A stretch of 64,000 bases of DNA. Source: Candidatus Latescibacterota bacterium. GTDB taxonomy: Bacteria; Latescibacterota; UBA2968. The stretch lies in the NCBI GenBank assembly GCA_022821275.1, contig JAJEDY010000004.1, positions 1 to 64,000 on the forward strand, read 5' to 3'. Shown here piece after piece: positions 1 through 64,000 of this stretch. The notes beneath the pieces were generated by a model. It was given only the letters and a program-made list of their open reading frames with translations. It made no database searches and had not been told where the DNA came from. The translations under genes and the position numbers were made by a program. How positions within the stretch are numbered: the stretch's first letter is position 1; every line of letters begins with the position of its first letter.

Positions 1-80
1 ACCCAACGCCCACGAAAGATCTGGCCGTGCTGTCGAATTTTCGCAATTTCGCGTCGAATGCGGAGGTTGGGTGTTCCCAT
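1..80 (-). CDS. rnpA: Ribonuclease P protein component, N-terminal fragment (cut by left edge)
   Basis: The 26 readable residues begin MGTPNLRIRREIAKIRQHG and continue to an IFRGRW segment. RnpA proteins typically start with a basic stretch followed by a Q-x-G-x-x-F-R-G-R-type segment, which fits. RnpA binds the RNase P RNA and helps process tRNA 5' ends. The start ATG (78-80) lies 14 nt after the rpmH stop on the same strand, which is the classic rpmH-rnpA order next to dnaA. Only the beginning is visible. The identification rests mainly on this context plus the basic N-terminus. Confidence 0.75.
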   Translation of the reverse strand, partial: MGTPNLRIRREIAKIRQHGQIFRGRW

Positions 81-94
81 AACACACCTGCATA

Positions 95-229
95 TCAGTG
101 CGATAGCTGCTTGCGACCCTTTCGGCGCCGTCGATTCAGCACATGGCGACCACCAGGAGAACTCATGCGAGCGCGAAAACCGTGTTTATTTTTGCGCTTG
201 CGATTATGTGGTTGAAACGTCCGTTTCAT
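95..229 (-). CDS. rpmH: Ribosomal protein bL34
   Basis: A 44-residue, very basic protein starting [20 protein letters not shown] and ending in an [12 protein letters not shown] tail, with the L34 landmarks MKRT(F/Y)QP, HGFRARM and GR-x-VL-x-RRR-x-KGRK all present. It is a component of the large ribosomal subunit. GAGGTGG sits 5 nt upstream of the ATG as a ribosome binding site. It is divergent from dnaA and followed by rnpA, the ancestral bacterial arrangement. The usual SxNG segment is replaced by SSPGG, a small variation. The gene is too short for simple ORF lists but the family match is unambiguous. Confidence 0.96.
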
Positions 230-284
230 CAAACCACCTCGTATCTACAAAAATTTCAATTATCTATATCGACAAAGAGTTTGG

Positions 285-313
285 AATATAGAGGTGCATA
301 TCTCCTTTGTCAA
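285..313 (-). promoter_or_regulatory. Predicted sigma-70 promoter of rpmH-rnpA
   Basis: On the minus strand a perfect -35 TTGACA (308-313) is followed after 17 bp by TATATT (285-290), about 55 bp upstream of the rpmH start codon. Spacing and direction fit a housekeeping promoter. This is a prediction from sequence only. Confidence 0.65.
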
Positions 314-338
314 GGGATTTCCCGTTGATGGGAGACCT

Positions 339-382
339 GTGTAATTACACTACTATATATGGTGTACATTTTTTTTGTACAC
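339..382. repeat. Palindrome plus inverted repeat in the dnaA/rpmH promoter region
   Basis: GTGTAATTACAC (339-350) is a perfect 12-bp palindrome. It is followed by GTGTACA (362-368) and its inverted copy TGTACAC (376-382) separated by seven T residues. Both sit immediately upstream of a candidate dnaA -35 box at 389 and could be operators. They could also form a hairpin. Function is inference. Confidence 0.5.
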
Positions 383-388
383 TATATA

Positions 389-417
389 TTGACTTTTTGC
401 TATTATTTTACTATTTT
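389..417 (+). promoter_or_regulatory. Candidate distal dnaA promoter
   Basis: TTGACT (389-394), 17 bp, then TATTTT (412-417). It lies directly after the inverted repeat at 362-382, so a protein bound there could regulate it. Moderate match in an AT-rich background. Confidence 0.4.
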
Positions 418-456
418 TCAAATGTTTATTAACGTTCTTCTTTGGCGAAAACGCTC

Positions 457-485
457 TTGACACCGCTTATTCCATTGCTTAATTT
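457..485 (+). promoter_or_regulatory. Candidate proximal dnaA promoter
   Basis: Perfect TTGACA (457-462), 17 bp, TAATTT (480-485). It would give a leader of roughly 265 nt before the dnaA start at 758. The prediction is based only on box match and spacing. Confidence 0.45.
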
Positions 486-757
486 TCGATTAGCTTTTAG
501 AATCTTTTGAAATTCACTTTTGAAGTGGATTCCCCCACCGTAGTCTGCTGTTAAGAATAACCGAACTATTTCGATTTCAAAATTTCAGAATACTTTCAAT
601 TTCCCCCCCCTCAATTGAGAGCCTTCCGGCTTCTGAACCGAAATCAACCTCCCTTATATTCGGATTCCTCAGACAACGGTTTCCAACGCTTTATGCATTC
701 TCATGGTATTTCCCTTAGTTGGCGCGTGTTTGCCAGCCATAGACGGATATTCGCACT

Positions 758-2140
758 ATGGATGAACGCTCTTTTGACTTATGGAACCGGTGTCTCTACG
801 CCATCCAGGAAAAAATACAGGATCAGAGTTTTGAAACCTGGTTCGCTCCAATCAAGGCGCAGCAGTTTACTTCTGAAGAAGCTATCCTCGTGGTACCGGA
901 GAGGTTTCAGGCCGATTGGTTAGAACAAAATTACATCGGGTTGATCAAAACGACTATCCAGGAAGTTTTCACCTGGAATCCTCGCATAACTTTTTCTGTT
1001 GGTGATACTCATCAACAAATACCATCTCAAGTGACAGATGCTCCCGGATTCACGCACGGAGCATCTATCGATTCTGTATCTCCTGCCCCGTCTCTCCATC
1101 CTGAACCTGTCCAACCGGTATTTCCGCTCAATCCCCGCTACCGGTTTGATAATTTTGTTGTTGGCGAAAGCAATGAGGTGTCGTTTTCCGCAGCAAAAGC
1201 CACAGCAGAGTTGCCTGGACAAACGGCTTTTAATCCGCTTGTCCTTTATGGCGGCGTTGGATTGGGAAAAACCCACCTCCTCCAGGCCATTGGTACACAC
1301 TGTATCGAAATGGGGACAGCTCAACGAGTGGTTTATGTTACGGCACAACAGTTTCTCACGGATTATTTAGACGGGGTCAATCGCGGAACAATCTCTAATT
1401 TCCATCAAACCTATCGCCAGGCGGATGTGTTGCTGGTGGATGATATCCAGTATTATGTGAAAACAGAAGGTTGCCAAAGAGAGTTTATCCATACATTTAA
1501 TGCGCTATTTCAAGCAGATAAGCAGATTATCATCAGTTCTGATCGCCCACCATCTCATCTCAAGGGATTTGAAGACCGGTTGATTTCCCGATTTCAATGG
1601 GGTTTGGTTACAAATATCGAAGCACCGGATCTCTCTACGCGCGTGGCAATTTTAATGCAAAAAGCAGAAGAGATGGGTGTTTTATTATCTCATGAAATTG
1701 CCAGTTTCTTAGCTGAACAGATCGATACCAATATACGCGAACTCGAAGGCGCATTAAAACGCCTGATCGCCTATACCAAATTACAACGCTATCCACTTAC
1801 GATTGAAACAGCGCGAAAGACTCTGCTAAGCCCGCCTCAAAAAACCAAACCAACTATTACTATTGAAAGCATTCAAAAAGCAGCAGCCCACTTTTTTGAA
1901 ATATCTTTAGACAAACTGATTGGTACAACTCGAAAGCAGGATGTGGCAATAGCCCGTCATGTGAGTATGTATTTGAGCAAATCTCTGACAGGTGCTCCCC
2001 TCAAGACTATTGGTCTGCAATTTGGAAACCGCGATCACAGTACAGTTATTCACGCATGCCGAAGAGTAGAAGACAAAATATCAGTGGATCCAGAATTTGA
2101 ACACCTCGTTAGTGAATTACAAGAGCATATCGTGAGCTAA
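758..2140 (+). CDS. dnaA: Chromosomal replication initiator protein DnaA
   Basis: DnaA (460 aa, normal length) binds DnaA boxes at oriC, melts the origin and loads the helicase. Domain I is at about residues 1-80 (the FETWFAPI segment), followed by a linker. The AAA+ module has Walker A GGVGLGKT at 165-172 and Walker B LLVDDIQ, and domain IV near the C-terminus carries the DNA-binding signature GNRDHSTVIHA (usual form GGRDHTTVLHA). After Walker B the common FLAGKE-type segment is replaced by YYVKTEG. The gene has its own terminator and is followed by the DnaA-box cluster instead of dnaN. No strong Shine-Dalgarno is visible at the chosen ATG, but domain I would be damaged by a later start. Confidence 0.97.
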   Translation: MDERSFDLWNRCLYAIQEKIQDQSFETWFAPIKAQQFTSEEAILVVPERFQADWLEQNYIGLIKTTIQEVFTWNPRITFSVGDTHQQIPSQVTDAPGFTHGASIDSVSPAPSLHPEPVQPVFPLNPRYRFDNFVVGESNEVSFSAAKATAELPGQTAFNPLVLYGGVGLGKTHLLQAIGTHCIEMGTAQRVVYVTAQQFLTDYLDGVNRGTISNFHQTYRQADVLLVDDIQYYVKTEGCQREFIHTFNALFQADKQIIISSDRPPSHLKGFEDRLISRFQWGLVTNIEAPDLSTRVAILMQKAEEMGVLLSHEIASFLAEQIDTNIRELEGALKRLIAYTKLQRYPLTIETARKTLLSPPQKTKPTITIESIQKAAAHFFEISLDKLIGTTRKQDVAIARHVSMYLSKSLTGAPLKTIGLQFGNRDHSTVIHACRRVEDKISVDPEFEHLVSELQEHIVS

Positions 2141-2174
2141 AGCAGAGATTTGTAACCAGGGACTCATTAATATG

Positions 2175-2204
2175 CCCCAGACTTCTATAGAAGCCTGGGG
2201 TTTT
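2175..2204 (+). terminator. Rho-independent terminator after dnaA
   Basis: CCCCAG-a-CTTC, a TATA loop, then GAAG-c-CTGGGG followed by TTTT. The stem is about 10 bp with one internal mismatch. It ends dnaA transcription before the oriC cluster. Confidence 0.85.
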
Positions 2205-2233
2205 ATATTATTGTTCCTGGACGGTTCGTTTAT

Positions 2234-2603
2234 TCACATTCTGTATTTTGTATTATAGAAAAAATAAAATATGTACTTGATATACAATAATAATAATAAT
2301 AACACTGTGGATTCTGTGGAAAATGCAAAAAAAATCGAGAAACTCACTGAAAAACAGGGGAATAGGAATTTATATGCCATTTTGACATTGTGAATTTCTG
2401 TGTGCAGAAGATGTGGAAAACAGTGTGGTTTTCCACAATTGAGAATGTGGATTTCTTTTCCACACGGATAATCCACAATATATCCAGATTGTTTTCCACA
2501 TACAAAAACTTGTGCACAGGGATGTGCACAGAGACTGTTTCTCTTTAAAAATCAATGAGTTTTTATTTTTTTTATTAAGGGATTGCAAATTGAGTTATCC
2601 ACA
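2234..2603. other. oriC: Probable chromosomal origin of replication (oriC)
   Basis: At least nine DnaA-box-like 9-mers lie in 300 bp: TGTGGATTC (2306), TGTGGAAAA (2315 and 2412), TTTTCCACA (2429, 2456, 2492), TGTGGATTT (2446), TAATCCACA (2469), and a perfect consensus TTATCCACA (2595-2603). Two TGTGCACAG elements (2511, 2523) add to the cluster. To the left lies a very AT-rich stretch (2234-2305) ending in a run of AAT/TAA triplets (2286-2302) directly beside the first boxes. That is the expected layout of a duplex-unwinding element with DnaA-trio-like repeats. Short minus-strand ORFs crossing it have no family features and are ignored. Confidence 0.85.
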
Positions 2604-2734
2604 CTGGGGAAATCTATTGTTAATTGGTATATCACGTTGATGGAGAAGTTTCTATTTTTTTGGAGCGATATGTTTATATTGTTCTGTGTCGTCAGGTAGG
2701 CAATCGCAACAATTATTCGCAGGAGACGGTTGGG

Positions 2735-3352
2735 GTGCTGACTTATGATTCTCAAAAAGCGATGCGCATATTGTGCAGAAATGATCGGACACTCGGTCAA
2801 TTAATCGAAGAGGCAGGACCCATAACTATTGATCTCCCCAAAAGATTAAACCCTTTTGATGCGCTTTTGCGGTCGATTATCTATCAACAGCTCTCAGGAA
2901 AATCGGCTGCCACGATTCACAAACGGGTGCGTGCCCTGTTTTCTGGGGGAATCATTAACCCGGATGAGGTGCTTGTGATGGACGATCAGATGCTTCGGAA
3001 TGCGGGAATGTCCCGGGCAAAAATAGCAGCAGCAAATGATCTCGCGCAAAAAACCATAGATGGCCTGATTCCCCCGGGTTCACGCCTTCGGGAAATGTCG
3101 GACGCCGACATTGTAGAAAACCTCACACAAGTGCGCGGCATTGGGGAGTGGACCGTTCAAATGTTTCTGATGTTTCAACTCGGTAGGCCAGATGTGCTCC
3201 CGACAAAAGATTTGGGGGTGCGCAAGGGATTTATGCTTACTTATGGATTGGACGAGTTGCCAGCAGAAAAAGAAATGATGGTCTATTGCGAACGGTGGAG
3301 ACCTTATCGCTCAGTGGGAAGCTGGTACATGTGGCGGGCACTTGAACTGTGA
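2735..3352 (+). CDS. alkA: DNA-3-methyladenine glycosylase II-type HhH-GPD glycosylase
   Basis: A 205-aa base-excision-repair glycosylase that removes alkylated bases from DNA. The helix-hairpin-helix LTQVRGIGEWTVQMFLMF and the downstream catalytic Asp in PTKDLGVRKG are both intact, and FDALLRSIIYQQLSGKSA is the typical N-terminal helix pair of the AlkA group. I chose the GTG at 2735 because AGGAG (2721-2725) lies 9 nt upstream. The in-frame extension to 2624 would reach almost to the consensus DnaA box at 2595-2603. The protein lacks the N-terminal AlkA_N domain of the E. coli enzyme, so it is the short form. It stands alone between oriC and a sulfatase; its end lies 31 bp before the sulfatase start. 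Confidence 0.9.
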   Translation: MLTYDSQKAMRILCRNDRTLGQLIEEAGPITIDLPKRLNPFDALLRSIIYQQLSGKSAATIHKRVRALFSGGIINPDEVLVMDDQMLRNAGMSRAKIAAANDLAQKTIDGLIPPGSRLREMSDADIVENLTQVRGIGEWTVQMFLMFQLGRPDVLPTKDLGVRKGFMLTYGLDELPAEKEMMVYCERWRPYRSVGSWYMWRALEL

Positions 3353-3383
3353 GGATAACTTTCATGTAAAAATGGAGCGGATT

Positions 3384-4742
3384 ATGCCAAACCTACTCGT
3401 TTTATTAAGCGATCAGCTACGCCGACAGGCTCTTGGAATTCACGGCGACCCGGATGCGCGCACGCCGCATCTGGACGCCTTTGCACAACAGGGTATTCGA
3501 TTTGATAATGCGTGTTCCACATATCCGATCTGCGTACCGTTTCGGTTTACACTTATGACCGGCGAATATGCCCACGTCCGCAAGGTCCCGGGCATTGAAT
3601 ACGCAATATCTACGGAAGAGCGGACGCTGGCAGATGAGTTTAATGAGGCGGGGTATGAAACCATTTATGTGGGCAAATGGCATCTCGATGGTGGGCACGG
3701 GCGGTTGGGCTCTGCTGTTCAGGTCAACCGCACGCGGGTGCCGCGTTCTCGGCAGGGTCGCTGGCAAAAATGGTATGGTTTTGAGCTTCGCAATGATCCC
3801 TTTGATACCTGTTATTTTGAAGATGACGATCCCTCGCCGAAAAAAATTGAAGGATATCAGACCGATGGCTTGTTTCAAATTGGGATGGATTATATAAAAG
3901 ACCGCGTAGATGACCGTCCCTTCTGTATGGTCATTTCTGTGGAACCACCTCACGATCCTTTTGTGGCGCCAGAAGATGTGCAGTCCGCCTGGGAAGCGAG
4001 AGATATTGTATTACCCGAAAACTTTGATGTGGCGGATCCCATACAGCGCAAAAATATGATTCTCAATCGCAAGCGCTACAATGCGATGGTTGAGAATCTG
4101 GACGCCAATGTCGGAAGGATGACGGCTTTTCTCAAAGCGGAGGGGTTATTGGATGATACTGTCGTGGTCTTTTTATCTGACCATGGCGAATTGGCGGGCG
4201 CACACGGTCTGCGCGCCAAGCAATGGCCCTATGAAGAATCTGTGGGAATTCCGCTCCTGGTGTGGGACCCTCGTGTGGGAGAACGCGCGGGAACGGTGAT
4301 CAATGACCCGACATGCACCGAGGATTTGTTTCCAACACTGCTTGGATTGGTGGGATTAACCCCAAAAAATGAGGTGCCGGGGACGAATCTGACGCCGCTC
4401 ATTCACGGAGATGTAGATGCGCTGGATCGCGAGGGTGTTTTGCTCGAGTTTGTTGCAGAACTGCGAGAAAGACCACCATTTTTTGATGAAGTCTGGCGGG
4501 GATTTCGCACGCGGGATTACAAATATACCGTGAAGGGCAATAACATGGGCGGCAGGCCCTGGCAATTTTTTGATCTGAAAAACGATCCCGGAGAAATGAA
4601 TAATCTGGTGGATGATCCCAATTACCGCGACCAGGTCGCCCACCATCATCGCTTGCTGTGCGAGCGGATGATTGAGACGGAAGATCACTTTGTCCTGCTC
4701 CCGGCGTTTGACAGTGATGGGGTAAACGTCTGGGAAGAATAA
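3384..4742 (+). CDS. Cys-type sulfatase
   Basis: A 452-aa member of the type I (formylglycine) sulfatase family, which hydrolyses sulfate esters on carbohydrates or related substrates. The N-terminal metal-binding Asp (LLSDQ) and the maturation motif C50-V-P-F-R54 followed by LMTG are intact. VFLSDHGELAGAHG supplies the second metal-binding DH pair. The start ATG at 3384 has GGAG 6 nt upstream. An earlier ATG at 3372 is possible. No signal peptide is visible, so either the protein is cytoplasmic or the start is mis-set. It faces the sialidase-like gene tail-to-tail across 14 bp. Substrate is unknown. Confidence 0.93.
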   Translation: MPNLLVLLSDQLRRQALGIHGDPDARTPHLDAFAQQGIRFDNACSTYPICVPFRFTLMTGEYAHVRKVPGIEYAISTEERTLADEFNEAGYETIYVGKWHLDGGHGRLGSAVQVNRTRVPRSRQGRWQKWYGFELRNDPFDTCYFEDDDPSPKKIEGYQTDGLFQIGMDYIKDRVDDRPFCMVISVEPPHDPFVAPEDVQSAWEARDIVLPENFDVADPIQRKNMILNRKRYNAMVENLDANVGRMTAFLKAEGLLDDTVVVFLSDHGELAGAHGLRAKQWPYEESVGIPLLVWDPRVGERAGTVINDPTCTEDLFPTLLGLVGLTPKNEVPGTNLTPLIHGDVDALDREGVLLEFVAELRERPPFFDEVWRGFRTRDYKYTVKGNNMGGRPWQFFDLKNDPGEMNNLVDDPNYRDQVAHHHRLLCERMIETEDHFVLLPAFDSDGVNVWEE

Positions 4743-4756
4743 GATAGTTTCTAAAT

Positions 4757-5845
4757 TCAAGGTTTCCAGATGGTCGCGCCGATATAGCGTTCGCCTTCTG
4801 AGGTATCGTTATAATAATAGGCCGTTACAAGTGATCCATCGGATCTCAAGACGGTGCGCGGATATCCGATATCCGCATTGCCCCCATCGTCGCGCAGGAC
4901 GATGTCCTCACTCCAGGTGGTTCCGGTCGTATCACCGATCCTGGCGCGGATGCCATAAGGTTCTGCGCGATAACCGTAAGTTAGAACGATCCGCCCATCC
5001 TTTAGTAGTGTCAGTGTCGGCGGGTTTCCCCCCTGGCCAGAAGCCGGTACAGGCCGACCAACATGTGTCCATGTCAGCCCATCATCTTCGGATACGTACG
5101 TATCGATCCAGTGTTTTGACGCTGTAAATTCTCCGCGCTCCGTGCAGCGCACAGCGACGAGAATGCGGTCTTCGTTCAGACGCAGACTGGCTGGCATAAT
5201 CTGAAAACCCGCAGGCTCATCACTTAGCCACGACAGAAATCCGTATTTGCGCCCGCCATCATAAGATCGCGCAGCAAATACGCGGCCTTCCAGCCCATTG
5301 CGCTTATTCGCCGTTAGAAATAGCGTACATTGATCCGGGCTATCCACCAGATAATCCGTTCGCGCAGCAATCCCGGTTTGTCCCCACATTGGTAGCGAGA
5401 AGGGACCCTTCCACGACTGGCATCGGTCCTGTGAATAGTACCAGAAGGAACAGACACCCGGCCCCAGGCCCGTCCTGGCACACATCAATGCGAAGTCGGG
5501 ATGCGAAAAATCCACATTGCCCGGACAATCTGTCGGTCCGTGTTCACGGTCGAGCACTTCACCTACGCGCAACCCCTCATTCATGTGTTCGTCGGCAGAC
5601 AATCCGCGGTTTTCCGGGGTTTTGCACGGCATGGGCGTCACCTGCCAGGTTTCGCCGCCATCCACACTTCGCGCCTGCATGTTTACAAATGGACGGTCTT
5701 TATCTCGCGCGTGAAAACCGCCCTGGAGATCTGTATATCCCAGCGTAAATCCCAGCGCGATCTCGTCACCCCACGACCACACGCCGTAATTTGCGGGCCA
5801 ACCTGCAAAACGCCCCGTTTCTCGGTACACTGTTACGTGTTTCAT
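4757..5845 (-). CDS. Sialidase-like BNR/Asp-box glycosidase
   Basis: A 362-aa predicted six-bladed beta-propeller of the sialidase superfamily. Asp-box motifs are visible as SVDGGETW (60-67), SYDGGRKY (about residue 190) and SEDDGLTW (about 257), and RTVLRSDGSLV occurs near the end. Members cleave terminal sialic acid or related sugars, or serve as catalytically divergent glycan hydrolases. No secretion signal is seen. Its ATG overlaps the stop of the upstream Gfo/Idh/MocA gene by four bases (ATGA), implying translational coupling. It is the last gene of a nine-gene minus-strand operon. The exact substrate cannot be told from sequence. Confidence 0.8.
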   Translation of the reverse strand: MKHVTVYRETGRFAGWPANYGVWSWGDEIALGFTLGYTDLQGGFHARDKDRPFVNMQARSVDGGETWQVTPMPCKTPENRGLSADEHMNEGLRVGEVLDREHGPTDCPGNVDFSHPDFALMCARTGLGPGVCSFWYYSQDRCQSWKGPFSLPMWGQTGIAARTDYLVDSPDQCTLFLTANKRNGLEGRVFAARSYDGGRKYGFLSWLSDEPAGFQIMPASLRLNEDRILVAVRCTERGEFTASKHWIDTYVSEDDGLTWTHVGRPVPASGQGGNPPTLTLLKDGRIVLTYGYRAEPYGIRARIGDTTGTTWSEDIVLRDDGGNADIGYPRTVLRSDGSLVTAYYYNDTSEGERYIGATIWKP

Positions 5846-6849
5846 AATTTGACCGTGCCATCTTCCAGCATGCTCAACAGTGCGGAATCATCTACATTTA
5901 GAGGTAATTCAACTCTGCCCCGACGACGACTCGATTCATAAGTTGCAAAAATCAATTCTGTTGCCTGGAGTGCTTTACGCCCCGAAAGTTCGGGTTCGCG
6001 GTCATTTTTTATGGCATCGACGAGGTCCAGCACGGAAACGGTTGTCGCATCGCGCTGACTTACCATGCCGCTGAGATCCACATCTACCTCCTGGGTGCCC
6101 GATACAACGCGGAGTGGGCGAGCATCGCGCCCCCCAATTTCAATGAACCCTTCGCTCCCAATCAATCGATTCGCAATGCCCTGCATCCTGGTTCCACCTG
6201 TTACCAACAACCCTTCGCGGCCATTTTGGTACCGAATCCACGAAACTCCGCTGCCTTCCACGGGGGTCCCAAATACCTCGCGCCCACCTTCTGCGTCGAT
6301 TTGCCCGATTACCCACTCGGCGGGTTCATCGTCATTGTAAAAGAAAAACATATCAAACCAGTGCGTGCCCCAATCGAACATGTTTGGGCAATTGCCTTCA
6401 AAACGTAGCACTTCGCCAATGGCGCCGGATTTTGCGATCTCCTTTGCCTTTATAAATTGCCCGGCAAACCGCCTCTGATGACAAAATGTAATGACCACGT
6501 CGTTATCTACGCATGCCTGATAGAGCGACTTTGCCTCTCCCCAGGTCGGTGCCATGGGCTTTTCTGCGTGAATCGCCTGAATCCCACTGCCCGCCGCATC
6601 TACAATCATATCGTGATGCAGTCCGGTCCAGGTACACACGCTGACAAAGTCCAGGTCTTCTTTTTCCAGCATGTCGCGGTGGTCTTCGTAGCCATTTTCA
6701 ACACCAAATTCTTGCATATACGCCGAACGCGATGCCTCAAACGGATCGGCACACGCTACGATATCCACGTCGTCTGACGCAGTCCATCCGCGCGCGTGCG
6801 CTTTTCCTCGACCTCCACAACCTATGACACCAGCTTTAAAATTTGCCAT
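5842..6849 (-). CDS. Gfo/Idh/MocA family oxidoreductase
   Basis: A 335-aa NAD(P)-dependent sugar or inositol dehydrogenase-type protein. The N-terminus has the Rossmann motif VIGCGGRGKAHARGW. The central EKPMAPT segment corresponds to the conserved EKP motif of the family. The ATG at 6849 is supported by AAGGAG 7 nt upstream, so the eight residues before it are not included. It follows the 2-hydroxyacid dehydrogenase after 11 bp and overlaps the sialidase-like gene by 4 bp. The position suggests oxidation of a sugar released by the neighbouring hydrolases. Confidence 0.9.
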   Translation of the reverse strand: MANFKAGVIGCGGRGKAHARGWTASDDVDIVACADPFEASRSAYMQEFGVENGYEDHRDMLEKEDLDFVSVCTWTGLHHDMIVDAAGSGIQAIHAEKPMAPTWGEAKSLYQACVDNDVVITFCHQRRFAGQFIKAKEIAKSGAIGEVLRFEGNCPNMFDWGTHWFDMFFFYNDDEPAEWVIGQIDAEGGREVFGTPVEGSGVSWIRYQNGREGLLVTGGTRMQGIANRLIGSEGFIEIGGRDARPLRVVSGTQEVDVDLSGMVSQRDATTVSVLDLVDAIKNDREPELSGRKALQATELIFATYESSRRRGRVELPLNVDDSALLSMLEDGTVKL

Positions 6850-6860
6850 TTTTTGTCTCC

Positions 6861-7832
6861 TTATGTCTTCCAAATCGATGTCGCATCCACGACATATCCC
6901 TTTTGATTATCCACTACATTTAACAGGGGTTCTCCCGCGCAGAATCGACGCACATTTTCTACGATTAATGCCTTTCTGCGTTTGTCAATTTCGGGCGAAA
7001 CACCCGCCACATGTGGCGTTAGAATTACATTTTCCATGGACCACAGAGCGTGATCTTGCGGCAGGGGTTCCTCTTCATACACATCGAGGCCCGCACCACC
7101 GATCTGCCCGGATTGCAATGCTTCGCTCAGTGCGTGCAATTGGACTACTTTGCCGCGACCGATGTTGATTAGAATTCCCGTATTTTTCATTGCGCGAAAC
7201 ATGTTCGTATCGAATAGCCCTTCGGTCTCGGCAGTGTGGGGTACGCATATCACGACAAAATCCGATACTCCGACCATATCCGAAAGTTCATCTGGGGAAT
7301 AAATACGCGCGATAAAATCGGGTTTTCCCTTTGGTGCGGGATCCATTCCCACCACGCGCATGCCAAATACCGGACCTCGCTCGGCAACGGCCAGACCAAT
7401 GCCTCCCAAACCGACCACGCCCAATGTCGTTCCCGCAAGATGCGTGACCGGGACGCCTTTTTCCCATTTGCTCTGGGACTGATTGCGAATATAGTGATGC
7501 AATCCGCGCGCAAATGCCATGACCATTGAGAAGACATGATCGGCGATTACATCGCTGTATATCCCGCGGATATTGGTCACTGTCAAATCGCTTTTCCGCA
7601 GTTCGGGAAAGTAATATCCATCCAGCCCAGCACTCGTCGCCTGCACCCACCGCAGTTTTTTCGCTGCCTTCAAAATGTGTGGGGACATTCCGCCAAAATA
7701 CGCATCTGCATCGCCAATTGCGGATAGCAAGTCCTCTTCGGACTTCACGACCACCGTTTCTACGCCAAGATCGCGGATCTGTTGCATGTATTCATCTTCT
7801 AACGCCCGCTGCAATACCATTTTTATTGCCAT
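6861..7832 (-). CDS. D-2-hydroxyacid dehydrogenase
   Basis: A 323-aa NAD-dependent dehydrogenase of the D-isomer 2-hydroxyacid family (phosphoglycerate/glyoxylate reductase-like). The cofactor motif VVGLGGIG is followed by the catalytic triad: Arg in INIGRGKVV, Glu in LDVYEEEPLP and His in TPHVAGVSPE. The start ATG at 7832 is preceded by GGAGG with 7-nt spacing. It sits inside the glycan operon between a sulfatase and Gfo/Idh/MocA. It probably reduces or oxidises a 2-keto/2-hydroxy acid derived from sugar breakdown. Substrate is not determined. Confidence 0.92.
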   Translation of the reverse strand: MAIKMVLQRALEDEYMQQIRDLGVETVVVKSEEDLLSAIGDADAYFGGMSPHILKAAKKLRWVQATSAGLDGYYFPELRKSDLTVTNIRGIYSDVIADHVFSMVMAFARGLHHYIRNQSQSKWEKGVPVTHLAGTTLGVVGLGGIGLAVAERGPVFGMRVVGMDPAPKGKPDFIARIYSPDELSDMVGVSDFVVICVPHTAETEGLFDTNMFRAMKNTGILINIGRGKVVQLHALSEALQSGQIGGAGLDVYEEEPLPQDHALWSMENVILTPHVAGVSPEIDKRRKALIVENVRRFCAGEPLLNVVDNQKGYVVDATSIWKT

Positions 7833-7848
7833 TTCACAACCTCCAGTA

Positions 7849-9126
7849 CTATGCTTGCCAAGGCACACTGCCATTTTGTTGCATTTCCGCCTGCAACAAC
7901 TCTCCCATCTCCCGAAATGCGTCTTTCTGCGTTTTTGCCTGGTCCGATGTTTCTTGAGGGTCATTGCCCAGATCGTAAAGTTCCAGTGGTTCAAAAGGAC
8001 TGTTGTGCAGCAGTTTGATATTGCCGCGTCGAACAGCGTGCTGGTTTAGCCCGAGAAATGAGTGGCCCCCATCTTTTCGCACCCAGTACATCGCGCGATC
8101 AGTGAAATTCTGCGTTTCTCCTCGCAGCGTTGGCAAAATAGACTGGCCCTCAATCAGATGGTTGACTGATATACCTGCTATATCGCAGGCTGTGGGGAAA
8201 AGGTCCATGAGCATGGCAACGTTATCACATACATAGCCCTTTTCGATTCCATCTGCCCACATTGCACAGGCGGGTACCCGAATGCCGCCTTCATACATCT
8301 GTCCTTTTCCGCCTTTTAACGCACCGTTGGTCGCGCCCACATTTAACTGTCCGCCATTGTCTGACGTATAAATCACGAGTGTATTGGCGAGTTGCCCGGT
8401 GTTCTCGAGCGCGTCCAGGACCCGACCAATGCCCGCATCCATGTGCTCGACCAGTGCGATGTATTTCATCCGCTCGGGCGAGGCATCAGGCTCCCGTTGT
8501 CGCACCCGTTCAATCCAATTCTCTGGCGGTTGAATGGGCGTGTGTGGTGCATTATAAGCCAGATAAAGGAAAAACGGCTGTGACGACTGCGGGTGTCCGC
8601 GAATCACTTCTGTCGCCCATTCCGTAAAGAGTTCCGTCGCGTGTCCACGCGGATCAATTACTTCGAGATCTTTCCGCATGTAGTTCTGATCGTGCCGCAA
8701 ATGCGTGTAATAATCGTCCATCATGTCGCCCAGAAAACCGTGGAAGTGATCAAATCCGCGCTTGCACGGATGGTTTTCTGGTTCGAGGCCCAGGTGCCAT
8801 TTTCCAATAATTGACGTGTGATAGTCTTTTTGTTTGAGCATTGATGGCAGTGTTATGGCATCGCGACTGAAATATCCCCAGTTGCTCTCGGGATATGTGC
8901 GAATCACGCCCGGCACGCCAACACGATCCGGATACCGTCCCGTCATCAATGCTGCGCGACTGGGGGAACATACCGAGGAATTTGCGTAGAACTGCGTCAA
9001 TCGAATGCCGTTTTCGGCAATGCGATCGATATTTGGCGTTTGAATATGTGGTCCCCGATGCGCTGAGATATCGCCGTAACCGTGATCATCACCCAGGATT
9101 ATCAAGATATTTGGCAACTGTGCCAT
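7849..9126 (-). CDS. Cys-type sulfatase (arylsulfatase A/GALNS-like)
   Basis: A 425-aa type I sulfatase. Metal ligands appear as ILGDDHGYGD, the formylglycine site is C53-S-P-S-R57 followed by LMTGRYPDRVG, and GKWHLG and YTSDNGG are the usual active-site segments. Start 9126 has AAGGAG 5-6 nt upstream, which excludes a 28-residue N-terminal extension. No clear secretion signal is visible. It lies 16 bp upstream of the 2-hydroxyacid dehydrogenase and 20 bp after a small conserved-looking gene. It probably removes sulfate from a glycan during catabolism. Confidence 0.94.
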   Translation of the reverse strand: MAQLPNILIILGDDHGYGDISAHRGPHIQTPNIDRIAENGIRLTQFYANSSVCSPSRAALMTGRYPDRVGVPGVIRTYPESNWGYFSRDAITLPSMLKQKDYHTSIIGKWHLGLEPENHPCKRGFDHFHGFLGDMMDDYYTHLRHDQNYMRKDLEVIDPRGHATELFTEWATEVIRGHPQSSQPFFLYLAYNAPHTPIQPPENWIERVRQREPDASPERMKYIALVEHMDAGIGRVLDALENTGQLANTLVIYTSDNGGQLNVGATNGALKGGKGQMYEGGIRVPACAMWADGIEKGYVCDNVAMLMDLFPTACDIAGISVNHLIEGQSILPTLRGETQNFTDRAMYWVRKDGGHSFLGLNQHAVRRGNIKLLHNSPFEPLELYDLGNDPQETSDQAKTQKDAFREMGELLQAEMQQNGSVPWQA

Positions 9127-9146
9127 TTCATCTCCTTTAATAAAAC

Positions 9147-9437
9147 CTACATGTGCCGCAGCATTCGCCGCACCAGTTCGCGTTTTTCCGCAGGGTCTTT
9201 TGCCCAGCAAATTTCCTCAAAATGATCTTCAAATGTCCCTGAGTTTTCGATCTTTCGATCGCGACTCAATTTTTGTAATTGCTCAAGTTCACGGACATCG
9301 AGTCTGTGGGACATGCGGTTTAACGCAAACCTGAACCGTTTCGGATTTCGCAAAAAATAAGTACCCAATTCCCGGAGCATATCGCCGTATTTCAAGCCCT
9401 GCTCCGCAACAGTTTCCGCGAGGTTATCAGTTTGCAT
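9147..9437 (-). CDS. Small protein of unknown function between two sulfatases
   Basis: A 96-aa, charged, soluble protein starting MQTDNLAETVAEQGLKYGD and ending in a basic KRELVRRMLRHM tail. I do not recognise the family. The start at 9437 has AGGAGG 9 nt upstream and lies 16 bp after the preceding sulfatase stop. An earlier in-frame ATG at 9461 or 9476 would overlap that sulfatase. It is predicted mostly helical, and the phrase FEEICWAKDPAEKRELVRR suggests a compact helical domain. Its fixed place in a tight operon supports a real gene. Confidence 0.7.
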   Translation of the reverse strand: MQTDNLAETVAEQGLKYGDMLRELGTYFLRNPKRFRFALNRMSHRLDVRELEQLQKLSRDRKIENSGTFEDHFEEICWAKDPAEKRELVRRMLRHM

Positions 9438-9453
9438 GACTAAAAGCCTCCTC

Positions 9454-10866
9454 TTACTCATTGGGACGTTTTCCAATTGTGTCCGCGAGGTGATCCATCA
9501 AATCGTCAAGTGCCTGACGGGATGCGCGATCGCGAAATGCTTCGTGCGCCGGATCGTTTGTTTCTGCCATCCATTCTTCAAGCGCGTTTCTCAAGTCCTG
9601 AATTTCATCGGCATAGTTGGGATCATCAATCAAATTGTTCAGCGCATTGGGGTCGTTCTCAAAGTCGTAAAATTCTTCGAGTACGCGATAGCTGAACAAA
9701 TGGTTTCGCGCGGCCAATTTCGGGTCGTTGGCTTCTGCTTCTTTCATCGCCTGCCAGGACCGACCGTTCTGGGACTCGTTTCGAAATTCCCGTTCACCAT
9801 CAGACCAGGGGTTGAAGATATAGCCGAATCGCGTATTTTGCACACATCGCATCGGGTAATTGCGCCGCCCCGAGGTCTGGTGAAATTGCGTGAATACACG
9901 CTCGCATCCATCCTGTTTTTCACCCCGCAATACCGGTAAACGCGATGTGCCGTTAACGCCGTCCGGGATATCTACACCAATCGCATCCAGCACTGTAGGC
10001 AAGTAATCTACCCCGGAAATAAAATGTTCGGTATCCACGCGCCCGGCTTGAATGACCGCGGGCCACCGCGCCAAAAAGGGCGTGCGCGTGCTGTTTAAGT
10101 AACAATTTGTTTTTGCAAAGGGAAATGCCATGCCATTATCAGATAAGAACATTATCAGTGTGTTCTCCGCTACGCCCGCTTCGTCCAACACATCGAGCAA
10201 TCGTCCCACGGTATCATCACATCGGCGGACAGAGTTGTAATATTCGGCAATTTCCAGACGCACATCCGGTATATCGGGTAAGAATTCGGGGATGACCACT
10301 TCTTCCGAGTCAAATGTGCGCGAGGGCGGAACCGCTGGTGGATCGAGTTCGCTGTACCATTCGGGTTTGTCGTTGCCGTAGAACGGGCGATGGGGATCGT
10401 GGGAATTTGCCATGAGGAAAAATGGGCGGTCGCCATCTACGGCACCCTGAACAAAGTTTTTTGTATGCTGATAATACGCATCGGGATTGCGTCCCTGTCC
10501 CAAATCGACCTGATCATGCGCCATGTCCCATTGAAATGCCGCGTATGGCGTCGAGTGTGTCACTTTGCCCAAAATGCCCACATCATAGCCCTCACCGCGC
10601 AAGATATCGGGTAGTATGGGGACGCCTTCGTGTCGCAAATGGTAAAAGCCCTCGCCTCCGCTGAGATGCGGATAGCGCCCGGTCATCAGTGCCGATCGGC
10701 TCGGTTGGCATACTGCTATCGTCACATGTCCGTGGTTAAATCGCAACCCTCCCGCGGCCAGTCGGTCAATATTCGGCGTTGTCCCCGCTGTTGGACAACC
10801 AAATGCCCCCACAGCATCCCAGTTCATGTCATCTGCTGTTATCAACATAAAATTTGGTCTGGTCAT
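9454..10866 (-). CDS. Cys-type sulfatase (heparan N-sulfatase-like)
   Basis: A 470-aa type I sulfatase with N-terminal ITADDMNWD metal ligands and the formylglycine motif C53-Q-P-S-R57 followed by LMTGRYP. The IAVCQPSR context and the segments FFLMANSHDPHRPF and MFLSDNG resemble the sulfamidase/heparan-sulfatase branch. No signal peptide is evident. It is 18 bp downstream of the cupin gene in the operon. It would desulfate a glycan or amino sugar. The exact substrate is inference. Confidence 0.93.
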   Translation of the reverse strand: MTRPNFMLITADDMNWDAVGAFGCPTAGTTPNIDRLAAGGLRFNHGHVTIAVCQPSRSALMTGRYPHLSGGEGFYHLRHEGVPILPDILRGEGYDVGILGKVTHSTPYAAFQWDMAHDQVDLGQGRNPDAYYQHTKNFVQGAVDGDRPFFLMANSHDPHRPFYGNDKPEWYSELDPPAVPPSRTFDSEEVVIPEFLPDIPDVRLEIAEYYNSVRRCDDTVGRLLDVLDEAGVAENTLIMFLSDNGMAFPFAKTNCYLNSTRTPFLARWPAVIQAGRVDTEHFISGVDYLPTVLDAIGVDIPDGVNGTSRLPVLRGEKQDGCERVFTQFHQTSGRRNYPMRCVQNTRFGYIFNPWSDGEREFRNESQNGRSWQAMKEAEANDPKLAARNHLFSYRVLEEFYDFENDPNALNNLIDDPNYADEIQDLRNALEEWMAETNDPAHEAFRDRASRQALDDLMDHLADTIGKRPNE

Positions 10867-10884
10867 ATCGTCCTTTCTTGTTTT

Positions 10885-11343
10885 CTATTCTTCCCCGTCA
10901 AAATATTCCGCCTCGGTCAGACGTCCCAATTTTCCCGGTGGGCGGATCGCCCATTTATCCGAGTCGGGATAATAGACCGGGTCACTTATGGGATTGTCGG
11001 CAATGACGTAATAAATCAGATCTTCTGTCGCACTTGTATTGCGAATCTGATGCGCGGTGCCGGGTGGCTGAACAAATGCGTCGCCTACTCCGACTTCAAA
11101 TGTGTGATCGTTTCGGCGCACGGTGCCCTGACCGTGGAGCACGACATAAAATTCCCACTGTACCTGATGCGCGTGACATGGAAAATTTATCTTTCCCGGC
11201 GGCAATCGCACCCATTCAACCTCAAATGGCTGTCCTGTAGTTTCCAATGCTCCGGAAATATCCTTTCGATGCAAACCGTATTTGCCCGTGCGCGATTGGC
11301 GCGCTATTTCCTCTATTTCCGATTCGTTGATTTTTTCTATCAC
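10885..11343 (-). CDS. Cupin-domain protein
   Basis: A 152-aa protein with one cupin_2 barrel. Motif 1 is PCHAHQVQWEFYVVLHGQG (two His and a Glu as metal ligands), and motif 2 includes FVQPPGTAHQIRN with the last His ligand. Cupins of this size in sugar operons act as isomerases, epimerases or small dioxygenases, or sense sugars. It lies between the SDR and a sulfatase with spacings of 25 and 18 bp. Specific activity is unknown. Confidence 0.88.
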   Translation of the reverse strand: MIEKINESEIEEIARQSRTGKYGLHRKDISGALETTGQPFEVEWVRLPPGKINFPCHAHQVQWEFYVVLHGQGTVRRNDHTFEVGVGDAFVQPPGTAHQIRNTSATEDLIYYVIADNPISDPVYYPDSDKWAIRPPGKLGRLTEAEYFDGEE

Positions 11344-11368
11344 TTTGTTTTTCCTTCACTTTGATGGT

Positions 11369-12148
11369 TTATTGGGCGTTCCATCCGCCATCCACGTATA
11401 GCGATGCTCCCGTCATGAAGCTGGATGCATCGCTCGCTAAAAATAACGCTGCGCCACGAATTTCGTGCAACTCGGCCCAGCGATTTAATGCGGTCAATTC
11501 CAACAACGACTTCACTTTCTCTGGCGTCTTTAGAAGCGGCACATTGATCTCTGTCAAAAAGGGTCCGGGACACAATGCATTGCAGCGCACATTGGACTCG
11601 GCCCACTCCAGAGCCATCGTTTTTGTCATCCCGATTAATCCCGCTTTTGACGAACAATAAGCCGAGCGCTCTCTTAACCCGACGCCACTTAATGCCGACG
11701 CAATATTCACCACTGAACCCGATCCCTGTGGCTTCATTACCCGGGCAGCCGCTCGACAACACAACCATACGCCAGTGAGATTGATATCGATTACTTGCTT
11801 AAACTCGTCGAGTGGAAATTCCTCTACGGGATGCCGAATATTAATCCCCGCGCTGTTGATCAACACGTCCAGTTTGCCGTATTTCTCGATGACGGTATCA
11901 AATACCCGATCTACGTCTTTTTCCTGCGTCACATCTCCAGCGATACCGAGACTCTCTTGCTGTGTCTCTTTTGCGATCTCTGCGGCCACGCGGTCACAAT
12001 CTGCCTGCGTCCGCGAACAAATGACGGTTTTTGCACCGGCTTGCGCCAATCCCATCGCCATTGATGCGCCCAGTCCTTTGGACCCACCTGTAATTAATGC
12101 GACCTTTCCATCTAATCGAAATAAATCCATTACATATATTTCTGACAT
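11369..12148 (-). CDS. SDR-family oxidoreductase (gluconate 5-dehydrogenase/3-oxoacyl reductase-like)
   Basis: A 259-aa classical short-chain dehydrogenase. The cofactor motif TGGSKGLG is at 20-27, NSAG at the end of beta-4, Ser in VNIASALSG, and the catalytic YCSSK. The C-terminal LFLASDASSFMTGASLYVDGGW is typical. In the operon it follows an MDR dehydrogenase and precedes a cupin, which fits sugar or sugar-acid oxidation rather than fatty acid synthesis. A second start at 12130 (MDLF) is possible. Confidence 0.92.
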   Translation of the reverse strand: MSEIYVMDLFRLDGKVALITGGSKGLGASMAMGLAQAGAKTVICSRTQADCDRVAAEIAKETQQESLGIAGDVTQEKDVDRVFDTVIEKYGKLDVLINSAGINIRHPVEEFPLDEFKQVIDINLTGVWLCCRAAARVMKPQGSGSVVNIASALSGVGLRERSAYCSSKAGLIGMTKTMALEWAESNVRCNALCPGPFLTEINVPLLKTPEKVKSLLELTALNRWAELHEIRGAALFLASDASSFMTGASLYVDGGWNAQ

Positions 12149-12174
12149 ATTGTTCTCCAGTGGTCAGTCCCCAA

Positions 12175-13257
12175 TTATGGTCTCAATGTCACCTTTACGG
12201 ACTGCGTTCCGTCCGCGACGAGGTCAATACCCTTGTGAAAATCCTCAAGTGGCAATTGATGGGTTACGATCTGGTCCATTGGGAGGAGGCCCTGTTCCAG
12301 CATTCGAATGGCAATCGGATAGCAATGCGGACTCAAGTGCGCGCCGTGAATATTGAGTTCTTTTGTATCGCCAATAATCGTCCAGTCCGTTGTCACGGGT
12401 TCGCGCATCACGCTGAACTCGACAAATGTGCCGAGTTTGCAAATCATAAGCAGTCCCTGTTCTACTGCCGTGGGATGCCCGGTCGCCTCGATGTACACAT
12501 CGCAACCATAACCCTCTGTCAATTTACGGACTTCGTCAATCACATCCACAGAATTTGGATTCAATCCCAAATCCGCTCCACACGCTCTGGCTATTTCCAA
12601 CCGTCTATCATCTAAATCTAATGCAATCAATAATGCGGGATTCTTCATTCGCGCAGCAGCGACCATACCCAGGCCCAGCGGTCCTGCGCCAGCAATGACG
12701 ACGGTGTGGTTTAACTGAATATTGCCGCGTTCGACCGCGTGAATCGCACAGGCGAGGGGTTCTACGTACGCCGCATGCGCGGTGGGAATAGATTTTGGTA
12801 CGCGATAATTCAAGGCTTTGGCAGGCAATCTGCAATATTCGGCCATTGCGCCAAATGTGGCCTGACGAAAGCCGTAAATATCGTGTACCATGCACATCCA
12901 GTATTGCCCACGCAAGCAATAACGACACGCGCCGCACGGTACAATTTGTTCCGATACGGCGAGGTCGCCAATCGCCAGCCCGTATTTTTCTCCTGCACCC
13001 TCGCCCAGTGCAACGACTTCTCCCACAAATTCGTGCCCGGGGATAATTGGTGCCTGGCAATAGCCCTCGCGATGGGCATCGCCCCAGAACATGGGTGCGC
13101 CCAGATAACACTTCAAATCGCTTGCACATATGCCGACTGATTGCACGCGAATGAGAACCTCGCCCGCCTCTACTTGCGGTACAGCGCATTCTTCCAGGCG
13201 ATAATCTTCGGGCGCGCGGCACATGACTACGGGCATTGTTTTTGGCAAATCACCCAT
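12175..13257 (-). CDS. Zinc-dependent medium-chain alcohol/sugar dehydrogenase
   Basis: A 360-aa MDR-superfamily dehydrogenase. The catalytic zinc ligands are Cys44 (VGICASD) and His75-Glu76 (PGHEF). Structural zinc Cys are at 108, 111, 114 and 122 (CGACRYCLRGQYWMC). The Rossmann motif AGAGPLGLG is intact. The family includes sorbitol, threonine and erythritol/threitol dehydrogenases. The start ATG at 13257 has AAAGGA 7 nt upstream. This is the first gene of the nine-gene minus-strand operon and is divergent from hom. Confidence 0.93.
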   Translation of the reverse strand: MGDLPKTMPVVMCRAPEDYRLEECAVPQVEAGEVLIRVQSVGICASDLKCYLGAPMFWGDAHREGYCQAPIIPGHEFVGEVVALGEGAGEKYGLAIGDLAVSEQIVPCGACRYCLRGQYWMCMVHDIYGFRQATFGAMAEYCRLPAKALNYRVPKSIPTAHAAYVEPLACAIHAVERGNIQLNHTVVIAGAGPLGLGMVAAARMKNPALLIALDLDDRRLEIARACGADLGLNPNSVDVIDEVRKLTEGYGCDVYIEATGHPTAVEQGLLMICKLGTFVEFSVMREPVTTDWTIIGDTKELNIHGAHLSPHCYPIAIRMLEQGLLPMDQIVTHQLPLEDFHKGIDLVADGTQSVKVTLRP

Positions 13258-13271
13258 ATCGAATCCTTTTC

Positions 13272-13300
13272 TTGACAATTAAAAGACCTTAGGATACACT
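13272..13300 (+). promoter_or_regulatory. Predicted sigma-70 promoter of hom
   Basis: TTGACA (13272-13277), 17 bp, TACACT (13295-13300), giving a leader of about 57 nt before the hom GTG. It lies in the 106-bp divergent gap with the dehydrogenase operon. On the other strand a TATACT (13314-13319) is seen but has no convincing -35. Confidence 0.6.
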
Positions 13301-13363
13301 TTAACGGTTTGACAGTATAAAGAAAAATCCAACAATTTTCATCTCTAACCTTATGAGGCAAAA

Positions 13364-14659
13364 GTGGCAATTGGTATTGGCTTGATTGGCATGGGCGTTG
13401 TGGGCGGCGGTGTGGCCCGCATCCTTCGAGACCGGGAACGCGAATTCAAACACGTTCGGGGCCTCAATCTCGATATTCGCAAAGTTGCTGTGCGCGATTT
13501 GTCCAAATCTCGCGCAATTGATTTGATTCCCGATTGTTTTACGACCAATCCTATGGATGTGGTCGCGGATCCGACAATTCAGATTGTGGTCGAGGTGATG
13601 GGCGGTGTTGATGCGGCTTATGATCTCGTTCTCGCGGCGCTTCAAAATGGGAAAGATGTTGTTACGGCGAACAAAGCCCTTCTCGCCGAACGCGGGGACA
13701 GCCTGTTTGAGGCTGCGGTAAAAAATAATGTAGGACTCGGCTTTGAAGCCAGTGTCTGCGGTGGGATTCCCATTATTCAGACGCTCAGTCAGGGTCTGGT
13801 AGCCAACAATATTCAATCGCTTTACGGCATTCTCAACGGCACGACCAATTACATCCTCACCCGGATGACAGAAGCCGGAGAGGACTTTGATCCCATGCTC
13901 AAAGAAGCACAGGACAAAGGGTTTGCCGAAGCCGATCCCACTATGGACATCGACGGCACGGATGCGGCTCAAAAGCTCGCGCTTCTCTGTCGTCTCGCCT
14001 TCCGCCAGCGCGTCTCGTCCGACGATATTCTCAAAGAGGGTATCTCTCATATTACCGCATTGGATATCGATTTTGCTCGCGAACTCGGTTATACCATCAA
14101 ATTGCTCGGCATAGCCCGCGTGGTGGGCAGTCGCATTGAAGTTCGCGTGCATCCCGCCTTTGTGCCCCACGATGCACTCCTGGCCGATATTCGCAATGAA
14201 TTTAATGCTGTGGAAATTGTCGGTAGTGCGGTTGACGCCCAGGTCTTTTACGGCAAAGGCGCCGGTGAATTGCCCACAGCCAGTGCTGTGGTCGCCGATC
14301 TGGTCGCCATTGCGGAGCGGCGCAAAGCCGGTCTTGGGCCTGCGGGAGCACCGCTTGCTCCACTGCCCGAGGCCGATCTCGTTCCGGTTGACGATATTCA
14401 AACAGGTAGCTATTGTCGCTTTACTGTTTACGACAAACCCGGGGTTCTGGCACAGATTGCAGCGCTCTTTGCCGGTGAGAATATTAGCATAGAAACCGTT
14501 ATCCAGCACGGTCGATCGGAAACAGAAGGTGGCACGGTTCCCCTGATCATGATCACACACGATGCTCCCGAAGCCGCGATGCAACGCGCTATCACGCGCA
14601 TTGGGAACTTGTCCGCTGTGACAGAGAAACCGCAGATCATTCGGATTTTGCATCCATAA
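13364..14659 (+). CDS. hom: Homoserine dehydrogenase with ACT domain
   Basis: A 431-aa enzyme that reduces aspartate semialdehyde to homoserine for threonine, methionine and isoleucine synthesis. The NAD-binding GLIGMGVVGGGV opens the protein. GGIPIIQTLSQG and ILNGTTNYILTRM are classic, and the signature GFAEADPTMDIDGTDAAQKLALL carries the catalytic Asp/Lys. A C-terminal ACT domain (about 350-431, YCRFTVYDKPGVLAQIA) implies feedback regulation. It starts with GTG at 13364 and has TGAGG 6 nt upstream. A 450-codon open antisense frame over this gene is a shadow. Confidence 0.97.
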   Translation: MAIGIGLIGMGVVGGGVARILRDREREFKHVRGLNLDIRKVAVRDLSKSRAIDLIPDCFTTNPMDVVADPTIQIVVEVMGGVDAAYDLVLAALQNGKDVVTANKALLAERGDSLFEAAVKNNVGLGFEASVCGGIPIIQTLSQGLVANNIQSLYGILNGTTNYILTRMTEAGEDFDPMLKEAQDKGFAEADPTMDIDGTDAAQKLALLCRLAFRQRVSSDDILKEGISHITALDIDFARELGYTIKLLGIARVVGSRIEVRVHPAFVPHDALLADIRNEFNAVEIVGSAVDAQVFYGKGAGELPTASAVVADLVAIAERRKAGLGPAGAPLAPLPEADLVPVDDIQTGSYCRFTVYDKPGVLAQIAALFAGENISIETVIQHGRSETEGGTVPLIMITHDAPEAAMQRAITRIGNLSAVTEKPQIIRILHP

Positions 14660-14663
14660 ATCG

Positions 14664-14683
14664 GGGGCTGGAGACTGGTTGGA
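14664..14683 (+). repeat. 20-bp intergenic repeat, copy 1
   Basis: GGGGCTGGAGACTGGTTGGA is identical to 31074-31093. A related GGCTGGGGACTGGGGGCTGG reads on the minus strand at about 17511-17532, between gyrB and gyrA. All three copies are intergenic. Role unknown. Confidence 0.7.
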
Positions 14684-14730
14684 GGCGTTCTCACCTCTTG
14701 CGTCTCACCCGGAAGGAAAGGATACGAGCA

Positions 14731-14763
14731 GAAAAAAAGCGGCAGAGAATAATCTCTGCCGCT
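14731..14763 (-). terminator. Rho-independent terminator of the gyrBA transcript
   Basis: An 11-bp perfect stem AGCGGCAGAGA / TCTCTGCCGCT with a 4-nt loop is followed on the minus strand by seven T residues. It lies 26 bp beyond the gyrA stop. The stem can also stop hom transcription weakly, since the plus strand lacks a T-run. Confidence 0.92.
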
Positions 14764-14788
14764 GCGCATTTCAATTTAAAGGATTGTA

Positions 14789-17434
14789 TTACTCATTTCC
14801 CCATCCCGTCCGCTTTTGCACCTCGCGCCATATCGCCTTCATTTTCCCATTCTCCTCACCCATATTCTCCTCACCATTTTCACTTACTTCTTCAGATGTT
14901 GCGTCCACCGCGGTTTCGCTTTCTTCTTCCTCATCCTGATTGACCACCTGCGCGACATCGATCACTTGATCGCCTTCATCCGGGTTGATCAGGCGCACGC
15001 CCTGCGTATTGCGCCCAATCACGCTCACGTCCGCCACTTTCTGTCGGATCAAGATGCCATTCTGTGTCACAATCACCATATCGTCGCGGCTATCTTCTGT
15101 CACGCCCATCACGGATACGACAGGACCATTGCGGTCTGTAGTTTTGATGTTGATTACGCCTTTGCCACCCCGATTTGTCAGGCGGTATTCCGAGACCGGC
15201 GTGCGCTTGCCATATCCATTGGCACATACTGTCAATAAATGAGACTGCTCTATCTCTTCAGGTTTAACGGCTACCATGCCCACCACGACATCATCGCCTT
15301 GCAAGGACACGCCGCGCACCCCCTGTGAGTTGCGTCCCATAGCCCGCACTTTGTTTTCGTCAAAGTACACAGCCTGTCCGCGCTTTGTGGAAATGATCAC
15401 CTGATCGTCACCCCCTGTAATCGCGGCTTTGATCAGCTGATCGTCTTCCAGCACATTCATTGCAATAATGCCACCCTTGCGCGGGCGACTATAAGCCGAT
15501 AGCGCGGTCTTTTTTGTCAGTCCCTTTCGGGTTATAGACAGCAGATAGCGATCTTCATCGAATTCACGCACGGGCACGACTTCGGCTACCTTATGCCCAT
15601 AGGGGATATCCACGACATTGACAATGGGCCGACCGCGTGCTTGACGCGTCCCCCGCGGAATTTCATGTACTTTTAACCACACACAGTGCCCACGGTCTGT
15701 CAATACGAGGATATAACTGTGCGTGGAAGCCACGAATAAGCTTTCTACAAAATCTTCATCTTTTGTTCGCATACCCGTGATCCCGCGCCCGCCCCGGTTT
15801 TGTGCGCGATAGGTGGATACGGGAATGCGTTTGATGTACCCGTTGTGAGAAATTGTAATGACCATGTCTTCTTCGTGGATCAAATCTTCAATGCTGAACT
15901 CAGTGGCTGCGAACACGATTTCTGACCGCCGCTCGTCGCCATATTTTTCGCGCATCACACCCAATTCGTCTTTGACAATATTCATACGCAATTCGCGGTT
16001 GTCCAGAATAGAGCGCAACCGTTCAATTTCTTGCGTCAGGTCGGAATATTCGTCTTCGATCTTCTGCTGTTCCATGTTGGTCAATCGCTGCAATGTCATG
16101 GACAAGATGGCCTGTACCTGGCGTTCGGACAATTGGCGTTGTTCTTCTCCCGATAGGTGTTGTCCTGCAAGCGATTCGAGTTGTGGTGCAGACAATTTGA
16201 GTTGTGTCAACGCACGCCGCGCTTCATTGGTATCTTTTGAGCCGCGGATAATGCGGATCACTTCGTCGATATTGGCCTGCGCGAGTATTAATCCTTCCAG
16301 GATATGTGCGCGATCTTCAGCTACTCGCAGTTCGTACTCCGTGCGTCGCTTTACGACGTCGTGGCGGTGGTCGATATAACACTGCAACATGTGCTTCAAG
16401 GTCACTTGTTGCGGTCGTCCGTTGACCAACGCAACCATATTGGCCGCAAATGTCGTTTCCAATTGGGTGTGTTTGTAGAGTTGATTTAAAATTACATCCC
16501 CGACCACATCGCGTTTGAGTTCCACCACAATGCGCAACCCATCGCGGTCGGATTCATCCTGAATATTTGAAATCCCTTCAATGCGTTTTTCACGCACCAG
16601 ATCCGCCATTTTTTCCAACAGCGTTGTCTTGTTCACCATATAGGGGATTTCTGTGATGATAATGGTTTCTCGCCCAGTTTTATCTTCTTCTATATCGGCT
16701 TTTGCCCGAATTTTCAGATGTCCGCGTCCCGTCTGATAGGCGTCTAAAACGCCACCTATACCATAAATGGTGCCGCCGGTTGGAAAGTCGGGTGCTTTGA
16801 TATATTCCATCAACTCAGCGATATCCAATTCGGGATTGTCGATCAATGCGACGAGGCCATCGGCGACCTCCTGCAAATTGTGCGGCGGAATTGCCGTGGC
16901 CATTGTGGTGGCAATGCCTACAGCACCGTTGCAAACCATGTTTGGAAATGCAGAAGGCAATACTTTGGGTTCTTCCAGGCGCTCGTCGTAGTTGGGGCGA
17001 TAATCGACGGTCTCTTTCTCGAGGTCGTTCAACATCTCCTGCCCCGGTCCGGCCATGCGCGCTTCGGTGTAGCGCATGGCAGCGGGTGGATACCCGTCGA
17101 TGGAGCCAAAATTACCCTGCCCATCTACGAGTGGATAACGCAACTTGAAATCCTGCGCCAGATGTACCAGCGTGGGATAGACAATGTCTTCACCGTGCGG
17201 ATGATAATTGCCCGAGGCATGGCCGGCAATATGAGCACATTTTCGATGCTGCCGATTTGCGCCCAGACCGAGATCATTCATCGCCACCAGAATGCGTCTT
17301 TGCGAGGGCTTCATTCCATCGCGCACATCCGGTAATGCGCGATTGACCAGCGTGCTCATCGAATAATCGAGCATGGATTTCTTCAATTCATCGCCAATTT
17401 CAACAGGGATCACCCGCGATCGTTCTATCATCAT
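14789..17434 (-). CDS. gyrA: DNA gyrase subunit A
   Basis: An 881-aa subunit that breaks and rejoins DNA during negative supercoiling. The catalytic Tyr is in AAMRYTEARM. Six beta-pinwheel repeats follow, with a GyrA-box-like QNRGGRG. The C-terminus is acidic (EEEESETAVDATSEEVSENGEE), a feature of regulatory tails. The quinolone-binding helix reads YHPHGEDIVYPTLV, so the positions equivalent to E. coli Ser83 and Asp87 are Asp and Pro. Similar GNYHPHGE..YPTLV segments are, as I recall, typical of PVC-group GyrA. AAGGAG precedes the start by 10 nt. It follows gyrB after 107 bp and ends at a strong terminator. Confidence 0.97.
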   Translation of the reverse strand: MMIERSRVIPVEIGDELKKSMLDYSMSTLVNRALPDVRDGMKPSQRRILVAMNDLGLGANRQHRKCAHIAGHASGNYHPHGEDIVYPTLVHLAQDFKLRYPLVDGQGNFGSIDGYPPAAMRYTEARMAGPGQEMLNDLEKETVDYRPNYDERLEEPKVLPSAFPNMVCNGAVGIATTMATAIPPHNLQEVADGLVALIDNPELDIAELMEYIKAPDFPTGGTIYGIGGVLDAYQTGRGHLKIRAKADIEEDKTGRETIIITEIPYMVNKTTLLEKMADLVREKRIEGISNIQDESDRDGLRIVVELKRDVVGDVILNQLYKHTQLETTFAANMVALVNGRPQQVTLKHMLQCYIDHRHDVVKRRTEYELRVAEDRAHILEGLILAQANIDEVIRIIRGSKDTNEARRALTQLKLSAPQLESLAGQHLSGEEQRQLSERQVQAILSMTLQRLTNMEQQKIEDEYSDLTQEIERLRSILDNRELRMNIVKDELGVMREKYGDERRSEIVFAATEFSIEDLIHEEDMVITISHNGYIKRIPVSTYRAQNRGGRGITGMRTKDEDFVESLFVASTHSYILVLTDRGHCVWLKVHEIPRGTRQARGRPIVNVVDIPYGHKVAEVVPVREFDEDRYLLSITRKGLTKKTALSAYSRPRKGGIIAMNVLEDDQLIKAAITGGDDQVIISTKRGQAVYFDENKVRAMGRNSQGVRGVSLQGDDVVVGMVAVKPEEIEQSHLLTVCANGYGKRTPVSEYRLTNRGGKGVINIKTTDRNGPVVSVMGVTEDSRDDMVIVTQNGILIRQKVADVSVIGRNTQGVRLINPDEGDQVIDVAQVVNQDEEEESETAVDATSEEVSENGEENMGEENGKMKAIWREVQKRTGWGNE

Positions 17435-17541
17435 TGTCCATCATCTCCTTTTTGTTATCAAGCGATCAGCCCCACAGGTTGTAATACGGGATAAAACGTG
17501 AGATGATCGCCTAACCAGCCCCCAGTCCCCAGCCGCTGTCT

Positions 17542-19503
<1,962 letters not shown>

Positions 19504-19857
19504 CTATTTTAACCAGATTGTTTTTACAACATCACCGCCAACCTCGCGGTTCAAATTTTGACGTATTGTTTCGCATTGAAAGGTCAACCAGTGCCGCCAG
19601 GTGGGATTTTGTACTGAAACAGATAATTGTCCCCATCGAAAGCCTTCGACCCGGGTTACAGCAGCAATATCTTCACCCACAATCTCTTCCCACAATGACA
19701 ATACGCGTTGTTCTCTCAATTTTTCCGCAATCCCCAGGCTATCCACCACCTGGCGAATGGCATCACCTGCGGAAACCGGTTCAGATGTCGCGCCAGCCCG
19801 ATACCTGTAAATACCACTCTTGCGTCTATCTGTCTCGGCATCCATAGTATCATTCAC
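19504..19857 (-). CDS. dciA: DciA-like DUF721 protein (candidate replicative-helicase loader)
   Basis: A 117-aa protein with the DUF721 core: LWEEIVGEDIAAVTRVEGFRWGQLSVSVQNPTWRHWL, in which the W-x-x-IVG and L-x-V-x-V-x-N-x-x-W-x-x-x-L pattern is diagnostic. DciA proteins help load the DnaB helicase in bacteria lacking DnaC/DnaI. The gene overlaps recF by four bases and precedes gyrB, the position DUF721 genes commonly hold. Function is by family and context. Confidence 0.85.
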   Translation of the reverse strand: MNDTMDAETDRRKSGIYRYRAGATSEPVSAGDAIRQVVDSLGIAEKLREQRVLSLWEEIVGEDIAAVTRVEGFRWGQLSVSVQNPTWRHWLTFQCETIRQNLNREVGGDVVKTIWLK

Positions 19858-20939
19858 AATTTCAACAGCCGGAATCCGTGTTTTTCAAAATCCAAATCTG
19901 GATCGCGCGCTGAGGTTACGACCACCTGTCCAAAATCGGGAATCAGGTTCAATACTGCTTTTGCCCGCTTGGGATCGAGTTCTGAAAACACGTCGTCCAT
20001 CAGTAAAACGGGACGCCAACCGGTCTGTTGTTCTAAAAATGTGGCTTCAGCCAATTTCCAGGAGAGCAGAACGGTTTTTAGTTGGCCCTGGGACGCGAAT
20101 TGATGTACGGCTTTGTCATCAAGTGTAAAAATCAGATTGTCGCGATGTGGTCCCGTAAGTGTATATCGCAATTCGGTTTCCTGTGGCAACCGGGTCGTCA
20201 ACGCTTCGAAGAGTATTTCCCGCCCATGATCGCGCGTTTCCATAGATATGGGACTGCGGTAATTCGCTTTCATTTTTTCGGATGTGGGCGCGATGGTTCG
20301 ATAGTATTCAGATAGAAGATGTTGTATATCATCCAGTGCTTCGAGACGATGAGATATTATGCGAGCACCCAAATCGGATAATTGCTCATTCCACGGTTCA
20401 ACGTGTTCGGGATGTGATAACAATGCTGAACCGCGGTCTTTTAACAGCCGATTGCGCTGTGCCAGAACGCGCTGATACCCTTCCAGATCAGCCAAATAGG
20501 ACGCGCTTGATTGCGAAACGAGAATATCTAAAATGCGCCGGCGTTGCGCCGGTTCGCGCAATACGAGATCCACATCTTCGGGAGAGAATAAAACAGCGTT
20601 GAATGCGCCAATGAGGTCTGAAAGGCGGGGAAGAGAGGTCTCTGCAAGAGAGGCTTGTTTTTTACCAACGTGGGGATCGTAGGCAATGCGAATGGGAAAG
20701 GACTGATCTTCGCGCTCTATCTGGGCTTCGATCACAAAATAGTTAGCACCCCACCTGAGCACGTCCCGATCTCTGGCACCGCGACCCGACTTGGCCAGTG
20801 CCAAAAAATACAACGCTTCTAAAACATTTGATTTACCGCGGGCATTATCTGCCCAAATTGCCGTTTTTGCTTGGTCAAATGTAAATTCAGCCTGCTCAAA
20901 GTTTCGAAAATTGGTGAGTTTAAGTGATGAGACATACAT
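19854..20939 (-). CDS. recF: DNA repair protein RecF
   Basis: A 361-aa SMC-like ATPase that loads RecA at gapped DNA. The N-terminal LKLTNFRNFEQAEF and the C-terminal VLLMDDVFSELDPKRAKAVL (signature/Walker B) are typical. The P-loop reads ADNARGKS instead of the usual GxNGxGKT, keeping GKS but losing the first two glycines. It overlaps dnaN by one base (TGATG) and the DUF721 gene by four, so the three are translationally coupled. Confidence 0.95.
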   Translation of the reverse strand: MYVSSLKLTNFRNFEQAEFTFDQAKTAIWADNARGKSNVLEALYFLALAKSGRGARDRDVLRWGANYFVIEAQIEREDQSFPIRIAYDPHVGKKQASLAETSLPRLSDLIGAFNAVLFSPEDVDLVLREPAQRRRILDILVSQSSASYLADLEGYQRVLAQRNRLLKDRGSALLSHPEHVEPWNEQLSDLGARIISHRLEALDDIQHLLSEYYRTIAPTSEKMKANYRSPISMETRDHGREILFEALTTRLPQETELRYTLTGPHRDNLIFTLDDKAVHQFASQGQLKTVLLSWKLAEATFLEQQTGWRPVLLMDDVFSELDPKRAKAVLNLIPDFGQVVVTSARDPDLDFEKHGFRLLKL

Positions 20940-22105
20940 CAGTCATTGAGCCGCAAGGGCATAAGGAGACAAAGATAGTCTTCGCCTTCGAGTTGTTCAC
21001 CGGGTCTGATGATTCCCGCGGCAACAGCACTGTCGAGTTCAAAGAGCACTTCATCGCAGTTAATGCGTCGTAGCACGTCTTGTAGATAGCCGGAATTATA
21101 TCCAATGATCATTTCATCGGCATCGTATTCGACGCCCATAGATTCGCGTGCTTCGCCTCCTATTTCTTGGCTGGTAGCTGATAATGCGAGTTCGTTCTTT
21201 TTCAGTTCGAGCCGCAATTGATGGGTCTGAGAACTCGCCAAAATGGATACGCGCCGCACAGCAGGTAGCAAATGACTGTTCGAAACGCGAAGACGTTTGC
21301 CGTTGTTTTGAGGAATCACCTGTTCGTAATCGACATAAGGACCTTCAATCAGTCGAGAGAAAATCTGGATGGCGTCTTCGTCGCCCAGCGAAAAAAGCAC
21401 ATGGCTTTGTCCGAGTTGCACTTTTTGAAGATCTTCCCCCCCGCCCATGAGTTTTACCACCTGATTCAAAGCAGGAGGGGGAACAATCGCCTCTCTATTT
21501 TGATCGGGCAACCCATCCTGTATCCGCGAATATTTGACCAGGCGATGACCATCTGTAGCCACCATGGTCATGCGTCCATTGCCAACCTGCCAGAGCACGC
21601 CTGTGAGTACCGGGCGCGTTTCGTCTCGAGACACGGCAAAGATCGTTTTAGAAATCATCTCGCTGAGAACACTGCTATCGGCCGAAGAATCCAGGTCTTC
21701 ATCAGATAGAAATGCGATCTCGGGACCATCGATCTCCGCGGGCAGTTCGGGAAAATCGTCGGCGGGTACTGACATCAGGGCATAGGTTCCTTCGGCGTCA
21801 CTTTGTCGCTGAAGCGTTACACGGCCTTCTTCGGCGGTGAGAGATAGGGATTCTTCGGGCAACTCGCGCACAATTTCTGAGAATTTGCGCGCTGGAACCG
21901 TTGTTGCCCCGGCGTCTTCAACAGTGGCCGAAAGTTTGCATGTTATTGATATATCGAGATCTGTGGCACTCAAACACACATCGTTGCCATTGTTTGCATC
22001 AATCAGGATATTGGACAATACTGGCAATGCGGTTTTGGAGGGCACGATATCAATTACAGCCTGGATACCTTTGAGGAGTTCATCTTTTTCTATTGATACT
22101 TTCAT
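20939..22105 (-). CDS. dnaN: DNA polymerase III beta subunit (sliding clamp)
   Basis: A 388-aa clamp that tethers polymerase to DNA. It begins MKVSIEKDELLKGIQAVID and contains TALPVLSNILIDA, SGEV-like repeats and a C-terminal PLRLND (usual PMRL/PVRL end). The chosen ATG at 22105 has GGGAGAG about 8 nt upstream. A 34-residue in-frame extension to 22207 is not clamp-like and is left out. A short acidic insertion (DEDLDSSADSS) near residue 150 makes it slightly longer than usual. It heads the dnaN-recF-dciA-gyrB-gyrA series. Confidence 0.97.
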   Translation of the reverse strand: MKVSIEKDELLKGIQAVIDIVPSKTALPVLSNILIDANNGNDVCLSATDLDISITCKLSATVEDAGATTVPARKFSEIVRELPEESLSLTAEEGRVTLQRQSDAEGTYALMSVPADDFPELPAEIDGPEIAFLSDEDLDSSADSSVLSEMISKTIFAVSRDETRPVLTGVLWQVGNGRMTMVATDGHRLVKYSRIQDGLPDQNREAIVPPPALNQVVKLMGGGEDLQKVQLGQSHVLFSLGDEDAIQIFSRLIEGPYVDYEQVIPQNNGKRLRVSNSHLLPAVRRVSILASSQTHQLRLELKKNELALSATSQEIGGEARESMGVEYDADEMIIGYNSGYLQDVLRRINCDEVLFELDSAVAAGIIRPGEQLEGEDYLCLLMPLRLND

Positions 22106-22220
22106 GAATGCGTCTCTCCCAAGCGCGTCAAGCTCTTTGTGAATGATTTTTTGAGGTGTTGAATGAAGCGTTTTTTCAGGTTCAAAAATGGTTGATTTTT
22201 CGTTCAATTACAGACACCAT

Positions 22221-22249
22221 AATTTACTGAATTTTAACGATTTTGTCAA
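22221..22249 (-). promoter_or_regulatory. Predicted sigma-70 promoter of dnaN-recF
   Basis: Minus-strand TTGACA (22244-22249), 17 bp, TAAATT (22221-22226), about 115 bp before the dnaN ATG. It implies that dnaN is transcribed independently of dnaA, which lies 18.8 kb away on the other strand. Confidence 0.65.
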
Positions 22250-22309
22250 CCTTCCTTTTTGTCTTAAAACCCTCTGTGTCCCAAAGAATTATCAAAAAAA
22301 AACAACAGC

Positions 22310-25300
22310 TTAAACGGGTATAAATTCACGTCTTTCCGTCAGCCACAAACCCTTTGCAACAACCGTTTCGCCGGTAAAATTCGCCCAGTGTCTGGCATAG
22401 GTGTTCACCTGGTCGGCCGTTTGTTCACACAGTGCGTGTACATCTTCATGGGTTTTCACGGCATTGGTTTTGTAATCGACGATTTTCCATCCTTCAGGCA
22501 GGCGATAGACCAGATCGATAACGCCGCGAATAATTTCGTTGGGCGAGGGGTTGTTCTCCGCTTGCGATACGGCAAAAGAGACTTCGGTATATACTGTTTC
22601 CGATGCCCGTATTTCCGTCCATATCTCCGAGTTGCGAAATTGCTGCAATGCGTCCAGTGCGTGTGGTAGAAACCCGGCGTCTGCACCTGCGTCATTCAGC
22701 AAATGCGCGACATAAGGTGTGGGATCATCGGGCAATCGCATGTTGATGGCGTCGTCGAATATCTGGTGGATCACGGTGCCATACGCCGCCCCCTTACCCA
22801 CTGGTGTTGCTGATCGCCCTTCGTCTGAATATGTGATGTCCGCCCGGTCATCAGTCACCTGTGCGAGTTCAAAGGATTGTTTTTGTACAGTTTGCCAGAA
22901 TTGATCTCTTTGCTTTCGTTCCAATTCTACAGATGGCGTTTTGGTCAATGGCGTTTCCGGAGAAGAATGCGGTGAACGGTTGTCATACGCCAACTCTGGC
23001 ACATTTTTTAGATGGGGATAGAGTGGCGACCACGGCCCATGGTCGGGTTTTTCCTCGTAGGTAGATATTATGAGCAAGTTTTCTGCGCGCGTTGCCGCTA
23101 CGTAGAGCAATCGCAGTTCTTCGCCTTGTAAAAATCGCGTTTCTTCGGTTTCGGCATCTTCCCAATCCACAGGCTCGGCAACGACCTCGCGTGCATAGGG
23201 GCCGCGGGGTTTTGTAATGGGTAGTGACAAAAAGGGTTCGTCGCTGGTGCGGGATACGTGAAACTCGGGACCATAGCGCGTGTAACTCGTGTCATAGGGA
23301 TCGGCGAGGAAGACGATTTTGCCCTGTAATCCCTTAGCCTGGTGCAGATTCATCAATCGCACGATGTCTTCCTGTGCGGAAGGGAGGGTCATTTGTTCAA
23401 TTTTGTAGTCTCTGTCGTCGATGAGGGCACGCAGTTCGGTCACCACCTGTCCCCAATGCAATCCCTGCGCTGTCCATTCGCGGATGAGAGATAAGATGCG
23501 GATGAGATTGCCGGCATGTGTTGCGCCCATGGGCTGGGTATGCACAAAGGGCAGGAGGCCGAGTTTTTCTACACAGCGCGCTATAGCGGTATCGGGCGAT
23601 AGGGATTGTAGCCATTCCGACGCGTTTTTGAGATGTTCATAAGCCTGCGCGAAGGTCCGGTGTAATTCTGGATCCATCCCTTTGGGCAGATCGCGTGTCC
23701 AGTTGAAAACACCGCCTGTTTTTTTGAATTCATAGAGGATATCATCTCCCAGGCCGACGAGACCTCCCCGCAAATAGGCGAGTAGCGGAAGCGGATTGTC
23801 GGGCATATAAACCGTTTCCAAAAAATCCACGAGTGTGTGCAATACGTCTGCTTCGCCAAGGCGATCGCCTCCTATGATGTCAAAGGGAATACCGTGCCTC
23901 TCCAGTGCCTGGGCGTAATGGGACAAATAGCCAGAGGTGCGCGTTAAGATGAGAAAGTCGCCCGGCGATGCGTTGGCGGTTTCTCCATTAAATTCCACTT
24001 TGCCTTCTATAGCCGCTGCGATGAAGTTTGCAATTCGCTCGGCGTCTTGCTCCGCGATCTGGCTTCGGTTGTTGCGGAAGACTTTGTCGATTGAGATTCG
24101 GCGGATTGCGTCTGTTTCACCATCGGGTCTGTATTTGAATAGCGGCGCAAATTCGGCTTGATAGGGGGTTTTATGCGCAGCGAACAGGGGTTCAAATGCC
24201 GCGTTGATCCAATCACAGAGGGACCCCAATGAGCGAAAGTTCGTGTTCAGGCCTACGATATCGCCATTGGTGTTTTCAATGCGGTTGCGGACGAGGTCAA
24301 AGGTTTCGACGTCCGCGCGACGAAAGCGATAGATCGATTGTTTGCCGTCGCCTACTAAAAATAGACTGCCCGGGCGGGGTGTGAGTTTGCGCCAATCGGT
24401 TTCTTCCAAGTTTTCGCCGGTTAAATACAGCAATATTTCGGCCTGGATGGGATCGGTATCCTGAAATTCATCTACGAATAGGCAGCGATATCGTTCCTGA
24501 AAGTGACGGCGGACTTCGGGGTGATCGCGCAATAATCGCGCGGCCAATTCGAGCAGGTCTTGAAAGGTAAGGCGGCCGGTTTCGCGGCGGGTTCTGGCGT
24601 ATTCATCGACTGCCACATCGACATAGGGAGCGGCAAATTGGTAGATGTATTGTCGCCATCTGGTGAGGGTGGGGTTGAGTATTTCGGTTTGAAATTCGGG
24701 GAATAAGGTGTCTCGCAAGTGCTTTGCAAAATCCTGATTGGGCGTCCAGCTTTTCAGGGTGACACCGAGGTTGCCGGTGAGTATTTGCAAGAGGGCGATG
24801 CGATCCGCATCGGAGTGTATCCCCCGGTTTGACAGGAATAATCGCGCGCGCATCAATGCCGTCTGGAGGGCATCGCGTCTGCCGGGGAGGGGATCGGGGA
24901 TATAGGCTTCTGTGCGTTGTAGAAAGGTTTCGAGTTTTGAAACTGCGGTCGATAAATCGGGTTTTTGGACTGGTTCGCATACGAGGTGTACATCGCTGAA
25001 CTGGTAGCGTCTTTGAAAAAATCCATACAGGTCTTCCGGGCGCAGGCCCAGTTCTTCAAATTTGGCGAGTTGTGGGTCTTCGGATAGAAAACTCTTTTGG
25101 ACAAATTGATCCCACGCTTCGCGGCGCATGACGGCTTCTTCGCGCTCTTCAACTTCTGAAAAATCGGGTGGCAAGGCCGCTTCAACGGGGCGCTCTCGCA
25201 ATAACTGGCCGCAGAATGAGTGTATGGTGCCAATAAAGCATTGATCTATTTTTTCGAGTGCGTTTTGAATGCGGTTCAGATCTTCACCGCCTGTGTTTTT

Positions 25301-25531
25301 GGCACGCAATTTTAATTCACTGAAGAATCGCCCGCGCATTTCACCCGCTGCCTTGCGCGTAAAGGTGATTGCTGCGAGTTGATCCACGGGTACGACACCT
25401 GTTTGCACCGCGTTCACCATCCGCTGCACCAGCGCATAGGTCTTTCCCGCACCCGCCCCTGCGAGCACCATCAGATTTTGATCCAGTGCGTCGGCTATTT
25501 TATCGCGTGCTTGTTGATCTTGAAGGGTCAT
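22310..25531 (-). CDS. addA: AddA/RecB-type UvrD helicase-nuclease
   Basis: A 1073-aa SF1 helicase with a C-terminal RecB nuclease. Helicase motifs: Walker A AGAGAGKT (24-31), AAITFTRKAAGEM, CLFVDEFQDTDPIQ, FLVGDGKQSIYRFRRAD, NTNFRS and LLYVAATRAENLLII. Nuclease motifs: GVIDLVYRLPEGWKIVDYKT then QVNTY. With its partner it would resect double-strand DNA ends for recombination. It overlaps the upstream addB-like gene by four bases (ATGA), as in AddAB operons. No RecC/RecD-like gene is present. Confidence 0.92.
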   Translation of the reverse strand: MTLQDQQARDKIADALDQNLMVLAGAGAGKTYALVQRMVNAVQTGVVPVDQLAAITFTRKAAGEMRGRFFSELKLRAKNTGGEDLNRIQNALEKIDQCFIGTIHSFCGQLLRERPVEAALPPDFSEVEEREEAVMRREAWDQFVQKSFLSEDPQLAKFEELGLRPEDLYGFFQRRYQFSDVHLVCEPVQKPDLSTAVSKLETFLQRTEAYIPDPLPGRRDALQTALMRARLFLSNRGIHSDADRIALLQILTGNLGVTLKSWTPNQDFAKHLRDTLFPEFQTEILNPTLTRWRQYIYQFAAPYVDVAVDEYARTRRETGRLTFQDLLELAARLLRDHPEVRRHFQERYRCLFVDEFQDTDPIQAEILLYLTGENLEETDWRKLTPRPGSLFLVGDGKQSIYRFRRADVETFDLVRNRIENTNGDIVGLNTNFRSLGSLCDWINAAFEPLFAAHKTPYQAEFAPLFKYRPDGETDAIRRISIDKVFRNNRSQIAEQDAERIANFIAAAIEGKVEFNGETANASPGDFLILTRTSGYLSHYAQALERHGIPFDIIGGDRLGEADVLHTLVDFLETVYMPDNPLPLLAYLRGGLVGLGDDILYEFKKTGGVFNWTRDLPKGMDPELHRTFAQAYEHLKNASEWLQSLSPDTAIARCVEKLGLLPFVHTQPMGATHAGNLIRILSLIREWTAQGLHWGQVVTELRALIDDRDYKIEQMTLPSAQEDIVRLMNLHQAKGLQGKIVFLADPYDTSYTRYGPEFHVSRTSDEPFLSLPITKPRGPYAREVVAEPVDWEDAETEETRFLQGEELRLLYVAATRAENLLIISTYEEKPDHGPWSPLYPHLKNVPELAYDNRSPHSSPETPLTKTPSVELERKQRDQFWQTVQKQSFELAQVTDDRADITYSDEGRSATPVGKGAAYGTVIHQIFDDAINMRLPDDPTPYVAHLLNDAGADAGFLPHALDALQQFRNSEIWTEIRASETVYTEVSFAVSQAENNPSPNEIIRGVIDLVYRLPEGWKIVDYKTNAVKTHEDVHALCEQTADQVNTYARHWANFTGETVVAKGLWLTERREFIPV

Positions 25532-28500
25532 ATTCCCATCCAGCGGTTCAGGCTGTCCAGCAAGGGCGCAAAGTCGGGATCGTCGCCCATCTCTTCACGC
25601 GCGGCGGCGAGGGCGTTGGCGTCCAGGCGTTCTTTGCTGCAGACGCGGTTGTAGATGCAGTAGTCGCATTCCTGGGATTTTTGAATGTGAAAAAAACCAC
25701 CGCTGCGCGCCAGTTCGAGCAAGGGGCGCAACACATTGGCGAGTGTTTCAGGCGTTGGTGGCGTGTCTGAAAGCCGACGTCCGTGTTCTCTGTCGCCGGG
25801 AAAGACGTAACCGGATAATTGTACGCGACTCGGTTCGTTCTGTTGTCTTAAGATCGAATTCAGAGCATAGGCATATAAAGCCCATTGCAGATGCGTGCCG
25901 CGTTTGAGCAAGTCCCGTTCGTCGTATTGCGCCATGGATCCGGTTTTGTAATCCCAAATTACGAGGTTGTCTTCGACTCGATCTACGCGGTCAATGCGCC
26001 CGCGGATGCGAAGCGCGACATCTTCTGCGAGTTCGAGCGTTATGGGGATTGCGCAATTAAGCCCGCCCGATTCGCCAAATCCGAAGCTCACTTCAAATCC
26101 GATGGGGTCGGCGTTTTTTTGGTCGGACTCGACGGATAGAAATACCTGCGCGGCTTGCGATAGGCGTTTGACGTCGGCGCGATACGCCGCTTCGTGTTCA
26201 ACGGGGTGGGTTTCTTTTTTCGCTTCTATTTCTTTTTGCAGGAGTTCCTGGATGAGTGTGCCGTGTCGTTCGCGATCCGGGCGTTCGCCTCGCGCTTTCA
26301 GGGTTTGCATGAATTTGTGAAATAGGCTGTGCAATAACGCGCCATAGGACAGGGGATCGAGCCATCGCGTGGGGTCGGGTTCGGATTTTTCTATGGGCTG
26401 AATGTCGAGTACATGGTTCAAAAAATACCGGTAGGGACATCGGGCGAGCATTTCCAATTTTGAGGGTGAAAATATGCCGTGTTGTGGGGTAATCGCCAAT
26501 TCGGGTGTAGATTTACCGAGCCATCCATCATAGGTCGTCAGTCCGTCCCATTCACGCGCGCGGCGCGCCTTTTGTCCAGCAACCAGATAGGGGAAGGTCT
26601 GATGCACAACGGATTTGTAGTCGGTAGAGGAATGGTGTGCCATCAATGTCTCTGCATCGTCCAGTGCCTGTGCAGAATTTTCGGGCAAGGCGCGTGTAAC
26701 AGGTACAGGGTCAATGCCCATCTGTTCGGCAGCTTGTTGAAAAATCGCGGCGGGATAGCGTTCCCGGCTGTCGGATAGGCTTTGATGGCACGATAATAAT
26801 GTCACTTTGTTAGATGCCATGCTCAATATGCGAATGAGATGCCACACTTGCTCGGCGGGTCGCGTGCGGCGCAGTTCCAGTTCACCAGATACGCCAGAGC
26901 GCTCGCCATCTAATAATATGGGATCTTCTGTTGCGCCACCGGGGAAGGTGGCTTCGTCCATGCCCGCGATGTAAATATGTGCGCGATTGGTGTATCCCGC
27001 GCGTGGGAGCGGGGCTATTGCCAGATGCCCGGGTTTGGCTGCTTCGGCTTTAAAAGAAAGGTTGGCGATCAGTTCTGTTAGACGGTTTGCCAGTCGGCGT
27101 ACAGGGGCTTTGCGGCGCACGGATTGGGCCACGTGGTGCAGGCGATCCCGGATCGCGGTGAGGACCTCTTCTTCGGCGTTTGTAAAGTGTTCGAGAAATT
27201 GCAAGCCAGCATTGACCAATGCACCGAGCGATACATTGGGGCTTTGGGGGATCAGGTCGAATAAGCGCGTCAGTTCTTCTTCAACGGTTTCGATCTCTTC
27301 AAGGGTCAATCCGCGATAACCGCTTTCCGAGTTTTCGGCTTCTCTATCGCGCATGTCGGCTTTTATCTGGTTCAGGGCATAAAAATATCTCTGATGCCCC
27401 TCGCTTTCGCCAATACGCGCTTGTTGGAGGACGGTTGCAATTACAGGCGCGCCTTTCGAGGCGATCAAGCCCGCGCGACACATCATGATCAGTTCGTCAG
27501 CAGGGGTTCCAGTGCCTACCCACCGGTAGAAGTTCACCAATGCGCGACCGGTTCGGGTTGTCGATATGGGCCTGCCTTCGGCAAATGTGGCGGGCAGTCC
27601 ATATCGCTGAACCGCATCGCACAACAGGCTCACATAAGGCATTTTCGAGGTGTAGGCGATTTCGACGGTGTCCAGCGGTATGGTTCCCGATCTTATGTCG
27701 CGCAATACGGCGCTGATTTCTGTTTCTGTGCCCAGGGTTTCGCACAGTTGAATTTGAGATTTATCTCTGGAAGTCAATCCCGATATGAATATGTTTCTGC
27801 CCACTCCGATTTTGCCCGTGGCGGCGGGATAGGGTGCTTTGGGAAAGCGCACGGCTGCACTGTGTGTGGGAGGCGATATGCCCATATCTTTTCCCCCGAT
27901 GCGCCAGATATATCCCTTTGTTTTTTCTTGGAGATAATCGAACGCCAGCCTGGGTAATGGCGTTTCGTCGAGGATGGCATAGTGTGTATTTTGTGGGGAG
28001 GATTTTAGATGTTTCAATGCATGTTGATACAAGACGGCGTTGTCGTAGATCTTATCTCTTTCAAATGTCGCGTAATATGTCTGGTAAAGTCGCTGTAATA
28101 CCTGATGCCGCAGGCCTTTCGCAGAGAACGAACTGGGTTCCAACCCCGCTGTACGCAGGACGCGCAATGTGCGCAGAAATGGGCGCGTGAGTGCGGTGGC
28201 CTGTTGCGCGAAGTAATCGTCGTTGACTTCGCTTACAGCCTGGGGAATCATTTCGTCCAGCCAGAATAAGTCCGCGTCTTGCGCCATGCGCGCATGCCCT
28301 TCCGCGATGAGCAGGGCACTCGCATCTTTTTCCGCGAGGCTGCGTGGGGTTTCGATTTGCAGGTTCAGATAGGAATAACCCGTTGCCGCAAGTGCGATTG
28401 TCAGGTCGTGCCCTATGGTCATGGCAGGGACAATCAGGACTTTTGCTTCGATTGGATGCGCGTCACAAAACGCTTTCAGTTGTGCGAGGTGGTATTGCAT
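25528..28500 (-). CDS. addB: AddB-like PD-(D/E)XK nuclease with predicted Fe-S cluster
   Basis: A 990-aa partner of AddA. The C-terminal nuclease has RGRIDRVDRVEDNLVIWDYKTG followed by QWALYAYAL. Four cysteines fit the AddB iron-sulfur staple: one in ARCPYRYFLN upstream of the nuclease core and three in CDYCIYNRVC near the end. No N-terminal P-loop GxxGxGKT is visible, unlike Bacillus AddB, so ATP hydrolysis probably rests on AddA alone. The inactive-helicase region fills the first 700 residues. AddB-before-addA with a 4-bp overlap is the usual operon order. Confidence 0.88.
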   Translation of the reverse strand: MQYHLAQLKAFCDAHPIEAKVLIVPAMTIGHDLTIALAATGYSYLNLQIETPRSLAEKDASALLIAEGHARMAQDADLFWLDEMIPQAVSEVNDDYFAQQATALTRPFLRTLRVLRTAGLEPSSFSAKGLRHQVLQRLYQTYYATFERDKIYDNAVLYQHALKHLKSSPQNTHYAILDETPLPRLAFDYLQEKTKGYIWRIGGKDMGISPPTHSAAVRFPKAPYPAATGKIGVGRNIFISGLTSRDKSQIQLCETLGTETEISAVLRDIRSGTIPLDTVEIAYTSKMPYVSLLCDAVQRYGLPATFAEGRPISTTRTGRALVNFYRWVGTGTPADELIMMCRAGLIASKGAPVIATVLQQARIGESEGHQRYFYALNQIKADMRDREAENSESGYRGLTLEEIETVEEELTRLFDLIPQSPNVSLGALVNAGLQFLEHFTNAEEEVLTAIRDRLHHVAQSVRRKAPVRRLANRLTELIANLSFKAEAAKPGHLAIAPLPRAGYTNRAHIYIAGMDEATFPGGATEDPILLDGERSGVSGELELRRTRPAEQVWHLIRILSMASNKVTLLSCHQSLSDSRERYPAAIFQQAAEQMGIDPVPVTRALPENSAQALDDAETLMAHHSSTDYKSVVHQTFPYLVAGQKARRAREWDGLTTYDGWLGKSTPELAITPQHGIFSPSKLEMLARCPYRYFLNHVLDIQPIEKSEPDPTRWLDPLSYGALLHSLFHKFMQTLKARGERPDRERHGTLIQELLQKEIEAKKETHPVEHEAAYRADVKRLSQAAQVFLSVESDQKNADPIGFEVSFGFGESGGLNCAIPITLELAEDVALRIRGRIDRVDRVEDNLVIWDYKTGSMAQYDERDLLKRGTHLQWALYAYALNSILRQQNEPSRVQLSGYVFPGDREHGRRLSDTPPTPETLANVLRPLLELARSGGFFHIQKSQECDYCIYNRVCSKERLDANALAAAREEMGDDPDFAPLLDSLNRWMGI

Positions 28501-28540
28501 AGAAATTAAAAATTGAACATCGGCTGTTTCATCAGAGAGC

Positions 28541-28567
28541 GGGCGGGCACAGGGGCACCGCCCCTAC
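28541..28567 (-). repeat. GTAGGGG-type dispersed repeat, copy 1
   Basis: On the minus strand this reads GTAGGGGCGGTGCCCCTGTG followed by CCCGCCC. A related copy in the opposite orientation lies at 31124-31148. The stop codon TAG of the permease gene is formed by the repeat itself. Similar GTAGGGGCG-type elements are, as I recall, common in intergenic DNA of Poribacteria and some Cyanobacteria. Confidence 0.65.
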
Positions 28568-31026
28568 TCATATCGCAATGTCTCTAAAGGATTTGTCCGG
28601 GCGGCTTTCCACGCTTGCGTGCTTACGGTTAATAGCGCGATTCCCAATGTGAGGAGGCTTCCGAGTGCAAATGGGGTTGCGCTGAGTTCGATCCGATAGG
28701 CAAAATGCTGCAACCACCGGTCCATTGCCAGATAAATTATCGGATAGGCGATCAGATTTGCTATGCCGACGAGGATGATAAAGTCTCTGCACAGGAGTAT
28801 CACGAGGTTCCAGACGGATGCACCCATTGCTTTGCGTATGCCAATTTCTTTTGTGCGCTGTTCCGCGGTGAAGGCTGCCAGTCCAAATAGGCCCAGGGAT
28901 GCTACAAAGATCGCGATGATAAATGCCGCGCTGAATATTTGTCCCGTGCGCTGGTCGTCCCGGTACCAGCGTTCCAATTCGTCGGCCGCAAAGGCGATGG
29001 CAGGGGCGCGATTGGGAAGAAATTGCGACCAGGTGCGTTGTAGAAATGCCATTGTTTCGGGTGCTGGTCGAATCCGCACTGAGAGGTGGCTGAGGCGATA
29101 CCACGCGGCTGTGATGACCAGTGGTTCGATGGTTTCGTAGAGGGGCCGATAGTGAAAGTCTTTGACGACGCCGATTACATGTCCTTTTCGGACGTGTGAG
29201 TTCAGTACTTTGCCCACGGGGTCTGTCCAGCCAAATACTTTTGCTGCGGTTTCGTTTATGACGAATAATTCGCCGGGTTTGCCGCGTCTTTCCCACGCCC
29301 GTTCCGCATACGTGCGGTCGTAATTTCGCCCGGCCAAGAGGGGAATATCGTAGCAGTCTATAAATGCCTCGTCTGCGCCAAATACCCGCACTTCAACGCC
29401 CCGGTCCAGGTCGCCTTCCGGGAAGAACCACTCGCGGTTGGGCCAGCTGTTTCCCGGCAGGTCTGATGTTGCCGATACGGTCGAGATGTTCGGGTGTTGT
29501 GCGAATGCGTCTTTGACCTGAAGATACCGCTTTTGCAACTGTCCGCCATTGTTTTGATATCGGTCTTGCCGGAAGATTGAGGCGACGACGACTTCATCTT
29601 TGTTAAATCCCAGGTCTTTTTCCCGTATCAATTGCATCTGTTCGGCTACAATGATGGTTCCGATGATTAATATAATCGAAATCGCAAATTGCAATACGAC
29701 GAGTCCTTTCCGCACGCGGGCCTGGGCTGATCCGGCTTTGATTGTCCTGCCTTTCAAGACGGTCGCGGGTTCGAATGAGGAGAGGTAGAGCGCGGGATAG
29801 CTGCCGGATAATAGCCCGACGAACAGGGTGATGCCCAGGATCCAGAGGATCAATCCGCTGTTTGGTGTCAGGTTTTCCTGCACGAATGCGCTGAATGGGG
29901 GCAGTGCGAGATATACCAATCCGAGGGCTATACATGCGGATAGGGCGGATAAGAGGAGGGATTCGCCCAGGAATTGTTTCACCAGATGCGAGCGATACGC
30001 GCCCACGACTTTTCGGAGTCCCACTTCTTTCGCGCGACTAACGGACCGGGCTGTGGACAGGTTCATGAAGTTGATACAGGCTATTGTGAGGATAAAGAAG
30101 CCCACGAGTCCCAGCAGGTAAATTTGCTGCATGTCTTTGTAGGGTCTTCCCGCGTCGCCCGTAAATCCGGGCATATCGATTTTGGAATACAGGTGCATGC
30201 GCGACACGGGATGGAGATAATAGCGCACGGTTTCGCTTTCGTCTTCTGCGATTTCCGCGTGGCGTTCGACCATTTCCGCCAATTTGGAGGCGATGTCTTC
30301 GGGGTTGGCTCCGGGTTTCAGGCGCAGATATGTGTTTGCCGGGCGCGAGTACGATGGCGATAACCAGTGGTCCCACGATCTGCGCTGGCGCACGCCCTGT
30401 GGCATGGTGGCGGTGATGAAGTCGTATTGAAACCGCGAGTTGTGGGGTGCTTGTCGAATTATGCCCGTGATTTGATATGTGCCACCAAATAGGCTGTGAT
30501 CTACGGTGATTGTTTTGCCAACTGGATCATCGGTCCCAAAAAATTTTCGGGCGATGGGTTCTGTTATGACGACGGAGAATGGGTCCTGTAATACGGTTTT
30601 GGGATCGCCTGTCAATACGTCGATGCCGAAGAATGCGAATACGTTGGGGTCGCTTAGCCAGAACATCTGTTCAAATGATTTTTTTCCGGCTTTTACCCAT
30701 CTGAGTCCAGCCCAAAATCGCGTTGCGTCTTCTATTTCTGGAAATTCTTCGGGCAACACGGTTGCCAGTGGTCCCTGCTGCCCCGTGTTCCACGCGATTC
30801 GCCCGTTTGCGTGTCGGGTTTGTTTCATGACGCGGTAGGTGCGCGCGACTTCTGGACGAAATTGGTCGTAGCTCAGTTCATAGGCGATGTAGATGGCGAG
30901 CAATACCGCACACGCCATCCCGAGCGCCAGTCCCGACAGGTTGATCAAGGAGTAGCCCGGATGTCTCAATAGGTTGCGGATGGCAATGGTGAGGTAGTTT
31001 TTGCTGAGGTGGTGGGTTTGTTTCAT
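28564..31026 (-). CDS. MacB/FtsX-type ABC transporter permease
   Basis: An 820-aa membrane protein with two MacB_PCD-FtsX halves. TM1 follows the start (LSGLALGMACAVLLAIYIAYELSYD). The large periplasmic segment contains the MacB core, and the paired FtsX four-TM bundles include GLVGFFILTIACINFMNLSTARSVSRAKEVGLRKVVG and, at the C-terminus, EQRTKEIGIRKAMGASVWNLV. No ATPase domain is present, so an ATPase must come from elsewhere. Members export peptides or lipoproteins or act as mechanotransmission permeases. The start at 31026 is taken from the family-like beginning of the protein. A 77-residue upstream in-frame extension crosses repeats and is excluded. Confidence 0.9.
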   Translation of the reverse strand: MKQTHHLSKNYLTIAIRNLLRHPGYSLINLSGLALGMACAVLLAIYIAYELSYDQFRPEVARTYRVMKQTRHANGRIAWNTGQQGPLATVLPEEFPEIEDATRFWAGLRWVKAGKKSFEQMFWLSDPNVFAFFGIDVLTGDPKTVLQDPFSVVITEPIARKFFGTDDPVGKTITVDHSLFGGTYQITGIIRQAPHNSRFQYDFITATMPQGVRQRRSWDHWLSPSYSRPANTYLRLKPGANPEDIASKLAEMVERHAEIAEDESETVRYYLHPVSRMHLYSKIDMPGFTGDAGRPYKDMQQIYLLGLVGFFILTIACINFMNLSTARSVSRAKEVGLRKVVGAYRSHLVKQFLGESLLLSALSACIALGLVYLALPPFSAFVQENLTPNSGLILWILGITLFVGLLSGSYPALYLSSFEPATVLKGRTIKAGSAQARVRKGLVVLQFAISIILIIGTIIVAEQMQLIREKDLGFNKDEVVVASIFRQDRYQNNGGQLQKRYLQVKDAFAQHPNISTVSATSDLPGNSWPNREWFFPEGDLDRGVEVRVFGADEAFIDCYDIPLLAGRNYDRTYAERAWERRGKPGELFVINETAAKVFGWTDPVGKVLNSHVRKGHVIGVVKDFHYRPLYETIEPLVITAAWYRLSHLSVRIRPAPETMAFLQRTWSQFLPNRAPAIAFAADELERWYRDDQRTGQIFSAAFIIAIFVASLGLFGLAAFTAEQRTKEIGIRKAMGASVWNLVILLCRDFIILVGIANLIAYPIIYLAMDRWLQHFAYRIELSATPFALGSLLTLGIALLTVSTQAWKAARTNPLETLRYE

Positions 31027-31073
31027 GGGATATAGGTGTGAAGTGTAATCCGCAGATGACGCAGATAAAAAAA

Positions 31074-31093
31074 GGGGCTGGAGACTGGTTGGA
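31074..31093 (+). repeat. 20-bp intergenic repeat, copy 2
   Basis: Identical to 14664-14683. It lies 48 bp upstream of the permease start. Confidence 0.75.
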
Positions 31094-31123
31094 CGTTGGT
31101 GGTTGTCATCGTGGCACGGTGTT

Positions 31124-31148
31124 GTAGGGGACGGCCCCCGTGCCGTCC
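31124..31148 (+). repeat. GTAGGGG-type dispersed repeat, copy 2
   Basis: GTAGGGGACGGCCCCCGTGC followed by CGTCC. It is inverted relative to the copy at 28541-28567, so the two bracket the permease gene. Confidence 0.6.
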
Positions 31149-31153
31149 GTGTG

Positions 31154-31185
31154 TCATCGCGGCATGAAGTTGAGCCGCGATCCAG
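31154..31185. repeat. REP-like palindrome, copy 1
   Basis: A 32-bp element with arms ATCGCGGC and GCCGCGAT. It matches 61245-61276 in 30 of 32 positions. The minus-strand reading CTGGATCGCGG..GATGACA has the shape of the widespread CTGGATTCCCGC..GCGGGAATGACA REP family. It lies 45 bp left of the direct repeat. Confidence 0.75.
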
Positions 31186-31229
31186 AAGATTTTGAGTCGC
31201 CACGCGCAACACAACGCAGTCATCCAGTT

Positions 31230-31267
31230 CTTTTTCATCATACTCAGAGAATTTCATTCATTCAAGG
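31230..31267 (+). repeat. Left direct repeat of the ATPase cassette
   Basis: CTTTTTCATCATACTCAGAG (31230-31249) is identical to 34328-34347. The next 18 bp match at 13 positions and both end in TTCAAGG. Total 33 of 38. The copies are in the same orientation and bracket three genes. Confidence 0.8.
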
Positions 31268-31483
31268 TTTTTTTCGTTGAACTGCTGACACTGCTATGTA
31301 TGAATAACCCGCCTTCACACACCGCTTCAGACTCCATACGGATCATTGTACATGGTTTTGAGTTGCAACAGATTGTGGTTTACCGTATTCTTTCCACGAT
31401 CCCTGCGGCTGTTGTCGTTAAACTTTACAAGCGATCAGCAGTTAGCGGTCAATCTATTTGCTGCATGTGGTGGAGGTATTGGT

Positions 31484-32914
31484 ATGAGAATACGATTAAA
31501 AAATCTTGGTATATTAAAATACGCGGAATTTTCGCCGGGTGATTTGACTATTATCTGCGGTGAAAATAATACCGGCAAAACATATATGGCTTATGCACTG
31601 TACGGTTTCCTGCGATCCTGGCGTGAACTTGTGGATTTTTCGATTCGTGAAGCTCAGATACAAAGGTTGCTTACAGATGATGTTCTCAATATCGACTTAT
31701 CACAATATGTGAAAACGGCAAATCGAATTCTTGCGGAGGCATGTAAGAAGTATAGGGATAAACTGGATGAAGTTTTTGCGGCCACAGAAGGTCAGTTTCG
31801 TAACAGTGAATTTCGCATTGAGATAGAAATTCCCGATATACTCAATATGAAATATGAACGCGAAATGATGTCCACGGATGGCGATAATTGGGAGCCTGAT
31901 GGTGAATGGCACTTTGGTTGTAGAAAGAAAAAAGGGACTGAAGAGGTAATATTCACTTTGCTGGCAAAAAACAAAAGGCTGAGAAGAGAAATGCTTTACC
32001 ATACGGCAAACAGATTTATTCATAATAGGATCAGTGATATTATTTTTTGTGAATCTCCTCCTTTTCCCATTTTTCCTTTTCCCTTTATTACTTCAGCCGA
32101 ACGTACTGGCGTGGCTGTTTTTCGGAGAGATCTAAATTTTGCTCGCAACCGCCTGCTTGACGAGATGGCACAGGCAAACAAAGTGGCTGATTCTCGGGAC
32201 TTGCTGTCCAAAGGGTACCAAAATTATCCTTCGCCAATAGAAGCCAATGTAGAATTTACAGGTCAGCTTGAATACATTTCAAAAAGAAAAAGCTTTATCA
32301 CCAAAGAACATCCCGATGTATTGGAAGAATTTGCGGATATTGTCGGTGGCGATTACACCATAACACAAAATGACCAACTCTACTATATCCCAAAAGGGAC
32401 AGGGATCAAGTTGACGATGGACCAAAGCTCAAGCGCCGTGCGCTCATTATTGGATATGGGTTTTTACCTCCGTTGTATCGCTCAAAAGGGGGATATGCTT
32501 ATGGTGGATGAGCCGGAGTTAAACCTTCATCCGGCAAATCAACGCCGCATTGCCAGACTTTTTGCGCGTTTGGTGAATTTGGGGATTAAAGTCTTTGTAA
32601 CGACCCATAGCGATTACATCGTCAAAGAGCTAAATACGCTTATCATGCTTAATCACGATGAGCCACACTTGAAGAGAATTGCCAAAGAAAACGGTTATCG
32701 GGATGATGAGTTGATCCGTTCAGATCAGGTTAAAGTATATATAGCTCAAGAAGATTTGATACCATTAGAGGAAGGACAAAAGAGACGCAGAAGAAGGCAT
32801 ACACTTGTGCCAGCCGATATTGATCCAAAATTTGGTATTGAAGCTCCCAGCTTTGACGAGACCATTGATGAAATGAACAGGATTTTAGAAGATATCGTGT
32901 GGGGTGCGGAGTAA
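31484..32914 (+). CDS. AAA/OLD-type ABC ATPase, first gene of a two-gene module
   Basis: A 476-aa SMC/ABC-class ATPase. Walker A GENNTGKT is at 26-33, an extended central region holds family-specific sequence, and Walker B MVDEPELNLHPANQRR is near residue 338, followed by the H-loop TTHSDYIVKEL. There is no TOPRIM domain after the ATPase, unlike full OLD nucleases or GajA. GGAGG lies 7 nt before the ATG at 31484. Five bases separate it from the next gene, so the two are co-transcribed. ATPases of this class with a small partner are typical of anti-phage modules (PARIS, Septu and others), but the exact family is not recognised. Confidence 0.85.
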   Translation: MRIRLKNLGILKYAEFSPGDLTIICGENNTGKTYMAYALYGFLRSWRELVDFSIREAQIQRLLTDDVLNIDLSQYVKTANRILAEACKKYRDKLDEVFAATEGQFRNSEFRIEIEIPDILNMKYEREMMSTDGDNWEPDGEWHFGCRKKKGTEEVIFTLLAKNKRLRREMLYHTANRFIHNRISDIIFCESPPFPIFPFPFITSAERTGVAVFRRDLNFARNRLLDEMAQANKVADSRDLLSKGYQNYPSPIEANVEFTGQLEYISKRKSFITKEHPDVLEEFADIVGGDYTITQNDQLYYIPKGTGIKLTMDQSSSAVRSLLDMGFYLRCIAQKGDMLMVDEPELNLHPANQRRIARLFARLVNLGIKVFVTTHSDYIVKELNTLIMLNHDEPHLKRIAKENGYRDDELIRSDQVKVYIAQEDLIPLEEGQKRRRRRHTLVPADIDPKFGIEAPSFDETIDEMNRILEDIVWGAE

Positions 32915-32919
32915 GGTTC

Positions 32920-33498
32920 GTGAGTGATATTGAAATATTACAAGAAATGCTCATATCCGCGGTGCAGGTTCCGTTGCAACAAGGGCAAGGTAGGCCCTCT
33001 GTCGAACTGACAGACAAGCAGGGTGACACGACTGTTGAAATCAAAGGGCTACCTCATGATTCAATTGTTATTAGAGCGGAAGATTTTGAAGATCCCCTTA
33101 CTATCTTTGAGGGATCAAAGGGTGAACGCAAGCGGGCTGATTTCGTAATTGTATCCAATGAGAATTCGAAAAAGTGGATTATCTATATTGAGACTCAAGC
33201 GGGGAACTATAAATTGGCAGCACATGTTGAAGAACAACTGAAAGGCGCACAATGCTTTATGAGTTACTGCAAATGTATAGGAAGGTCATTCTGGGAAGGG
33301 GAAGAATTTCTTGGTGGCTATCAGTACCGGTTTGTAAGCATAGTGGATATTAACAGTAACAAGGAAACAAAAAAGACACGTCCTTACGCTCCCCATATTC
33401 AGTCTAAAGGGAGATTGCACGACGCCCCTGACGCTTTTCTGAAAATTTTACGGAGTCCGAGTCTTCATTTTCGCAAGTTGATTTTTGAGGCATCCTGA
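32920..33498 (+). CDS. Small partner protein with possible nuclease motif
   Basis: A 192-aa protein starting with GTG at 32920, which has GGAG 8 nt upstream and lies 5 bp after the ATPase. I do not recognise a named family. Residues 70-95 read ERKRADFVIV..WIIYIETQAG. A beta-strand Asp74 followed 17 residues later by E91-T-Q93 on another predicted strand resembles a degenerate PD-(D/E)XK core (D..ExQ). A C-terminal basic region follows. Nuclease activity is inference. Its partner ATPase and the cassette borders make an effector role plausible. Confidence 0.7.
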   Translation: MSDIEILQEMLISAVQVPLQQGQGRPSVELTDKQGDTTVEIKGLPHDSIVIRAEDFEDPLTIFEGSKGERKRADFVIVSNENSKKWIIYIETQAGNYKLAAHVEEQLKGAQCFMSYCKCIGRSFWEGEEFLGGYQYRFVSIVDINSNKETKKTRPYAPHIQSKGRLHDAPDAFLKILRSPSLHFRKLIFEAS

Positions 33499-33561
33499 TA
33501 ACACTAAATCCGAACTTTCCTCAATCGCCGCACGAATTAATTATACGAAATCTCGAACACA

Positions 33562-34233
33562 TCACATTGTATCTATACGAATAACTTTACGACGATGTAC
33601 TTCAACCTTTGTGATATTTTTTAATGTCCATTCTTCTGGCTCGCCCCCTCGTTGGCCGTACCGTGCAGAAAAATGTATAATATCCCCTTCAGTAATGTAC
33701 TCAGCCCATTTTCCTTTACTCACGGATGTATAAGTACATGTAATAGCTTCTCCAAATGTACCATAATGAAATAGTACTCGTGTATTTGATACTTCTCCAC
33801 ACTTATCACAAACCAAAAACACATCGGATAAACTTACCATTTCCAATTCTTCCGGTCCTTTAAACCAATAATTTGGTTCTTTGTAAATTTTTTCAACTGT
33901 GGCACAAAAGCGTTGTCTGGACATCTTTTTTGTCCTCACAACAGGATAAAATGATAATACAGGAAAATTTTCACTATGCTGTACCAATTCTAAATTTTTC
34001 CTGTGTATCCTCGTATGTTCGGACAAAATATCCAATGCTTCTTTTTCACCCCAAAGACCCTCTATATCTACCAGCCATCTTTCAGGCAACAATCCGTCAA
34101 CCACAGGATAAAAACCAAGTTTTTCTGGTTCTTTTTCCACATGTCCTAAATATTTGCCCGTCGTATTATCTCTTAATCCATACATACCAGATTCAAAGTT
34201 TGAACCTGGAAAAGAGAACTTTTTTATGCTCAT
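33562..34233 (-). CDS. Hypothetical protein in the ATPase cassette
   Basis: A 223-aa protein of unknown family. It has a single CxxC pair (CDKCGE, about residue 150) and a C-terminal FSARYGQRGGEPEEW segment that predicts beta structure. GAGGAT lies before the start ATG at 34233. It converges with the nuclease-like gene across 63 bp and lies inside the direct-repeat borders, so it probably arrived with the cassette. Nothing suggests a catalytic role from sequence alone. Confidence 0.65.
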   Translation of the reverse strand: MSIKKFSFPGSNFESGMYGLRDNTTGKYLGHVEKEPEKLGFYPVVDGLLPERWLVDIEGLWGEKEALDILSEHTRIHRKNLELVQHSENFPVLSFYPVVRTKKMSRQRFCATVEKIYKEPNYWFKGPEELEMVSLSDVFLVCDKCGEVSNTRVLFHYGTFGEAITCTYTSVSKGKWAEYITEGDIIHFSARYGQRGGEPEEWTLKNITKVEVHRRKVIRIDTM

Positions 34234-34327
34234 GTGAGATCCTCAATATGTAGCAAACATCAAATCCTATCTACTTTCCACACTTTCCATCGTACCCGGA
34301 CACACCGGACGTTTTGTATATAATTTC

Positions 34328-34365
34328 CTTTTTCATCATACTCAGAGTTTTATATTCCTTCAAGG
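34328..34365 (+). repeat. Right direct repeat of the ATPase cassette
   Basis: Second copy of the 38-bp element at 31230-31267. It ends 38 bp before the start of the beta-propeller gene, where the composition returns to that of the flanks. Confidence 0.8.
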
Positions 34366-34403
34366 CAAATTTTTTAACTACATAATGACGAGGGAGCAAC
34401 CCG

Positions 34404-35720
34404 ATGGAATATGGTAGCCCGATTTTGTATAAGCGCGTGGAGATTCCGCCTGAGTTCTGCGTCACGGCAGAGGAGGGTACTTATGGCGGCGATATTCGGA
34501 TGGGTGATCTCGAGGGTAATGGGCAGGCGGATTTTCTGGTGTACCGGTCTGTTGACGATGCCCATGATGGCGGGGGCATGAAGCCCTGCTTTCTCGGTGC
34601 GTTTACTGCGGATGGCGAGGTTCTATGGCAGGTGGGAGATGGGGGCGTCCAGCCCAGCCGGCCCGGTCCTGTCGCTATTTGCGATATTGATGGCGATGGT
34701 GCTGAGGAAATTATCTGCTTTTTTCTCGATCCTGCGGTTGAGGCCGATGCCGATTCGATGGCAAATGTCGTCATTCAGATTCGGGATGGGGCGACTGGCG
34801 ATCTTGAGAAGCAGGCAAATCCCGCTGAGTTGCGGTCGTGTCGGGGACGGGGAGCGAATTGGGTGCATCAGCGTATTATGATTGCCAATTTTCGCGGGAC
34901 TGATACGCCTCGAGATTTTGTGATTAAGCTCGGGGGCACGGTCATTGCTTTTGATAAGGATCTTCAGGTTTTGTGGACCTATGAATCCGAGTGGACCGAG
35001 TACAGCCGATGTCCCGCGTACATTCCCTCGGTTGGAGATATTGACGGCGATTGCAGGGATGAGGTCAATGGCGGGTATTTTCTGTTAGATTCTGATGGGA
35101 CGGTGCTCTGGGAAGAGCAACTTGGATGGAATATGGATTCGGTATCTATCGCGGAGTGGGATAACGGGCAGGTGCGCGCCATCTGTTCCGGATTTGGGCA
35201 TGTGATGGACGATTGCGGGAATGTGGTTCTGCGTCTTGGCGAGGAGAAGGTTCCCCACGGTCAGGAGGTCCGGGTGGCGCGGTTTAGCGCGGGCGATCCG
35301 TCTCCCCAGATGGTGATTCGCTATCAGGGGCATAATACGGATGTCATGGTGGTGGATACAAAGGGGAATTGTCTCAACGATTTCCGCCTCAATCCTTCGC
35401 CCAATAATACGGGTATGGAGGTCGTGTACTGGAATGGAGCGGATGCGCCTGCGCTTCTGTACAATGGTGGGATGCTATGGCGGCCTCTTGAGGGGACTTC
35501 TATCTCACTGCCGGGTCTTCCGGATCCCAGACCCGTTGGACGCATGGCATGGTATCACTGCATTCCGGCAGATGTGTGCGGAGATGAACGGGAAGAACTG
35601 GTTCTGTACAATCCGTGGGATTCCGCGATCTATATTTATACCCCGTACCCTCTGGATGACAGCCTGTATCAGGGATACCGGCCCTCTGCGCGACAATACA
35701 ATGTGAGGTTGATGGATTAG
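34404..35720 (+). CDS. FG-GAP/VCBS-type beta-propeller protein
   Basis: A 438-aa protein with repeated calcium-binding-like loops: GDLEGNGQADFLVY, CDIDGDGAEEIICFFLDP and GDIDGDCRDEVNGGYFLLDSDGT. These resemble VCBS/FG-GAP blades and the propeller of PL11 rhamnogalacturonan lyases. No signal peptide is seen. GAGGGAG lies about 8 nt upstream. Catalytic residues cannot be identified, so a lyase role is only a possibility. Confidence 0.75.
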   Translation: MEYGSPILYKRVEIPPEFCVTAEEGTYGGDIRMGDLEGNGQADFLVYRSVDDAHDGGGMKPCFLGAFTADGEVLWQVGDGGVQPSRPGPVAICDIDGDGAEEIICFFLDPAVEADADSMANVVIQIRDGATGDLEKQANPAELRSCRGRGANWVHQRIMIANFRGTDTPRDFVIKLGGTVIAFDKDLQVLWTYESEWTEYSRCPAYIPSVGDIDGDCRDEVNGGYFLLDSDGTVLWEEQLGWNMDSVSIAEWDNGQVRAICSGFGHVMDDCGNVVLRLGEEKVPHGQEVRVARFSAGDPSPQMVIRYQGHNTDVMVVDTKGNCLNDFRLNPSPNNTGMEVVYWNGADAPALLYNGGMLWRPLEGTSISLPGLPDPRPVGRMAWYHCIPADVCGDEREELVLYNPWDSAIYIYTPYPLDDSLYQGYRPSARQYNVRLMD

Positions 35721-35814
35721 GGGCGGCGCTCGGCAAGAAAACTATCTGGTTAATATCGTCATTTGAAGTTATATTTTAAGTCAGCAGAGCATATTTATAA
35801 AAGGAGCTATAGGA

Positions 35815-36003
35815 ATGGCTGATTTACTTGAACAGGTAGTCGCAGAGATTCAAAAACTGCCGCAAGACCAGCGGGATGCCATTGCCGCACGTATTCTAAT
35901 TGACCTGAAAGATGATCAGGCCTGGACAGAACGTTTTGAGGCCACAACCGATGAGCAGTGGGATCGTTTGGCTGAAGTAGCAAGAAGGGAAATTAAAGTG
36001 TAG
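35815..36003 (+). CDS. Small antitoxin-like protein
   Basis: A 62-aa acidic helical protein: MADLLEQVVAEIQKLPQDQR, then AIAARILIDL and a WTERFEATTDEQWDRLAEVARRE end. The LPxxQR..IA..IL-x-DL layout and the DEQWDRLAE tail resemble the short addiction-module or antitoxin proteins found beside PIN or RelE toxins. AAAGGAG occurs upstream. No toxin gene follows; a terminator comes 30 bp later, so it is an orphan here. Confidence 0.65.
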   Translation: MADLLEQVVAEIQKLPQDQRDAIAARILIDLKDDQAWTERFEATTDEQWDRLAEVARREIKV

Positions 36004-36033
36004 CGAAAGGTGTAATAGGACCTTATTTTTGTG

Positions 36034-36068
36034 AAGCCCAACGGCCTCTTCAAACCGTTGGGCTTTTC
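36034..36068 (+). terminator. Rho-independent terminator after the 62-aa gene
   Basis: Perfect 11-bp stem AAGCCCAACGG / CCGTTGGGCTT with a 10-nt loop, followed by TT. It ends the antitoxin-like transcript. Confidence 0.85.
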
Positions 36069-36108
36069 CTATCTTCAGGAGGAGGTGGCAACATGAGTAA
36101 AACGATTT

Positions 36109-36372
36109 TCATGCACACTGCTTATGGAGGTGGGCAAGTAGGCTCTCTGTCGTTTCAAATGCACTGGAAGATCGGTCCTCTCGCTCGTCTTGCTCAGCTT
36201 CCCGCTCGCCTTTCTGCCATGACTCCAGCCACCAGTACTTTTGTTCTGAATCAATGAGACCTACTTTAGCAGCCACGCTGGCCTCTGCCTCGGTTAATCC
36301 TTTGGAATTAAGCATGTCCTCGTTGATGGTCTTGATCTTGTCTTTTGCCCGCGCGAGAATTCGCTGTGGCAT
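36109..36372 (-). CDS. Antitoxin-like protein with MazE/AbrB-type C-terminus
   Basis: An 87-aa protein whose C-terminal half, QKYWWLESWQKGEREAEQDE followed by FETTESLLAHL, matches the tail (WxWxxEWQxxERExDxD..G....F.S.EE.L..L) of AbrB/MazE-family antitoxins. The N-terminal half lacks a visible AbrB swapped-hairpin domain. No toxin gene is adjacent. It probably is a truncated or diverged antitoxin. A 32-bp palindrome lies upstream of it at 36515. Confidence 0.6.
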   Translation of the reverse strand: MPQRILARAKDKIKTINEDMLNSKGLTEAEASVAAKVGLIDSEQKYWWLESWQKGEREAEQDEREDRSSSAFETTESLLAHLHKQCA

Positions 36373-36514
36373 TCCGCGTCTCCTATTTTGTCATTACAAG
36401 TGAAGATAATCCTGAACATGGAATAAAATTAAAAAGCCTCAAAAAGGTCAATGGTTTGCTGACAGGCAAAACCAAATGCGGTACTGGTGCAAGATATTTG
36501 TTGCACTACGGGTC

Positions 36515-36546
36515 ACTATTTGTCAACAACTTTGTTGACAAATAGT
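36515..36546. repeat. Perfect 32-bp palindrome
   Basis: Two 15-bp perfect arms, ACTATTTGTCAACAA and its inverted complement, with a 2-nt CT spacer. It lies between the stop of the TPP enzyme and the start of the antitoxin-like gene. There is no T-run, so it is unlikely to be a terminator. An operator for the antitoxin-like gene or a protein-binding or integration site is possible. Confidence 0.75.
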
Positions 36547-36574
36547 AGCAAAAAACAATGAGAAAGCACTAACA

Positions 36575-38230
36575 TCATAATAAACAAGTTTTTGCTTGTA
36601 GTTCATCTACGAGCACTTTCTGGTTTTCAGAGTAATCCACGGGTATTTCGACGAGGTGTACGCCGCCTTTGGCGTAACATTTCTCTATCAGGGGTACGGT
36701 CATTCCTGTGGATTTCACGCGGTGCCCATGCGCGCCATAACTGTTGGCGTACATGACAAAATCCGGGTTGTCAAATTCCAGTCCAAAATCGGGAAGCCCC
36801 ATCCCGTATTGTTTCCAGCGGATCATGCCGTAGGCATTGTCTCTTAAGATCAAGACAACGATATTGAGGTTGAGTCTTACGGCTGTTTCCAATTCCTGGC
36901 TGTTCATCATAAAACCACCGTCGCCACAAATCGCCATGACCCGCCGGTTGGGATAAAACCGCGCGGCTTCCATTGCCGAGGGCAGGCCCGCGCCCATGGT
37001 GGCGAGGGCGTTGTCCAGCAATACGGTGTTGGGTTGCGTGGTCGGGTAGTTGCGTGCAAACCAGATTTTGTACACGCCGTTATCCAGCGCAATAATGCCG
37101 TCTTCGGGCAGGACTTTGCGGACGTCCCAGACGATGCGCTGTGGTTTTACGGGGAAGCTGTTGTCGTTTTCCCCCAGGCGAATGTGTTCCTGAATCTGGT
37201 CGCGGATGCGCATGTAGTAGTCGAAATCGTGCGAGGCTGTTTTGCCGGTTTTGTCGGCGAGGCGCTGGATCGTATTTGCAATGTCACCGATGACTTCCAG
37301 TTGCGGAAAATAGACATTATCTACCACGGCCGATTGGAAGTTGATGTGGATGACCCGGGTTGCCCCTTCGTCGTGTGACATGAAAAATGGCGGCTTTTCC
37401 ACGACATCGTGCCCGACGTTTATGATCAAATCGGCGCGTTCAATCGCGCAGTGGAGATAGTCGCCATCGGAGAGTGCTGCGGTGCCCAAAAACAGGGGGT
37501 GGAGGCCGCCAACGACGCCTTTGCCCAGTTGGGTATTGAAAAAGGGGATGCCGGTTTTATCGAGGAAGTGCGCCACGGATTCCCAGATGCGCTTGCGGTT
37601 GGTGCCCGCGCCCAGGAGGAGCAAGGGCCGCGTGGCTTCTTTGATCATTTTTACCGCGTCGTCAATGGCGCGTTCATTGGCGTCGCCGCGCCTGCATGTG
37701 CTGATGTTAAAGACCGGTGTGGTGTGTTCATCGACTGGTTCTTCGGCGACATCTTCCGGCAATTCCAGATGTACGGCGCCGGGGCGCTCTTCCTGGGCGA
37801 GGCGAAATGCCTCTCGCACCATGGAGGGGATCATATCTACGTTGACAATTTGTCGGGTGTATTTTGTGAGGGGTTCCATCATGCTCACGACATCGATGAT
37901 CTGAAATTGGCCCTGTTTGCTCTTTTTGATGGGTTTTTGTCCCGTGATCATGAGCAGGGGCATGCCGCCCAGTTGGGCATACGCGGCACCTGTCACAAAA
38001 TTGGTCGCGCCGGGACCGAGCGTGGCAAGGCAGACGCCCGCTTTGCCCGTGAGCCGTCCATAGGTCGCAGCCATAAACGCAGCTCCTTGTTCATGCCGCG
38101 TCAAGATGAGTTTGATGCTCGATTTGCGGAGAGCTTCCAGAAAGGCGAGGTTTTCTTCTCCGGGCACGCCGTAGATATATCCCACGCCTTCATTCTCCAG
38201 TGCTTTGACAAATAGGTCCGAAGCGTTCAT
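36575..38230 (-). CDS. Acetolactate-synthase-like thiamine pyrophosphate enzyme
   Basis: A 551-aa TPP enzyme. The N-terminal domain carries the catalytic Glu in RHEQGAAFMA and the C-terminal cofactor motif GDGGFMMNSQELETAVRLNLNIVVLILRDN. The segment GVPGEENL fits acetolactate synthase/pyruvate oxidase-type members. It lies 14 bp downstream of a sulfatase on the same strand, so it may belong to sugar or keto-acid metabolism rather than branched-chain amino-acid synthesis. No regulatory small subunit is nearby. Confidence 0.88.
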   Translation of the reverse strand: MNASDLFVKALENEGVGYIYGVPGEENLAFLEALRKSSIKLILTRHEQGAAFMAATYGRLTGKAGVCLATLGPGATNFVTGAAYAQLGGMPLLMITGQKPIKKSKQGQFQIIDVVSMMEPLTKYTRQIVNVDMIPSMVREAFRLAQEERPGAVHLELPEDVAEEPVDEHTTPVFNISTCRRGDANERAIDDAVKMIKEATRPLLLLGAGTNRKRIWESVAHFLDKTGIPFFNTQLGKGVVGGLHPLFLGTAALSDGDYLHCAIERADLIINVGHDVVEKPPFFMSHDEGATRVIHINFQSAVVDNVYFPQLEVIGDIANTIQRLADKTGKTASHDFDYYMRIRDQIQEHIRLGENDNSFPVKPQRIVWDVRKVLPEDGIIALDNGVYKIWFARNYPTTQPNTVLLDNALATMGAGLPSAMEAARFYPNRRVMAICGDGGFMMNSQELETAVRLNLNIVVLILRDNAYGMIRWKQYGMGLPDFGLEFDNPDFVMYANSYGAHGHRVKSTGMTVPLIEKCYAKGGVHLVEIPVDYSENQKVLVDELQAKTCLL

Positions 38231-38244
38231 CGCTTCCTCCGAGT

Positions 38245-39648
38245 TTATGCGGGGACACTGCGGCCCCTTTTTTTGTCCTGGTTGAGCAGATCGGTCAATC
38301 GCGATACGATTTCGGGGTGTTGTGTGTAGAGGTTTTCGCGTTCTCGGTAGCCGGTTTCCATGTCGTAGAGTTGGCCGGGGGCATCATCTGACGGATCGTC
38401 GGGATAATCATTGCCGCCGGAGCTTTGGTGGAGGAGCAATTTCCAGTTGCCCTGGCGGATGGCAAATTCGCCTTTGGAAGAATGGTGTATGGTGGCTTCG
38501 CGGATGGATGTCGCGTTCTGGTTCGTCAGGACGGGTAAGATGCTGCAACTGTCTTCGCCGGCATTTTCGGGAAGGGAATGGCCGACAATGTCGGCGGCTG
38601 TTGCGATGAGGTCTGTGAGACAGATGATTTCGTCGCTGAAGGATCTGGCTGCGACTTTTTCGGGCCAGCGGGCGATGAAGGGGATGCGATGTCCGCCTTC
38701 CCAGTTGTCGCGTTTGCAGCCGCGGAAGTGATAGGCGCTGTAGTGATTGTATTCTTGTTTTCGCGTGTGCATAAAGCGTTCTGGCCCGTTGTCGCTGGTG
38801 ACGATGAAGAGGGTGTTATCGGTGGCGCCGGCTTTTTCAACAGCGTCCATGATCTGCCCAACTGCCCAGTCGCATTCGACGACGAAGTCACCGTATTTTC
38901 CGGCCTGGCTTTTGCCTGTAAATGCTTTGTTTGGGGCGATGGGTGTGTGGGGACCGGTTACGGGATAGTAGAGAAAAAAGGGGTCTTTGTCTGTTGCGGT
39001 TTCTTCGATGAAGGAGACCGCTTTTTTTGTGAGGTCTGGTATGACGTGTTCGGGTTTGAGGCCCGGGGCAGCGTGTCCTTCGCGGCCAAAGAGGCCTCTG
39101 GGAGCACGGGCTGTTGGCTCGCAGATTGTGCGGTTGTTTTCGAGATAGACATAAGGCGGCATGTCCAGGGATGCGGAGATGCCGTAAAAGTAGTCGAATC
39201 CGAGATCGCGCGGTCCGCCAGTAAATGGTTGGGTGAAGTCTATGGCTTCGCCGCGGTCCCATCCGAGTCTGTAATCTTCGAGGCGCTGAACGCCTTTTTT
39301 GCGCGTCCAGTTCAGTCCCACATGCCATTTGCCGATGCAAGCGGTGTGATATCCGTGTTGTTTGAGCAGGGACGCGACAGTCAGGCGGTCGGGTTCGATG
39401 AGGGGTTCTGAGTATCCGTTGAGGACGCCATTTTGCAGTCGGGTGCGCCAGCAGTAGCGTCCGGTTAAGACGCCGTAGCGCGAAGGGGAGCACACGGCGG
39501 AGCAGGAGTGAACATCGGTGAAGCACATGCCGTCAGCGGATAGGCGGTCGATATTGGGGGTTTGGATTTTGGATTCGGGATTGAGATAGGAGATGTCTCC
39601 GTAACCGAGGTCATCGAAGAAGATATAGACGATGTTGGGGTTGGACAT
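38245..39648 (-). CDS. Cys-type sulfatase
   Basis: A 467-aa type I sulfatase. FFDDLGYGD metal ligands, formylglycine motif C53-S-P-S-R57 followed by LTGRYCWR, then GKWHVG and TSDNGPERF. The start at 39648 has GGAG 5 nt upstream. The LTGRYCWRTRL form also occurs in the sulfatase at 51485-53047, suggesting a shared subfamily. It is transcribed away from the AAA+ operon. Confidence 0.93.
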   Translation of the reverse strand: MSNPNIVYIFFDDLGYGDISYLNPESKIQTPNIDRLSADGMCFTDVHSCSAVCSPSRYGVLTGRYCWRTRLQNGVLNGYSEPLIEPDRLTVASLLKQHGYHTACIGKWHVGLNWTRKKGVQRLEDYRLGWDRGEAIDFTQPFTGGPRDLGFDYFYGISASLDMPPYVYLENNRTICEPTARAPRGLFGREGHAAPGLKPEHVIPDLTKKAVSFIEETATDKDPFFLYYPVTGPHTPIAPNKAFTGKSQAGKYGDFVVECDWAVGQIMDAVEKAGATDNTLFIVTSDNGPERFMHTRKQEYNHYSAYHFRGCKRDNWEGGHRIPFIARWPEKVAARSFSDEIICLTDLIATAADIVGHSLPENAGEDSCSILPVLTNQNATSIREATIHHSSKGEFAIRQGNWKLLLHQSSGGNDYPDDPSDDAPGQLYDMETGYRERENLYTQHPEIVSRLTDLLNQDKKRGRSVPA

Positions 39649-39704
39649 TGGGTCTCCGGTTGGAATTAAAAATAAAAAATAACCACGCAAACCATAGAGA
39701 ATAC

Positions 39705-39744
39705 AGAGAAAAGCAGAGAAAAGCAAAGAAAAGTAGAGAAAAGC
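39705..39744 (+). repeat. Four tandem 10-bp AGAGAAAAGC-like units
   Basis: Four units with 10-bp period: AGAGAAAAGC, AGAGAAAAGC, AAAGAAAAGT, AGAGAAAAGC. They lie about 40 bp upstream of the sigma-54 promoter. The spacing of about one helical turn could suit an upstream binding site. Confidence 0.6.
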
Positions 39745-39782
39745 AACCAAATAAGAACACAAAGGGAGCTATTGTCCAAACT

Positions 39783-39799
39783 TTGGCACGGTATTTGCT
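39783..39799 (+). promoter_or_regulatory. Sigma-54 (RpoN) promoter of the triple-AAA+ operon
   Basis: TTGGCACG (39783-39790), four bases GTAT, TTGCT (39795-39799): a full match to the YTGGCACG-N4-TTGCW consensus. It lies 109 bp before the ATG at 39909 on the same strand. Activation would need an enhancer-binding protein; none is visible in the window. Confidence 0.75.
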
Positions 39800-39908
39800 T
39801 CAATTTTCGTTTGGAACACAGAGAACACAAAATGGGCGGTTGATTGCGTAACTTCAGACATTGAGATAAAGGAGAAAAATCGAATTAGGGAGAAGGGAGG
39901 TTCTACCT

Positions 39909-42797
39909 ATGAAATACCGTCGTAGGAGTCGCATCGCTATAAGGCATATAAATCACAGAACACGAGCGCGAAAGGAGTTTCTACCCATGATTGACAATGA
40001 AGACAGTCTATACATCAATGAATACAGCATGTACATAAACCGCATCTACATGCTGAACGCACTTGGCAAAGTAAAGCGGGATCGAAGGGTGCAAAAGGCA
40101 ATACACGACTGGATCAGACACTATACTGATCCACTGGAAACACTGGACCCTTCTCTCCAACAGGAGTACGACAGGATATTCGAACTGAAGAGAAAACGAG
40201 ATGACGATCGGCCAGAGCAAAACCAATTCTTCGAATACGCGATAAAAACGCTTAAAGGGAAAATACAACAGCAGCCCGCACCTTCCCGTGAAGAGATAGC
40301 AACCCGTCTCATTGTCCAGCGTTTTTCTTTGGGACCCGTGGCACACGCACTACTCACCCTGAGATGTTGTTATGACTGTGATTCTCTGACCGAAAGCTTG
40401 TGGGATGAATTCTCTGATATTCATGACCATTTCACAGCGACCGCGGCCTTGTTGGGTTGCGCGTGCGAAGACGTCAAGGATGCGTTCCGCGAACTGGCCG
40501 ATGCGGGCATCACTGACCTGGAAGGTCTGCGCTCTGCTAAACGCATTGCCCCCACCGACTACACACATAAATATTTTTCCCGCGTATGGCATCCGCCCGT
40601 ACGAGATATAGACGAATTGGTGGCGCGTCTGGTCGGTCAGCCCTGCGAAGCCACGCTGCACCTGAGCGACTTCGCATACCTCGAGGATCGAGATGAGGCC
40701 GTGCGCTTGCTTCGCGCAGCTACGCAAAAGCGACACAAAGACATATCTACGCCGGGGGTCAATATCCTGTTGGTCGGGCGGGCAGGCACTGGGAAAACCG
40801 AATTTGCCAAAACTCTATCACAGGCGGCTGGTACATCCCTCTTTTCCATCGGCGAGCCGAACCGGGAAGATAAGGAACCCTTCGACAGTGCAGCCGAGGC
40901 CGGCACCAGACGCCGCAACACCTTGCGCGTGGTTCAAGCCCTCTTGCGACCCGTTCTCGATGCTGCGATCTTGTGCGACGAAGCCGAGGATGTCCTGGAT
41001 TCCATCCGAGGCACCCGCCTTATCAACCATCGCCTGCTGGAAAATACCCCTGTACCGGTGATCTACACAGCCAATCGTCTGGATCACTTAGACGAAAGCA
41101 TGCTGCGGCGTTTTACCTATGTCCTCACGTTCAAAGCCCACAGCCCGACCCGCCAAACCGCAATTTTGCAACAGATGTTGGAAAAAAGCAATATCGAGGG
41201 CATTGATGCAGCCGCATGCGCGCGACGTCTTGTCGATCAACTCGAGTGTCCCCCAGCCATCCTGGCACAAGCTATCGAAACCACTCGCCTCATCGGTGGT
41301 GGCGAGCGTGACATCTACCACTTCAGCGAGCGGCTGGAACGCACCGTCGCCACACACTGCGCCCGTCCGCGCCTGGGACCTCCCATCGAGGCAGAGGTTC
41401 CGTGGGCGGCATTTTCGCACCTCGGACAAGACGCGGACGCTGTGCGAGATACCCTTGCCGCAGTGATAGAGAAAAAAGAGAAAGGGATCAATATCCTCCT
41501 GTACGGACCGCCGGGCACTGGGAAAACCGAGTTTGCACGCACGCTTTGCGGCGAGGTTGGCGCGCGTTTATACGCCATCGGGGAAAATGAAATCGGTCCA
41601 CAAGCACGCCCGAGTGCAGGCCGCACAGAGACATTGGATTATGCCCTCGAAGCCCTATCAGATGAACCTGATGCCGCGATTCTCTTCGATGAGATGGAAG
41701 ACTTTCGCCAGCCGCAAAAGCATTGGCTCAATCGCATTGTCGAAGTAAACCCGGTGCCCATTATCTGGACGTGTAACTCAATTGGCTACTACCGCATGTT
41801 TAAGTCGTTCTTCATCGACCGCATTCTATACGCCATCGAGTTCCGCCATATACCTGTTAGCAACCGAAAAACCGTTTATGCAGGCATCCTGCGTCAGGCG
41901 GGTATGACAGATATCGAGACCCATCAACTGGCCGAAGAACTGGCACACAAAAACACAGTAACGCCTCGCCATATCACTTTAGCGACGAAACAGGCTGTTC
42001 TCATGCGAGATCATTCTACCTGCGCGACAAAACACAAACTCAGTGAGACCATCAAGCGCAATATTGATCAAAAAGAAAGACTGCGCTATGGCATCCATTC
42101 TCCCGACATGTTGCCCATAGCACAATACGACCCGGCCCTCATCCACGCCGATCAGGATCTCCCAACATTGGTCGAGCGGATCGTCGCGCTTGACTCGCGC
42201 CAATTCTCACTCTGCTTGTCTGGTCCTCCCGGTACGGGCAAAACGGCTTTTGCGCGCTACATCGCCGAGCAGATGGGCATGGATGTGTTATGCAAACGGG
42301 CATCCGATCTTTTGGACAAATTCGTCGGAGAGACAGAGCAACAGATTGCATCGGCTTTTGCCGAGGCTCTTGAGAAGAACGCATTTCTGATCTTCGACGA
42401 AGTGGATTCGCTTCTTATGGACCGGCAATCTGCCCAACGCGGTTGGGAAGTGAGCATGGTCAACGAATTGCTCAGCCAGATGGAGCGGCACCCCCTCCCA
42501 TTTGTCTGCACCACGAACCGGGGAGACAGCCTCGACGAGGCTGCCGCACGCCGCTTCCTATTTCGCATCCAGTTTTACTTTTTGGATTACACGCGCATTA
42601 ACCGCGCCTTTGAATTGTTCTTCAACTGCGAAGCACCGTCTTCGGCACTTGCGCTGACCAAACTCACTCCCGCGGACTTTGCCAACGTGCGGAAGCGCGC
42701 AGAGGTCCTGGGCTTCATGGACGACCCTGAACAAATCGCACAGGCCCTCGCCGAAGAATGCCGCATAAAACCGGGCAACAACCCGACTGGCTTCTGA
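39909..42797 (+). CDS. Protein with three AAA+ ATPase modules
   Basis: A 962-aa protein. Its first 280 residues have no recognised domain. Three P-loops follow: GRAGTGKT (about 288), GPPGTGKT (about 531) and GPPGTGKT (about 770). They are paired with Walker B segments AAILCDEAEDVLDS, AAILFDEMEDF and FLIFDEVDSLL. The third module is the most complete, with an Arg-rich sensor segment (AAARRF) like Cdc48/FtsH-type ATPases. Two starts compete: ATG 39909 (GGGAGG, 8 nt) and ATG 39987 (AAAGGAG, 11 nt), with near-identical surroundings. The next genes follow within 40 bp. Triple AAA+ chains are rare in bacteria. Remodelling of a protein or nucleoprotein complex is likely, but the substrate is unknown. 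Confidence 0.88.
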   Translation: MKYRRRSRIAIRHINHRTRARKEFLPMIDNEDSLYINEYSMYINRIYMLNALGKVKRDRRVQKAIHDWIRHYTDPLETLDPSLQQEYDRIFELKRKRDDDRPEQNQFFEYAIKTLKGKIQQQPAPSREEIATRLIVQRFSLGPVAHALLTLRCCYDCDSLTESLWDEFSDIHDHFTATAALLGCACEDVKDAFRELADAGITDLEGLRSAKRIAPTDYTHKYFSRVWHPPVRDIDELVARLVGQPCEATLHLSDFAYLEDRDEAVRLLRAATQKRHKDISTPGVNILLVGRAGTGKTEFAKTLSQAAGTSLFSIGEPNREDKEPFDSAAEAGTRRRNTLRVVQALLRPVLDAAILCDEAEDVLDSIRGTRLINHRLLENTPVPVIYTANRLDHLDESMLRRFTYVLTFKAHSPTRQTAILQQMLEKSNIEGIDAAACARRLVDQLECPPAILAQAIETTRLIGGGERDIYHFSERLERTVATHCARPRLGPPIEAEVPWAAFSHLGQDADAVRDTLAAVIEKKEKGINILLYGPPGTGKTEFARTLCGEVGARLYAIGENEIGPQARPSAGRTETLDYALEALSDEPDAAILFDEMEDFRQPQKHWLNRIVEVNPVPIIWTCNSIGYYRMFKSFFIDRILYAIEFRHIPVSNRKTVYAGILRQAGMTDIETHQLAEELAHKNTVTPRHITLATKQAVLMRDHSTCATKHKLSETIKRNIDQKERLRYGIHSPDMLPIAQYDPALIHADQDLPTLVERIVALDSRQFSLCLSGPPGTGKTAFARYIAEQMGMDVLCKRASDLLDKFVGETEQQIASAFAEALEKNAFLIFDEVDSLLMDRQSAQRGWEVSMVNELLSQMERHPLPFVCTTNRGDSLDEAAARRFLFRIQFYFLDYTRINRAFELFFNCEAPSSALALTKLTPADFANVRKRAEVLGFMDDPEQIAQALAEECRIKPGNNPTGF

Positions 42798-42836
42798 ACA
42801 TTGCGAAAAATGGAATTTACTGGGAAAGGACATGTT

Positions 42837-43487
42837 ATGGATATTTTAGATATTTTTGATCGAGACGAGACTGGCCCTGCCATTGAAGACCTTACCAAAA
42901 TCATAAAGCTGAACCCGAATGATGCGGAAGCCTATAACAATCGCGGCAATGCTTACAGTGATAAAGGCGATCATGACCGGGCTATTGAGGACTTCACCAA
43001 AGCTATAGAACTGAACCCATACGATAAAATGCACTATCTCCTGCGTGGTTTTTGTTACGAATTTAAAGGCGAGAGTGCCCGGGCTATTGAAGACTACAGC
43101 GCGATTATGGAACTGAGCCCGGATAATCCTGATCCCTATTTCTATCGTGGCAAAATTTATAGGGATAAAGGCGCGTATGACTATGCTATTGAAGATTTCG
43201 ACAAGGCCATCGCGCTATACCCGGATTACACTATGGCCTATTACTACCGAGGGGAGACGTGGTTACGCATGGGCAGATGGAATAACGCCAGAGCAGACCT
43301 GATAGTTGTCAAGAGCAAGGGTATGGATATTATCAAGTGGTTTTGTGAAGATTACAAAAATGTTGAGGATTTTGAAGAAAAATATGATGTGAAGTTGCCA
43401 GAAGATATTGCAGTGATGCTGACGCCCAGAGCAGGCATAATCACGGACGGAATCAATAAGGAAAGGACATTTTTATGGATATTTTAA
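42837..43487 (+). CDS. Tetratricopeptide-repeat protein
   Basis: A 216-aa soluble protein with about four TPR units, for example AIEDLTKIIKLNPNDAEAYN, RAIEDFTKAIELNPYDKMHY and AIEDFDKAIALYPDYTMAYY. It has a short N-terminal MDILDIF and a C-terminal extension (about 145-216). AAAGGA lies before the ATG at 42837, and this initiation region nearly repeats that of the next gene. It is predicted to be an adaptor that binds proteins. It is the second gene of the operon. Confidence 0.85.
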   Translation: MDILDIFDRDETGPAIEDLTKIIKLNPNDAEAYNNRGNAYSDKGDHDRAIEDFTKAIELNPYDKMHYLLRGFCYEFKGESARAIEDYSAIMELSPDNPDPYFYRGKIYRDKGAYDYAIEDFDKAIALYPDYTMAYYYRGETWLRMGRWNNARADLIVVKSKGMDIIKWFCEDYKNVEDFEEKYDVKLPEDIAVMLTPRAGIITDGINKERTFLWIF

Positions 43488-44521
43488 CCGAATCAGGGCT
43501 ATCATCCCGCTTTCTCAGATATGATAATGAACATGATTGTGCGTTCATTTCGGCATATCGCACAGCACGAGATTGTGGGCAGGGCAAGAGATATACCAAA
43601 AGAGAAAATTTACAGCGAAGTACCAATTTGTTATATAAACTGATAAGCAGGCGTTATCGCGTAATATCGGTTTTGGGGCAATTCAGGGATGGCAGGCAGG
43701 ATTCTTCGGAGCGAACATTTTTTGTTCTCAATCAGCATGATAGTGAACAGTTTGCCGAGCATATCATCTCTTTTGGGGAAGATTTTGAGCAGGATGCTGT
43801 TCTGATTATTCCGAAAGGTGCGCTGCAGGGTGGGGGTAAGAGCCGGACGTATTATGCCCGTACGAATGCGTGTGAGAACAATTTTTTGCGACTGTTAAAT
43901 AAGGAGAAAAAGTTCTTTGGTCGGACGCTTATAAACAGAGAGATTAAAGCGTTTTTTTCTCGCGTTAGTGGCAGAGACGCCGGTTGTATAAAAAAGATAA
44001 AGGCTGTTACACAACACAGAGACGCCGGAAATATTATGGGTCTTGACTTTTTTCACCGACTGGGACAAGAAGATTGGGAAGAAACAGAAATTTGTTTATC
44101 CGGTTTTTCTCTTCAGGCTAAAAGAGAACCGCGTCGTGAGTTTTACATCCCATCTCAGGAGATTCCCGAATATGTTGCCTGTGACGACGATGTGAATGAC
44201 TTTATAGAAACGGTTATGGATGGATTTGGTGGGCGGGATAACCTGTATCGCCTGACGGGTGCAAAAGGTGAACGCTATGGTGTAGATTGGTATGGCAACT
44301 TCTGGATGTTGTTACCAATGGCACCGAGCGCAACGAATGGTGCATCTTCTTGCTATATTACGTATTACCAGGATGATGACGTTTACACGGTAAGGTTTCT
44401 AAGTGGCAGACTGGATAGACCAAATGATCTGATGGTTATTTCTGAGCACGTTGGTCTGGATATACACGCACTGAAACCCGTGTATCAGGAAGAAACAAAT
44501 TCGTACCTATCGTTTGACTGA
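43475..44521 (+). CDS. Uncharacterised protein, third gene of the triple-AAA+ operon
   Basis: A 348-aa protein that overlaps the TPR gene by 13 bp. AAAGGA lies ahead of the ATG and the first codons (MDIL) copy those of the TPR gene. Residues 20-110 show the pattern AFISAYR..NLQRSTNLLYKLISRRYRVISVLGQF..E..FFVLNQHDS..F..HIISFGEDFEQDAVLII. Similar patterns occur in some phage or plasmid orphan proteins, as I recall, but the family is not named here. The C-terminal half has no recognised motif. It could be the effector of the operon. Confidence 0.7.
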   Translation: MDILTESGLSSRFLRYDNEHDCAFISAYRTARDCGQGKRYTKRENLQRSTNLLYKLISRRYRVISVLGQFRDGRQDSSERTFFVLNQHDSEQFAEHIISFGEDFEQDAVLIIPKGALQGGGKSRTYYARTNACENNFLRLLNKEKKFFGRTLINREIKAFFSRVSGRDAGCIKKIKAVTQHRDAGNIMGLDFFHRLGQEDWEETEICLSGFSLQAKREPRREFYIPSQEIPEYVACDDDVNDFIETVMDGFGGRDNLYRLTGAKGERYGVDWYGNFWMLLPMAPSATNGASSCYITYYQDDDVYTVRFLSGRLDRPNDLMVISEHVGLDIHALKPVYQEETNSYLSFD

Positions 44522-44931
44522 GCGGATCCCGACAGGAATCGTTGTTATCTTCAACGACATGTAAAAAAATAAGGAGGAAAGCGTAACGGCAAAGGAACGG
44601 GATATAGTATCGGATAGTTTTTAGATGTAGAGGTTCTTTGAAATCAATAGGTTAGATGATGTCCCATGTTTTATTTGCAACTTAGACCTGTATCCTGAGT
44701 TTGACAAAAAACAGATAATTATATAACCCATTGTATTATAGATACTTAGGACTTTTGACTAATTGAGGTCCGATCAAAAAGTGTCCGAACCATTGATCTT
44801 GACATCTGTGATTTATTTTTTATACATTGGTCATCTGTTCATATTGATAAGGAAGATCGGCCTTTTTTCGGCTATCCGAGAACATTTACAGATCTATCTT
44901 TATTAGTTGACCAATACACGGGAGGCTTTGT
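44522..44931. other. Gap between the AAA+ operon and the DUF262 gene
   Basis: This 410-bp AT-rich stretch has no supported gene. It contains a strong sigma-70-type promoter (44799-44827) and a 100-nt leader. A weak TCGTTG/CAACGA hairpin near 44539-44557 lacks a T-run. Confidence 0.6.
44799..44827 (+). promoter_or_regulatory. Predicted sigma-70 promoter of the DUF262 gene
   Basis: Perfect TTGACA (44799-44804) followed after 16 bp by TATACA (44821-44826). The leader is about 100 nt. It makes the DUF262 gene independent of the sigma-54 operon upstream. Confidence 0.65.
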
Positions 44932-46863
44932 ATGTCCACCATTGAACACAATCTTGAATTACTCACATTGAAGCAGGTTTTTGCTGAGGGAAAAAGATCA
45001 TTCAGTATCCCTGACTATCAACGCGGATACTCCTGGGAGGAAGACCAACGTAAAGACTTACTCAAGGATATAGAATATGGCATGAACGGAGAACACAGCC
45101 ACTATACTGGCACATTGGTTGCAGTCAGGAAAGACTCAAAGGATAATGACCGATTGGAAGAATTCGAAATAGTAGATGGTCAACAGCGACTGACAACTCT
45201 GATAATTCTCTTGTCCTGCATCGCTCATGCCTGTAAACGAATGAACGCTCCAGAACCAGAGGATTTGAGACATTGCTTTATTGAACAGGAAACCGAGGAC
45301 AGAAAAAACATCCGTCGCAAATTTATCTTATCAGATGAACAGGACTCTCTGTTTAGGGAGAAGGTTGATGAACCCGACTCAGACTCCAGTGGAAAAGTTA
45401 AAAACAAGGGCGATCAAAACATTGTTGATGCATTTGATCAGTTTAAGAAATGGTTGCAAGGACCTGAAAATGGAACATCTCTTTCTGAAATCTATAAATA
45501 TGTTACAAACAAACTCGGATTTCTGATGTACGCTCCCGATGACAAAAGAGAAATAGGTATCATGTTCGAAGTGATCAATAACCGGGGAAAACCACTGAGT
45601 GAATTGGAAAAAGTTAAAAACTATCTTATATATTATTCAGAAAAGAATGACGTTCAGAAGTTAAAAGACGCCGTGAAGGACAAGTGGCCAGAAATATTAG
45701 GACACCTTAATAGCTGTAATCACACATCCAACGATGACGAAAATGGGTTCCTTCGCAACTGCTGGATCGTATTTCAGGACGCTAAGAAAAACAAAAGCTT
45801 CAACGTCTATGACAACTTGAAAGACCGGTTCCCTACCACAGGGAGCGATTGGGAGCAGCTCGAAGAGTTTGTCGAATTTCTCGACAAATCAGCGCATACT
45901 TATCGGAAACTTTACACAAGAGAAGGAGTAACTGAAGATAAAGAAAAAGAATGCCTGACTCGTCTTGGGCATCAACCTGTATTGGCATCCGTTCTTCCAT
46001 TGATTCTTGCAATATTTAACCGCGAAACTGAACCCTCAACCAGAGTGCCTTTATTGCAACTGATTGAAAAGCTCAACTTTCGATTCTACGGAACAGGTAT
46101 TGCCTCCCGGTCTGATTCCAAGCAGGGAGAACTTTTTAGGTTGGCTCACGATTTCTATAACCATCATCCAAAAACTCGTGATGATGTGCTGATCAATGCA
46201 TCATGGCTGGAAGAACGATTGCGCGAATTTGTAAATAATAATGCCAAAGACAAAAACCTGATCAAACATCTGACTTTAGATATAGATGAATCAGGAGACT
46301 ACTATCACTGGTCATGGCTGAAATACTTTCTGGCAAGTTATGAGGGAAATTTGGAACGCAAGGAGGGAAGTGGGGAAAAATTAGAGCAATATCTGGCTGA
46401 GAGAGATCCTCAACATCCCAATGACTTTTATCACTTAGAACACATCTGGGCTGTTGCAGATACTACAAAGAAAATTGAAGACAAAGGTAATAAAAGGCGC
46501 CTTGGAAATTTTATATTACTCAAAGAACGTGTAAACCAAAGCATGCAGGACAAACCACCTGAAGAAAAAGTAATAGCGTACTTTCGCAACATAGAGAACG
46601 CGCCGGATACGCGGATGATCCGAGAGTTGAAATGTTTATTCGATAAAGCGAAGGAAGAGATAGAGATAGAACGCGAACGTAAGACAAAGGGATATTGGTA
46701 CGAAGTCTATGCACGATTTCTCGATCTGCACGAGGAAAAATATGTGAATTTTGCGTTAGATCGGTGGCGGGTTGAGGGTATTAATAAACCAGTGAAAGAG
46801 GTTACTCTTAACAGCCTCTCGGGCAGTAATGAGATTTATAGACTGAAATATGAAGTTGAATAG
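44932..46863 (+). CDS. GmrSD-like DUF262/DUF1524 protein
   Basis: A 643-aa single-chain protein. Its N-terminal DUF262 domain (ParB/Srx-like) has SIPDYQRGYSWEEDQ (24-38) and EIVDGQQRLTTL (about 82-93). Its C-terminal DUF1524 HNH-like segment is HLEHIWAVAD...RLGNFILLKERVNQS, in which the His and both Asn of an HNH site remain but the usual HIxP proline is Trp-Ala. GmrSD and related type IV enzymes cleave modified (often glucosylated) phage DNA. GGGAGG lies 7 nt upstream. It has its own promoter and terminator. Confidence 0.88.
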   Translation: MSTIEHNLELLTLKQVFAEGKRSFSIPDYQRGYSWEEDQRKDLLKDIEYGMNGEHSHYTGTLVAVRKDSKDNDRLEEFEIVDGQQRLTTLIILLSCIAHACKRMNAPEPEDLRHCFIEQETEDRKNIRRKFILSDEQDSLFREKVDEPDSDSSGKVKNKGDQNIVDAFDQFKKWLQGPENGTSLSEIYKYVTNKLGFLMYAPDDKREIGIMFEVINNRGKPLSELEKVKNYLIYYSEKNDVQKLKDAVKDKWPEILGHLNSCNHTSNDDENGFLRNCWIVFQDAKKNKSFNVYDNLKDRFPTTGSDWEQLEEFVEFLDKSAHTYRKLYTREGVTEDKEKECLTRLGHQPVLASVLPLILAIFNRETEPSTRVPLLQLIEKLNFRFYGTGIASRSDSKQGELFRLAHDFYNHHPKTRDDVLINASWLEERLREFVNNNAKDKNLIKHLTLDIDESGDYYHWSWLKYFLASYEGNLERKEGSGEKLEQYLAERDPQHPNDFYHLEHIWAVADTTKKIEDKGNKRRLGNFILLKERVNQSMQDKPPEEKVIAYFRNIENAPDTRMIRELKCLFDKAKEEIEIERERKTKGYWYEVYARFLDLHEEKYVNFALDRWRVEGINKPVKEVTLNSLSGSNEIYRLKYEVE

Positions 46864-46884
46864 CGGTTTTAGAAATAGGAAGGC

Positions 46885-46925
46885 AAGAGCGGACAATTTA
46901 CTCTGAGATTGTCCGCTCTTTCTTG
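46885..46925 (+). terminator. Rho-independent terminator of the DUF262 gene
   Basis: Perfect 13-bp stem AAGAGCGGACAAT / ATTGTCCGCTCTT with a 10-nt loop, followed by T-rich DNA. It ends the transcript 22 bp after the stop. Confidence 0.9.
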
Positions 46926-47015
46926 TTTTAGCAGCAGTAAAGCAATTTGAAACCGCAGACTCAGTTGACCGCTAATGCCATTGTATTGGGCTTGATGATC
47001 AGGGCATGGCTGGCC

Positions 47016-47108
47016 TTATAGCGTTATATCGTACATGCGCTCCATTGAGGCACTGAGTTCGCGGTCCGGTTTTTCAAGTGGCATTTTAGCCGGGAAGGGT
47101 GTTTGCAT
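47016..47108 (-). pseudogene. 5' fossil of a GH43/GH117-like glycosidase gene
   Basis: 47025-47108 aligns with the 5' end of the intact gene at 50293-51507 (51424-51507), with about 90% identity. The remnant reads MQTPFPAKMPLEKPDREL then SASMERMYDI, against MPSPFPAKLPHEKPDREL in the intact gene. After 28 matching codons it runs into ITL and a stop (47016-47018). It lies between the DUF262 terminator and the DUF4276 gene. A partial duplication or an insertion that removed the rest is likely. Confidence 0.85.
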
Positions 47109-47168
47109 AGGGGCCTTGGTGAAGAGGTGATCGGTAGGGCTGACGCAGGCATCGGTATAGATGTCCGG

Positions 47169-47771
47169 TTACTCGGCTTTTGCCTTCAGAGTATCGACGA
47201 GTCGTTTCGCATGGGGCGATGCGGCAATCACTCTGTCGGGGGCAATCTGCGCGAGGATATCGAACGCATGTTGCCCCTTTTCATATTCTCCTTTCGAAAC
47301 ACCCGAACGGGTCGCGTTTTTTAGGCCGTTCAACACATCGTTTTTTGCGATGTTCTCAATATCCTGACGAGCGGGAAGCGTCCTCTGGTTAAAGCCGTTT
47401 CCATAGTACGCAACGAGACAGTCCTTGTCGGCAAGAAACCACGCCTCCATGCACTGCACCATCAGATGTACCTGGTCGTCCGTAGTGCCCGAGGGTTGGT
47501 CCCAATTATCGCGTGCTTTCAGGTGTTGCCAGGATCCCGTTGCCACGGAGTCTTCGCTGTCAACCAACAGCACGATGAAGTCATCTTTTTTTGCCCCGCG
47601 GACTGCTGCACGAAAATCATTGAAGGCATCTCGCCGACTACCACTTGCGACTACGCGCGGCATTTGGCCTTCCAGGCCAGCTTTGCTAAAAAATTTGCGG
47701 AAACCCTCGCGACACTTGCTCCTCAGTAAATTCGTTTCCCCGCCACCTTCCACAAAGACTTTGATGTTCAC
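47169..47771 (-). CDS. DUF4276 protein with TOPRIM-like motifs
   Basis: A 200-aa protein with the DUF4276 pattern: FVEGGGET (7-13, acidic Glu8 and Glu12), VASGSRRDAF, VLLVDSED (Asp71 and Asp74) and MVQCMEAWFLAD. An N-terminal Glu and a strand ending in DxxD fit a TOPRIM-like fold. It starts with GTG and overlaps the upstream ATPase gene by four bases. In OLD, GajA and PARIS systems a TOPRIM nuclease acts with an ABC-class ATPase. This pair looks like a split version. Confidence 0.85.
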   Translation of the reverse strand: MNIKVFVEGGGETNLLRSKCREGFRKFFSKAGLEGQMPRVVASGSRRDAFNDFRAAVRGAKKDDFIVLLVDSEDSVATGSWQHLKARDNWDQPSGTTDDQVHLMVQCMEAWFLADKDCLVAYYGNGFNQRTLPARQDIENIAKNDVLNGLKNATRSGVSKGEYEKGQHAFDILAQIAPDRVIAASPHAKRLVDTLKAKAE

Positions 47772-48949
47772 CAGCGATTCCCTCCCAGGTCACCTCTGGT
47801 CCACAGGTCCCCAAGGCTATAACGCTCCAACCACTCGGCAAGGTCGGTTTTGTCAAGTCGGTGCATTTCCGTCTTGCCGTCGTGCTTTTCGCAGACTACG
47901 ACGCTCTCCGGTGTATCGGTCAAGGTGTCCACGAGCATGCCGGAGTGCGTTGTGACAATAAGCTGGCACTTTTGCGATGCCTCGCGCAACAGGTCGCTGA
48001 GGACTGGCAGAACGTCGGGATGCAGGCCCAGTTCCGGTTCGTCAATACAGACCAGTGGTGGGGGATTCGGGTGGCAAAGGATAGCCAACAGGCACAGAAA
48101 GCGCAGCGTACCATCAGATAATCGCGTTGCCGGAACTATGATATTTCCTTCCTGGACGAAGACTTGAACCGTTCCGCCTTCAATGCTGATATCCAGGTCA
48201 ATCACGCCCTCGTAGAGTTGGCGCATGGTTTCCAATATGCGATCTTTGACTTTTGGCTCCCGCTTCAACCGATTCAGCACCAGTCCCAGATTTCTTCCGT
48301 CTTCGAGCAAAAAGTCATTGGGCAGATCTGCTGGTTGTGGCTGACGCGGCGGCGTGCGGCGACCAAAGGAACTCTCGCGGTAGAGTCGCATGCGGTCAAA
48401 TGTTTCGCCAAGCCATGTCAGTTCCGGGTATTGATTCGGGTCCTTCCGCTGGGCAAGAATGGATTGCTGCAGATCGATCTGTTCTTGGATTAACGGACGT
48501 CGCGTTTCACCATTGTTGTGCGACTCACCACTGTAGTTCAGAAGGGCACTATCGCCGATCAACTCGTAATAGGTATAGGGATTTGTCTCAGAGTTGTATG
48601 CCTCTTTGTTTTCTAGCAACTCTTCTGTCAACTCGAATAGCTGGCCCCTCTCGGCGAATCCGAGGCAATATCGCAGTGCCGATCCCTTTGGGTTATCCAG
48701 AATCACTTCGATATGGGCTGGCGATGCTTGGGGATCTCCTCGCCAAATCCAGTCGTGGATGCCACCACCTTCCCGAATTGGGACCGTGAGGTCTCTGGGT
48801 GTGGCTTTCAGCAGGCCAATCGCCTCTATAAGATTGGACTTTCCGGAGCCGTTGGGGCCGATAAGAACATTCAGGGGACGAAGTTCCAGTGCTTCGGTGT
48901 CAGGCCCGAAGGAGAGCAGATTTTTTAGTTTGATGTGCTCTATAAACAT
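47768..48949 (-). CDS. OLD-like AAA ATPase paired with DUF4276
   Basis: A 393-aa ABC-class ATPase. Walker A GPNGSGKS (31-38), a QPADLPNDFLLEDGRNLG linker, ATRLSDGTLRFLCLL signature, Walker B LVCIDEPELGLHPDVLPVL and VTTHSGMLVDTL. It has no C-terminal TOPRIM; that role passes to the neighbour. A promoter just upstream (48987-49014) and AGGAC at 6 nt support the ATG at 48949. The 61-residue upstream extension contains that promoter and is excluded. An anti-phage role is likely by analogy with split OLD-type modules. Confidence 0.88.
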   Translation of the reverse strand: MFIEHIKLKNLLSFGPDTEALELRPLNVLIGPNGSGKSNLIEAIGLLKATPRDLTVPIREGGGIHDWIWRGDPQASPAHIEVILDNPKGSALRYCLGFAERGQLFELTEELLENKEAYNSETNPYTYYELIGDSALLNYSGESHNNGETRRPLIQEQIDLQQSILAQRKDPNQYPELTWLGETFDRMRLYRESSFGRRTPPRQPQPADLPNDFLLEDGRNLGLVLNRLKREPKVKDRILETMRQLYEGVIDLDISIEGGTVQVFVQEGNIIVPATRLSDGTLRFLCLLAILCHPNPPPLVCIDEPELGLHPDVLPVLSDLLREASQKCQLIVTTHSGMLVDTLTDTPESVVVCEKHDGKTEMHRLDKTDLAEWLERYSLGDLWTRGDLGGNRW

Positions 48950-48986
48950 GTCTCGTCCTTGTACATCAGCATATTCTTGCATGCGA

Positions 48987-49014
48987 ATTAATAACACGCG
49001 ATGCTCAGGTGTCA
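48987..49014 (-). promoter_or_regulatory. Predicted sigma-70 promoter of the ATPase-DUF4276 operon
   Basis: On the minus strand TTGACA (49009-49014), 16 bp, TATTAA (48987-48992), about 40 bp before the ATG at 48949. Confidence 0.6.
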
Positions 49015-49219
49015 AGAGAATACCGCGAATAGATATGCGAGTATTCGTGATGCCTTCTAAAATATCTACATCTAAATCGCCGTCAAAATCTCCTGCATGA
49101 AAGACAGAAGGCGTTATATCTATCTGCGACAAATCCGATCATCCATGACCATAAATATTGTCCTTCCCAGGACTTCCCATGTCAACCGTAGCCTCAAACA
49201 ATGGGATCTCCTATAAGGT

Positions 49220-50296
49220 TTATTTGGCGGGCGCGATGAAGATTTTGTCGCCTTCCTTACACCCAAGTGTCTTTGAGGCGTTTTCGTAGTTGCGGGCAAT
49301 CCTCAAGCGGCCTTCCGCTGTCAGGAATGCAACCCACTCTCCCCGTGGTACGTCTCCATAGGTGGTGGCAAGCAATACTGTGAACGTCTGCGCCCCATAG
49401 CTGACCTGAAAACGGGTTTTGGGAGAGATACCAAGTTGCTGCAGGTCGCCCTCGATAAATTCGGTGTTGATGTTGCCGTAGGTCGAGGAGAGACTCTCTA
49501 TCTTTGTGTAAGCCCCACCGTCCTTAAATTCAGCAGACGACACATGATCCGGAGCGATGGTCGCATCTTTGTCTCGTTCTATCGTGCCGGTGTCCAGATA
49601 GGCGTCGAGCGCACGCAACGCGGTTTCCCGTTCGATCTCTCTGAGGTTAACGTGTCCGTCGCGTGCCACAGACCAGAATACTGGCACACTCGGTGCCTTT
49701 GCCGCTTTCTGGATATACGCCTGGGGTCCCTTCGCTTCACTCTGGTTACTGACGAAGAGCAACGGGAGACGTGGGGTATAACGCCATTCGTGGGGGTGCT
49801 CTGCATCTCGCACTTGCAGTGCCGCTCCCAACGCGAGCAAGCCGTCATAACCTTCGGGAGCGGTCTCGGCGATCAGTGTCACGATCGCACCACCCATTGA
49901 GCTACCCTGTACAAGTACGCGTTCAGGCGCGCCATAAGTTTGGACAATGTGCTGGCGTAGCAGTTCGATGTCCGCTACCGCATCGACGACGATCGCTCCG
50001 TTGCGGCGGTAGCTGGTAGATGCGATCATCCAACCATCGGCAAGCAAATGCTGGTACGTGGGTGACTCTGTGCGAAATTCGGCGCTCAAGGGCGCATTTT
50101 CGGGGCGATAGCCATGAGCCAGCAGCAGGAGTTTCCCGTTCCAGGATTCCGGTACGGCGATGACGAATTTTGATTGCTGGAGTTGACCTTCTTCGGTGCG
50201 AAACTCAACTGCCTCTGCGGCTGGGACGAGCAGTCCGCCGATGAGCAGGAAACAGCACATCCCTTGCACGAGTGTTGAACGGTAGATCGTTTTCAT
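49220..50296 (-). CDS. Secreted alpha/beta hydrolase with SAM_HAT_C-like tail
   Basis: A 358-aa protein. The N-terminal signal peptide covers about 1-29 (GMCCFLLIGGLLVPAAEA). The hydrolase core has LLLLAHGYRPENAP (oxyanion), nucleophile G-S-S133-M-G in VLVQGSSMGG, and DGHVNL (catalytic His about 221). The last 90 residues (GNINTEFIEGDL to RGEWVAFLTAEGRLRIARNYENASKTLGCKEGDKIFI) match the C-terminal domain of SAM-hydroxide adenosyltransferases. The fusion is unusual. The gene overlaps the glycosidase gene by 4 bp and ends the operon. It is probably an esterase that deacylates a glycan. Confidence 0.85.
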   Translation of the reverse strand: MKTIYRSTLVQGMCCFLLIGGLLVPAAEAVEFRTEEGQLQQSKFVIAVPESWNGKLLLLAHGYRPENAPLSAEFRTESPTYQHLLADGWMIASTSYRRNGAIVVDAVADIELLRQHIVQTYGAPERVLVQGSSMGGAIVTLIAETAPEGYDGLLALGAALQVRDAEHPHEWRYTPRLPLLFVSNQSEAKGPQAYIQKAAKAPSVPVFWSVARDGHVNLREIERETALRALDAYLDTGTIERDKDATIAPDHVSSAEFKDGGAYTKIESLSSTYGNINTEFIEGDLQQLGISPKTRFQVSYGAQTFTVLLATTYGDVPRGEWVAFLTAEGRLRIARNYENASKTLGCKEGDKIFIAPAK

Positions 50297-51507
50297 GATG
50301 GCTCCTTGAAGGTTCCAATGGTGTTTTGGTCGGTATCATTCTGTTCTTTGAGGATTTGCTTTTGGAGGTATTCGGGCAATTTGAGGACCCGCTGGAAGTA
50401 GGTGGGTTCGTCAAAGCGCAGGTTGTTGTTTTTGAAGAGGGGACGGTCAATGTCGCGGCTGAGGTCGCAGTCGAATCGGGCGAGGACGGATTCGCTCATG
50501 CTGCCCCCGCCGTCCGGGTTGATGTGGCACAGTCCCCAGGTGATACCGCGGCCGTCGCCGTTGTCGGCAAATGCGTCGGGTACAAAGGGTCCGGGCGCGA
50601 CGGGGGGTACCTGGAGCAGGGATTTCATTTCGAAATGGAGGCCGTCGGGCGCGTATTGCACGGTGTTTTTTTCGGGTCCGTCCAGGCTGACGATTGCGGC
50701 GATGCCTTCTTTGTAGGGCCAGAGACAGGTTTCGTGGCCGGAGTTGAGGACGGGGTTTAGCGGTGATTTTTTGTATGGTCCTTCCGGACGGTCGGCTATG
50801 GCAACGCCCTGGGCGCGGATGATGTTTGCGCCGCCGCGTTTTTGACCGGGGGAGCCTTTGTAATACATATAGACTTTGCCTTTGTAGATGAGGGGGAAGG
50901 GGTCGTGTACGCAGTTGCAATCCCAGTCGTCGGGTCCGCCGGGTTCCACAATGGGTCTGCCCAGTCGCGTCCAGGGTCCATGGGGAGAATTGGCGATGGC
51001 GATGGTGACGGGGCACGAGTCGCCGCCCTGAATGACTTCGCTGTATGCCTGGTGGTAGAGGTAGTATTTGTTTTTCCAGACGAGGATGTCGGGGGTGCAG
51101 TTTGACCGCCAGCCAAATTCGCCTTTTGGTGGGCGCGTGGCGGCTGGTCCCCGTTCTTCCCAGTGAAAGCCGTCTTCGCTGGTGGCATACCAGATGTCTG
51201 CGAGGTCCCAATCGACAGAGGGGATGTCGTCGGTGGCGTTTTCGTGTCCGACGGGTGGGCCTTTTGTGCGTCGGCATGTGTACCAGACGTAATAGGTGCC
51301 GTCGATGCGGAGTACTTTGGATGGGTCGCGGCGAGAGACGTTGGGTTCTCGGGGGAAGCCTTCGAGGGGTGAGTATTTGAAGTTGCTGAAGAATTCATTG
51401 CTGCGATCTTCATGGGGATTCCATATATCGTACATGCGTTCCATTGAGGCGCTGAGTTCGCGGTCCGGTTTTTCATGTGGCAGTTTAGCGGGGAAGGGTG
51501 ATGGCAT
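50293..51507 (-). CDS. Five-bladed beta-propeller glycosidase (GH43/GH117-like)
   Basis: A 404-aa protein with SRRDPSKVLRIDGTYYVWYT, SNCTPDILVWKNKYYLYHQA and CVHDPFPLIYKGKVYMYY segments. Repeated DP-x-x-x pattern strands and tryptophan blades match GH43/GH62/GH117 propellers. The RRDPS..YYVWYT form resembles GH117 anhydro-galactosidases, which act on agar oligosaccharides. No signal peptide is seen, so the enzyme would act in the cytoplasm. It overlaps the upstream sulfatase by 23 bp; AGAGG at 7 nt supports the start. A duplicated fossil of its 5' end lies at 47016-47108. Confidence 0.82.
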   Translation of the reverse strand: MPSPFPAKLPHEKPDRELSASMERMYDIWNPHEDRSNEFFSNFKYSPLEGFPREPNVSRRDPSKVLRIDGTYYVWYTCRRTKGPPVGHENATDDIPSVDWDLADIWYATSEDGFHWEERGPAATRPPKGEFGWRSNCTPDILVWKNKYYLYHQAYSEVIQGGDSCPVTIAIANSPHGPWTRLGRPIVEPGGPDDWDCNCVHDPFPLIYKGKVYMYYKGSPGQKRGGANIIRAQGVAIADRPEGPYKKSPLNPVLNSGHETCLWPYKEGIAAIVSLDGPEKNTVQYAPDGLHFEMKSLLQVPPVAPGPFVPDAFADNGDGRGITWGLCHINPDGGGSMSESVLARFDCDLSRDIDRPLFKNNNLRFDEPTYFQRVLKLPEYLQKQILKEQNDTDQNTIGTFKEPS

Positions 51508-53047
51508 GGGTGTTCCTCTGGTGATAGATGTCCAGCAGTTTTTCGGATAGGGATTCGATGAGGTGGCTGTGTTGTTCCGATGCGATGAGGTTCTGGCGTT
51601 CGTCTTCTGTGGGGTTGTCTTTTAAGTTGAAGAGGGCGTGGTGTTTTAATTTGCCTTCTGTAATGAGTTCTTGTCCGACGATCAGTTTCCAATCGCCATC
51701 TCGCAGCGAGAGCATGGGTCCCATGATGTAGTCGTCGTGGAGGACGAGGGGATGGGGTTCAAATTCGTCGTCTTTCAGGCCGGTGAGAAAGGGCGCGATG
51801 CTGGTGCTGTCTTCGGCAAATCCCGCGCGTGAGGGTGTTTCGATGCCGACGAGGTCTGCAATGGATAAGATGAGGTCGTTGAGTCCATACGTGATGTGGC
51901 TTGTGCGCCCGGGTGTCGCGTCGTTGCCGTCGCCGATGTTGCCCTGTTTCCAGAAGGCGATGGTGGGTACGCGATGGCCGCCTTCGTGGATGTGGGCTTT
52001 GCGACCGCGGTAGTAGCCGCTGGATTCCTTGCCCGCGTTTTCCGCGCCGTTGTCGCTGGAGAAGATGAAGAGGGTGTTGTCGATGAGTTTATGGCCCGGG
52101 TTGCGCGGGTCGTCGTGGGTTTCGAGGTAGGTGAGCAATTGGCCGACTGCGACATCGTTTTCGTATATGAAGTCGAGGCGTTCGGGCGTGTTGTGCTCGC
52201 AGCCGCCGACCTGGTCGCGCTGTTTGCCCCATTCGGTGCTTTCCCAGCCATTGGGGTCGTTGGTGGTTGCGTGTGGGCGCGAGAGTTCGCGCTTGCCGTT
52301 TTTGAAGTGTGCCTGTCCCGCGACGGGTACGCCGTTGAGGGCGTCGCACGGCGTGTGGGGCGTGTGATTGGAATTGGCGGCGTAGTAGAGGAAGAAGGGT
52401 TGTTGTTTTGTGTCGTCTGTGTCCAGATGATCATCGAGAAAGCCGACGGCGTGCTGGAAGTTCATCGGTCCGGTTTTGTACAGGTCGTAACCCGCGATGT
52501 CGTGAGGGCTTTTGCCGGTTGCGCCGATGCAGCGGCGGTTTTCGATCCAGCCCGCATTGGCAGAGGTTCCATGGCTTCGGTTGGTGATGAAGTGGTAGGC
52601 AAAGCCGTGTTCTTCAGGGCAGTCGGTCAGGGGTTGGCGCACGTCTGCGTCGTCCCATCCCTCGGCGGGTGAGCCGTCGGATTTTGTGTATGTCAGGCCC
52701 ACGTGCCATTTTCCCGAGATGCCCGTGCGATAGCCGGCTTCTTTGAGGATGGTGGCGAGTGTGGGGCGTTCTTTTTCTATGAGGGGCGGATAGTGGGGAC
52801 CAAAGGCGACTTTGTGTTTGAGTTGCGTGCGCCAGCAATAGCGTCCGGTGAGGAGGGCATAGCGCGTGGGGGTGCATACGGTTGACGGTGTGTGGGCATC
52901 GGTAAAGCGCACGCCCAGGCGCGCGAGGCGTTTTAGGCTGGGGGTGTGGAGTTGTTCGTCGTCGCGGTTGCCGGTCCAGTCCTGATACGCGCTGGTGTCG
53001 CCCGTGCCCATGTCATCGACGAGGAATATGATGATGTTGGGGTGCAT
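51485..53047 (-). CDS. Cys-type sulfatase
   Basis: A 520-aa type I sulfatase. FLVDDMGTGDTS supplies metal ligands, the formylglycine motif is C58-T-P-T-R62 followed by LLTGRYCWRTQL, with GKWHVG, FFLYYAANSNHTPH and FSSDNGAEN. Start at 53047 has AAGGAG 5 nt upstream; a 36-residue extension is excluded. It is 8 bp after the GH2 gene and overlaps the glycosidase. It probably desulfates a GH43/GH117 substrate. Confidence 0.94.
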   Translation of the reverse strand: MHPNIIIFLVDDMGTGDTSAYQDWTGNRDDEQLHTPSLKRLARLGVRFTDAHTPSTVCTPTRYALLTGRYCWRTQLKHKVAFGPHYPPLIEKERPTLATILKEAGYRTGISGKWHVGLTYTKSDGSPAEGWDDADVRQPLTDCPEEHGFAYHFITNRSHGTSANAGWIENRRCIGATGKSPHDIAGYDLYKTGPMNFQHAVGFLDDHLDTDDTKQQPFFLYYAANSNHTPHTPCDALNGVPVAGQAHFKNGKRELSRPHATTNDPNGWESTEWGKQRDQVGGCEHNTPERLDFIYENDVAVGQLLTYLETHDDPRNPGHKLIDNTLFIFSSDNGAENAGKESSGYYRGRKAHIHEGGHRVPTIAFWKQGNIGDGNDATPGRTSHITYGLNDLILSIADLVGIETPSRAGFAEDSTSIAPFLTGLKDDEFEPHPLVLHDDYIMGPMLSLRDGDWKLIVGQELITEGKLKHHALFNLKDNPTEDERQNLIASEQHSHLIESLSEKLLDIYHQRNTHAITLPR

Positions 53048-53055
53048 GTGTCTCC

Positions 53056-55290
53056 TTATTTCATGTCGAGGAGTTGGATGCTGAGATAAGAGGGTCTTTG
53101 AGAGGGTAAGAGGATGGCGCAGATTGTGTTTTTGCCAGGAGTCAGGACGTCGCATTCGTCGGGATGGAGCAGGGCGCAGGTTTCCGAGATAGGTGCGGTG
53201 TGTTGCCTGACGCGGAGGCTGCGGATGAGTTGGCCGTTGATGAAGATCTGGCAGTCGGCAGATGAGGTGACGTAGAATAGGGGTTTATCGAGGCGTTGAT
53301 TCAGGTCGATGGTGGTGCGGAGATAAATGGGGGCGTCCGATGTGGTTCCTTCTGTTGTGCCAAATGGGCCTTTGTCCGCGTTATAGGATGCATCGTCGAA
53401 GTGGGTTTGACACCAGTCGCCGCCGCAGTTTGGCAGGTTGGCGCGGGGCGAGGTGTGTATGGCGGGGAGAGGGGATACGTCGCCCGTGCTGTATCGCCAT
53501 TCGGTGCGGGGACCGATGATGGTTTCAAATTGCGGGGGATCCCAGAGTGTGGCGTGGATGTTGCCGAGTTCGTCGGGGGCGATTTTGGAGATTTTGCGGT
53601 CGTAGGTGAGCCAGCCGTTGAGTTCGTGTTCGACGTCGGTGATCTGGGTATATACGATGCCGTTGAGGGGCGTGAGGCCGACCATTGCGCGGAGGTTTTC
53701 GATCCAGAAGCGATAGTCGTCTTCCATCGCTTGAGGCGTCGGATATGTGGGGCGGGTGATGTCGTTGATGTGGTCGATGTGTTCGGATGGTTCTTCGTGG
53801 TCGTACCAGGTGTGTCCCGGGATGCAGAGGTTGAATCCGCCCGCTTCGCCGAGGAGGACGATGCGGTCATTGGCGCTTTGTTGTTGCGCTGTGGCCGGGT
53901 AGAAGGTGTAGTCGTGTATATCGCAGATGTCGCCCGTGCCCATGTCGGCCCAGCCACTGGCACTGGTGACGAGGCGCGAGGGGTCGCGTTGTGCGACGTG
54001 GTCTGTGAGGCGTTCGGTGTCGTGTTGGCCCCAGCCTTCGTTGAAGATGATCCACTGGACAACACTGGGATGGTTGTGCAGCCAGTCCATGATGTTGTCA
54101 AATTCGGTTTGCCATTGTTGTGCGGCTTCGGGGGTGACGTTTTGTCCGAATTTGGGCATGCAGACCATGTCTTGCCAGACCAATAGGCCGAGCCGGTCGC
54201 AGTGATAGTACCAGCGGTCGGGATGGGTTTTGACGTGTACGCGCACCATGTTGCAGGCGATTTGTTTCAGGTACTGGAGGTCGAAGAGGATGGCTTCGTC
54301 AGATGGCGGGGTGAGGATGCCGTCGGGCCAATAGCCCTGGTCCAGGGGACCGAGCTGAAAGATGGGTTTGTCGTTGAGGTGAAAGCGTTTGATGCCGTTT
54401 TCGTCTTCGCCGATAGCTATTTTTCGCATGCCAAAGTAGCTGTCAATGGTGTCGATGGTCTCGCCGTTGTGCTGTACTCTGACTTTGAGGTCGTAGAGGA
54501 AGGGGTGGTCTGGATGCCAGAGTTTTGCGTTTGGGATGTCGAGAGAGATGGTGTGGCCGGCCCGTCCGGTTGTTTCGGCTATTTGCTGGTTGCCGTCATA
54601 GGCGATTGTTTGAATTTGGCAATTCTCTAAGTTTTCGCCTGAGACAACAATATTTAGTTTTTCGTTGTCTATGTCGGGTGTGAGACGAAGGGTGCGGATG
54701 GATTGCTCTGGTACGGCTTCGAGCCAGACGGTTTGCCAGATGCCGCCGGTGGGTTGATACCGAAATCCCTGGCGGTTTTCCGGCATGATTTGTTTGCCAA
54801 GGGCCTGCGGCTGTTGCTCGGTGGCGTCCCAGCAGGAGACGATGAGTTCGTTCGTGCCGTCTGTTAAATGGTCGGTGATGTCAAAGGTGAAGGGGTCGTA
54901 TCCGCCTCGGTGTTGTCCCGCTTTTTCGCCGTTGATATAGACGCTGGTTTCCCAGTCGGATGCCTGGAAATGGAGGAGTACGCGTTTGCCCGCCCATGCG
55001 TCGGGGACGGTAATATTTCGGCGATACCAGAGACGCTGGTTCGGGCGGAGGATTTCCATGATGCCCGAGAGAGGGGCGTCGATGGCAAAGGGGACGAGGA
55101 TTTGACCCTGCCAGGCAGTAGGTGCGCTGGTGGTGCCGATGGGTTCGAGGGCGTAGTCCCACAAGCCGTTGAGGTTTTGCCATTGTTGGCGCACCATTTG
55201 AGGGCGCGGGTGTTCTGGCAGGGCGTTGTCGGGGGAGACGTTTTCCGCAAAAGGCGTTGAGATGTGTTTGGTCACGGGGGTCCAGGTCAT
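53056..55290 (-). CDS. GH2 family beta-galactosidase/glucuronidase-type enzyme
   Basis: A 744-aa glycoside hydrolase with sugar-binding, immunoglobulin and TIM-barrel domains in order. The acid/base Glu418 is in VQWIIFNEGWGQ and the nucleophile Glu482 is in VLLGEAGGF. The N-terminal LRPNQRLWYRR and GGYDPFTFDITDHL are GH2 signatures. A C-terminal domain with LPSQRPSYLSIQLL follows. No secretion signal. It is 3 bp from the PhyH-HEAT gene. Substrate cannot be given. Confidence 0.93.
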   Translation of the reverse strand: MTWTPVTKHISTPFAENVSPDNALPEHPRPQMVRQQWQNLNGLWDYALEPIGTTSAPTAWQGQILVPFAIDAPLSGIMEILRPNQRLWYRRNITVPDAWAGKRVLLHFQASDWETSVYINGEKAGQHRGGYDPFTFDITDHLTDGTNELIVSCWDATEQQPQALGKQIMPENRQGFRYQPTGGIWQTVWLEAVPEQSIRTLRLTPDIDNEKLNIVVSGENLENCQIQTIAYDGNQQIAETTGRAGHTISLDIPNAKLWHPDHPFLYDLKVRVQHNGETIDTIDSYFGMRKIAIGEDENGIKRFHLNDKPIFQLGPLDQGYWPDGILTPPSDEAILFDLQYLKQIACNMVRVHVKTHPDRWYYHCDRLGLLVWQDMVCMPKFGQNVTPEAAQQWQTEFDNIMDWLHNHPSVVQWIIFNEGWGQHDTERLTDHVAQRDPSRLVTSASGWADMGTGDICDIHDYTFYPATAQQQSANDRIVLLGEAGGFNLCIPGHTWYDHEEPSEHIDHINDITRPTYPTPQAMEDDYRFWIENLRAMVGLTPLNGIVYTQITDVEHELNGWLTYDRKISKIAPDELGNIHATLWDPPQFETIIGPRTEWRYSTGDVSPLPAIHTSPRANLPNCGGDWCQTHFDDASYNADKGPFGTTEGTTSDAPIYLRTTIDLNQRLDKPLFYVTSSADCQIFINGQLIRSLRVRQHTAPISETCALLHPDECDVLTPGKNTICAILLPSQRPSYLSIQLLDMK

Positions 55291-55293
55291 CTC

Positions 55294-56703
55294 TTAAGCT
55301 ACCTTTTTGGGTCTTCTTTGTGTCTGACCTCTGGGTTCGCTGTCCCAGCGCAGTGCCTGGAGGCGATGCATGGCGGCTCTGAGTGCTTCGGGCGTGCCGA
55401 TGCGATAGAGGCCGTGTACGGCGAATCCGCGGACGTAGTGGTTGCCGTCGCGCATGGCATCTGCCAATTCGGGAATGGCTTCTTCGGCATAGATGCCCAA
55501 TCGCGCGAGGGAGAGGGCGGCGTTGCGTCGCACAAAGTCGCTTTCATCCGTGGATAGGATGTCGGCGAGCGGGCGCACGGCTTCCGTGGTGTTCTGACTG
55601 GTGGTGCCCAGGGATTCTGCGGCATGTGCGCGTGTGTCTTCGTCGGTGTCCTGCAATAGGGCGATGAGGTCGGGTGTGGCTGATCTGGCACGCAAGCCCA
55701 GGTCGCCGAGTACATCGACTGCGCGCATGCGGATTTTTGGATCCGGATTTTTGGTGAGTTCGAGCAGTGCGGGTACGGCAGCTTCGCCGACGTTTGTGAA
55801 CCCGTATCCAGCGTTTCGAGACGGGTTCTCATCTTCCGTGTCTTTGAGTGCGTTGATCATGGCGGGAATCGCTTTTTCGCCCTGTAATCCGAGGGTGTAG
55901 GATGCGTTGAGCGCGGCGGCTTCGTCGGGATTGGCGAGTTGTTCGCTCAGGGTTTCGATTGATGTCCCATTGCTCGCGTGTTCGGGTGATTTGCCCAGGT
56001 GCCAGTTCCACATGGCCTGCCATGTCGGTTCTTGTGGATCGTCGGATGCGGCCCAGGTTTCATCGCTGTGATCCCATGTCGGTTCGGTAGGCTCCGTCAT
56101 GCGCGTGAACAGGAATTTAACCATGTGGCGCGTGATGTCTGTGAAGTTGGCTTCTTTTTTGTGCAGGATGTCGTAGTGGATGAGTGCGACGGTGCCCGCG
56201 GGTCCCGCTGTGAAGAGGTGTTCTCCTTCCTGGTCGCGGGCGGTGATGTACTGCGATCTGGGGGTTACGCTGGTCGGTCCCATTTCGCGGGGTGTGTCCT
56301 GGGGGTAATACATCGCCATCATCCAGCGACAGTGGTGGTGACGGCGGTTTTGATCGGCGCAGAACCGGCTGTTGTGCAAGCTGTCTTTGTGCATGGTGCG
56401 CGCATCGCTGCCCGGGCGGCTTTCGTGGACGTGGCGGTGCAGGTGCAAATAATAATCGGGTCCGAGAATGCTGGAAAATGCGCCGTGAACGATGGGGTGA
56501 TCCCATACGTCTTGCAGTTCTGGTACGGCGGGGAGGAGGTTGTTGCCGGGATTTCTGCCGCTGTTTTTTTCAAAGGATTCATCGATGCGTTTATAGACTT
56601 TTTCGTGAAATCCCTCCGGGAAGTCGGGGTGGAGGATCAGATATCCGTCGCGGATGAATTGTTGCATTTGCGCGTCGGTCAATAAGACGGGTTTGTCTGC
56701 CAT
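55294..56703 (-). CDS. Phytanoyl-CoA dioxygenase-like domain fused to HEAT repeats
   Basis: A 469-aa fusion. The N-terminal PhyH domain (about 1-240) is an Fe(II)/2-oxoglutarate oxygenase with HxD at H105-x-D107 (MHKD) and a distal His in ALIHYDILHKKE. The rest (about 255-455) is a run of HEAT/PBS-lyase-like repeats, for example AVPALLELTKNPDPKIRMRA and ATPDLIALLQDTDEDTRAHA. HEAT repeats normally bind proteins. The fusion may target the oxygenase to a partner. It lies between GH2 and another PhyH gene in a glycan operon. Confidence 0.88.
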   Translation of the reverse strand: MADKPVLLTDAQMQQFIRDGYLILHPDFPEGFHEKVYKRIDESFEKNSGRNPGNNLLPAVPELQDVWDHPIVHGAFSSILGPDYYLHLHRHVHESRPGSDARTMHKDSLHNSRFCADQNRRHHHCRWMMAMYYPQDTPREMGPTSVTPRSQYITARDQEGEHLFTAGPAGTVALIHYDILHKKEANFTDITRHMVKFLFTRMTEPTEPTWDHSDETWAASDDPQEPTWQAMWNWHLGKSPEHASNGTSIETLSEQLANPDEAAALNASYTLGLQGEKAIPAMINALKDTEDENPSRNAGYGFTNVGEAAVPALLELTKNPDPKIRMRAVDVLGDLGLRARSATPDLIALLQDTDEDTRAHAAESLGTTSQNTTEAVRPLADILSTDESDFVRRNAALSLARLGIYAEEAIPELADAMRDGNHYVRGFAVHGLYRIGTPEALRAAMHRLQALRWDSEPRGQTQRRPKKVA

Positions 56704-56796
56704 GTTGGGTTCCTTTTTGGTGTTATGGGTGGTTGGATATATAAATATTTCATAATACCTCTATTTAATCAAGGACATTTTGTTTATGATCGCATG

Positions 56797-57579
56797 CTAC
56801 AATTGCAACGCGATACTGCCCTGATTTTTCTCATTGAACCTGTCCATGTAATCCCTGCGTTCAAAGAACTGGCTGGTGTCGTAGAGAAAGGCGTATTTGC
56901 CGTTCCGGTCACAGCCGGTTTCGAGTGCGACGCGGTTGATTTCGGCGATGTTGGGATAGGAGGGCCAGAGGATGCCTTCTTCGCAGTAGGAGGTGTCGAT
57001 AAAGTAGCGTTTGTAAATGCCGCCGCCGGGTTTGGGTCGGCGGGCGTGTTGCAGGGCGGAGTGGACGATGATGATGGAGCCGGGGGCCAGGTTGTCGATG
57101 GTGCGCGAGCCGGGCAGGTCTTCGAATTGAAATTGGCGAAAGGCATCGTTGGCCATGACTTTTTTGTGGGTGCTGGGCATGACGAGGAGGTCGCCCACTT
57201 CGCCGTTCAGGCCGTCCATGTACATGAATACGTGGACCATGAGATGCGAGCGATTTGTGTGGGGGAGTTGTGCATAATCTTGATGCCACGCTACCCCGCG
57301 TTCTCCGGGCAGTTGCCAACGGGCGTGGATGTGGTGATGGACGAATTTTTTGCCTTTCATCAGATCGGCTACGCGATCTACAACACCGGGTTCAGATGTG
57401 AGCAGGCCGAGTTCTGGATACGCCATGAGCATGGGGCGTTCACCTTTTTCGCGGTCGATCATGAGTTGATCGACATCGGCTTTGATGCGCTCGTTGAGGT
57501 CGTGGTCGAAGAGTCCTTCAAATACGAGGTATCCCTCTTCGTCGAATTGGGCGATTTCGTCGGGTGTGAGGTGGTTCAT
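56797..57579 (-). CDS. Phytanoyl-CoA dioxygenase family protein
   Basis: A 260-aa Fe(II)/2-oxoglutarate oxygenase. The HxD ligands are H99 and D101 (VAWHQDYAQ), the distal His is in VHSALQHARRPKPGG, and the start is the usual LTPDEIAQFDEEGYLVFEG. Members hydroxylate a range of substrates, and many in such genomes have no known substrate. It overlaps the sulfatase by four bases and lies 93 bp before the PhyH-HEAT gene. Confidence 0.92.
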   Translation of the reverse strand: MNHLTPDEIAQFDEEGYLVFEGLFDHDLNERIKADVDQLMIDREKGERPMLMAYPELGLLTSEPGVVDRVADLMKGKKFVHHHIHARWQLPGERGVAWHQDYAQLPHTNRSHLMVHVFMYMDGLNGEVGDLLVMPSTHKKVMANDAFRQFQFEDLPGSRTIDNLAPGSIIIVHSALQHARRPKPGGGIYKRYFIDTSYCEEGILWPSYPNIAEINRVALETGCDRNGKYAFLYDTSQFFERRDYMDRFNEKNQGSIALQL

Positions 57580-59066
57580 GAGTTTCCCTCCAAATAGGCG
57601 TGAGCCAGATGCATATCGGGGTTGCCGTGGGCAAAATTGCCGTCGCAGGCTCTGAGGAGTTGGCGTGCGAGTTGATCGACTTTGTCGGGATATTCGGCGG
57701 CGAGGTCGTTTTCCTCCCGGTAGTCGTCCAGGACGTTGTAGAGTTGGAAGCCGTTGGTTTTGTTGATGTGGCGCAATTTCCAGCCTTCGGCTGTGGTGAG
57801 CGCGGGACCGAGGCGCGAGGAAAAGACGACGGGTGCGTGGGGGCGTTGCTCATTGCCCAGGAGGGTGGGCAAGAAGGATTCGCCATCTTTCCCGTCAGGT
57901 GTTTCCTGCCCTGTGAGATCGGATAGTGTGGGCATAAAATCGTAATTGGCGATCATGTGATCGGTTGTGCCGGGGGAGATGTGACCGGGCCAGCGCGCGA
58001 TGTAGGGAAGGCGGGTGCCGCCTTCCCAGCTCGTCCATTTGAGGCCGGCCATGCCGTCGTTGCCATTGAAGATGTCGCCGCTTTGTTCTGTTGTGTGTCG
58101 GGTGGTGATGTCGTCATAGCGGATGCCGTCGAGGTTTTGTCTTTTGACGGTGCGGCCTTGTTGTGCGGCGTAGATTTCGTGGCCGTTGTCAGAGCTGAAG
58201 AAGACGATGGTGTTGTCGGCAATGCCGAGCGCGTCGAGTTCGTCGAGGATGATGCCGACGGTGTCGTCGAGGCGAAGAATCATGGATGCGTATTCTTTTT
58301 CAAAGCCGGTGAGTTCTGACGCGTCTTTTACGCCCGGGTGAATTTCGGGAACGGAGATGGGACCGTGGGGCAGTTGTGAAGGGTGGAAGAGGAAGAAGGG
58401 TTGGTGGCGATGTTTGCGGAGGAAATCGACGATTTTGTCGTTGAAGAGGTCTTGAGAATAGGTGACTTTCCCGGTCATGTCGTGGCGGATGGCCGCGTTT
58501 TCCGGAGATTCTGAACCGGGGTGGTTGCCGCAGTCGGGATGGGTGTTGCCGGGTATTTCGACGATGTCGCCATTCTCAAAGAGGAATGGGGGATAGAAGC
58601 CGTGGCAGAGTTGATGGTCGTAGAAGCCGTAGTGGTAATCCCAGCCGTGCCTGCGAATGCGTTCAGGTGTTGTGGCAAAGCCCCATTCGAGTTTGCCAAT
58701 TTGTCCCGTGACATAGCCAGCGCGTTGCGCGATTTGCGCGAGAAAGACTTCGTCGGGGCGTTCTTGAAGGCCGGTGTTGTTGATGAGTTCGGCAATGTGT
58801 TCAAAGGTCATCGTGCCTTCGGCCATGGGGCGGTAGAGACCGCCTCTGGTGAAGGTCCATCGGCCCGCGTGTGCGTCGTGGTAGCCGGTCATGAGGCTGG
58901 CGCGCGCCGGGGCGCAAAAGATGCAGCCATAGGCGCGGGTGAATTGCAGGCCTTCGCGGGCGAGGCGGTCGATATTGGGGGTTTGAAAGTGTTTCTGGCC
59001 GTAGCAGGAGAGCATGCCGCGGCCGAGGTCGTCGCCGTAGATGTAGATGATGTTGGGATTGGACAT
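57576..59066 (-). CDS. Cys-type sulfatase
   Basis: A 496-aa type I sulfatase. The formylglycine site is C51-A-P-A-R55 (FCAPARASLMTGYHD). Metal ligands are in IYGDDLGRG, and FFSSDNGHE is the second. The N-terminus MSNPNIIYIYGDDLG is like that of the sulfatase at 38245, but GYHDAHAGRW marks a different subfamily. It overlaps PhyH by 4 bp and follows a Gfo/Idh/MocA gene by 11 bp. Confidence 0.93.
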   Translation of the reverse strand: MSNPNIIYIYGDDLGRGMLSCYGQKHFQTPNIDRLAREGLQFTRAYGCIFCAPARASLMTGYHDAHAGRWTFTRGGLYRPMAEGTMTFEHIAELINNTGLQERPDEVFLAQIAQRAGYVTGQIGKLEWGFATTPERIRRHGWDYHYGFYDHQLCHGFYPPFLFENGDIVEIPGNTHPDCGNHPGSESPENAAIRHDMTGKVTYSQDLFNDKIVDFLRKHRHQPFFLFHPSQLPHGPISVPEIHPGVKDASELTGFEKEYASMILRLDDTVGIILDELDALGIADNTIVFFSSDNGHEIYAAQQGRTVKRQNLDGIRYDDITTRHTTEQSGDIFNGNDGMAGLKWTSWEGGTRLPYIARWPGHISPGTTDHMIANYDFMPTLSDLTGQETPDGKDGESFLPTLLGNEQRPHAPVVFSSRLGPALTTAEGWKLRHINKTNGFQLYNVLDDYREENDLAAEYPDKVDQLARQLLRACDGNFAHGNPDMHLAHAYLEGNS

Positions 59067-59077
59067 GGAAGTTCCTT

Positions 59078-60127
59078 TTATAGTTCGGTTACGTCGATGG
59101 CCCTGCGCTGTGTGGTTGCCTGGTGCGCGGCGTGGATGAGCGAGAGGTTGTGCCGGGCGTGTTCGGCGGTGATTGGGGGCGGTTTGCTTTCTGCGAGTGC
59201 TTTGAAGGTGGCTGCAAAATAGTTGGCGTGTCCAGCGCGGGACAGGGCGTCATTGTCGAGGCCGTGGTCGAGGTCAACGGGTCGCCATCTGCGGTCGGCT
59301 TTGTCGAGGTAGCGGAGTTCGCGCCCGCGTCCGACAATGCGGATGCCGTGCGTGCGGGTATAGACTTCGCATGTGCTCTGGTCGCCGCCGGGCATGCCCC
59401 AGGATGTAGAGACGGTGGAGATTGCGCCGTTTTCGTGTTCAAAGAGGAGGAAGGCGACGTCATCGACATCAAAGTCAAAGAATTTGGTCTGTACGCGGGC
59501 TTCGACGTAGCGCACGGGTGAGCCGATCATGGTTTCGATGAGGTAAATTTCGTGGTAGGCGCTGTCGCCGATGCAGCCGCCGCCGGCTGCTCTGGATGCA
59601 CGCCAGACGCTGTTGGGGTCGGCCTGGTCTTCTGTTTTGCCAAAGAGAGAGAGGGCGCGGCCCGTTTGGGGGATGCCCGTGTTTTCTCGGCGCAATAGCC
59701 GGAGGGCTTCTGCGGTGCCGGGCGTGTAGAGGAAGTTGTGTATAATGCCGTAGGGAACGCTGTATTTTTTTACGGCGTCGAGGAGTTGATCGGCTTCTTC
59801 GAGGGATGTTGCCATGGGTTTTTCCGAGATGATGGCGACGCCCGCTTGCGCGGCTTCGATGACGTGTTCGGCGTGCAGGTGATGGGGGGTTGCGATGATG
59901 ACGGCGTCGAGTTCGGCGCGGGCGAGCATGTGGCGATGGTCTTCGTAGCGTTGTTCTGATACGATGTCTGCGGCTGTGCCAACGCGGTTTCTGTTTTCGG
60001 GGATGGGGTCGGCTATTGCCGAGATGGTTACGAGGTTGGGGATGTCGAGCAGGCCCTGGAGGTGTGATTTTTGGACGATGCCGCCGCAGCCGATCAGGCC
60101 CAGGCGGATGTTTTGTTCACGGGGCAT
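59078..60127 (-). CDS. Gfo/Idh/MocA family oxidoreductase
   Basis: A 349-aa NAD(P)-dependent dehydrogenase with the Rossmann start LGLIGCGGIVQKSHLQGL and EKPMATSLEEAD in the EKP position. The start at 60127 has AAAGGA about 10 nt upstream. The gene overlaps the flavin monooxygenase stop by 11 bp. It resembles the gene at 5842 only in family features, so it is a paralogue in a different operon. Confidence 0.9.
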   Translation of the reverse strand: MPREQNIRLGLIGCGGIVQKSHLQGLLDIPNLVTISAIADPIPENRNRVGTAADIVSEQRYEDHRHMLARAELDAVIIATPHHLHAEHVIEAAQAGVAIISEKPMATSLEEADQLLDAVKKYSVPYGIIHNFLYTPGTAEALRLLRRENTGIPQTGRALSLFGKTEDQADPNSVWRASRAAGGGCIGDSAYHEIYLIETMIGSPVRYVEARVQTKFFDFDVDDVAFLLFEHENGAISTVSTSWGMPGGDQSTCEVYTRTHGIRIVGRGRELRYLDKADRRWRPVDLDHGLDNDALSRAGHANYFAATFKALAESKPPPITAEHARHNLSLIHAAHQATTQRRAIDVTEL

Positions 60128-61220
60128 TGCGATGGTTCCTTTCTGCGATTTTCTGCGCGATGTATTCCGCGTCGCGTCCCACGCCACGCAAGAGATGTGA
60201 TCCGACGGTGTGTTGAAATTTCAAGCCGACGAAGAACAAGCCGGGGATGCAGACGCCGCGTTTGTGAATAGGTCCGTTTTTGTCAAATGCGGATTCGAGG
60301 TGATGTACGCGGATAAATTTGTAGTCGGGTCTAAAGCCTGTACACCATAAGACGGTCAGGTTTTTCAGGCTGACAATTTTGCCGTCGGCACAGATGATTC
60401 CGCGGTGGTCGGCATCTGTTACGCGACCGACCCGTTGTACGCCGTGGTGTTTTGAAAGCCAACGCGGCGATGGGGCCATGGCGGGGTCGCCTCCCTGCCA
60501 TTGGTGCATAATACGCCGTCCGATCAGGGTTTGTCTCTGGATTTCAAATATTGGGAGCATGCGGGAGAATACGCCGATGGGGATGCCCAGAATTGACCAG
60601 GGGACGACGCCGTTGCCGCTGAGTGCAAATGAGAGGGTTTCAAAACGATCCGATTGTGCCAGGTCCAGGCAGATTTGAACGCCGCTGCTTCCGCTGCCGA
60701 CGATGAGGATGTTTGCGGTTGTGATCTGGTCGGGGTTTCGATAGGCCGATGAGTGTAGCTGAGGAGTTGATTGCGGCAGTTTTTTCGCGGCGTCTGGTAT
60801 AAAGGGTTGGGCTGCATGCCCGGTGCAGATGGCGACGTTGGTTGTTTGATAGGTTTTGGTGTCTGTATGGACGTTCCAGGTTCCTTCTCCTTCGGCGACT
60901 TGCGTGACGGTGACGCCTTCTTTTATTGGCGGGTTGACCATCTGGCGATACGCGCAAAAATAGTCGAGTGCTTCTTCGCGCGTGGCAGTGTCGTACCAGG
61001 CTTTGTGCGGTGCAAATGGTTTTTGCACGCCGGGCAAGGTGTTCATCCAATTGGCGGTGTTCATCCGGAAGCTGTCCCAGCAGTTGTGCCACGCAGAGAA
61101 CGCCCGGTCGCGTTCCAATACGAGGTGCTCGATCCCGCGTTGTTGTAAGTAATAACTCAGTGTTATGCCGGCCTGCCCACCGCCAATAACGATGGTGTTC
61201 ATGATATGGTCTTTACGCAT
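60117..61220 (-). CDS. Flavin-containing monooxygenase-like protein
   Basis: A 367-aa class B flavoprotein. The FAD site is TIVIGGGQAGITLSYYL and the second (NADPH) nucleotide site ILIVGSGSSGVQICLDL. TVLWCTGFRPDY is the third conserved segment. It would oxygenate small organic substrates. AGGG lies 7 nt before the ATG at 61220; a second ATG at 61202 would start at MNTIVIGGG. It heads the second nine-gene operon. Confidence 0.9.
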   Translation of the reverse strand: MRKDHIMNTIVIGGGQAGITLSYYLQQRGIEHLVLERDRAFSAWHNCWDSFRMNTANWMNTLPGVQKPFAPHKAWYDTATREEALDYFCAYRQMVNPPIKEGVTVTQVAEGEGTWNVHTDTKTYQTTNVAICTGHAAQPFIPDAAKKLPQSTPQLHSSAYRNPDQITTANILIVGSGSSGVQICLDLAQSDRFETLSFALSGNGVVPWSILGIPIGVFSRMLPIFEIQRQTLIGRRIMHQWQGGDPAMAPSPRWLSKHHGVQRVGRVTDADHRGIICADGKIVSLKNLTVLWCTGFRPDYKFIRVHHLESAFDKNGPIHKRGVCIPGLFFVGLKFQHTVGSHLLRGVGRDAEYIAQKIAERNHRNAP

Positions 61221-61515
61221 CAATCAACCCTATCAACAGTGCTGTCATCGCGGCAGGATGTTGAGCCGCGATCCAGTCTATATAGGCAACTGACCATCCA
61301 CCATAGTTCTGGCGCAGATTGCCTTCGGCGACCTACTGTTTGCCAATCAATAAAGATAGTCCCAAAATGCTGCTCTCAAACACGGAGAGGTCTGAGGACG
61401 CAAATTGGGATGGAGTCCTTACGAAGGATGGTAGCTTGAGACAATGGTTATTCAGCATCATATTTTAAATTTTTCTTTTGGATAGGCGGTTTCTATGCAT
61501 CTCCCATAACTTATC
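61221..61515. other. Gap between the glycan operon and the coiled-coil gene
   Basis: A 295-bp stretch with no supported gene. It holds the second REP-like palindrome (61245-61276) and AT-rich DNA near the end. No clear terminator or promoter for either side was found. Confidence 0.55.
61245..61276. repeat. REP-like palindrome, copy 2
   Basis: Matches 31154-31185 in 30 of 32 positions, with arms ATCGCGGC and GCCGCGAT. It lies 25 bp upstream of the monooxygenase start. Confidence 0.75.
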
Positions 61516-62046
61516 CTACTTCCAAGAAAAAAATATCCCACGCTTTTCCGCCAACTTTTCTACGAGGTTGTGTAATTCATTTACTTTGGTATCAATATTT
61601 GCGATAGCGGTAGTTGTGCTCTTGGCTGTTTCCTTGGCGAAAGAGCCAATTTGCTTTACTTCCATCTCTACTTCATTCAATCGTTGTTTTTCCGCTAACT
61701 TTTCCGCGAGGTTGTGCAATTCATTCACTTGATTACTAATCTTTGCGATGGCATTGTCTGTGTTCTCGTTGCTTGCCTGAACAAAAGTTCTGTTTTGTTT
61801 TATTTCTGTATCAAGCCTATCCAATTGCTCGTGGATGTTCAACTCGGAAAGTTTTGTAATTATTTCTCCACAGACACCAATGAAAGGCTTTAACTCGCTT
61901 ACCAGTTGTTCTGCGGCAGTCCGTATTGCTTCGTTCTGTTCCTTACCCCTTTCAAGAATTGTCGCTGCATCCCGCATTCGGCCCAATTCAGCAGCGATGT
62001 TCTGAATGCCCTGTTCAGCCTCGAGAATTTTATCGGTGTCAACCAT
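61516..62046 (-). CDS. Coiled-coil protein coupled to the RecQ-like gene
   Basis: A 176-aa, almost wholly helical protein. A coiled-coil with heptad repeats runs for most of its length. An internal repeat NELHNLAEKLAEKQ and NELHNLVEKLAEKR suggests duplication. The start at 62046 (MVDTDKIL) has AGGAG 7 nt upstream and overlaps the RecQ stop by 8 bp, so the two are co-translated. The ATG at 62052 has almost no spacing from the Shine-Dalgarno. Function unknown; it may dimerise or act as a partner of the helicase. Confidence 0.72.
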   Translation of the reverse strand: MVDTDKILEAEQGIQNIAAELGRMRDAATILERGKEQNEAIRTAAEQLVSELKPFIGVCGEIITKLSELNIHEQLDRLDTEIKQNRTFVQASNENTDNAIAKISNQVNELHNLAEKLAEKQRLNEVEMEVKQIGSFAKETAKSTTTAIANIDTKVNELHNLVEKLAEKRGIFFSWK

Positions 62047-64000
62047 TGTCATGCTCCTGGGTTAGTGCTGTATAAAAACCGCTGTCTTCCGCTGATCGTA
62101 GTACATTTGCCATAAGCAAGGTGAGAGAGTGGCAACGGACGACGGACCAATTAGCAACCTTGCTACGCAACAAATACCTGGCCATAGTTAGGGTGCCGCA
62201 CTGACGCAACATTGAATCGGCAATTTTTTCTGCAACCGTGTCTCTCAGCGTATTGGCGTCTTCCAGCATTGCTACTAAAATACCATAAGGGTCACGGATG
62301 CTTTCGCCAGACTCCTGAACCAACCTGGTAAGCGTATCCGCCTCGTCGAGCACACTGGCGTCACTCTCGGTGGAACTCCTGAGCCGTGTGCATACCGATA
62401 GATAGCGCAACGCCACGTTCTGAGGGTCTGTGTCAAGCATACGGCGTGTAGTGCCAATCAATCGTTTAACCTCCTCCAATGATGATACCAGGTTCAAAAG
62501 TTTATTGATGTTATCAAGGCCAATTTCGTCGAACTGGCGGCCCACCCATCCGCGCAGTTCATCAGTAAATTCTGACTCCTGTAGATATGCCAGAATGGCC
62601 TCCCGAAAGTCGGTATCACTGCTGAAACCACGGCACAATTCACCCATGGTACGAATGGCTTGCTTGCGTTTCGCAACAATTTCATCATAAACGAAATCAA
62701 TAAGCGAATTAACCGCAGACCTCAGAGCGTTTTCTACGGTGTCGGTCAGTACCGAATGGCTTGCGTCGTCGGCAAATTCTGCAAACTTATACTTCATCAG
62801 ATACTGCCGAAGGTTTTCCTTTATGTTTGAAGGCGTTATACGTTTAATGTGAACCTCGAACTGACGAGACTGCCAGTCAACAGTGTAATCCTCAACCAGG
62901 CCCAGCAACGCAAGACGAAAGATAGCCCGCTCGGATTTCTCGCGTTCATTATCTTTCCCAAATTTCAGTAGCGCAGTATTGATTGATCCGACTGGTAATT
63001 CTTCAATTTTTTTAGCTAGCTCCGATGTCCACAATTGCAACGTATCCTTTTTTTCTTGCTCCCTACCCTTGTACGAGTTCAGCAGAAACCACAGGTGAAC
63101 AAAAAGGTCACCCTGGTTGTCCCTACCCAATTGATTAAGATTCGCCAGTGCTTTTTGATGGTCAGGTTCATTGAGGATTTCCAGTGCCGCATGCCAATTG
63201 TCATCACTGTACAGAATAGCACAGCGTGCGTAGTTAGCCTGTCCGTTACGGCCCGCACGACCGGCCTCCTGATAAAAAGCCTCTACGGACTCAGGCATCG
63301 CGTAGTGAATGGTGTAGCGGATATTGGACTTATCAATGCCCATCCCAAAAGACTTAGTCGTGACCAATTCTTGGACGCGATTGTCGGTGAAGTCATTCTG
63401 GATTTTTTGCTTATAATCGTCCCAGTTACCGGTAAAATTCTTCGGTTTTGTTCCGCCATAGATATTGTTGTGGCTGAGTTGCTTCGCCACGCTATCAATT
63501 CCGAGATCACCATTAACGTGAGGACAAAATACCAGACCGCCATTCGTCTCGCTTCCTTGAGGGCGATAGAAATTCTGTGGATTTAATCTCAAGGCACGGG
63601 GAAGACGTTCCCGGTATCGCGTCAGCGCAACCGATTTTTCACGGCGCATCACGGATTCGACTTCAAATTGAAGTTCTGCTCGGTCAAAGGATTTAGGCAG
63701 AACAATTGCATTCTCATCGGTAATGCCCATTTCCATCTGAATGTCAGTGAGTACAGCAAAAGACGCCGTACCGGTCAATGCGACCAGCGTTGGAGAGAGA
63801 CCACTCGCGTCGGAGCAGTACTTACGTAAATTGAACGGCAAATGGAGATACGAAGGGCGAAAATCGTGACCCCATTCAGAGACGCAGTGCGCCTCGTCCA
63901 CCACGGCAAGTGAAATGGGAAATTTTCCGGTTACTCCTCTGAGTCGATTGCGAAAATCCTCACTTTGCAAGCGTTCTGGCGCAATGAAAACAAATGCCAG
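62039..64000 (-). CDS. RecQ-family helicase with long unusual C-terminus (5' end cut by right edge)
   Basis: The visible 653 residues lack the N-terminal motifs (Walker A). FVFIAPERL opens the fragment; VVDEAHCVSEWGHDFRP (motif II), LVALTGTAS (III), GLVFCPHVNG, and the motif V/VI pair TTKSFGMGIDKSNIRYTIHY..QEAGRAGRNGQ follow. About 370 residues after that have no RQC zinc-binding cysteines and no HRDC domain. The gene is followed with overlap by a coiled-coil gene. RecQ-like helicases with divergent tails occur in several defence systems, but none can be assigned. The rest of the operon lies beyond the window. Confidence 0.85.
   Translation of the reverse strand: MAFVFIAPERLQSEDFRNRLRGVTGKFPISLAVVDEAHCVSEWGHDFRPSYLHLPFNLRKYCSDASGLSPTLVALTGTASFAVLTDIQMEMGITDENAIVLPKSFDRAELQFEVESVMRREKSVALTRYRERLPRALRLNPQNFYRPQGSETNGGLVFCPHVNGDLGIDSVAKQLSHNNIYGGTKPKNFTGNWDDYKQKIQNDFTDNRVQELVTTKSFGMGIDKSNIRYTIHYAMPESVEAFYQEAGRAGRNGQANYARCAILYSDDNWHAALEILNEPDHQKALANLNQLGRDNQGDLFVHLWFLLNSYKGREQEKKDTLQLWTSELAKKIEELPVGSINTALLKFGKDNEREKSERAIFRLALLGLVEDYTVDWQSRQFEVHIKRITPSNIKENLRQYLMKYKFAEFADDASHSVLTDTVENALRSAVNSLIDFVYDEIVAKRKQAIRTMGELCRGFSSDTDFREAILAYLQESEFTDELRGWVGRQFDEIGLDNINKLLNLVSSLEEVKRLIGTTRRMLDTDPQNVALRYLSVCTRLRSSTESDASVLDEADTLTRLVQESGESIRDPYGILVAMLEDANTLRDTVAEKIADSMLRQCGTLTMARYLLRSKVANWSVVRCHSLTLLMANVLRSAEDSGFYTALTQEHDNG

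Follow-up and report, generated by a model that had tools for sequence, protein, structure and literature searches.

The locus considered here raises the question of whether an ABC-class ATPase gene and the DUF4276 gene that follows it form a split unit of the OLD or PARIS type, and whether such a unit constitutes, as the initial annotation proposed, a separate branch of TOPRIM-based defence. Both genes lie on the minus strand of the window, which is the whole stretch of 64,000 nucleotides that was analysed. The ATPase gene (47768..48949, with its ATG at 48949 and its stop at 47768) encodes 393 amino acids, and the DUF4276 gene (47169..47771, with a GTG start at 47771) encodes a 200-amino acid protein which is predicted to be a TOPRIM-type nuclease; Pfam matches them to AAA_21 at 127 bits and to DUF4276 at 91 bits respectively, both far over the cut-off. 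The two are separate open reading frames, in the window as well as in the relatives that were read, and the four-base overlap between them that had been claimed is present: stop and start share exactly the bases GTGA at 47768..47771 on the minus strand, which suggests that translation of the ATPase and of the DUF4276 protein is coupled. The earlier upstream limit of 49014 is not retained, since the in-frame extension which it adds ahead of the ATG lacks conservation; in sister genomes it contains a stop and an indel of 8 bases. Starts of the ATPase at the upstream TTG at 49132 or near 49014 were rejected because this extension is broken in the sister genomes. A TTGACA sequence 5' of the ATPase is conserved in five genomes; since the promoter scan left it unscored, no promoter is claimed there.

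The pair has already been catalogued, because both of its proteins match models of the candidate system HEC-01 of PADLOC (PADLOC-DB 2.0.0) over their full length. The ATPase matches the HEC-01A model PDLC04177 at 584 bits (residues 1-393 of 393), the DUF4276 protein matches the HEC-01B model PDLC04201 at 264 bits (residues 2-198), and a HEC-01B match is found in all of the aligned DUF4276 relatives (59/59); judged by these sequence matches, the pair is a further member of HEC-01. The HEC names, as cited in PMC11411939, come from a 2024 preprint by Payne et al. on genes that lie within Hma and other clusters of defence genes, and HEC-01 is already included in genome surveys (PMC12724379). DUF4276 is named in no paper of the open-access literature searched, and the mechanism of HEC-01 is, as far as could be found, so far undescribed. 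The proposal of a separate branch survives in part: the TOPRIM-type appearance and the conserved, defence-associated character of the unit stand, while the idea that the branch was undescribed falls to the PADLOC entry and to PMC12839542. What is new in the present work is the reading of the fold and catalytic residues of DUF4276, the argument from genomic context, and the repeated insertion into BREX operons. The reading favoured here, to which a probability of roughly 0.74 is assigned, is that the pair is an anti-phage module of the HEC-01 type, OLD-like but split, in which a TOPRIM nuclease is gated by a separately encoded ATPase.

The two genes form a conserved unit. A GTDB genome scan returned 224 relatives, the best 80 of which were fetched; these come from Latescibacterota, Pseudomonadota, Chloroflexota, Acidobacteriota, Planctomycetota, Nitrospirota, Gemmatimonadota and other groups. 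The pair is not dispersed in other genomes, a prospect which the initial annotation had raised against its own proposal: the ATPase gene lies directly upstream of DUF4276 in 79 of these best 80 relatives, and the sole locus without an adjacent ATPase is cut by a contig end. The identical four-base overlap recurs in 59 of the 79, with overlaps of 7 or 1 bases in most of the others, and the distance matrices of the ATPase and of DUF4276 correlate (Mantel r 0.70, with 0 of 2000 permutations as high); the pairing is therefore not a matter of chance. The same layout is found in other DUF4276 subfamilies of the window's phylum, at essentially all of the loci seen there. Within this phylum DUF4276 occurs in 31 of 64 genomes, at 0-12 copies per genome. 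A single genome can hold several subfamilies, as in the two phylum genomes with 12 (G038) and 11 (G046) matches.

The assignment of DUF4276 to the TOPRIM class rests on predicted structure and residue mapping, because homology to OLD, AriB or RloB is not seen at the level of profile HMMs. The AlphaFold2 model of the protein (59 sequences; pLDDT 96.5, pTM 0.92) is composed of a strand at 2-7, a helix at 14-33, a strand at 39-42, a helix at 46-58, a strand at 64-71, a helix at 80-88, a strand at 101-104, a helix at 108-123, and a helical tail which extends to 199. The elements alternate as b-a-b-a-b-(a)-b-a and are followed by the helical tail, an arrangement shown by TOPRIM domains that are joined to a helical domain. 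When the model is compared with the PDB using Foldseek, ranks 1 and 2 are taken by the C-terminal region of the Xanthomonas (Xcc) OLD protein (6njv and 6njx), with probabilities of 0.84 and 0.75 and full-length TM-scores of 0.50 and 0.48, at E-values of 0.11-0.16, which are not significant, and an rmsd of about 7 A. Nearly all of the other PDB matches listed have probabilities below 0.25, and AriB is absent among those listed; taken alone, the match of the predicted fold to OLD is suggestive. A Foldseek comparison with viral models gave no match, nor did a DUF4276 profile HMM run against PDB sequences. The profile comparison with TOPRIM and AriB that the initial annotation had suggested was made by aligning DUF4276 subfamilies with RloB, DUF4435/AriB and OLD TOPRIM profiles in hhalign; it gave no significant link and hence no detectable homology, while the predicted structure and the residue mapping favour TOPRIM. 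This null result is a weak negative, because the profiles are thin and even some DUF4276 subfamilies are barely linked to one another by them.

The residue mapping takes as its reference the two-metal site of the B. pseudomallei OLD protein (BpOLD), which consists of E400, D455 and D457 at metal A, E404, T506 and E508 at metal B, and K562 (PMC6755086). In the DUF4276 protein, E8 follows strand 1 within the sequence VEG, D71 ends strand 3 with E73 two positions on, E109 stands at the start of the helix behind strand 4, and K165 belongs to the helical tail; these five line up with E400, D455, D457, E508 and K562. The spacings from the first Glu to the Asp, from the second acid to the next Glu, and from that Glu to the Lys are 63, 36 and 56 in DUF4276 and 55, 51 and 54 in BpOLD. 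The N-terminal Glu to which attention had been drawn is thus E8, and it is invariant. The DxxD strand described along with it needs correction: the conserved motif is D-x-E, so that the E, D-x-D pattern of OLD metal A is present as E8, D71 and E73 with its second Asp replaced by Glu. Among 60 aligned DUF4276 sequences, E8, D71, E73 and E109 are conserved in 60/60 and K165 in 59/60, and other DUF4276 subfamilies likewise contain motifs of the VEG-like, D-x-(D/E/Y) and E-x-(W/L) kinds. On the predicted fold the acidic residues E8, D71, E73 and E109 do not fall off the TOPRIM framework, as they might have done, but map to the BpOLD site. Sequence order and predicted secondary structure indicate that these four and K165 would gather in one site, and DUF4276 is likely to be a TOPRIM-type domain.

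It might be supposed that this domain is a catalytically dead TOPRIM-like adaptor and that the ATPase acts alone, as reported for the class 1 OLD protein ybjD of E. coli, whose Toprim domain is dispensable according to PMC13261556. The remaining metal B positions would suit such a loss, since the position of E12, which corresponds to E404, holds an acidic residue in only 38/60 sequences (63%), and the T506 equivalent, C107 in the window protein, is mostly Cys or Val across the 60. The near-complete conservation of the other five residues is, however, difficult to account for unless the residues take part in catalysis or bind metal, and a dead adaptor is judged unlikely.

The ATPase carries the complete set of ABC motifs, namely Walker A (GPNGSGKSN), signature (LSDGT), Walker B (CIDEPE) and H-loop (TTHS). 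Across 43 sequences G31-N39 (one position at 90%), L277-T281, E304-P305-E306 and T334-S336 are invariant, and Walker B takes the form (D/E)EPE. At the C-terminus there is a nearly invariant GGNRW, which the model leaves disordered (pLDDT 34 in the last block) and which is possibly a docking tail. The model as a whole has a pLDDT of 87, and Foldseek retrieves the heads of Rad50, SMC and PtuA first, a result which is not diagnostic of AriA or OLD. A phylogeny of the kind proposed in the initial annotation was computed with AriA from DUF4435 loci, RloA from RloB loci, and OLD loci, all from the same phylum. It groups HEC-01A with other DUF4276-linked ATPases, outside the sampled AriA and OLD clades, and places the AriA rows in a starred clade of their own away from HEC-01A and the RloA rows in a separate clade; the deep forks are weak (66/95), and no sister lineage for HEC-01A is given.

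These results bear on the possibility that the pair is PARIS proper, that is, a divergent AriA/AriB which senses Ocr-like anti-restriction proteins and cuts tRNA. PARIS likewise has two genes, one for an ABC ATPase and one for a TOPRIM protein, the AriA model PDLC02980 matches the ATPase at 120 bits, and embedding in BREX would suit a sensor of anti-restriction (PMC12839542). Against this, PDLC02980 appears to be a generic AAA_21 model, with the same length and match region as PF13304; the DUF4276 protein has no Pfam match to DUF4435; AriB is missing from the PDB matches listed for its model; and the AriA clade is distinct, albeit above weak deep forks. The pair is not assigned to PARIS, because its nuclease is not DUF4435 and its ATPase lies outside the AriA clade, and identity with PARIS is accordingly considered improbable. 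Of the original description of the locus as split and OLD/PARIS-like, the split layout and, for the predicted fold, the likeness to OLD are supported, while membership in PARIS proper is not.

In the window the pair lies in a short cassette within a lineage-specific island. The island (39673..49206, about 9.5 kb) is absent from six sister genomes, in which the flanks are contiguous and the hydrolase gene (49220-50296) is followed directly by the sulfatase gene (38245-39762). It contains a triple-AAA protein, a TPR protein, a SAM-lyase-like protein, a GmrSD-type gene and the HEC-01 pair. The pair and its short flanks form a 2-kb cassette (47025..49029, minus strand) which in sister genomes is present, decayed, absent, or elsewhere in the same operon. 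In four of the sister genomes (G029, G030, G031 and G033) the pair lies instead between the sulfatase gene at 51485-53155 and a 404-aa gene; the same site holds a decayed remnant of the pair in G037 and is empty in G032 and G034. At the end of the cassette, an 87-base direct repeat (47025-47111) matches the start of the 404-aa gene (51424-51510) at 91%, and this copy is probably the scar of a relocation from the other site. Such variation within a genus, from intact copies to decayed remnants, empty sites and relocated copies, is typical of defence modules. The GmrSD/DUF262-DUF1524 type IV restriction-like protein (44932-46863, plus strand; HEC-06-like, 176 bits) is convergent with the pair, and the window copy of the pair is not in a BREX operon.

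Other genes in the window deserve mention in their own right. Inside the island, a 348-aa protein (43475-44521, plus strand) matches Pfam S-AdoMet_lyase at 33 bits, over the cut-off; this family is known from phage anti-restriction. At the island edge, a 962-aa protein (39909-42797, plus strand) has three AAA+ domains, the last of which is IetA-like (110 bits). A second OLD-ABC ATPase (31346-32914) and a 199-aa partner (32899-33498), both on the plus strand, overlap by 16 bases; in PADLOC the ATPase matches PDC-M47A at 655 bits and PD-T4-4_A at 502 bits, and the partner, which has no Pfam match and contains a PD-(D/E)xK-looking stretch (RADFVIV...YIETQ), matches PDC-M47B at 193 bits.

At 10 of 79 loci among the relatives the pair interrupts a BREX operon, with brxC on one side and pglX on the other, and where these loci were read further PglZ, BrxH and BrxA lie in the same operon. 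In one Comamonadaceae genome the order is brxC, ATPase, DUF4276, pglXI, a second HEC-01A-like ATPase, brxH, pglZ and brxA, with stop/start overlaps at most joints. A second ATPase of this type (locus L150, 8291-9514, minus strand) matches a different HEC-01A model at 144 bits and shares the BREX operon of the first pair. The insertion occurs also in the isolates Pseudochelatococcus lubricantis DSM 103870 and Dechloromonas sp. H13; in P. lubricantis brxC, the pair, a pglXI-type gene, pglZ and brxA form one operon-like run, with two open reading frames lacking PADLOC matches between the pair and pglXI. On the DUF4276 tree five changes of BREX label are needed, four of them forced by starred branches, so that BREX embedding has been gained (or lost) repeatedly. 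Other relatives adjoin a DndH-like gene, a type IIG restriction-methylase, an MmeI-like gene or a PD-Lambda-5 methylase. In two Desulfobulbaceae (L053 and L055) the pair directly follows a HerA/DndH-like ATPase and is itself followed by a 282-aa protein that matches no family.

This distribution must be weighed against a role in repair or chromosome maintenance, in which the TOPRIM protein would have no nuclease activity and the pair no part in defence. RecF (ABC) and RecR (TOPRIM) are a non-nuclease precedent for such a pair, and the ATPase head resembles Rad50 and SMC. An archaeal OLD-family protein, moreover, is a cell-cycle factor (PMC12796447). The patchy occurrence and varying copy number of DUF4276, the turnover of the pair within a genus, its position in an island beside GmrSD, its insertion inside BREX operons, and the retention of two-metal-type residues all speak against this reading, which is regarded as having a small chance of being correct. 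Similarly improbable is a pair of the toxin-antitoxin type that serves mainly to maintain itself and in which the ATPase is the neutralizer: the coupled layout, the resemblance of a nuclease-restraining ATPase to an antitoxin and the mention of a putative type IV toxin in the Pfam AAA_21 entry are set against the lack of an AbiEi/AbiEii nucleotidyltransferase match in Pfam, the lack of any relative of the window DUF4276 in phage or plasmid records (tblastn) and a BREX embedding which points to defence. In mechanism this reading overlaps with that of an OLD-like defence module, against which the lack of phage and plasmid relatives counts as well.

For the ATPase-gated OLD-like module, the following mechanism may be proposed. 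In OLD and GajA the ATPase domain gates the nuclease. AriA gates AriB (PMC12409363). By analogy, the HEC-01A ATPase would sense infection, hold the separate small TOPRIM nuclease in check, and then license it. The two proteins may form a complex, as the gene overlap hints, with the disordered GGNRW tail as a possible dock, and the ATP state together with a phage trigger would switch the nuclease on. In the nuclease, E8, D71 and E73 would serve metal A, and E109 and K165 would serve metal B and catalysis; the activated enzyme would cut nucleic acid, either DNA or, like AriB, tRNA, and so stop the infected cell. In BREX operons the pair may act as a second line, possibly triggered on BREX inhibition. 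A more far-reaching proposal is that the DUF4276 pairs make up a third lineage of ATPase-gated TOPRIM nucleases, beside PARIS and RloAB/AbiL, which was split independently, and that they are a BREX guard with its own trigger and target which fires when phage proteins disable BREX; this is put forward tentatively, as a conjecture that is doubtful at present. DUF4276 is a large family to which no function has been assigned, and the TOPRIM nuclease prediction with its candidate residues makes HEC-01 directly testable, while the repeated brxC-pglX insertion, which includes isolates, does the same for the BREX guard hypothesis.

Compared with known systems, the pair resembles RloA/RloB and AbiL in its two-gene combination of ABC ATPase and small TOPRIM-like protein, and the FExW...YxK spacing of RloB looks similar by eye; it differs in that it has no RloB (PF13707) match and in that RloA forms a separate clade. 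As in PARIS (AriA/AriB, class 4 OLD), the ABC ATPase and the TOPRIM-type protein come from separate genes of one operon, whereas the nuclease here is DUF4276 in place of DUF4435. No UvrD-like GajB or helicase is present in the window flanks of the pair, and no recurrent helicase neighbour was recognised in the neighbour clusters of the relatives. With class 2 OLD and the GajA of Gabija it shares an ABC ATPase with a TOPRIM plus helical domain, in which E, D-x-D/E, E and K correspond, and the OLD C-terminal region is the best PDB fold match of DUF4276; in OLD classes 1-3 and GajA, by contrast, ATPase and TOPRIM are fused, and sequence similarity between the nucleases is undetectable. A survey (PMC12839542), whose searchable text does not name DUF4276, describes TOPRIM-linked OLD-ABC modules or operons in BREX and proposes them as backup effectors; the BREX embedding found here agrees with it and involves the same type of pair. 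The closest correspondence is with HEC-01, from which the pair shows no difference in architecture and with which it shares the full-length match of both proteins, the same gene order, and the embedding in other defence operons.
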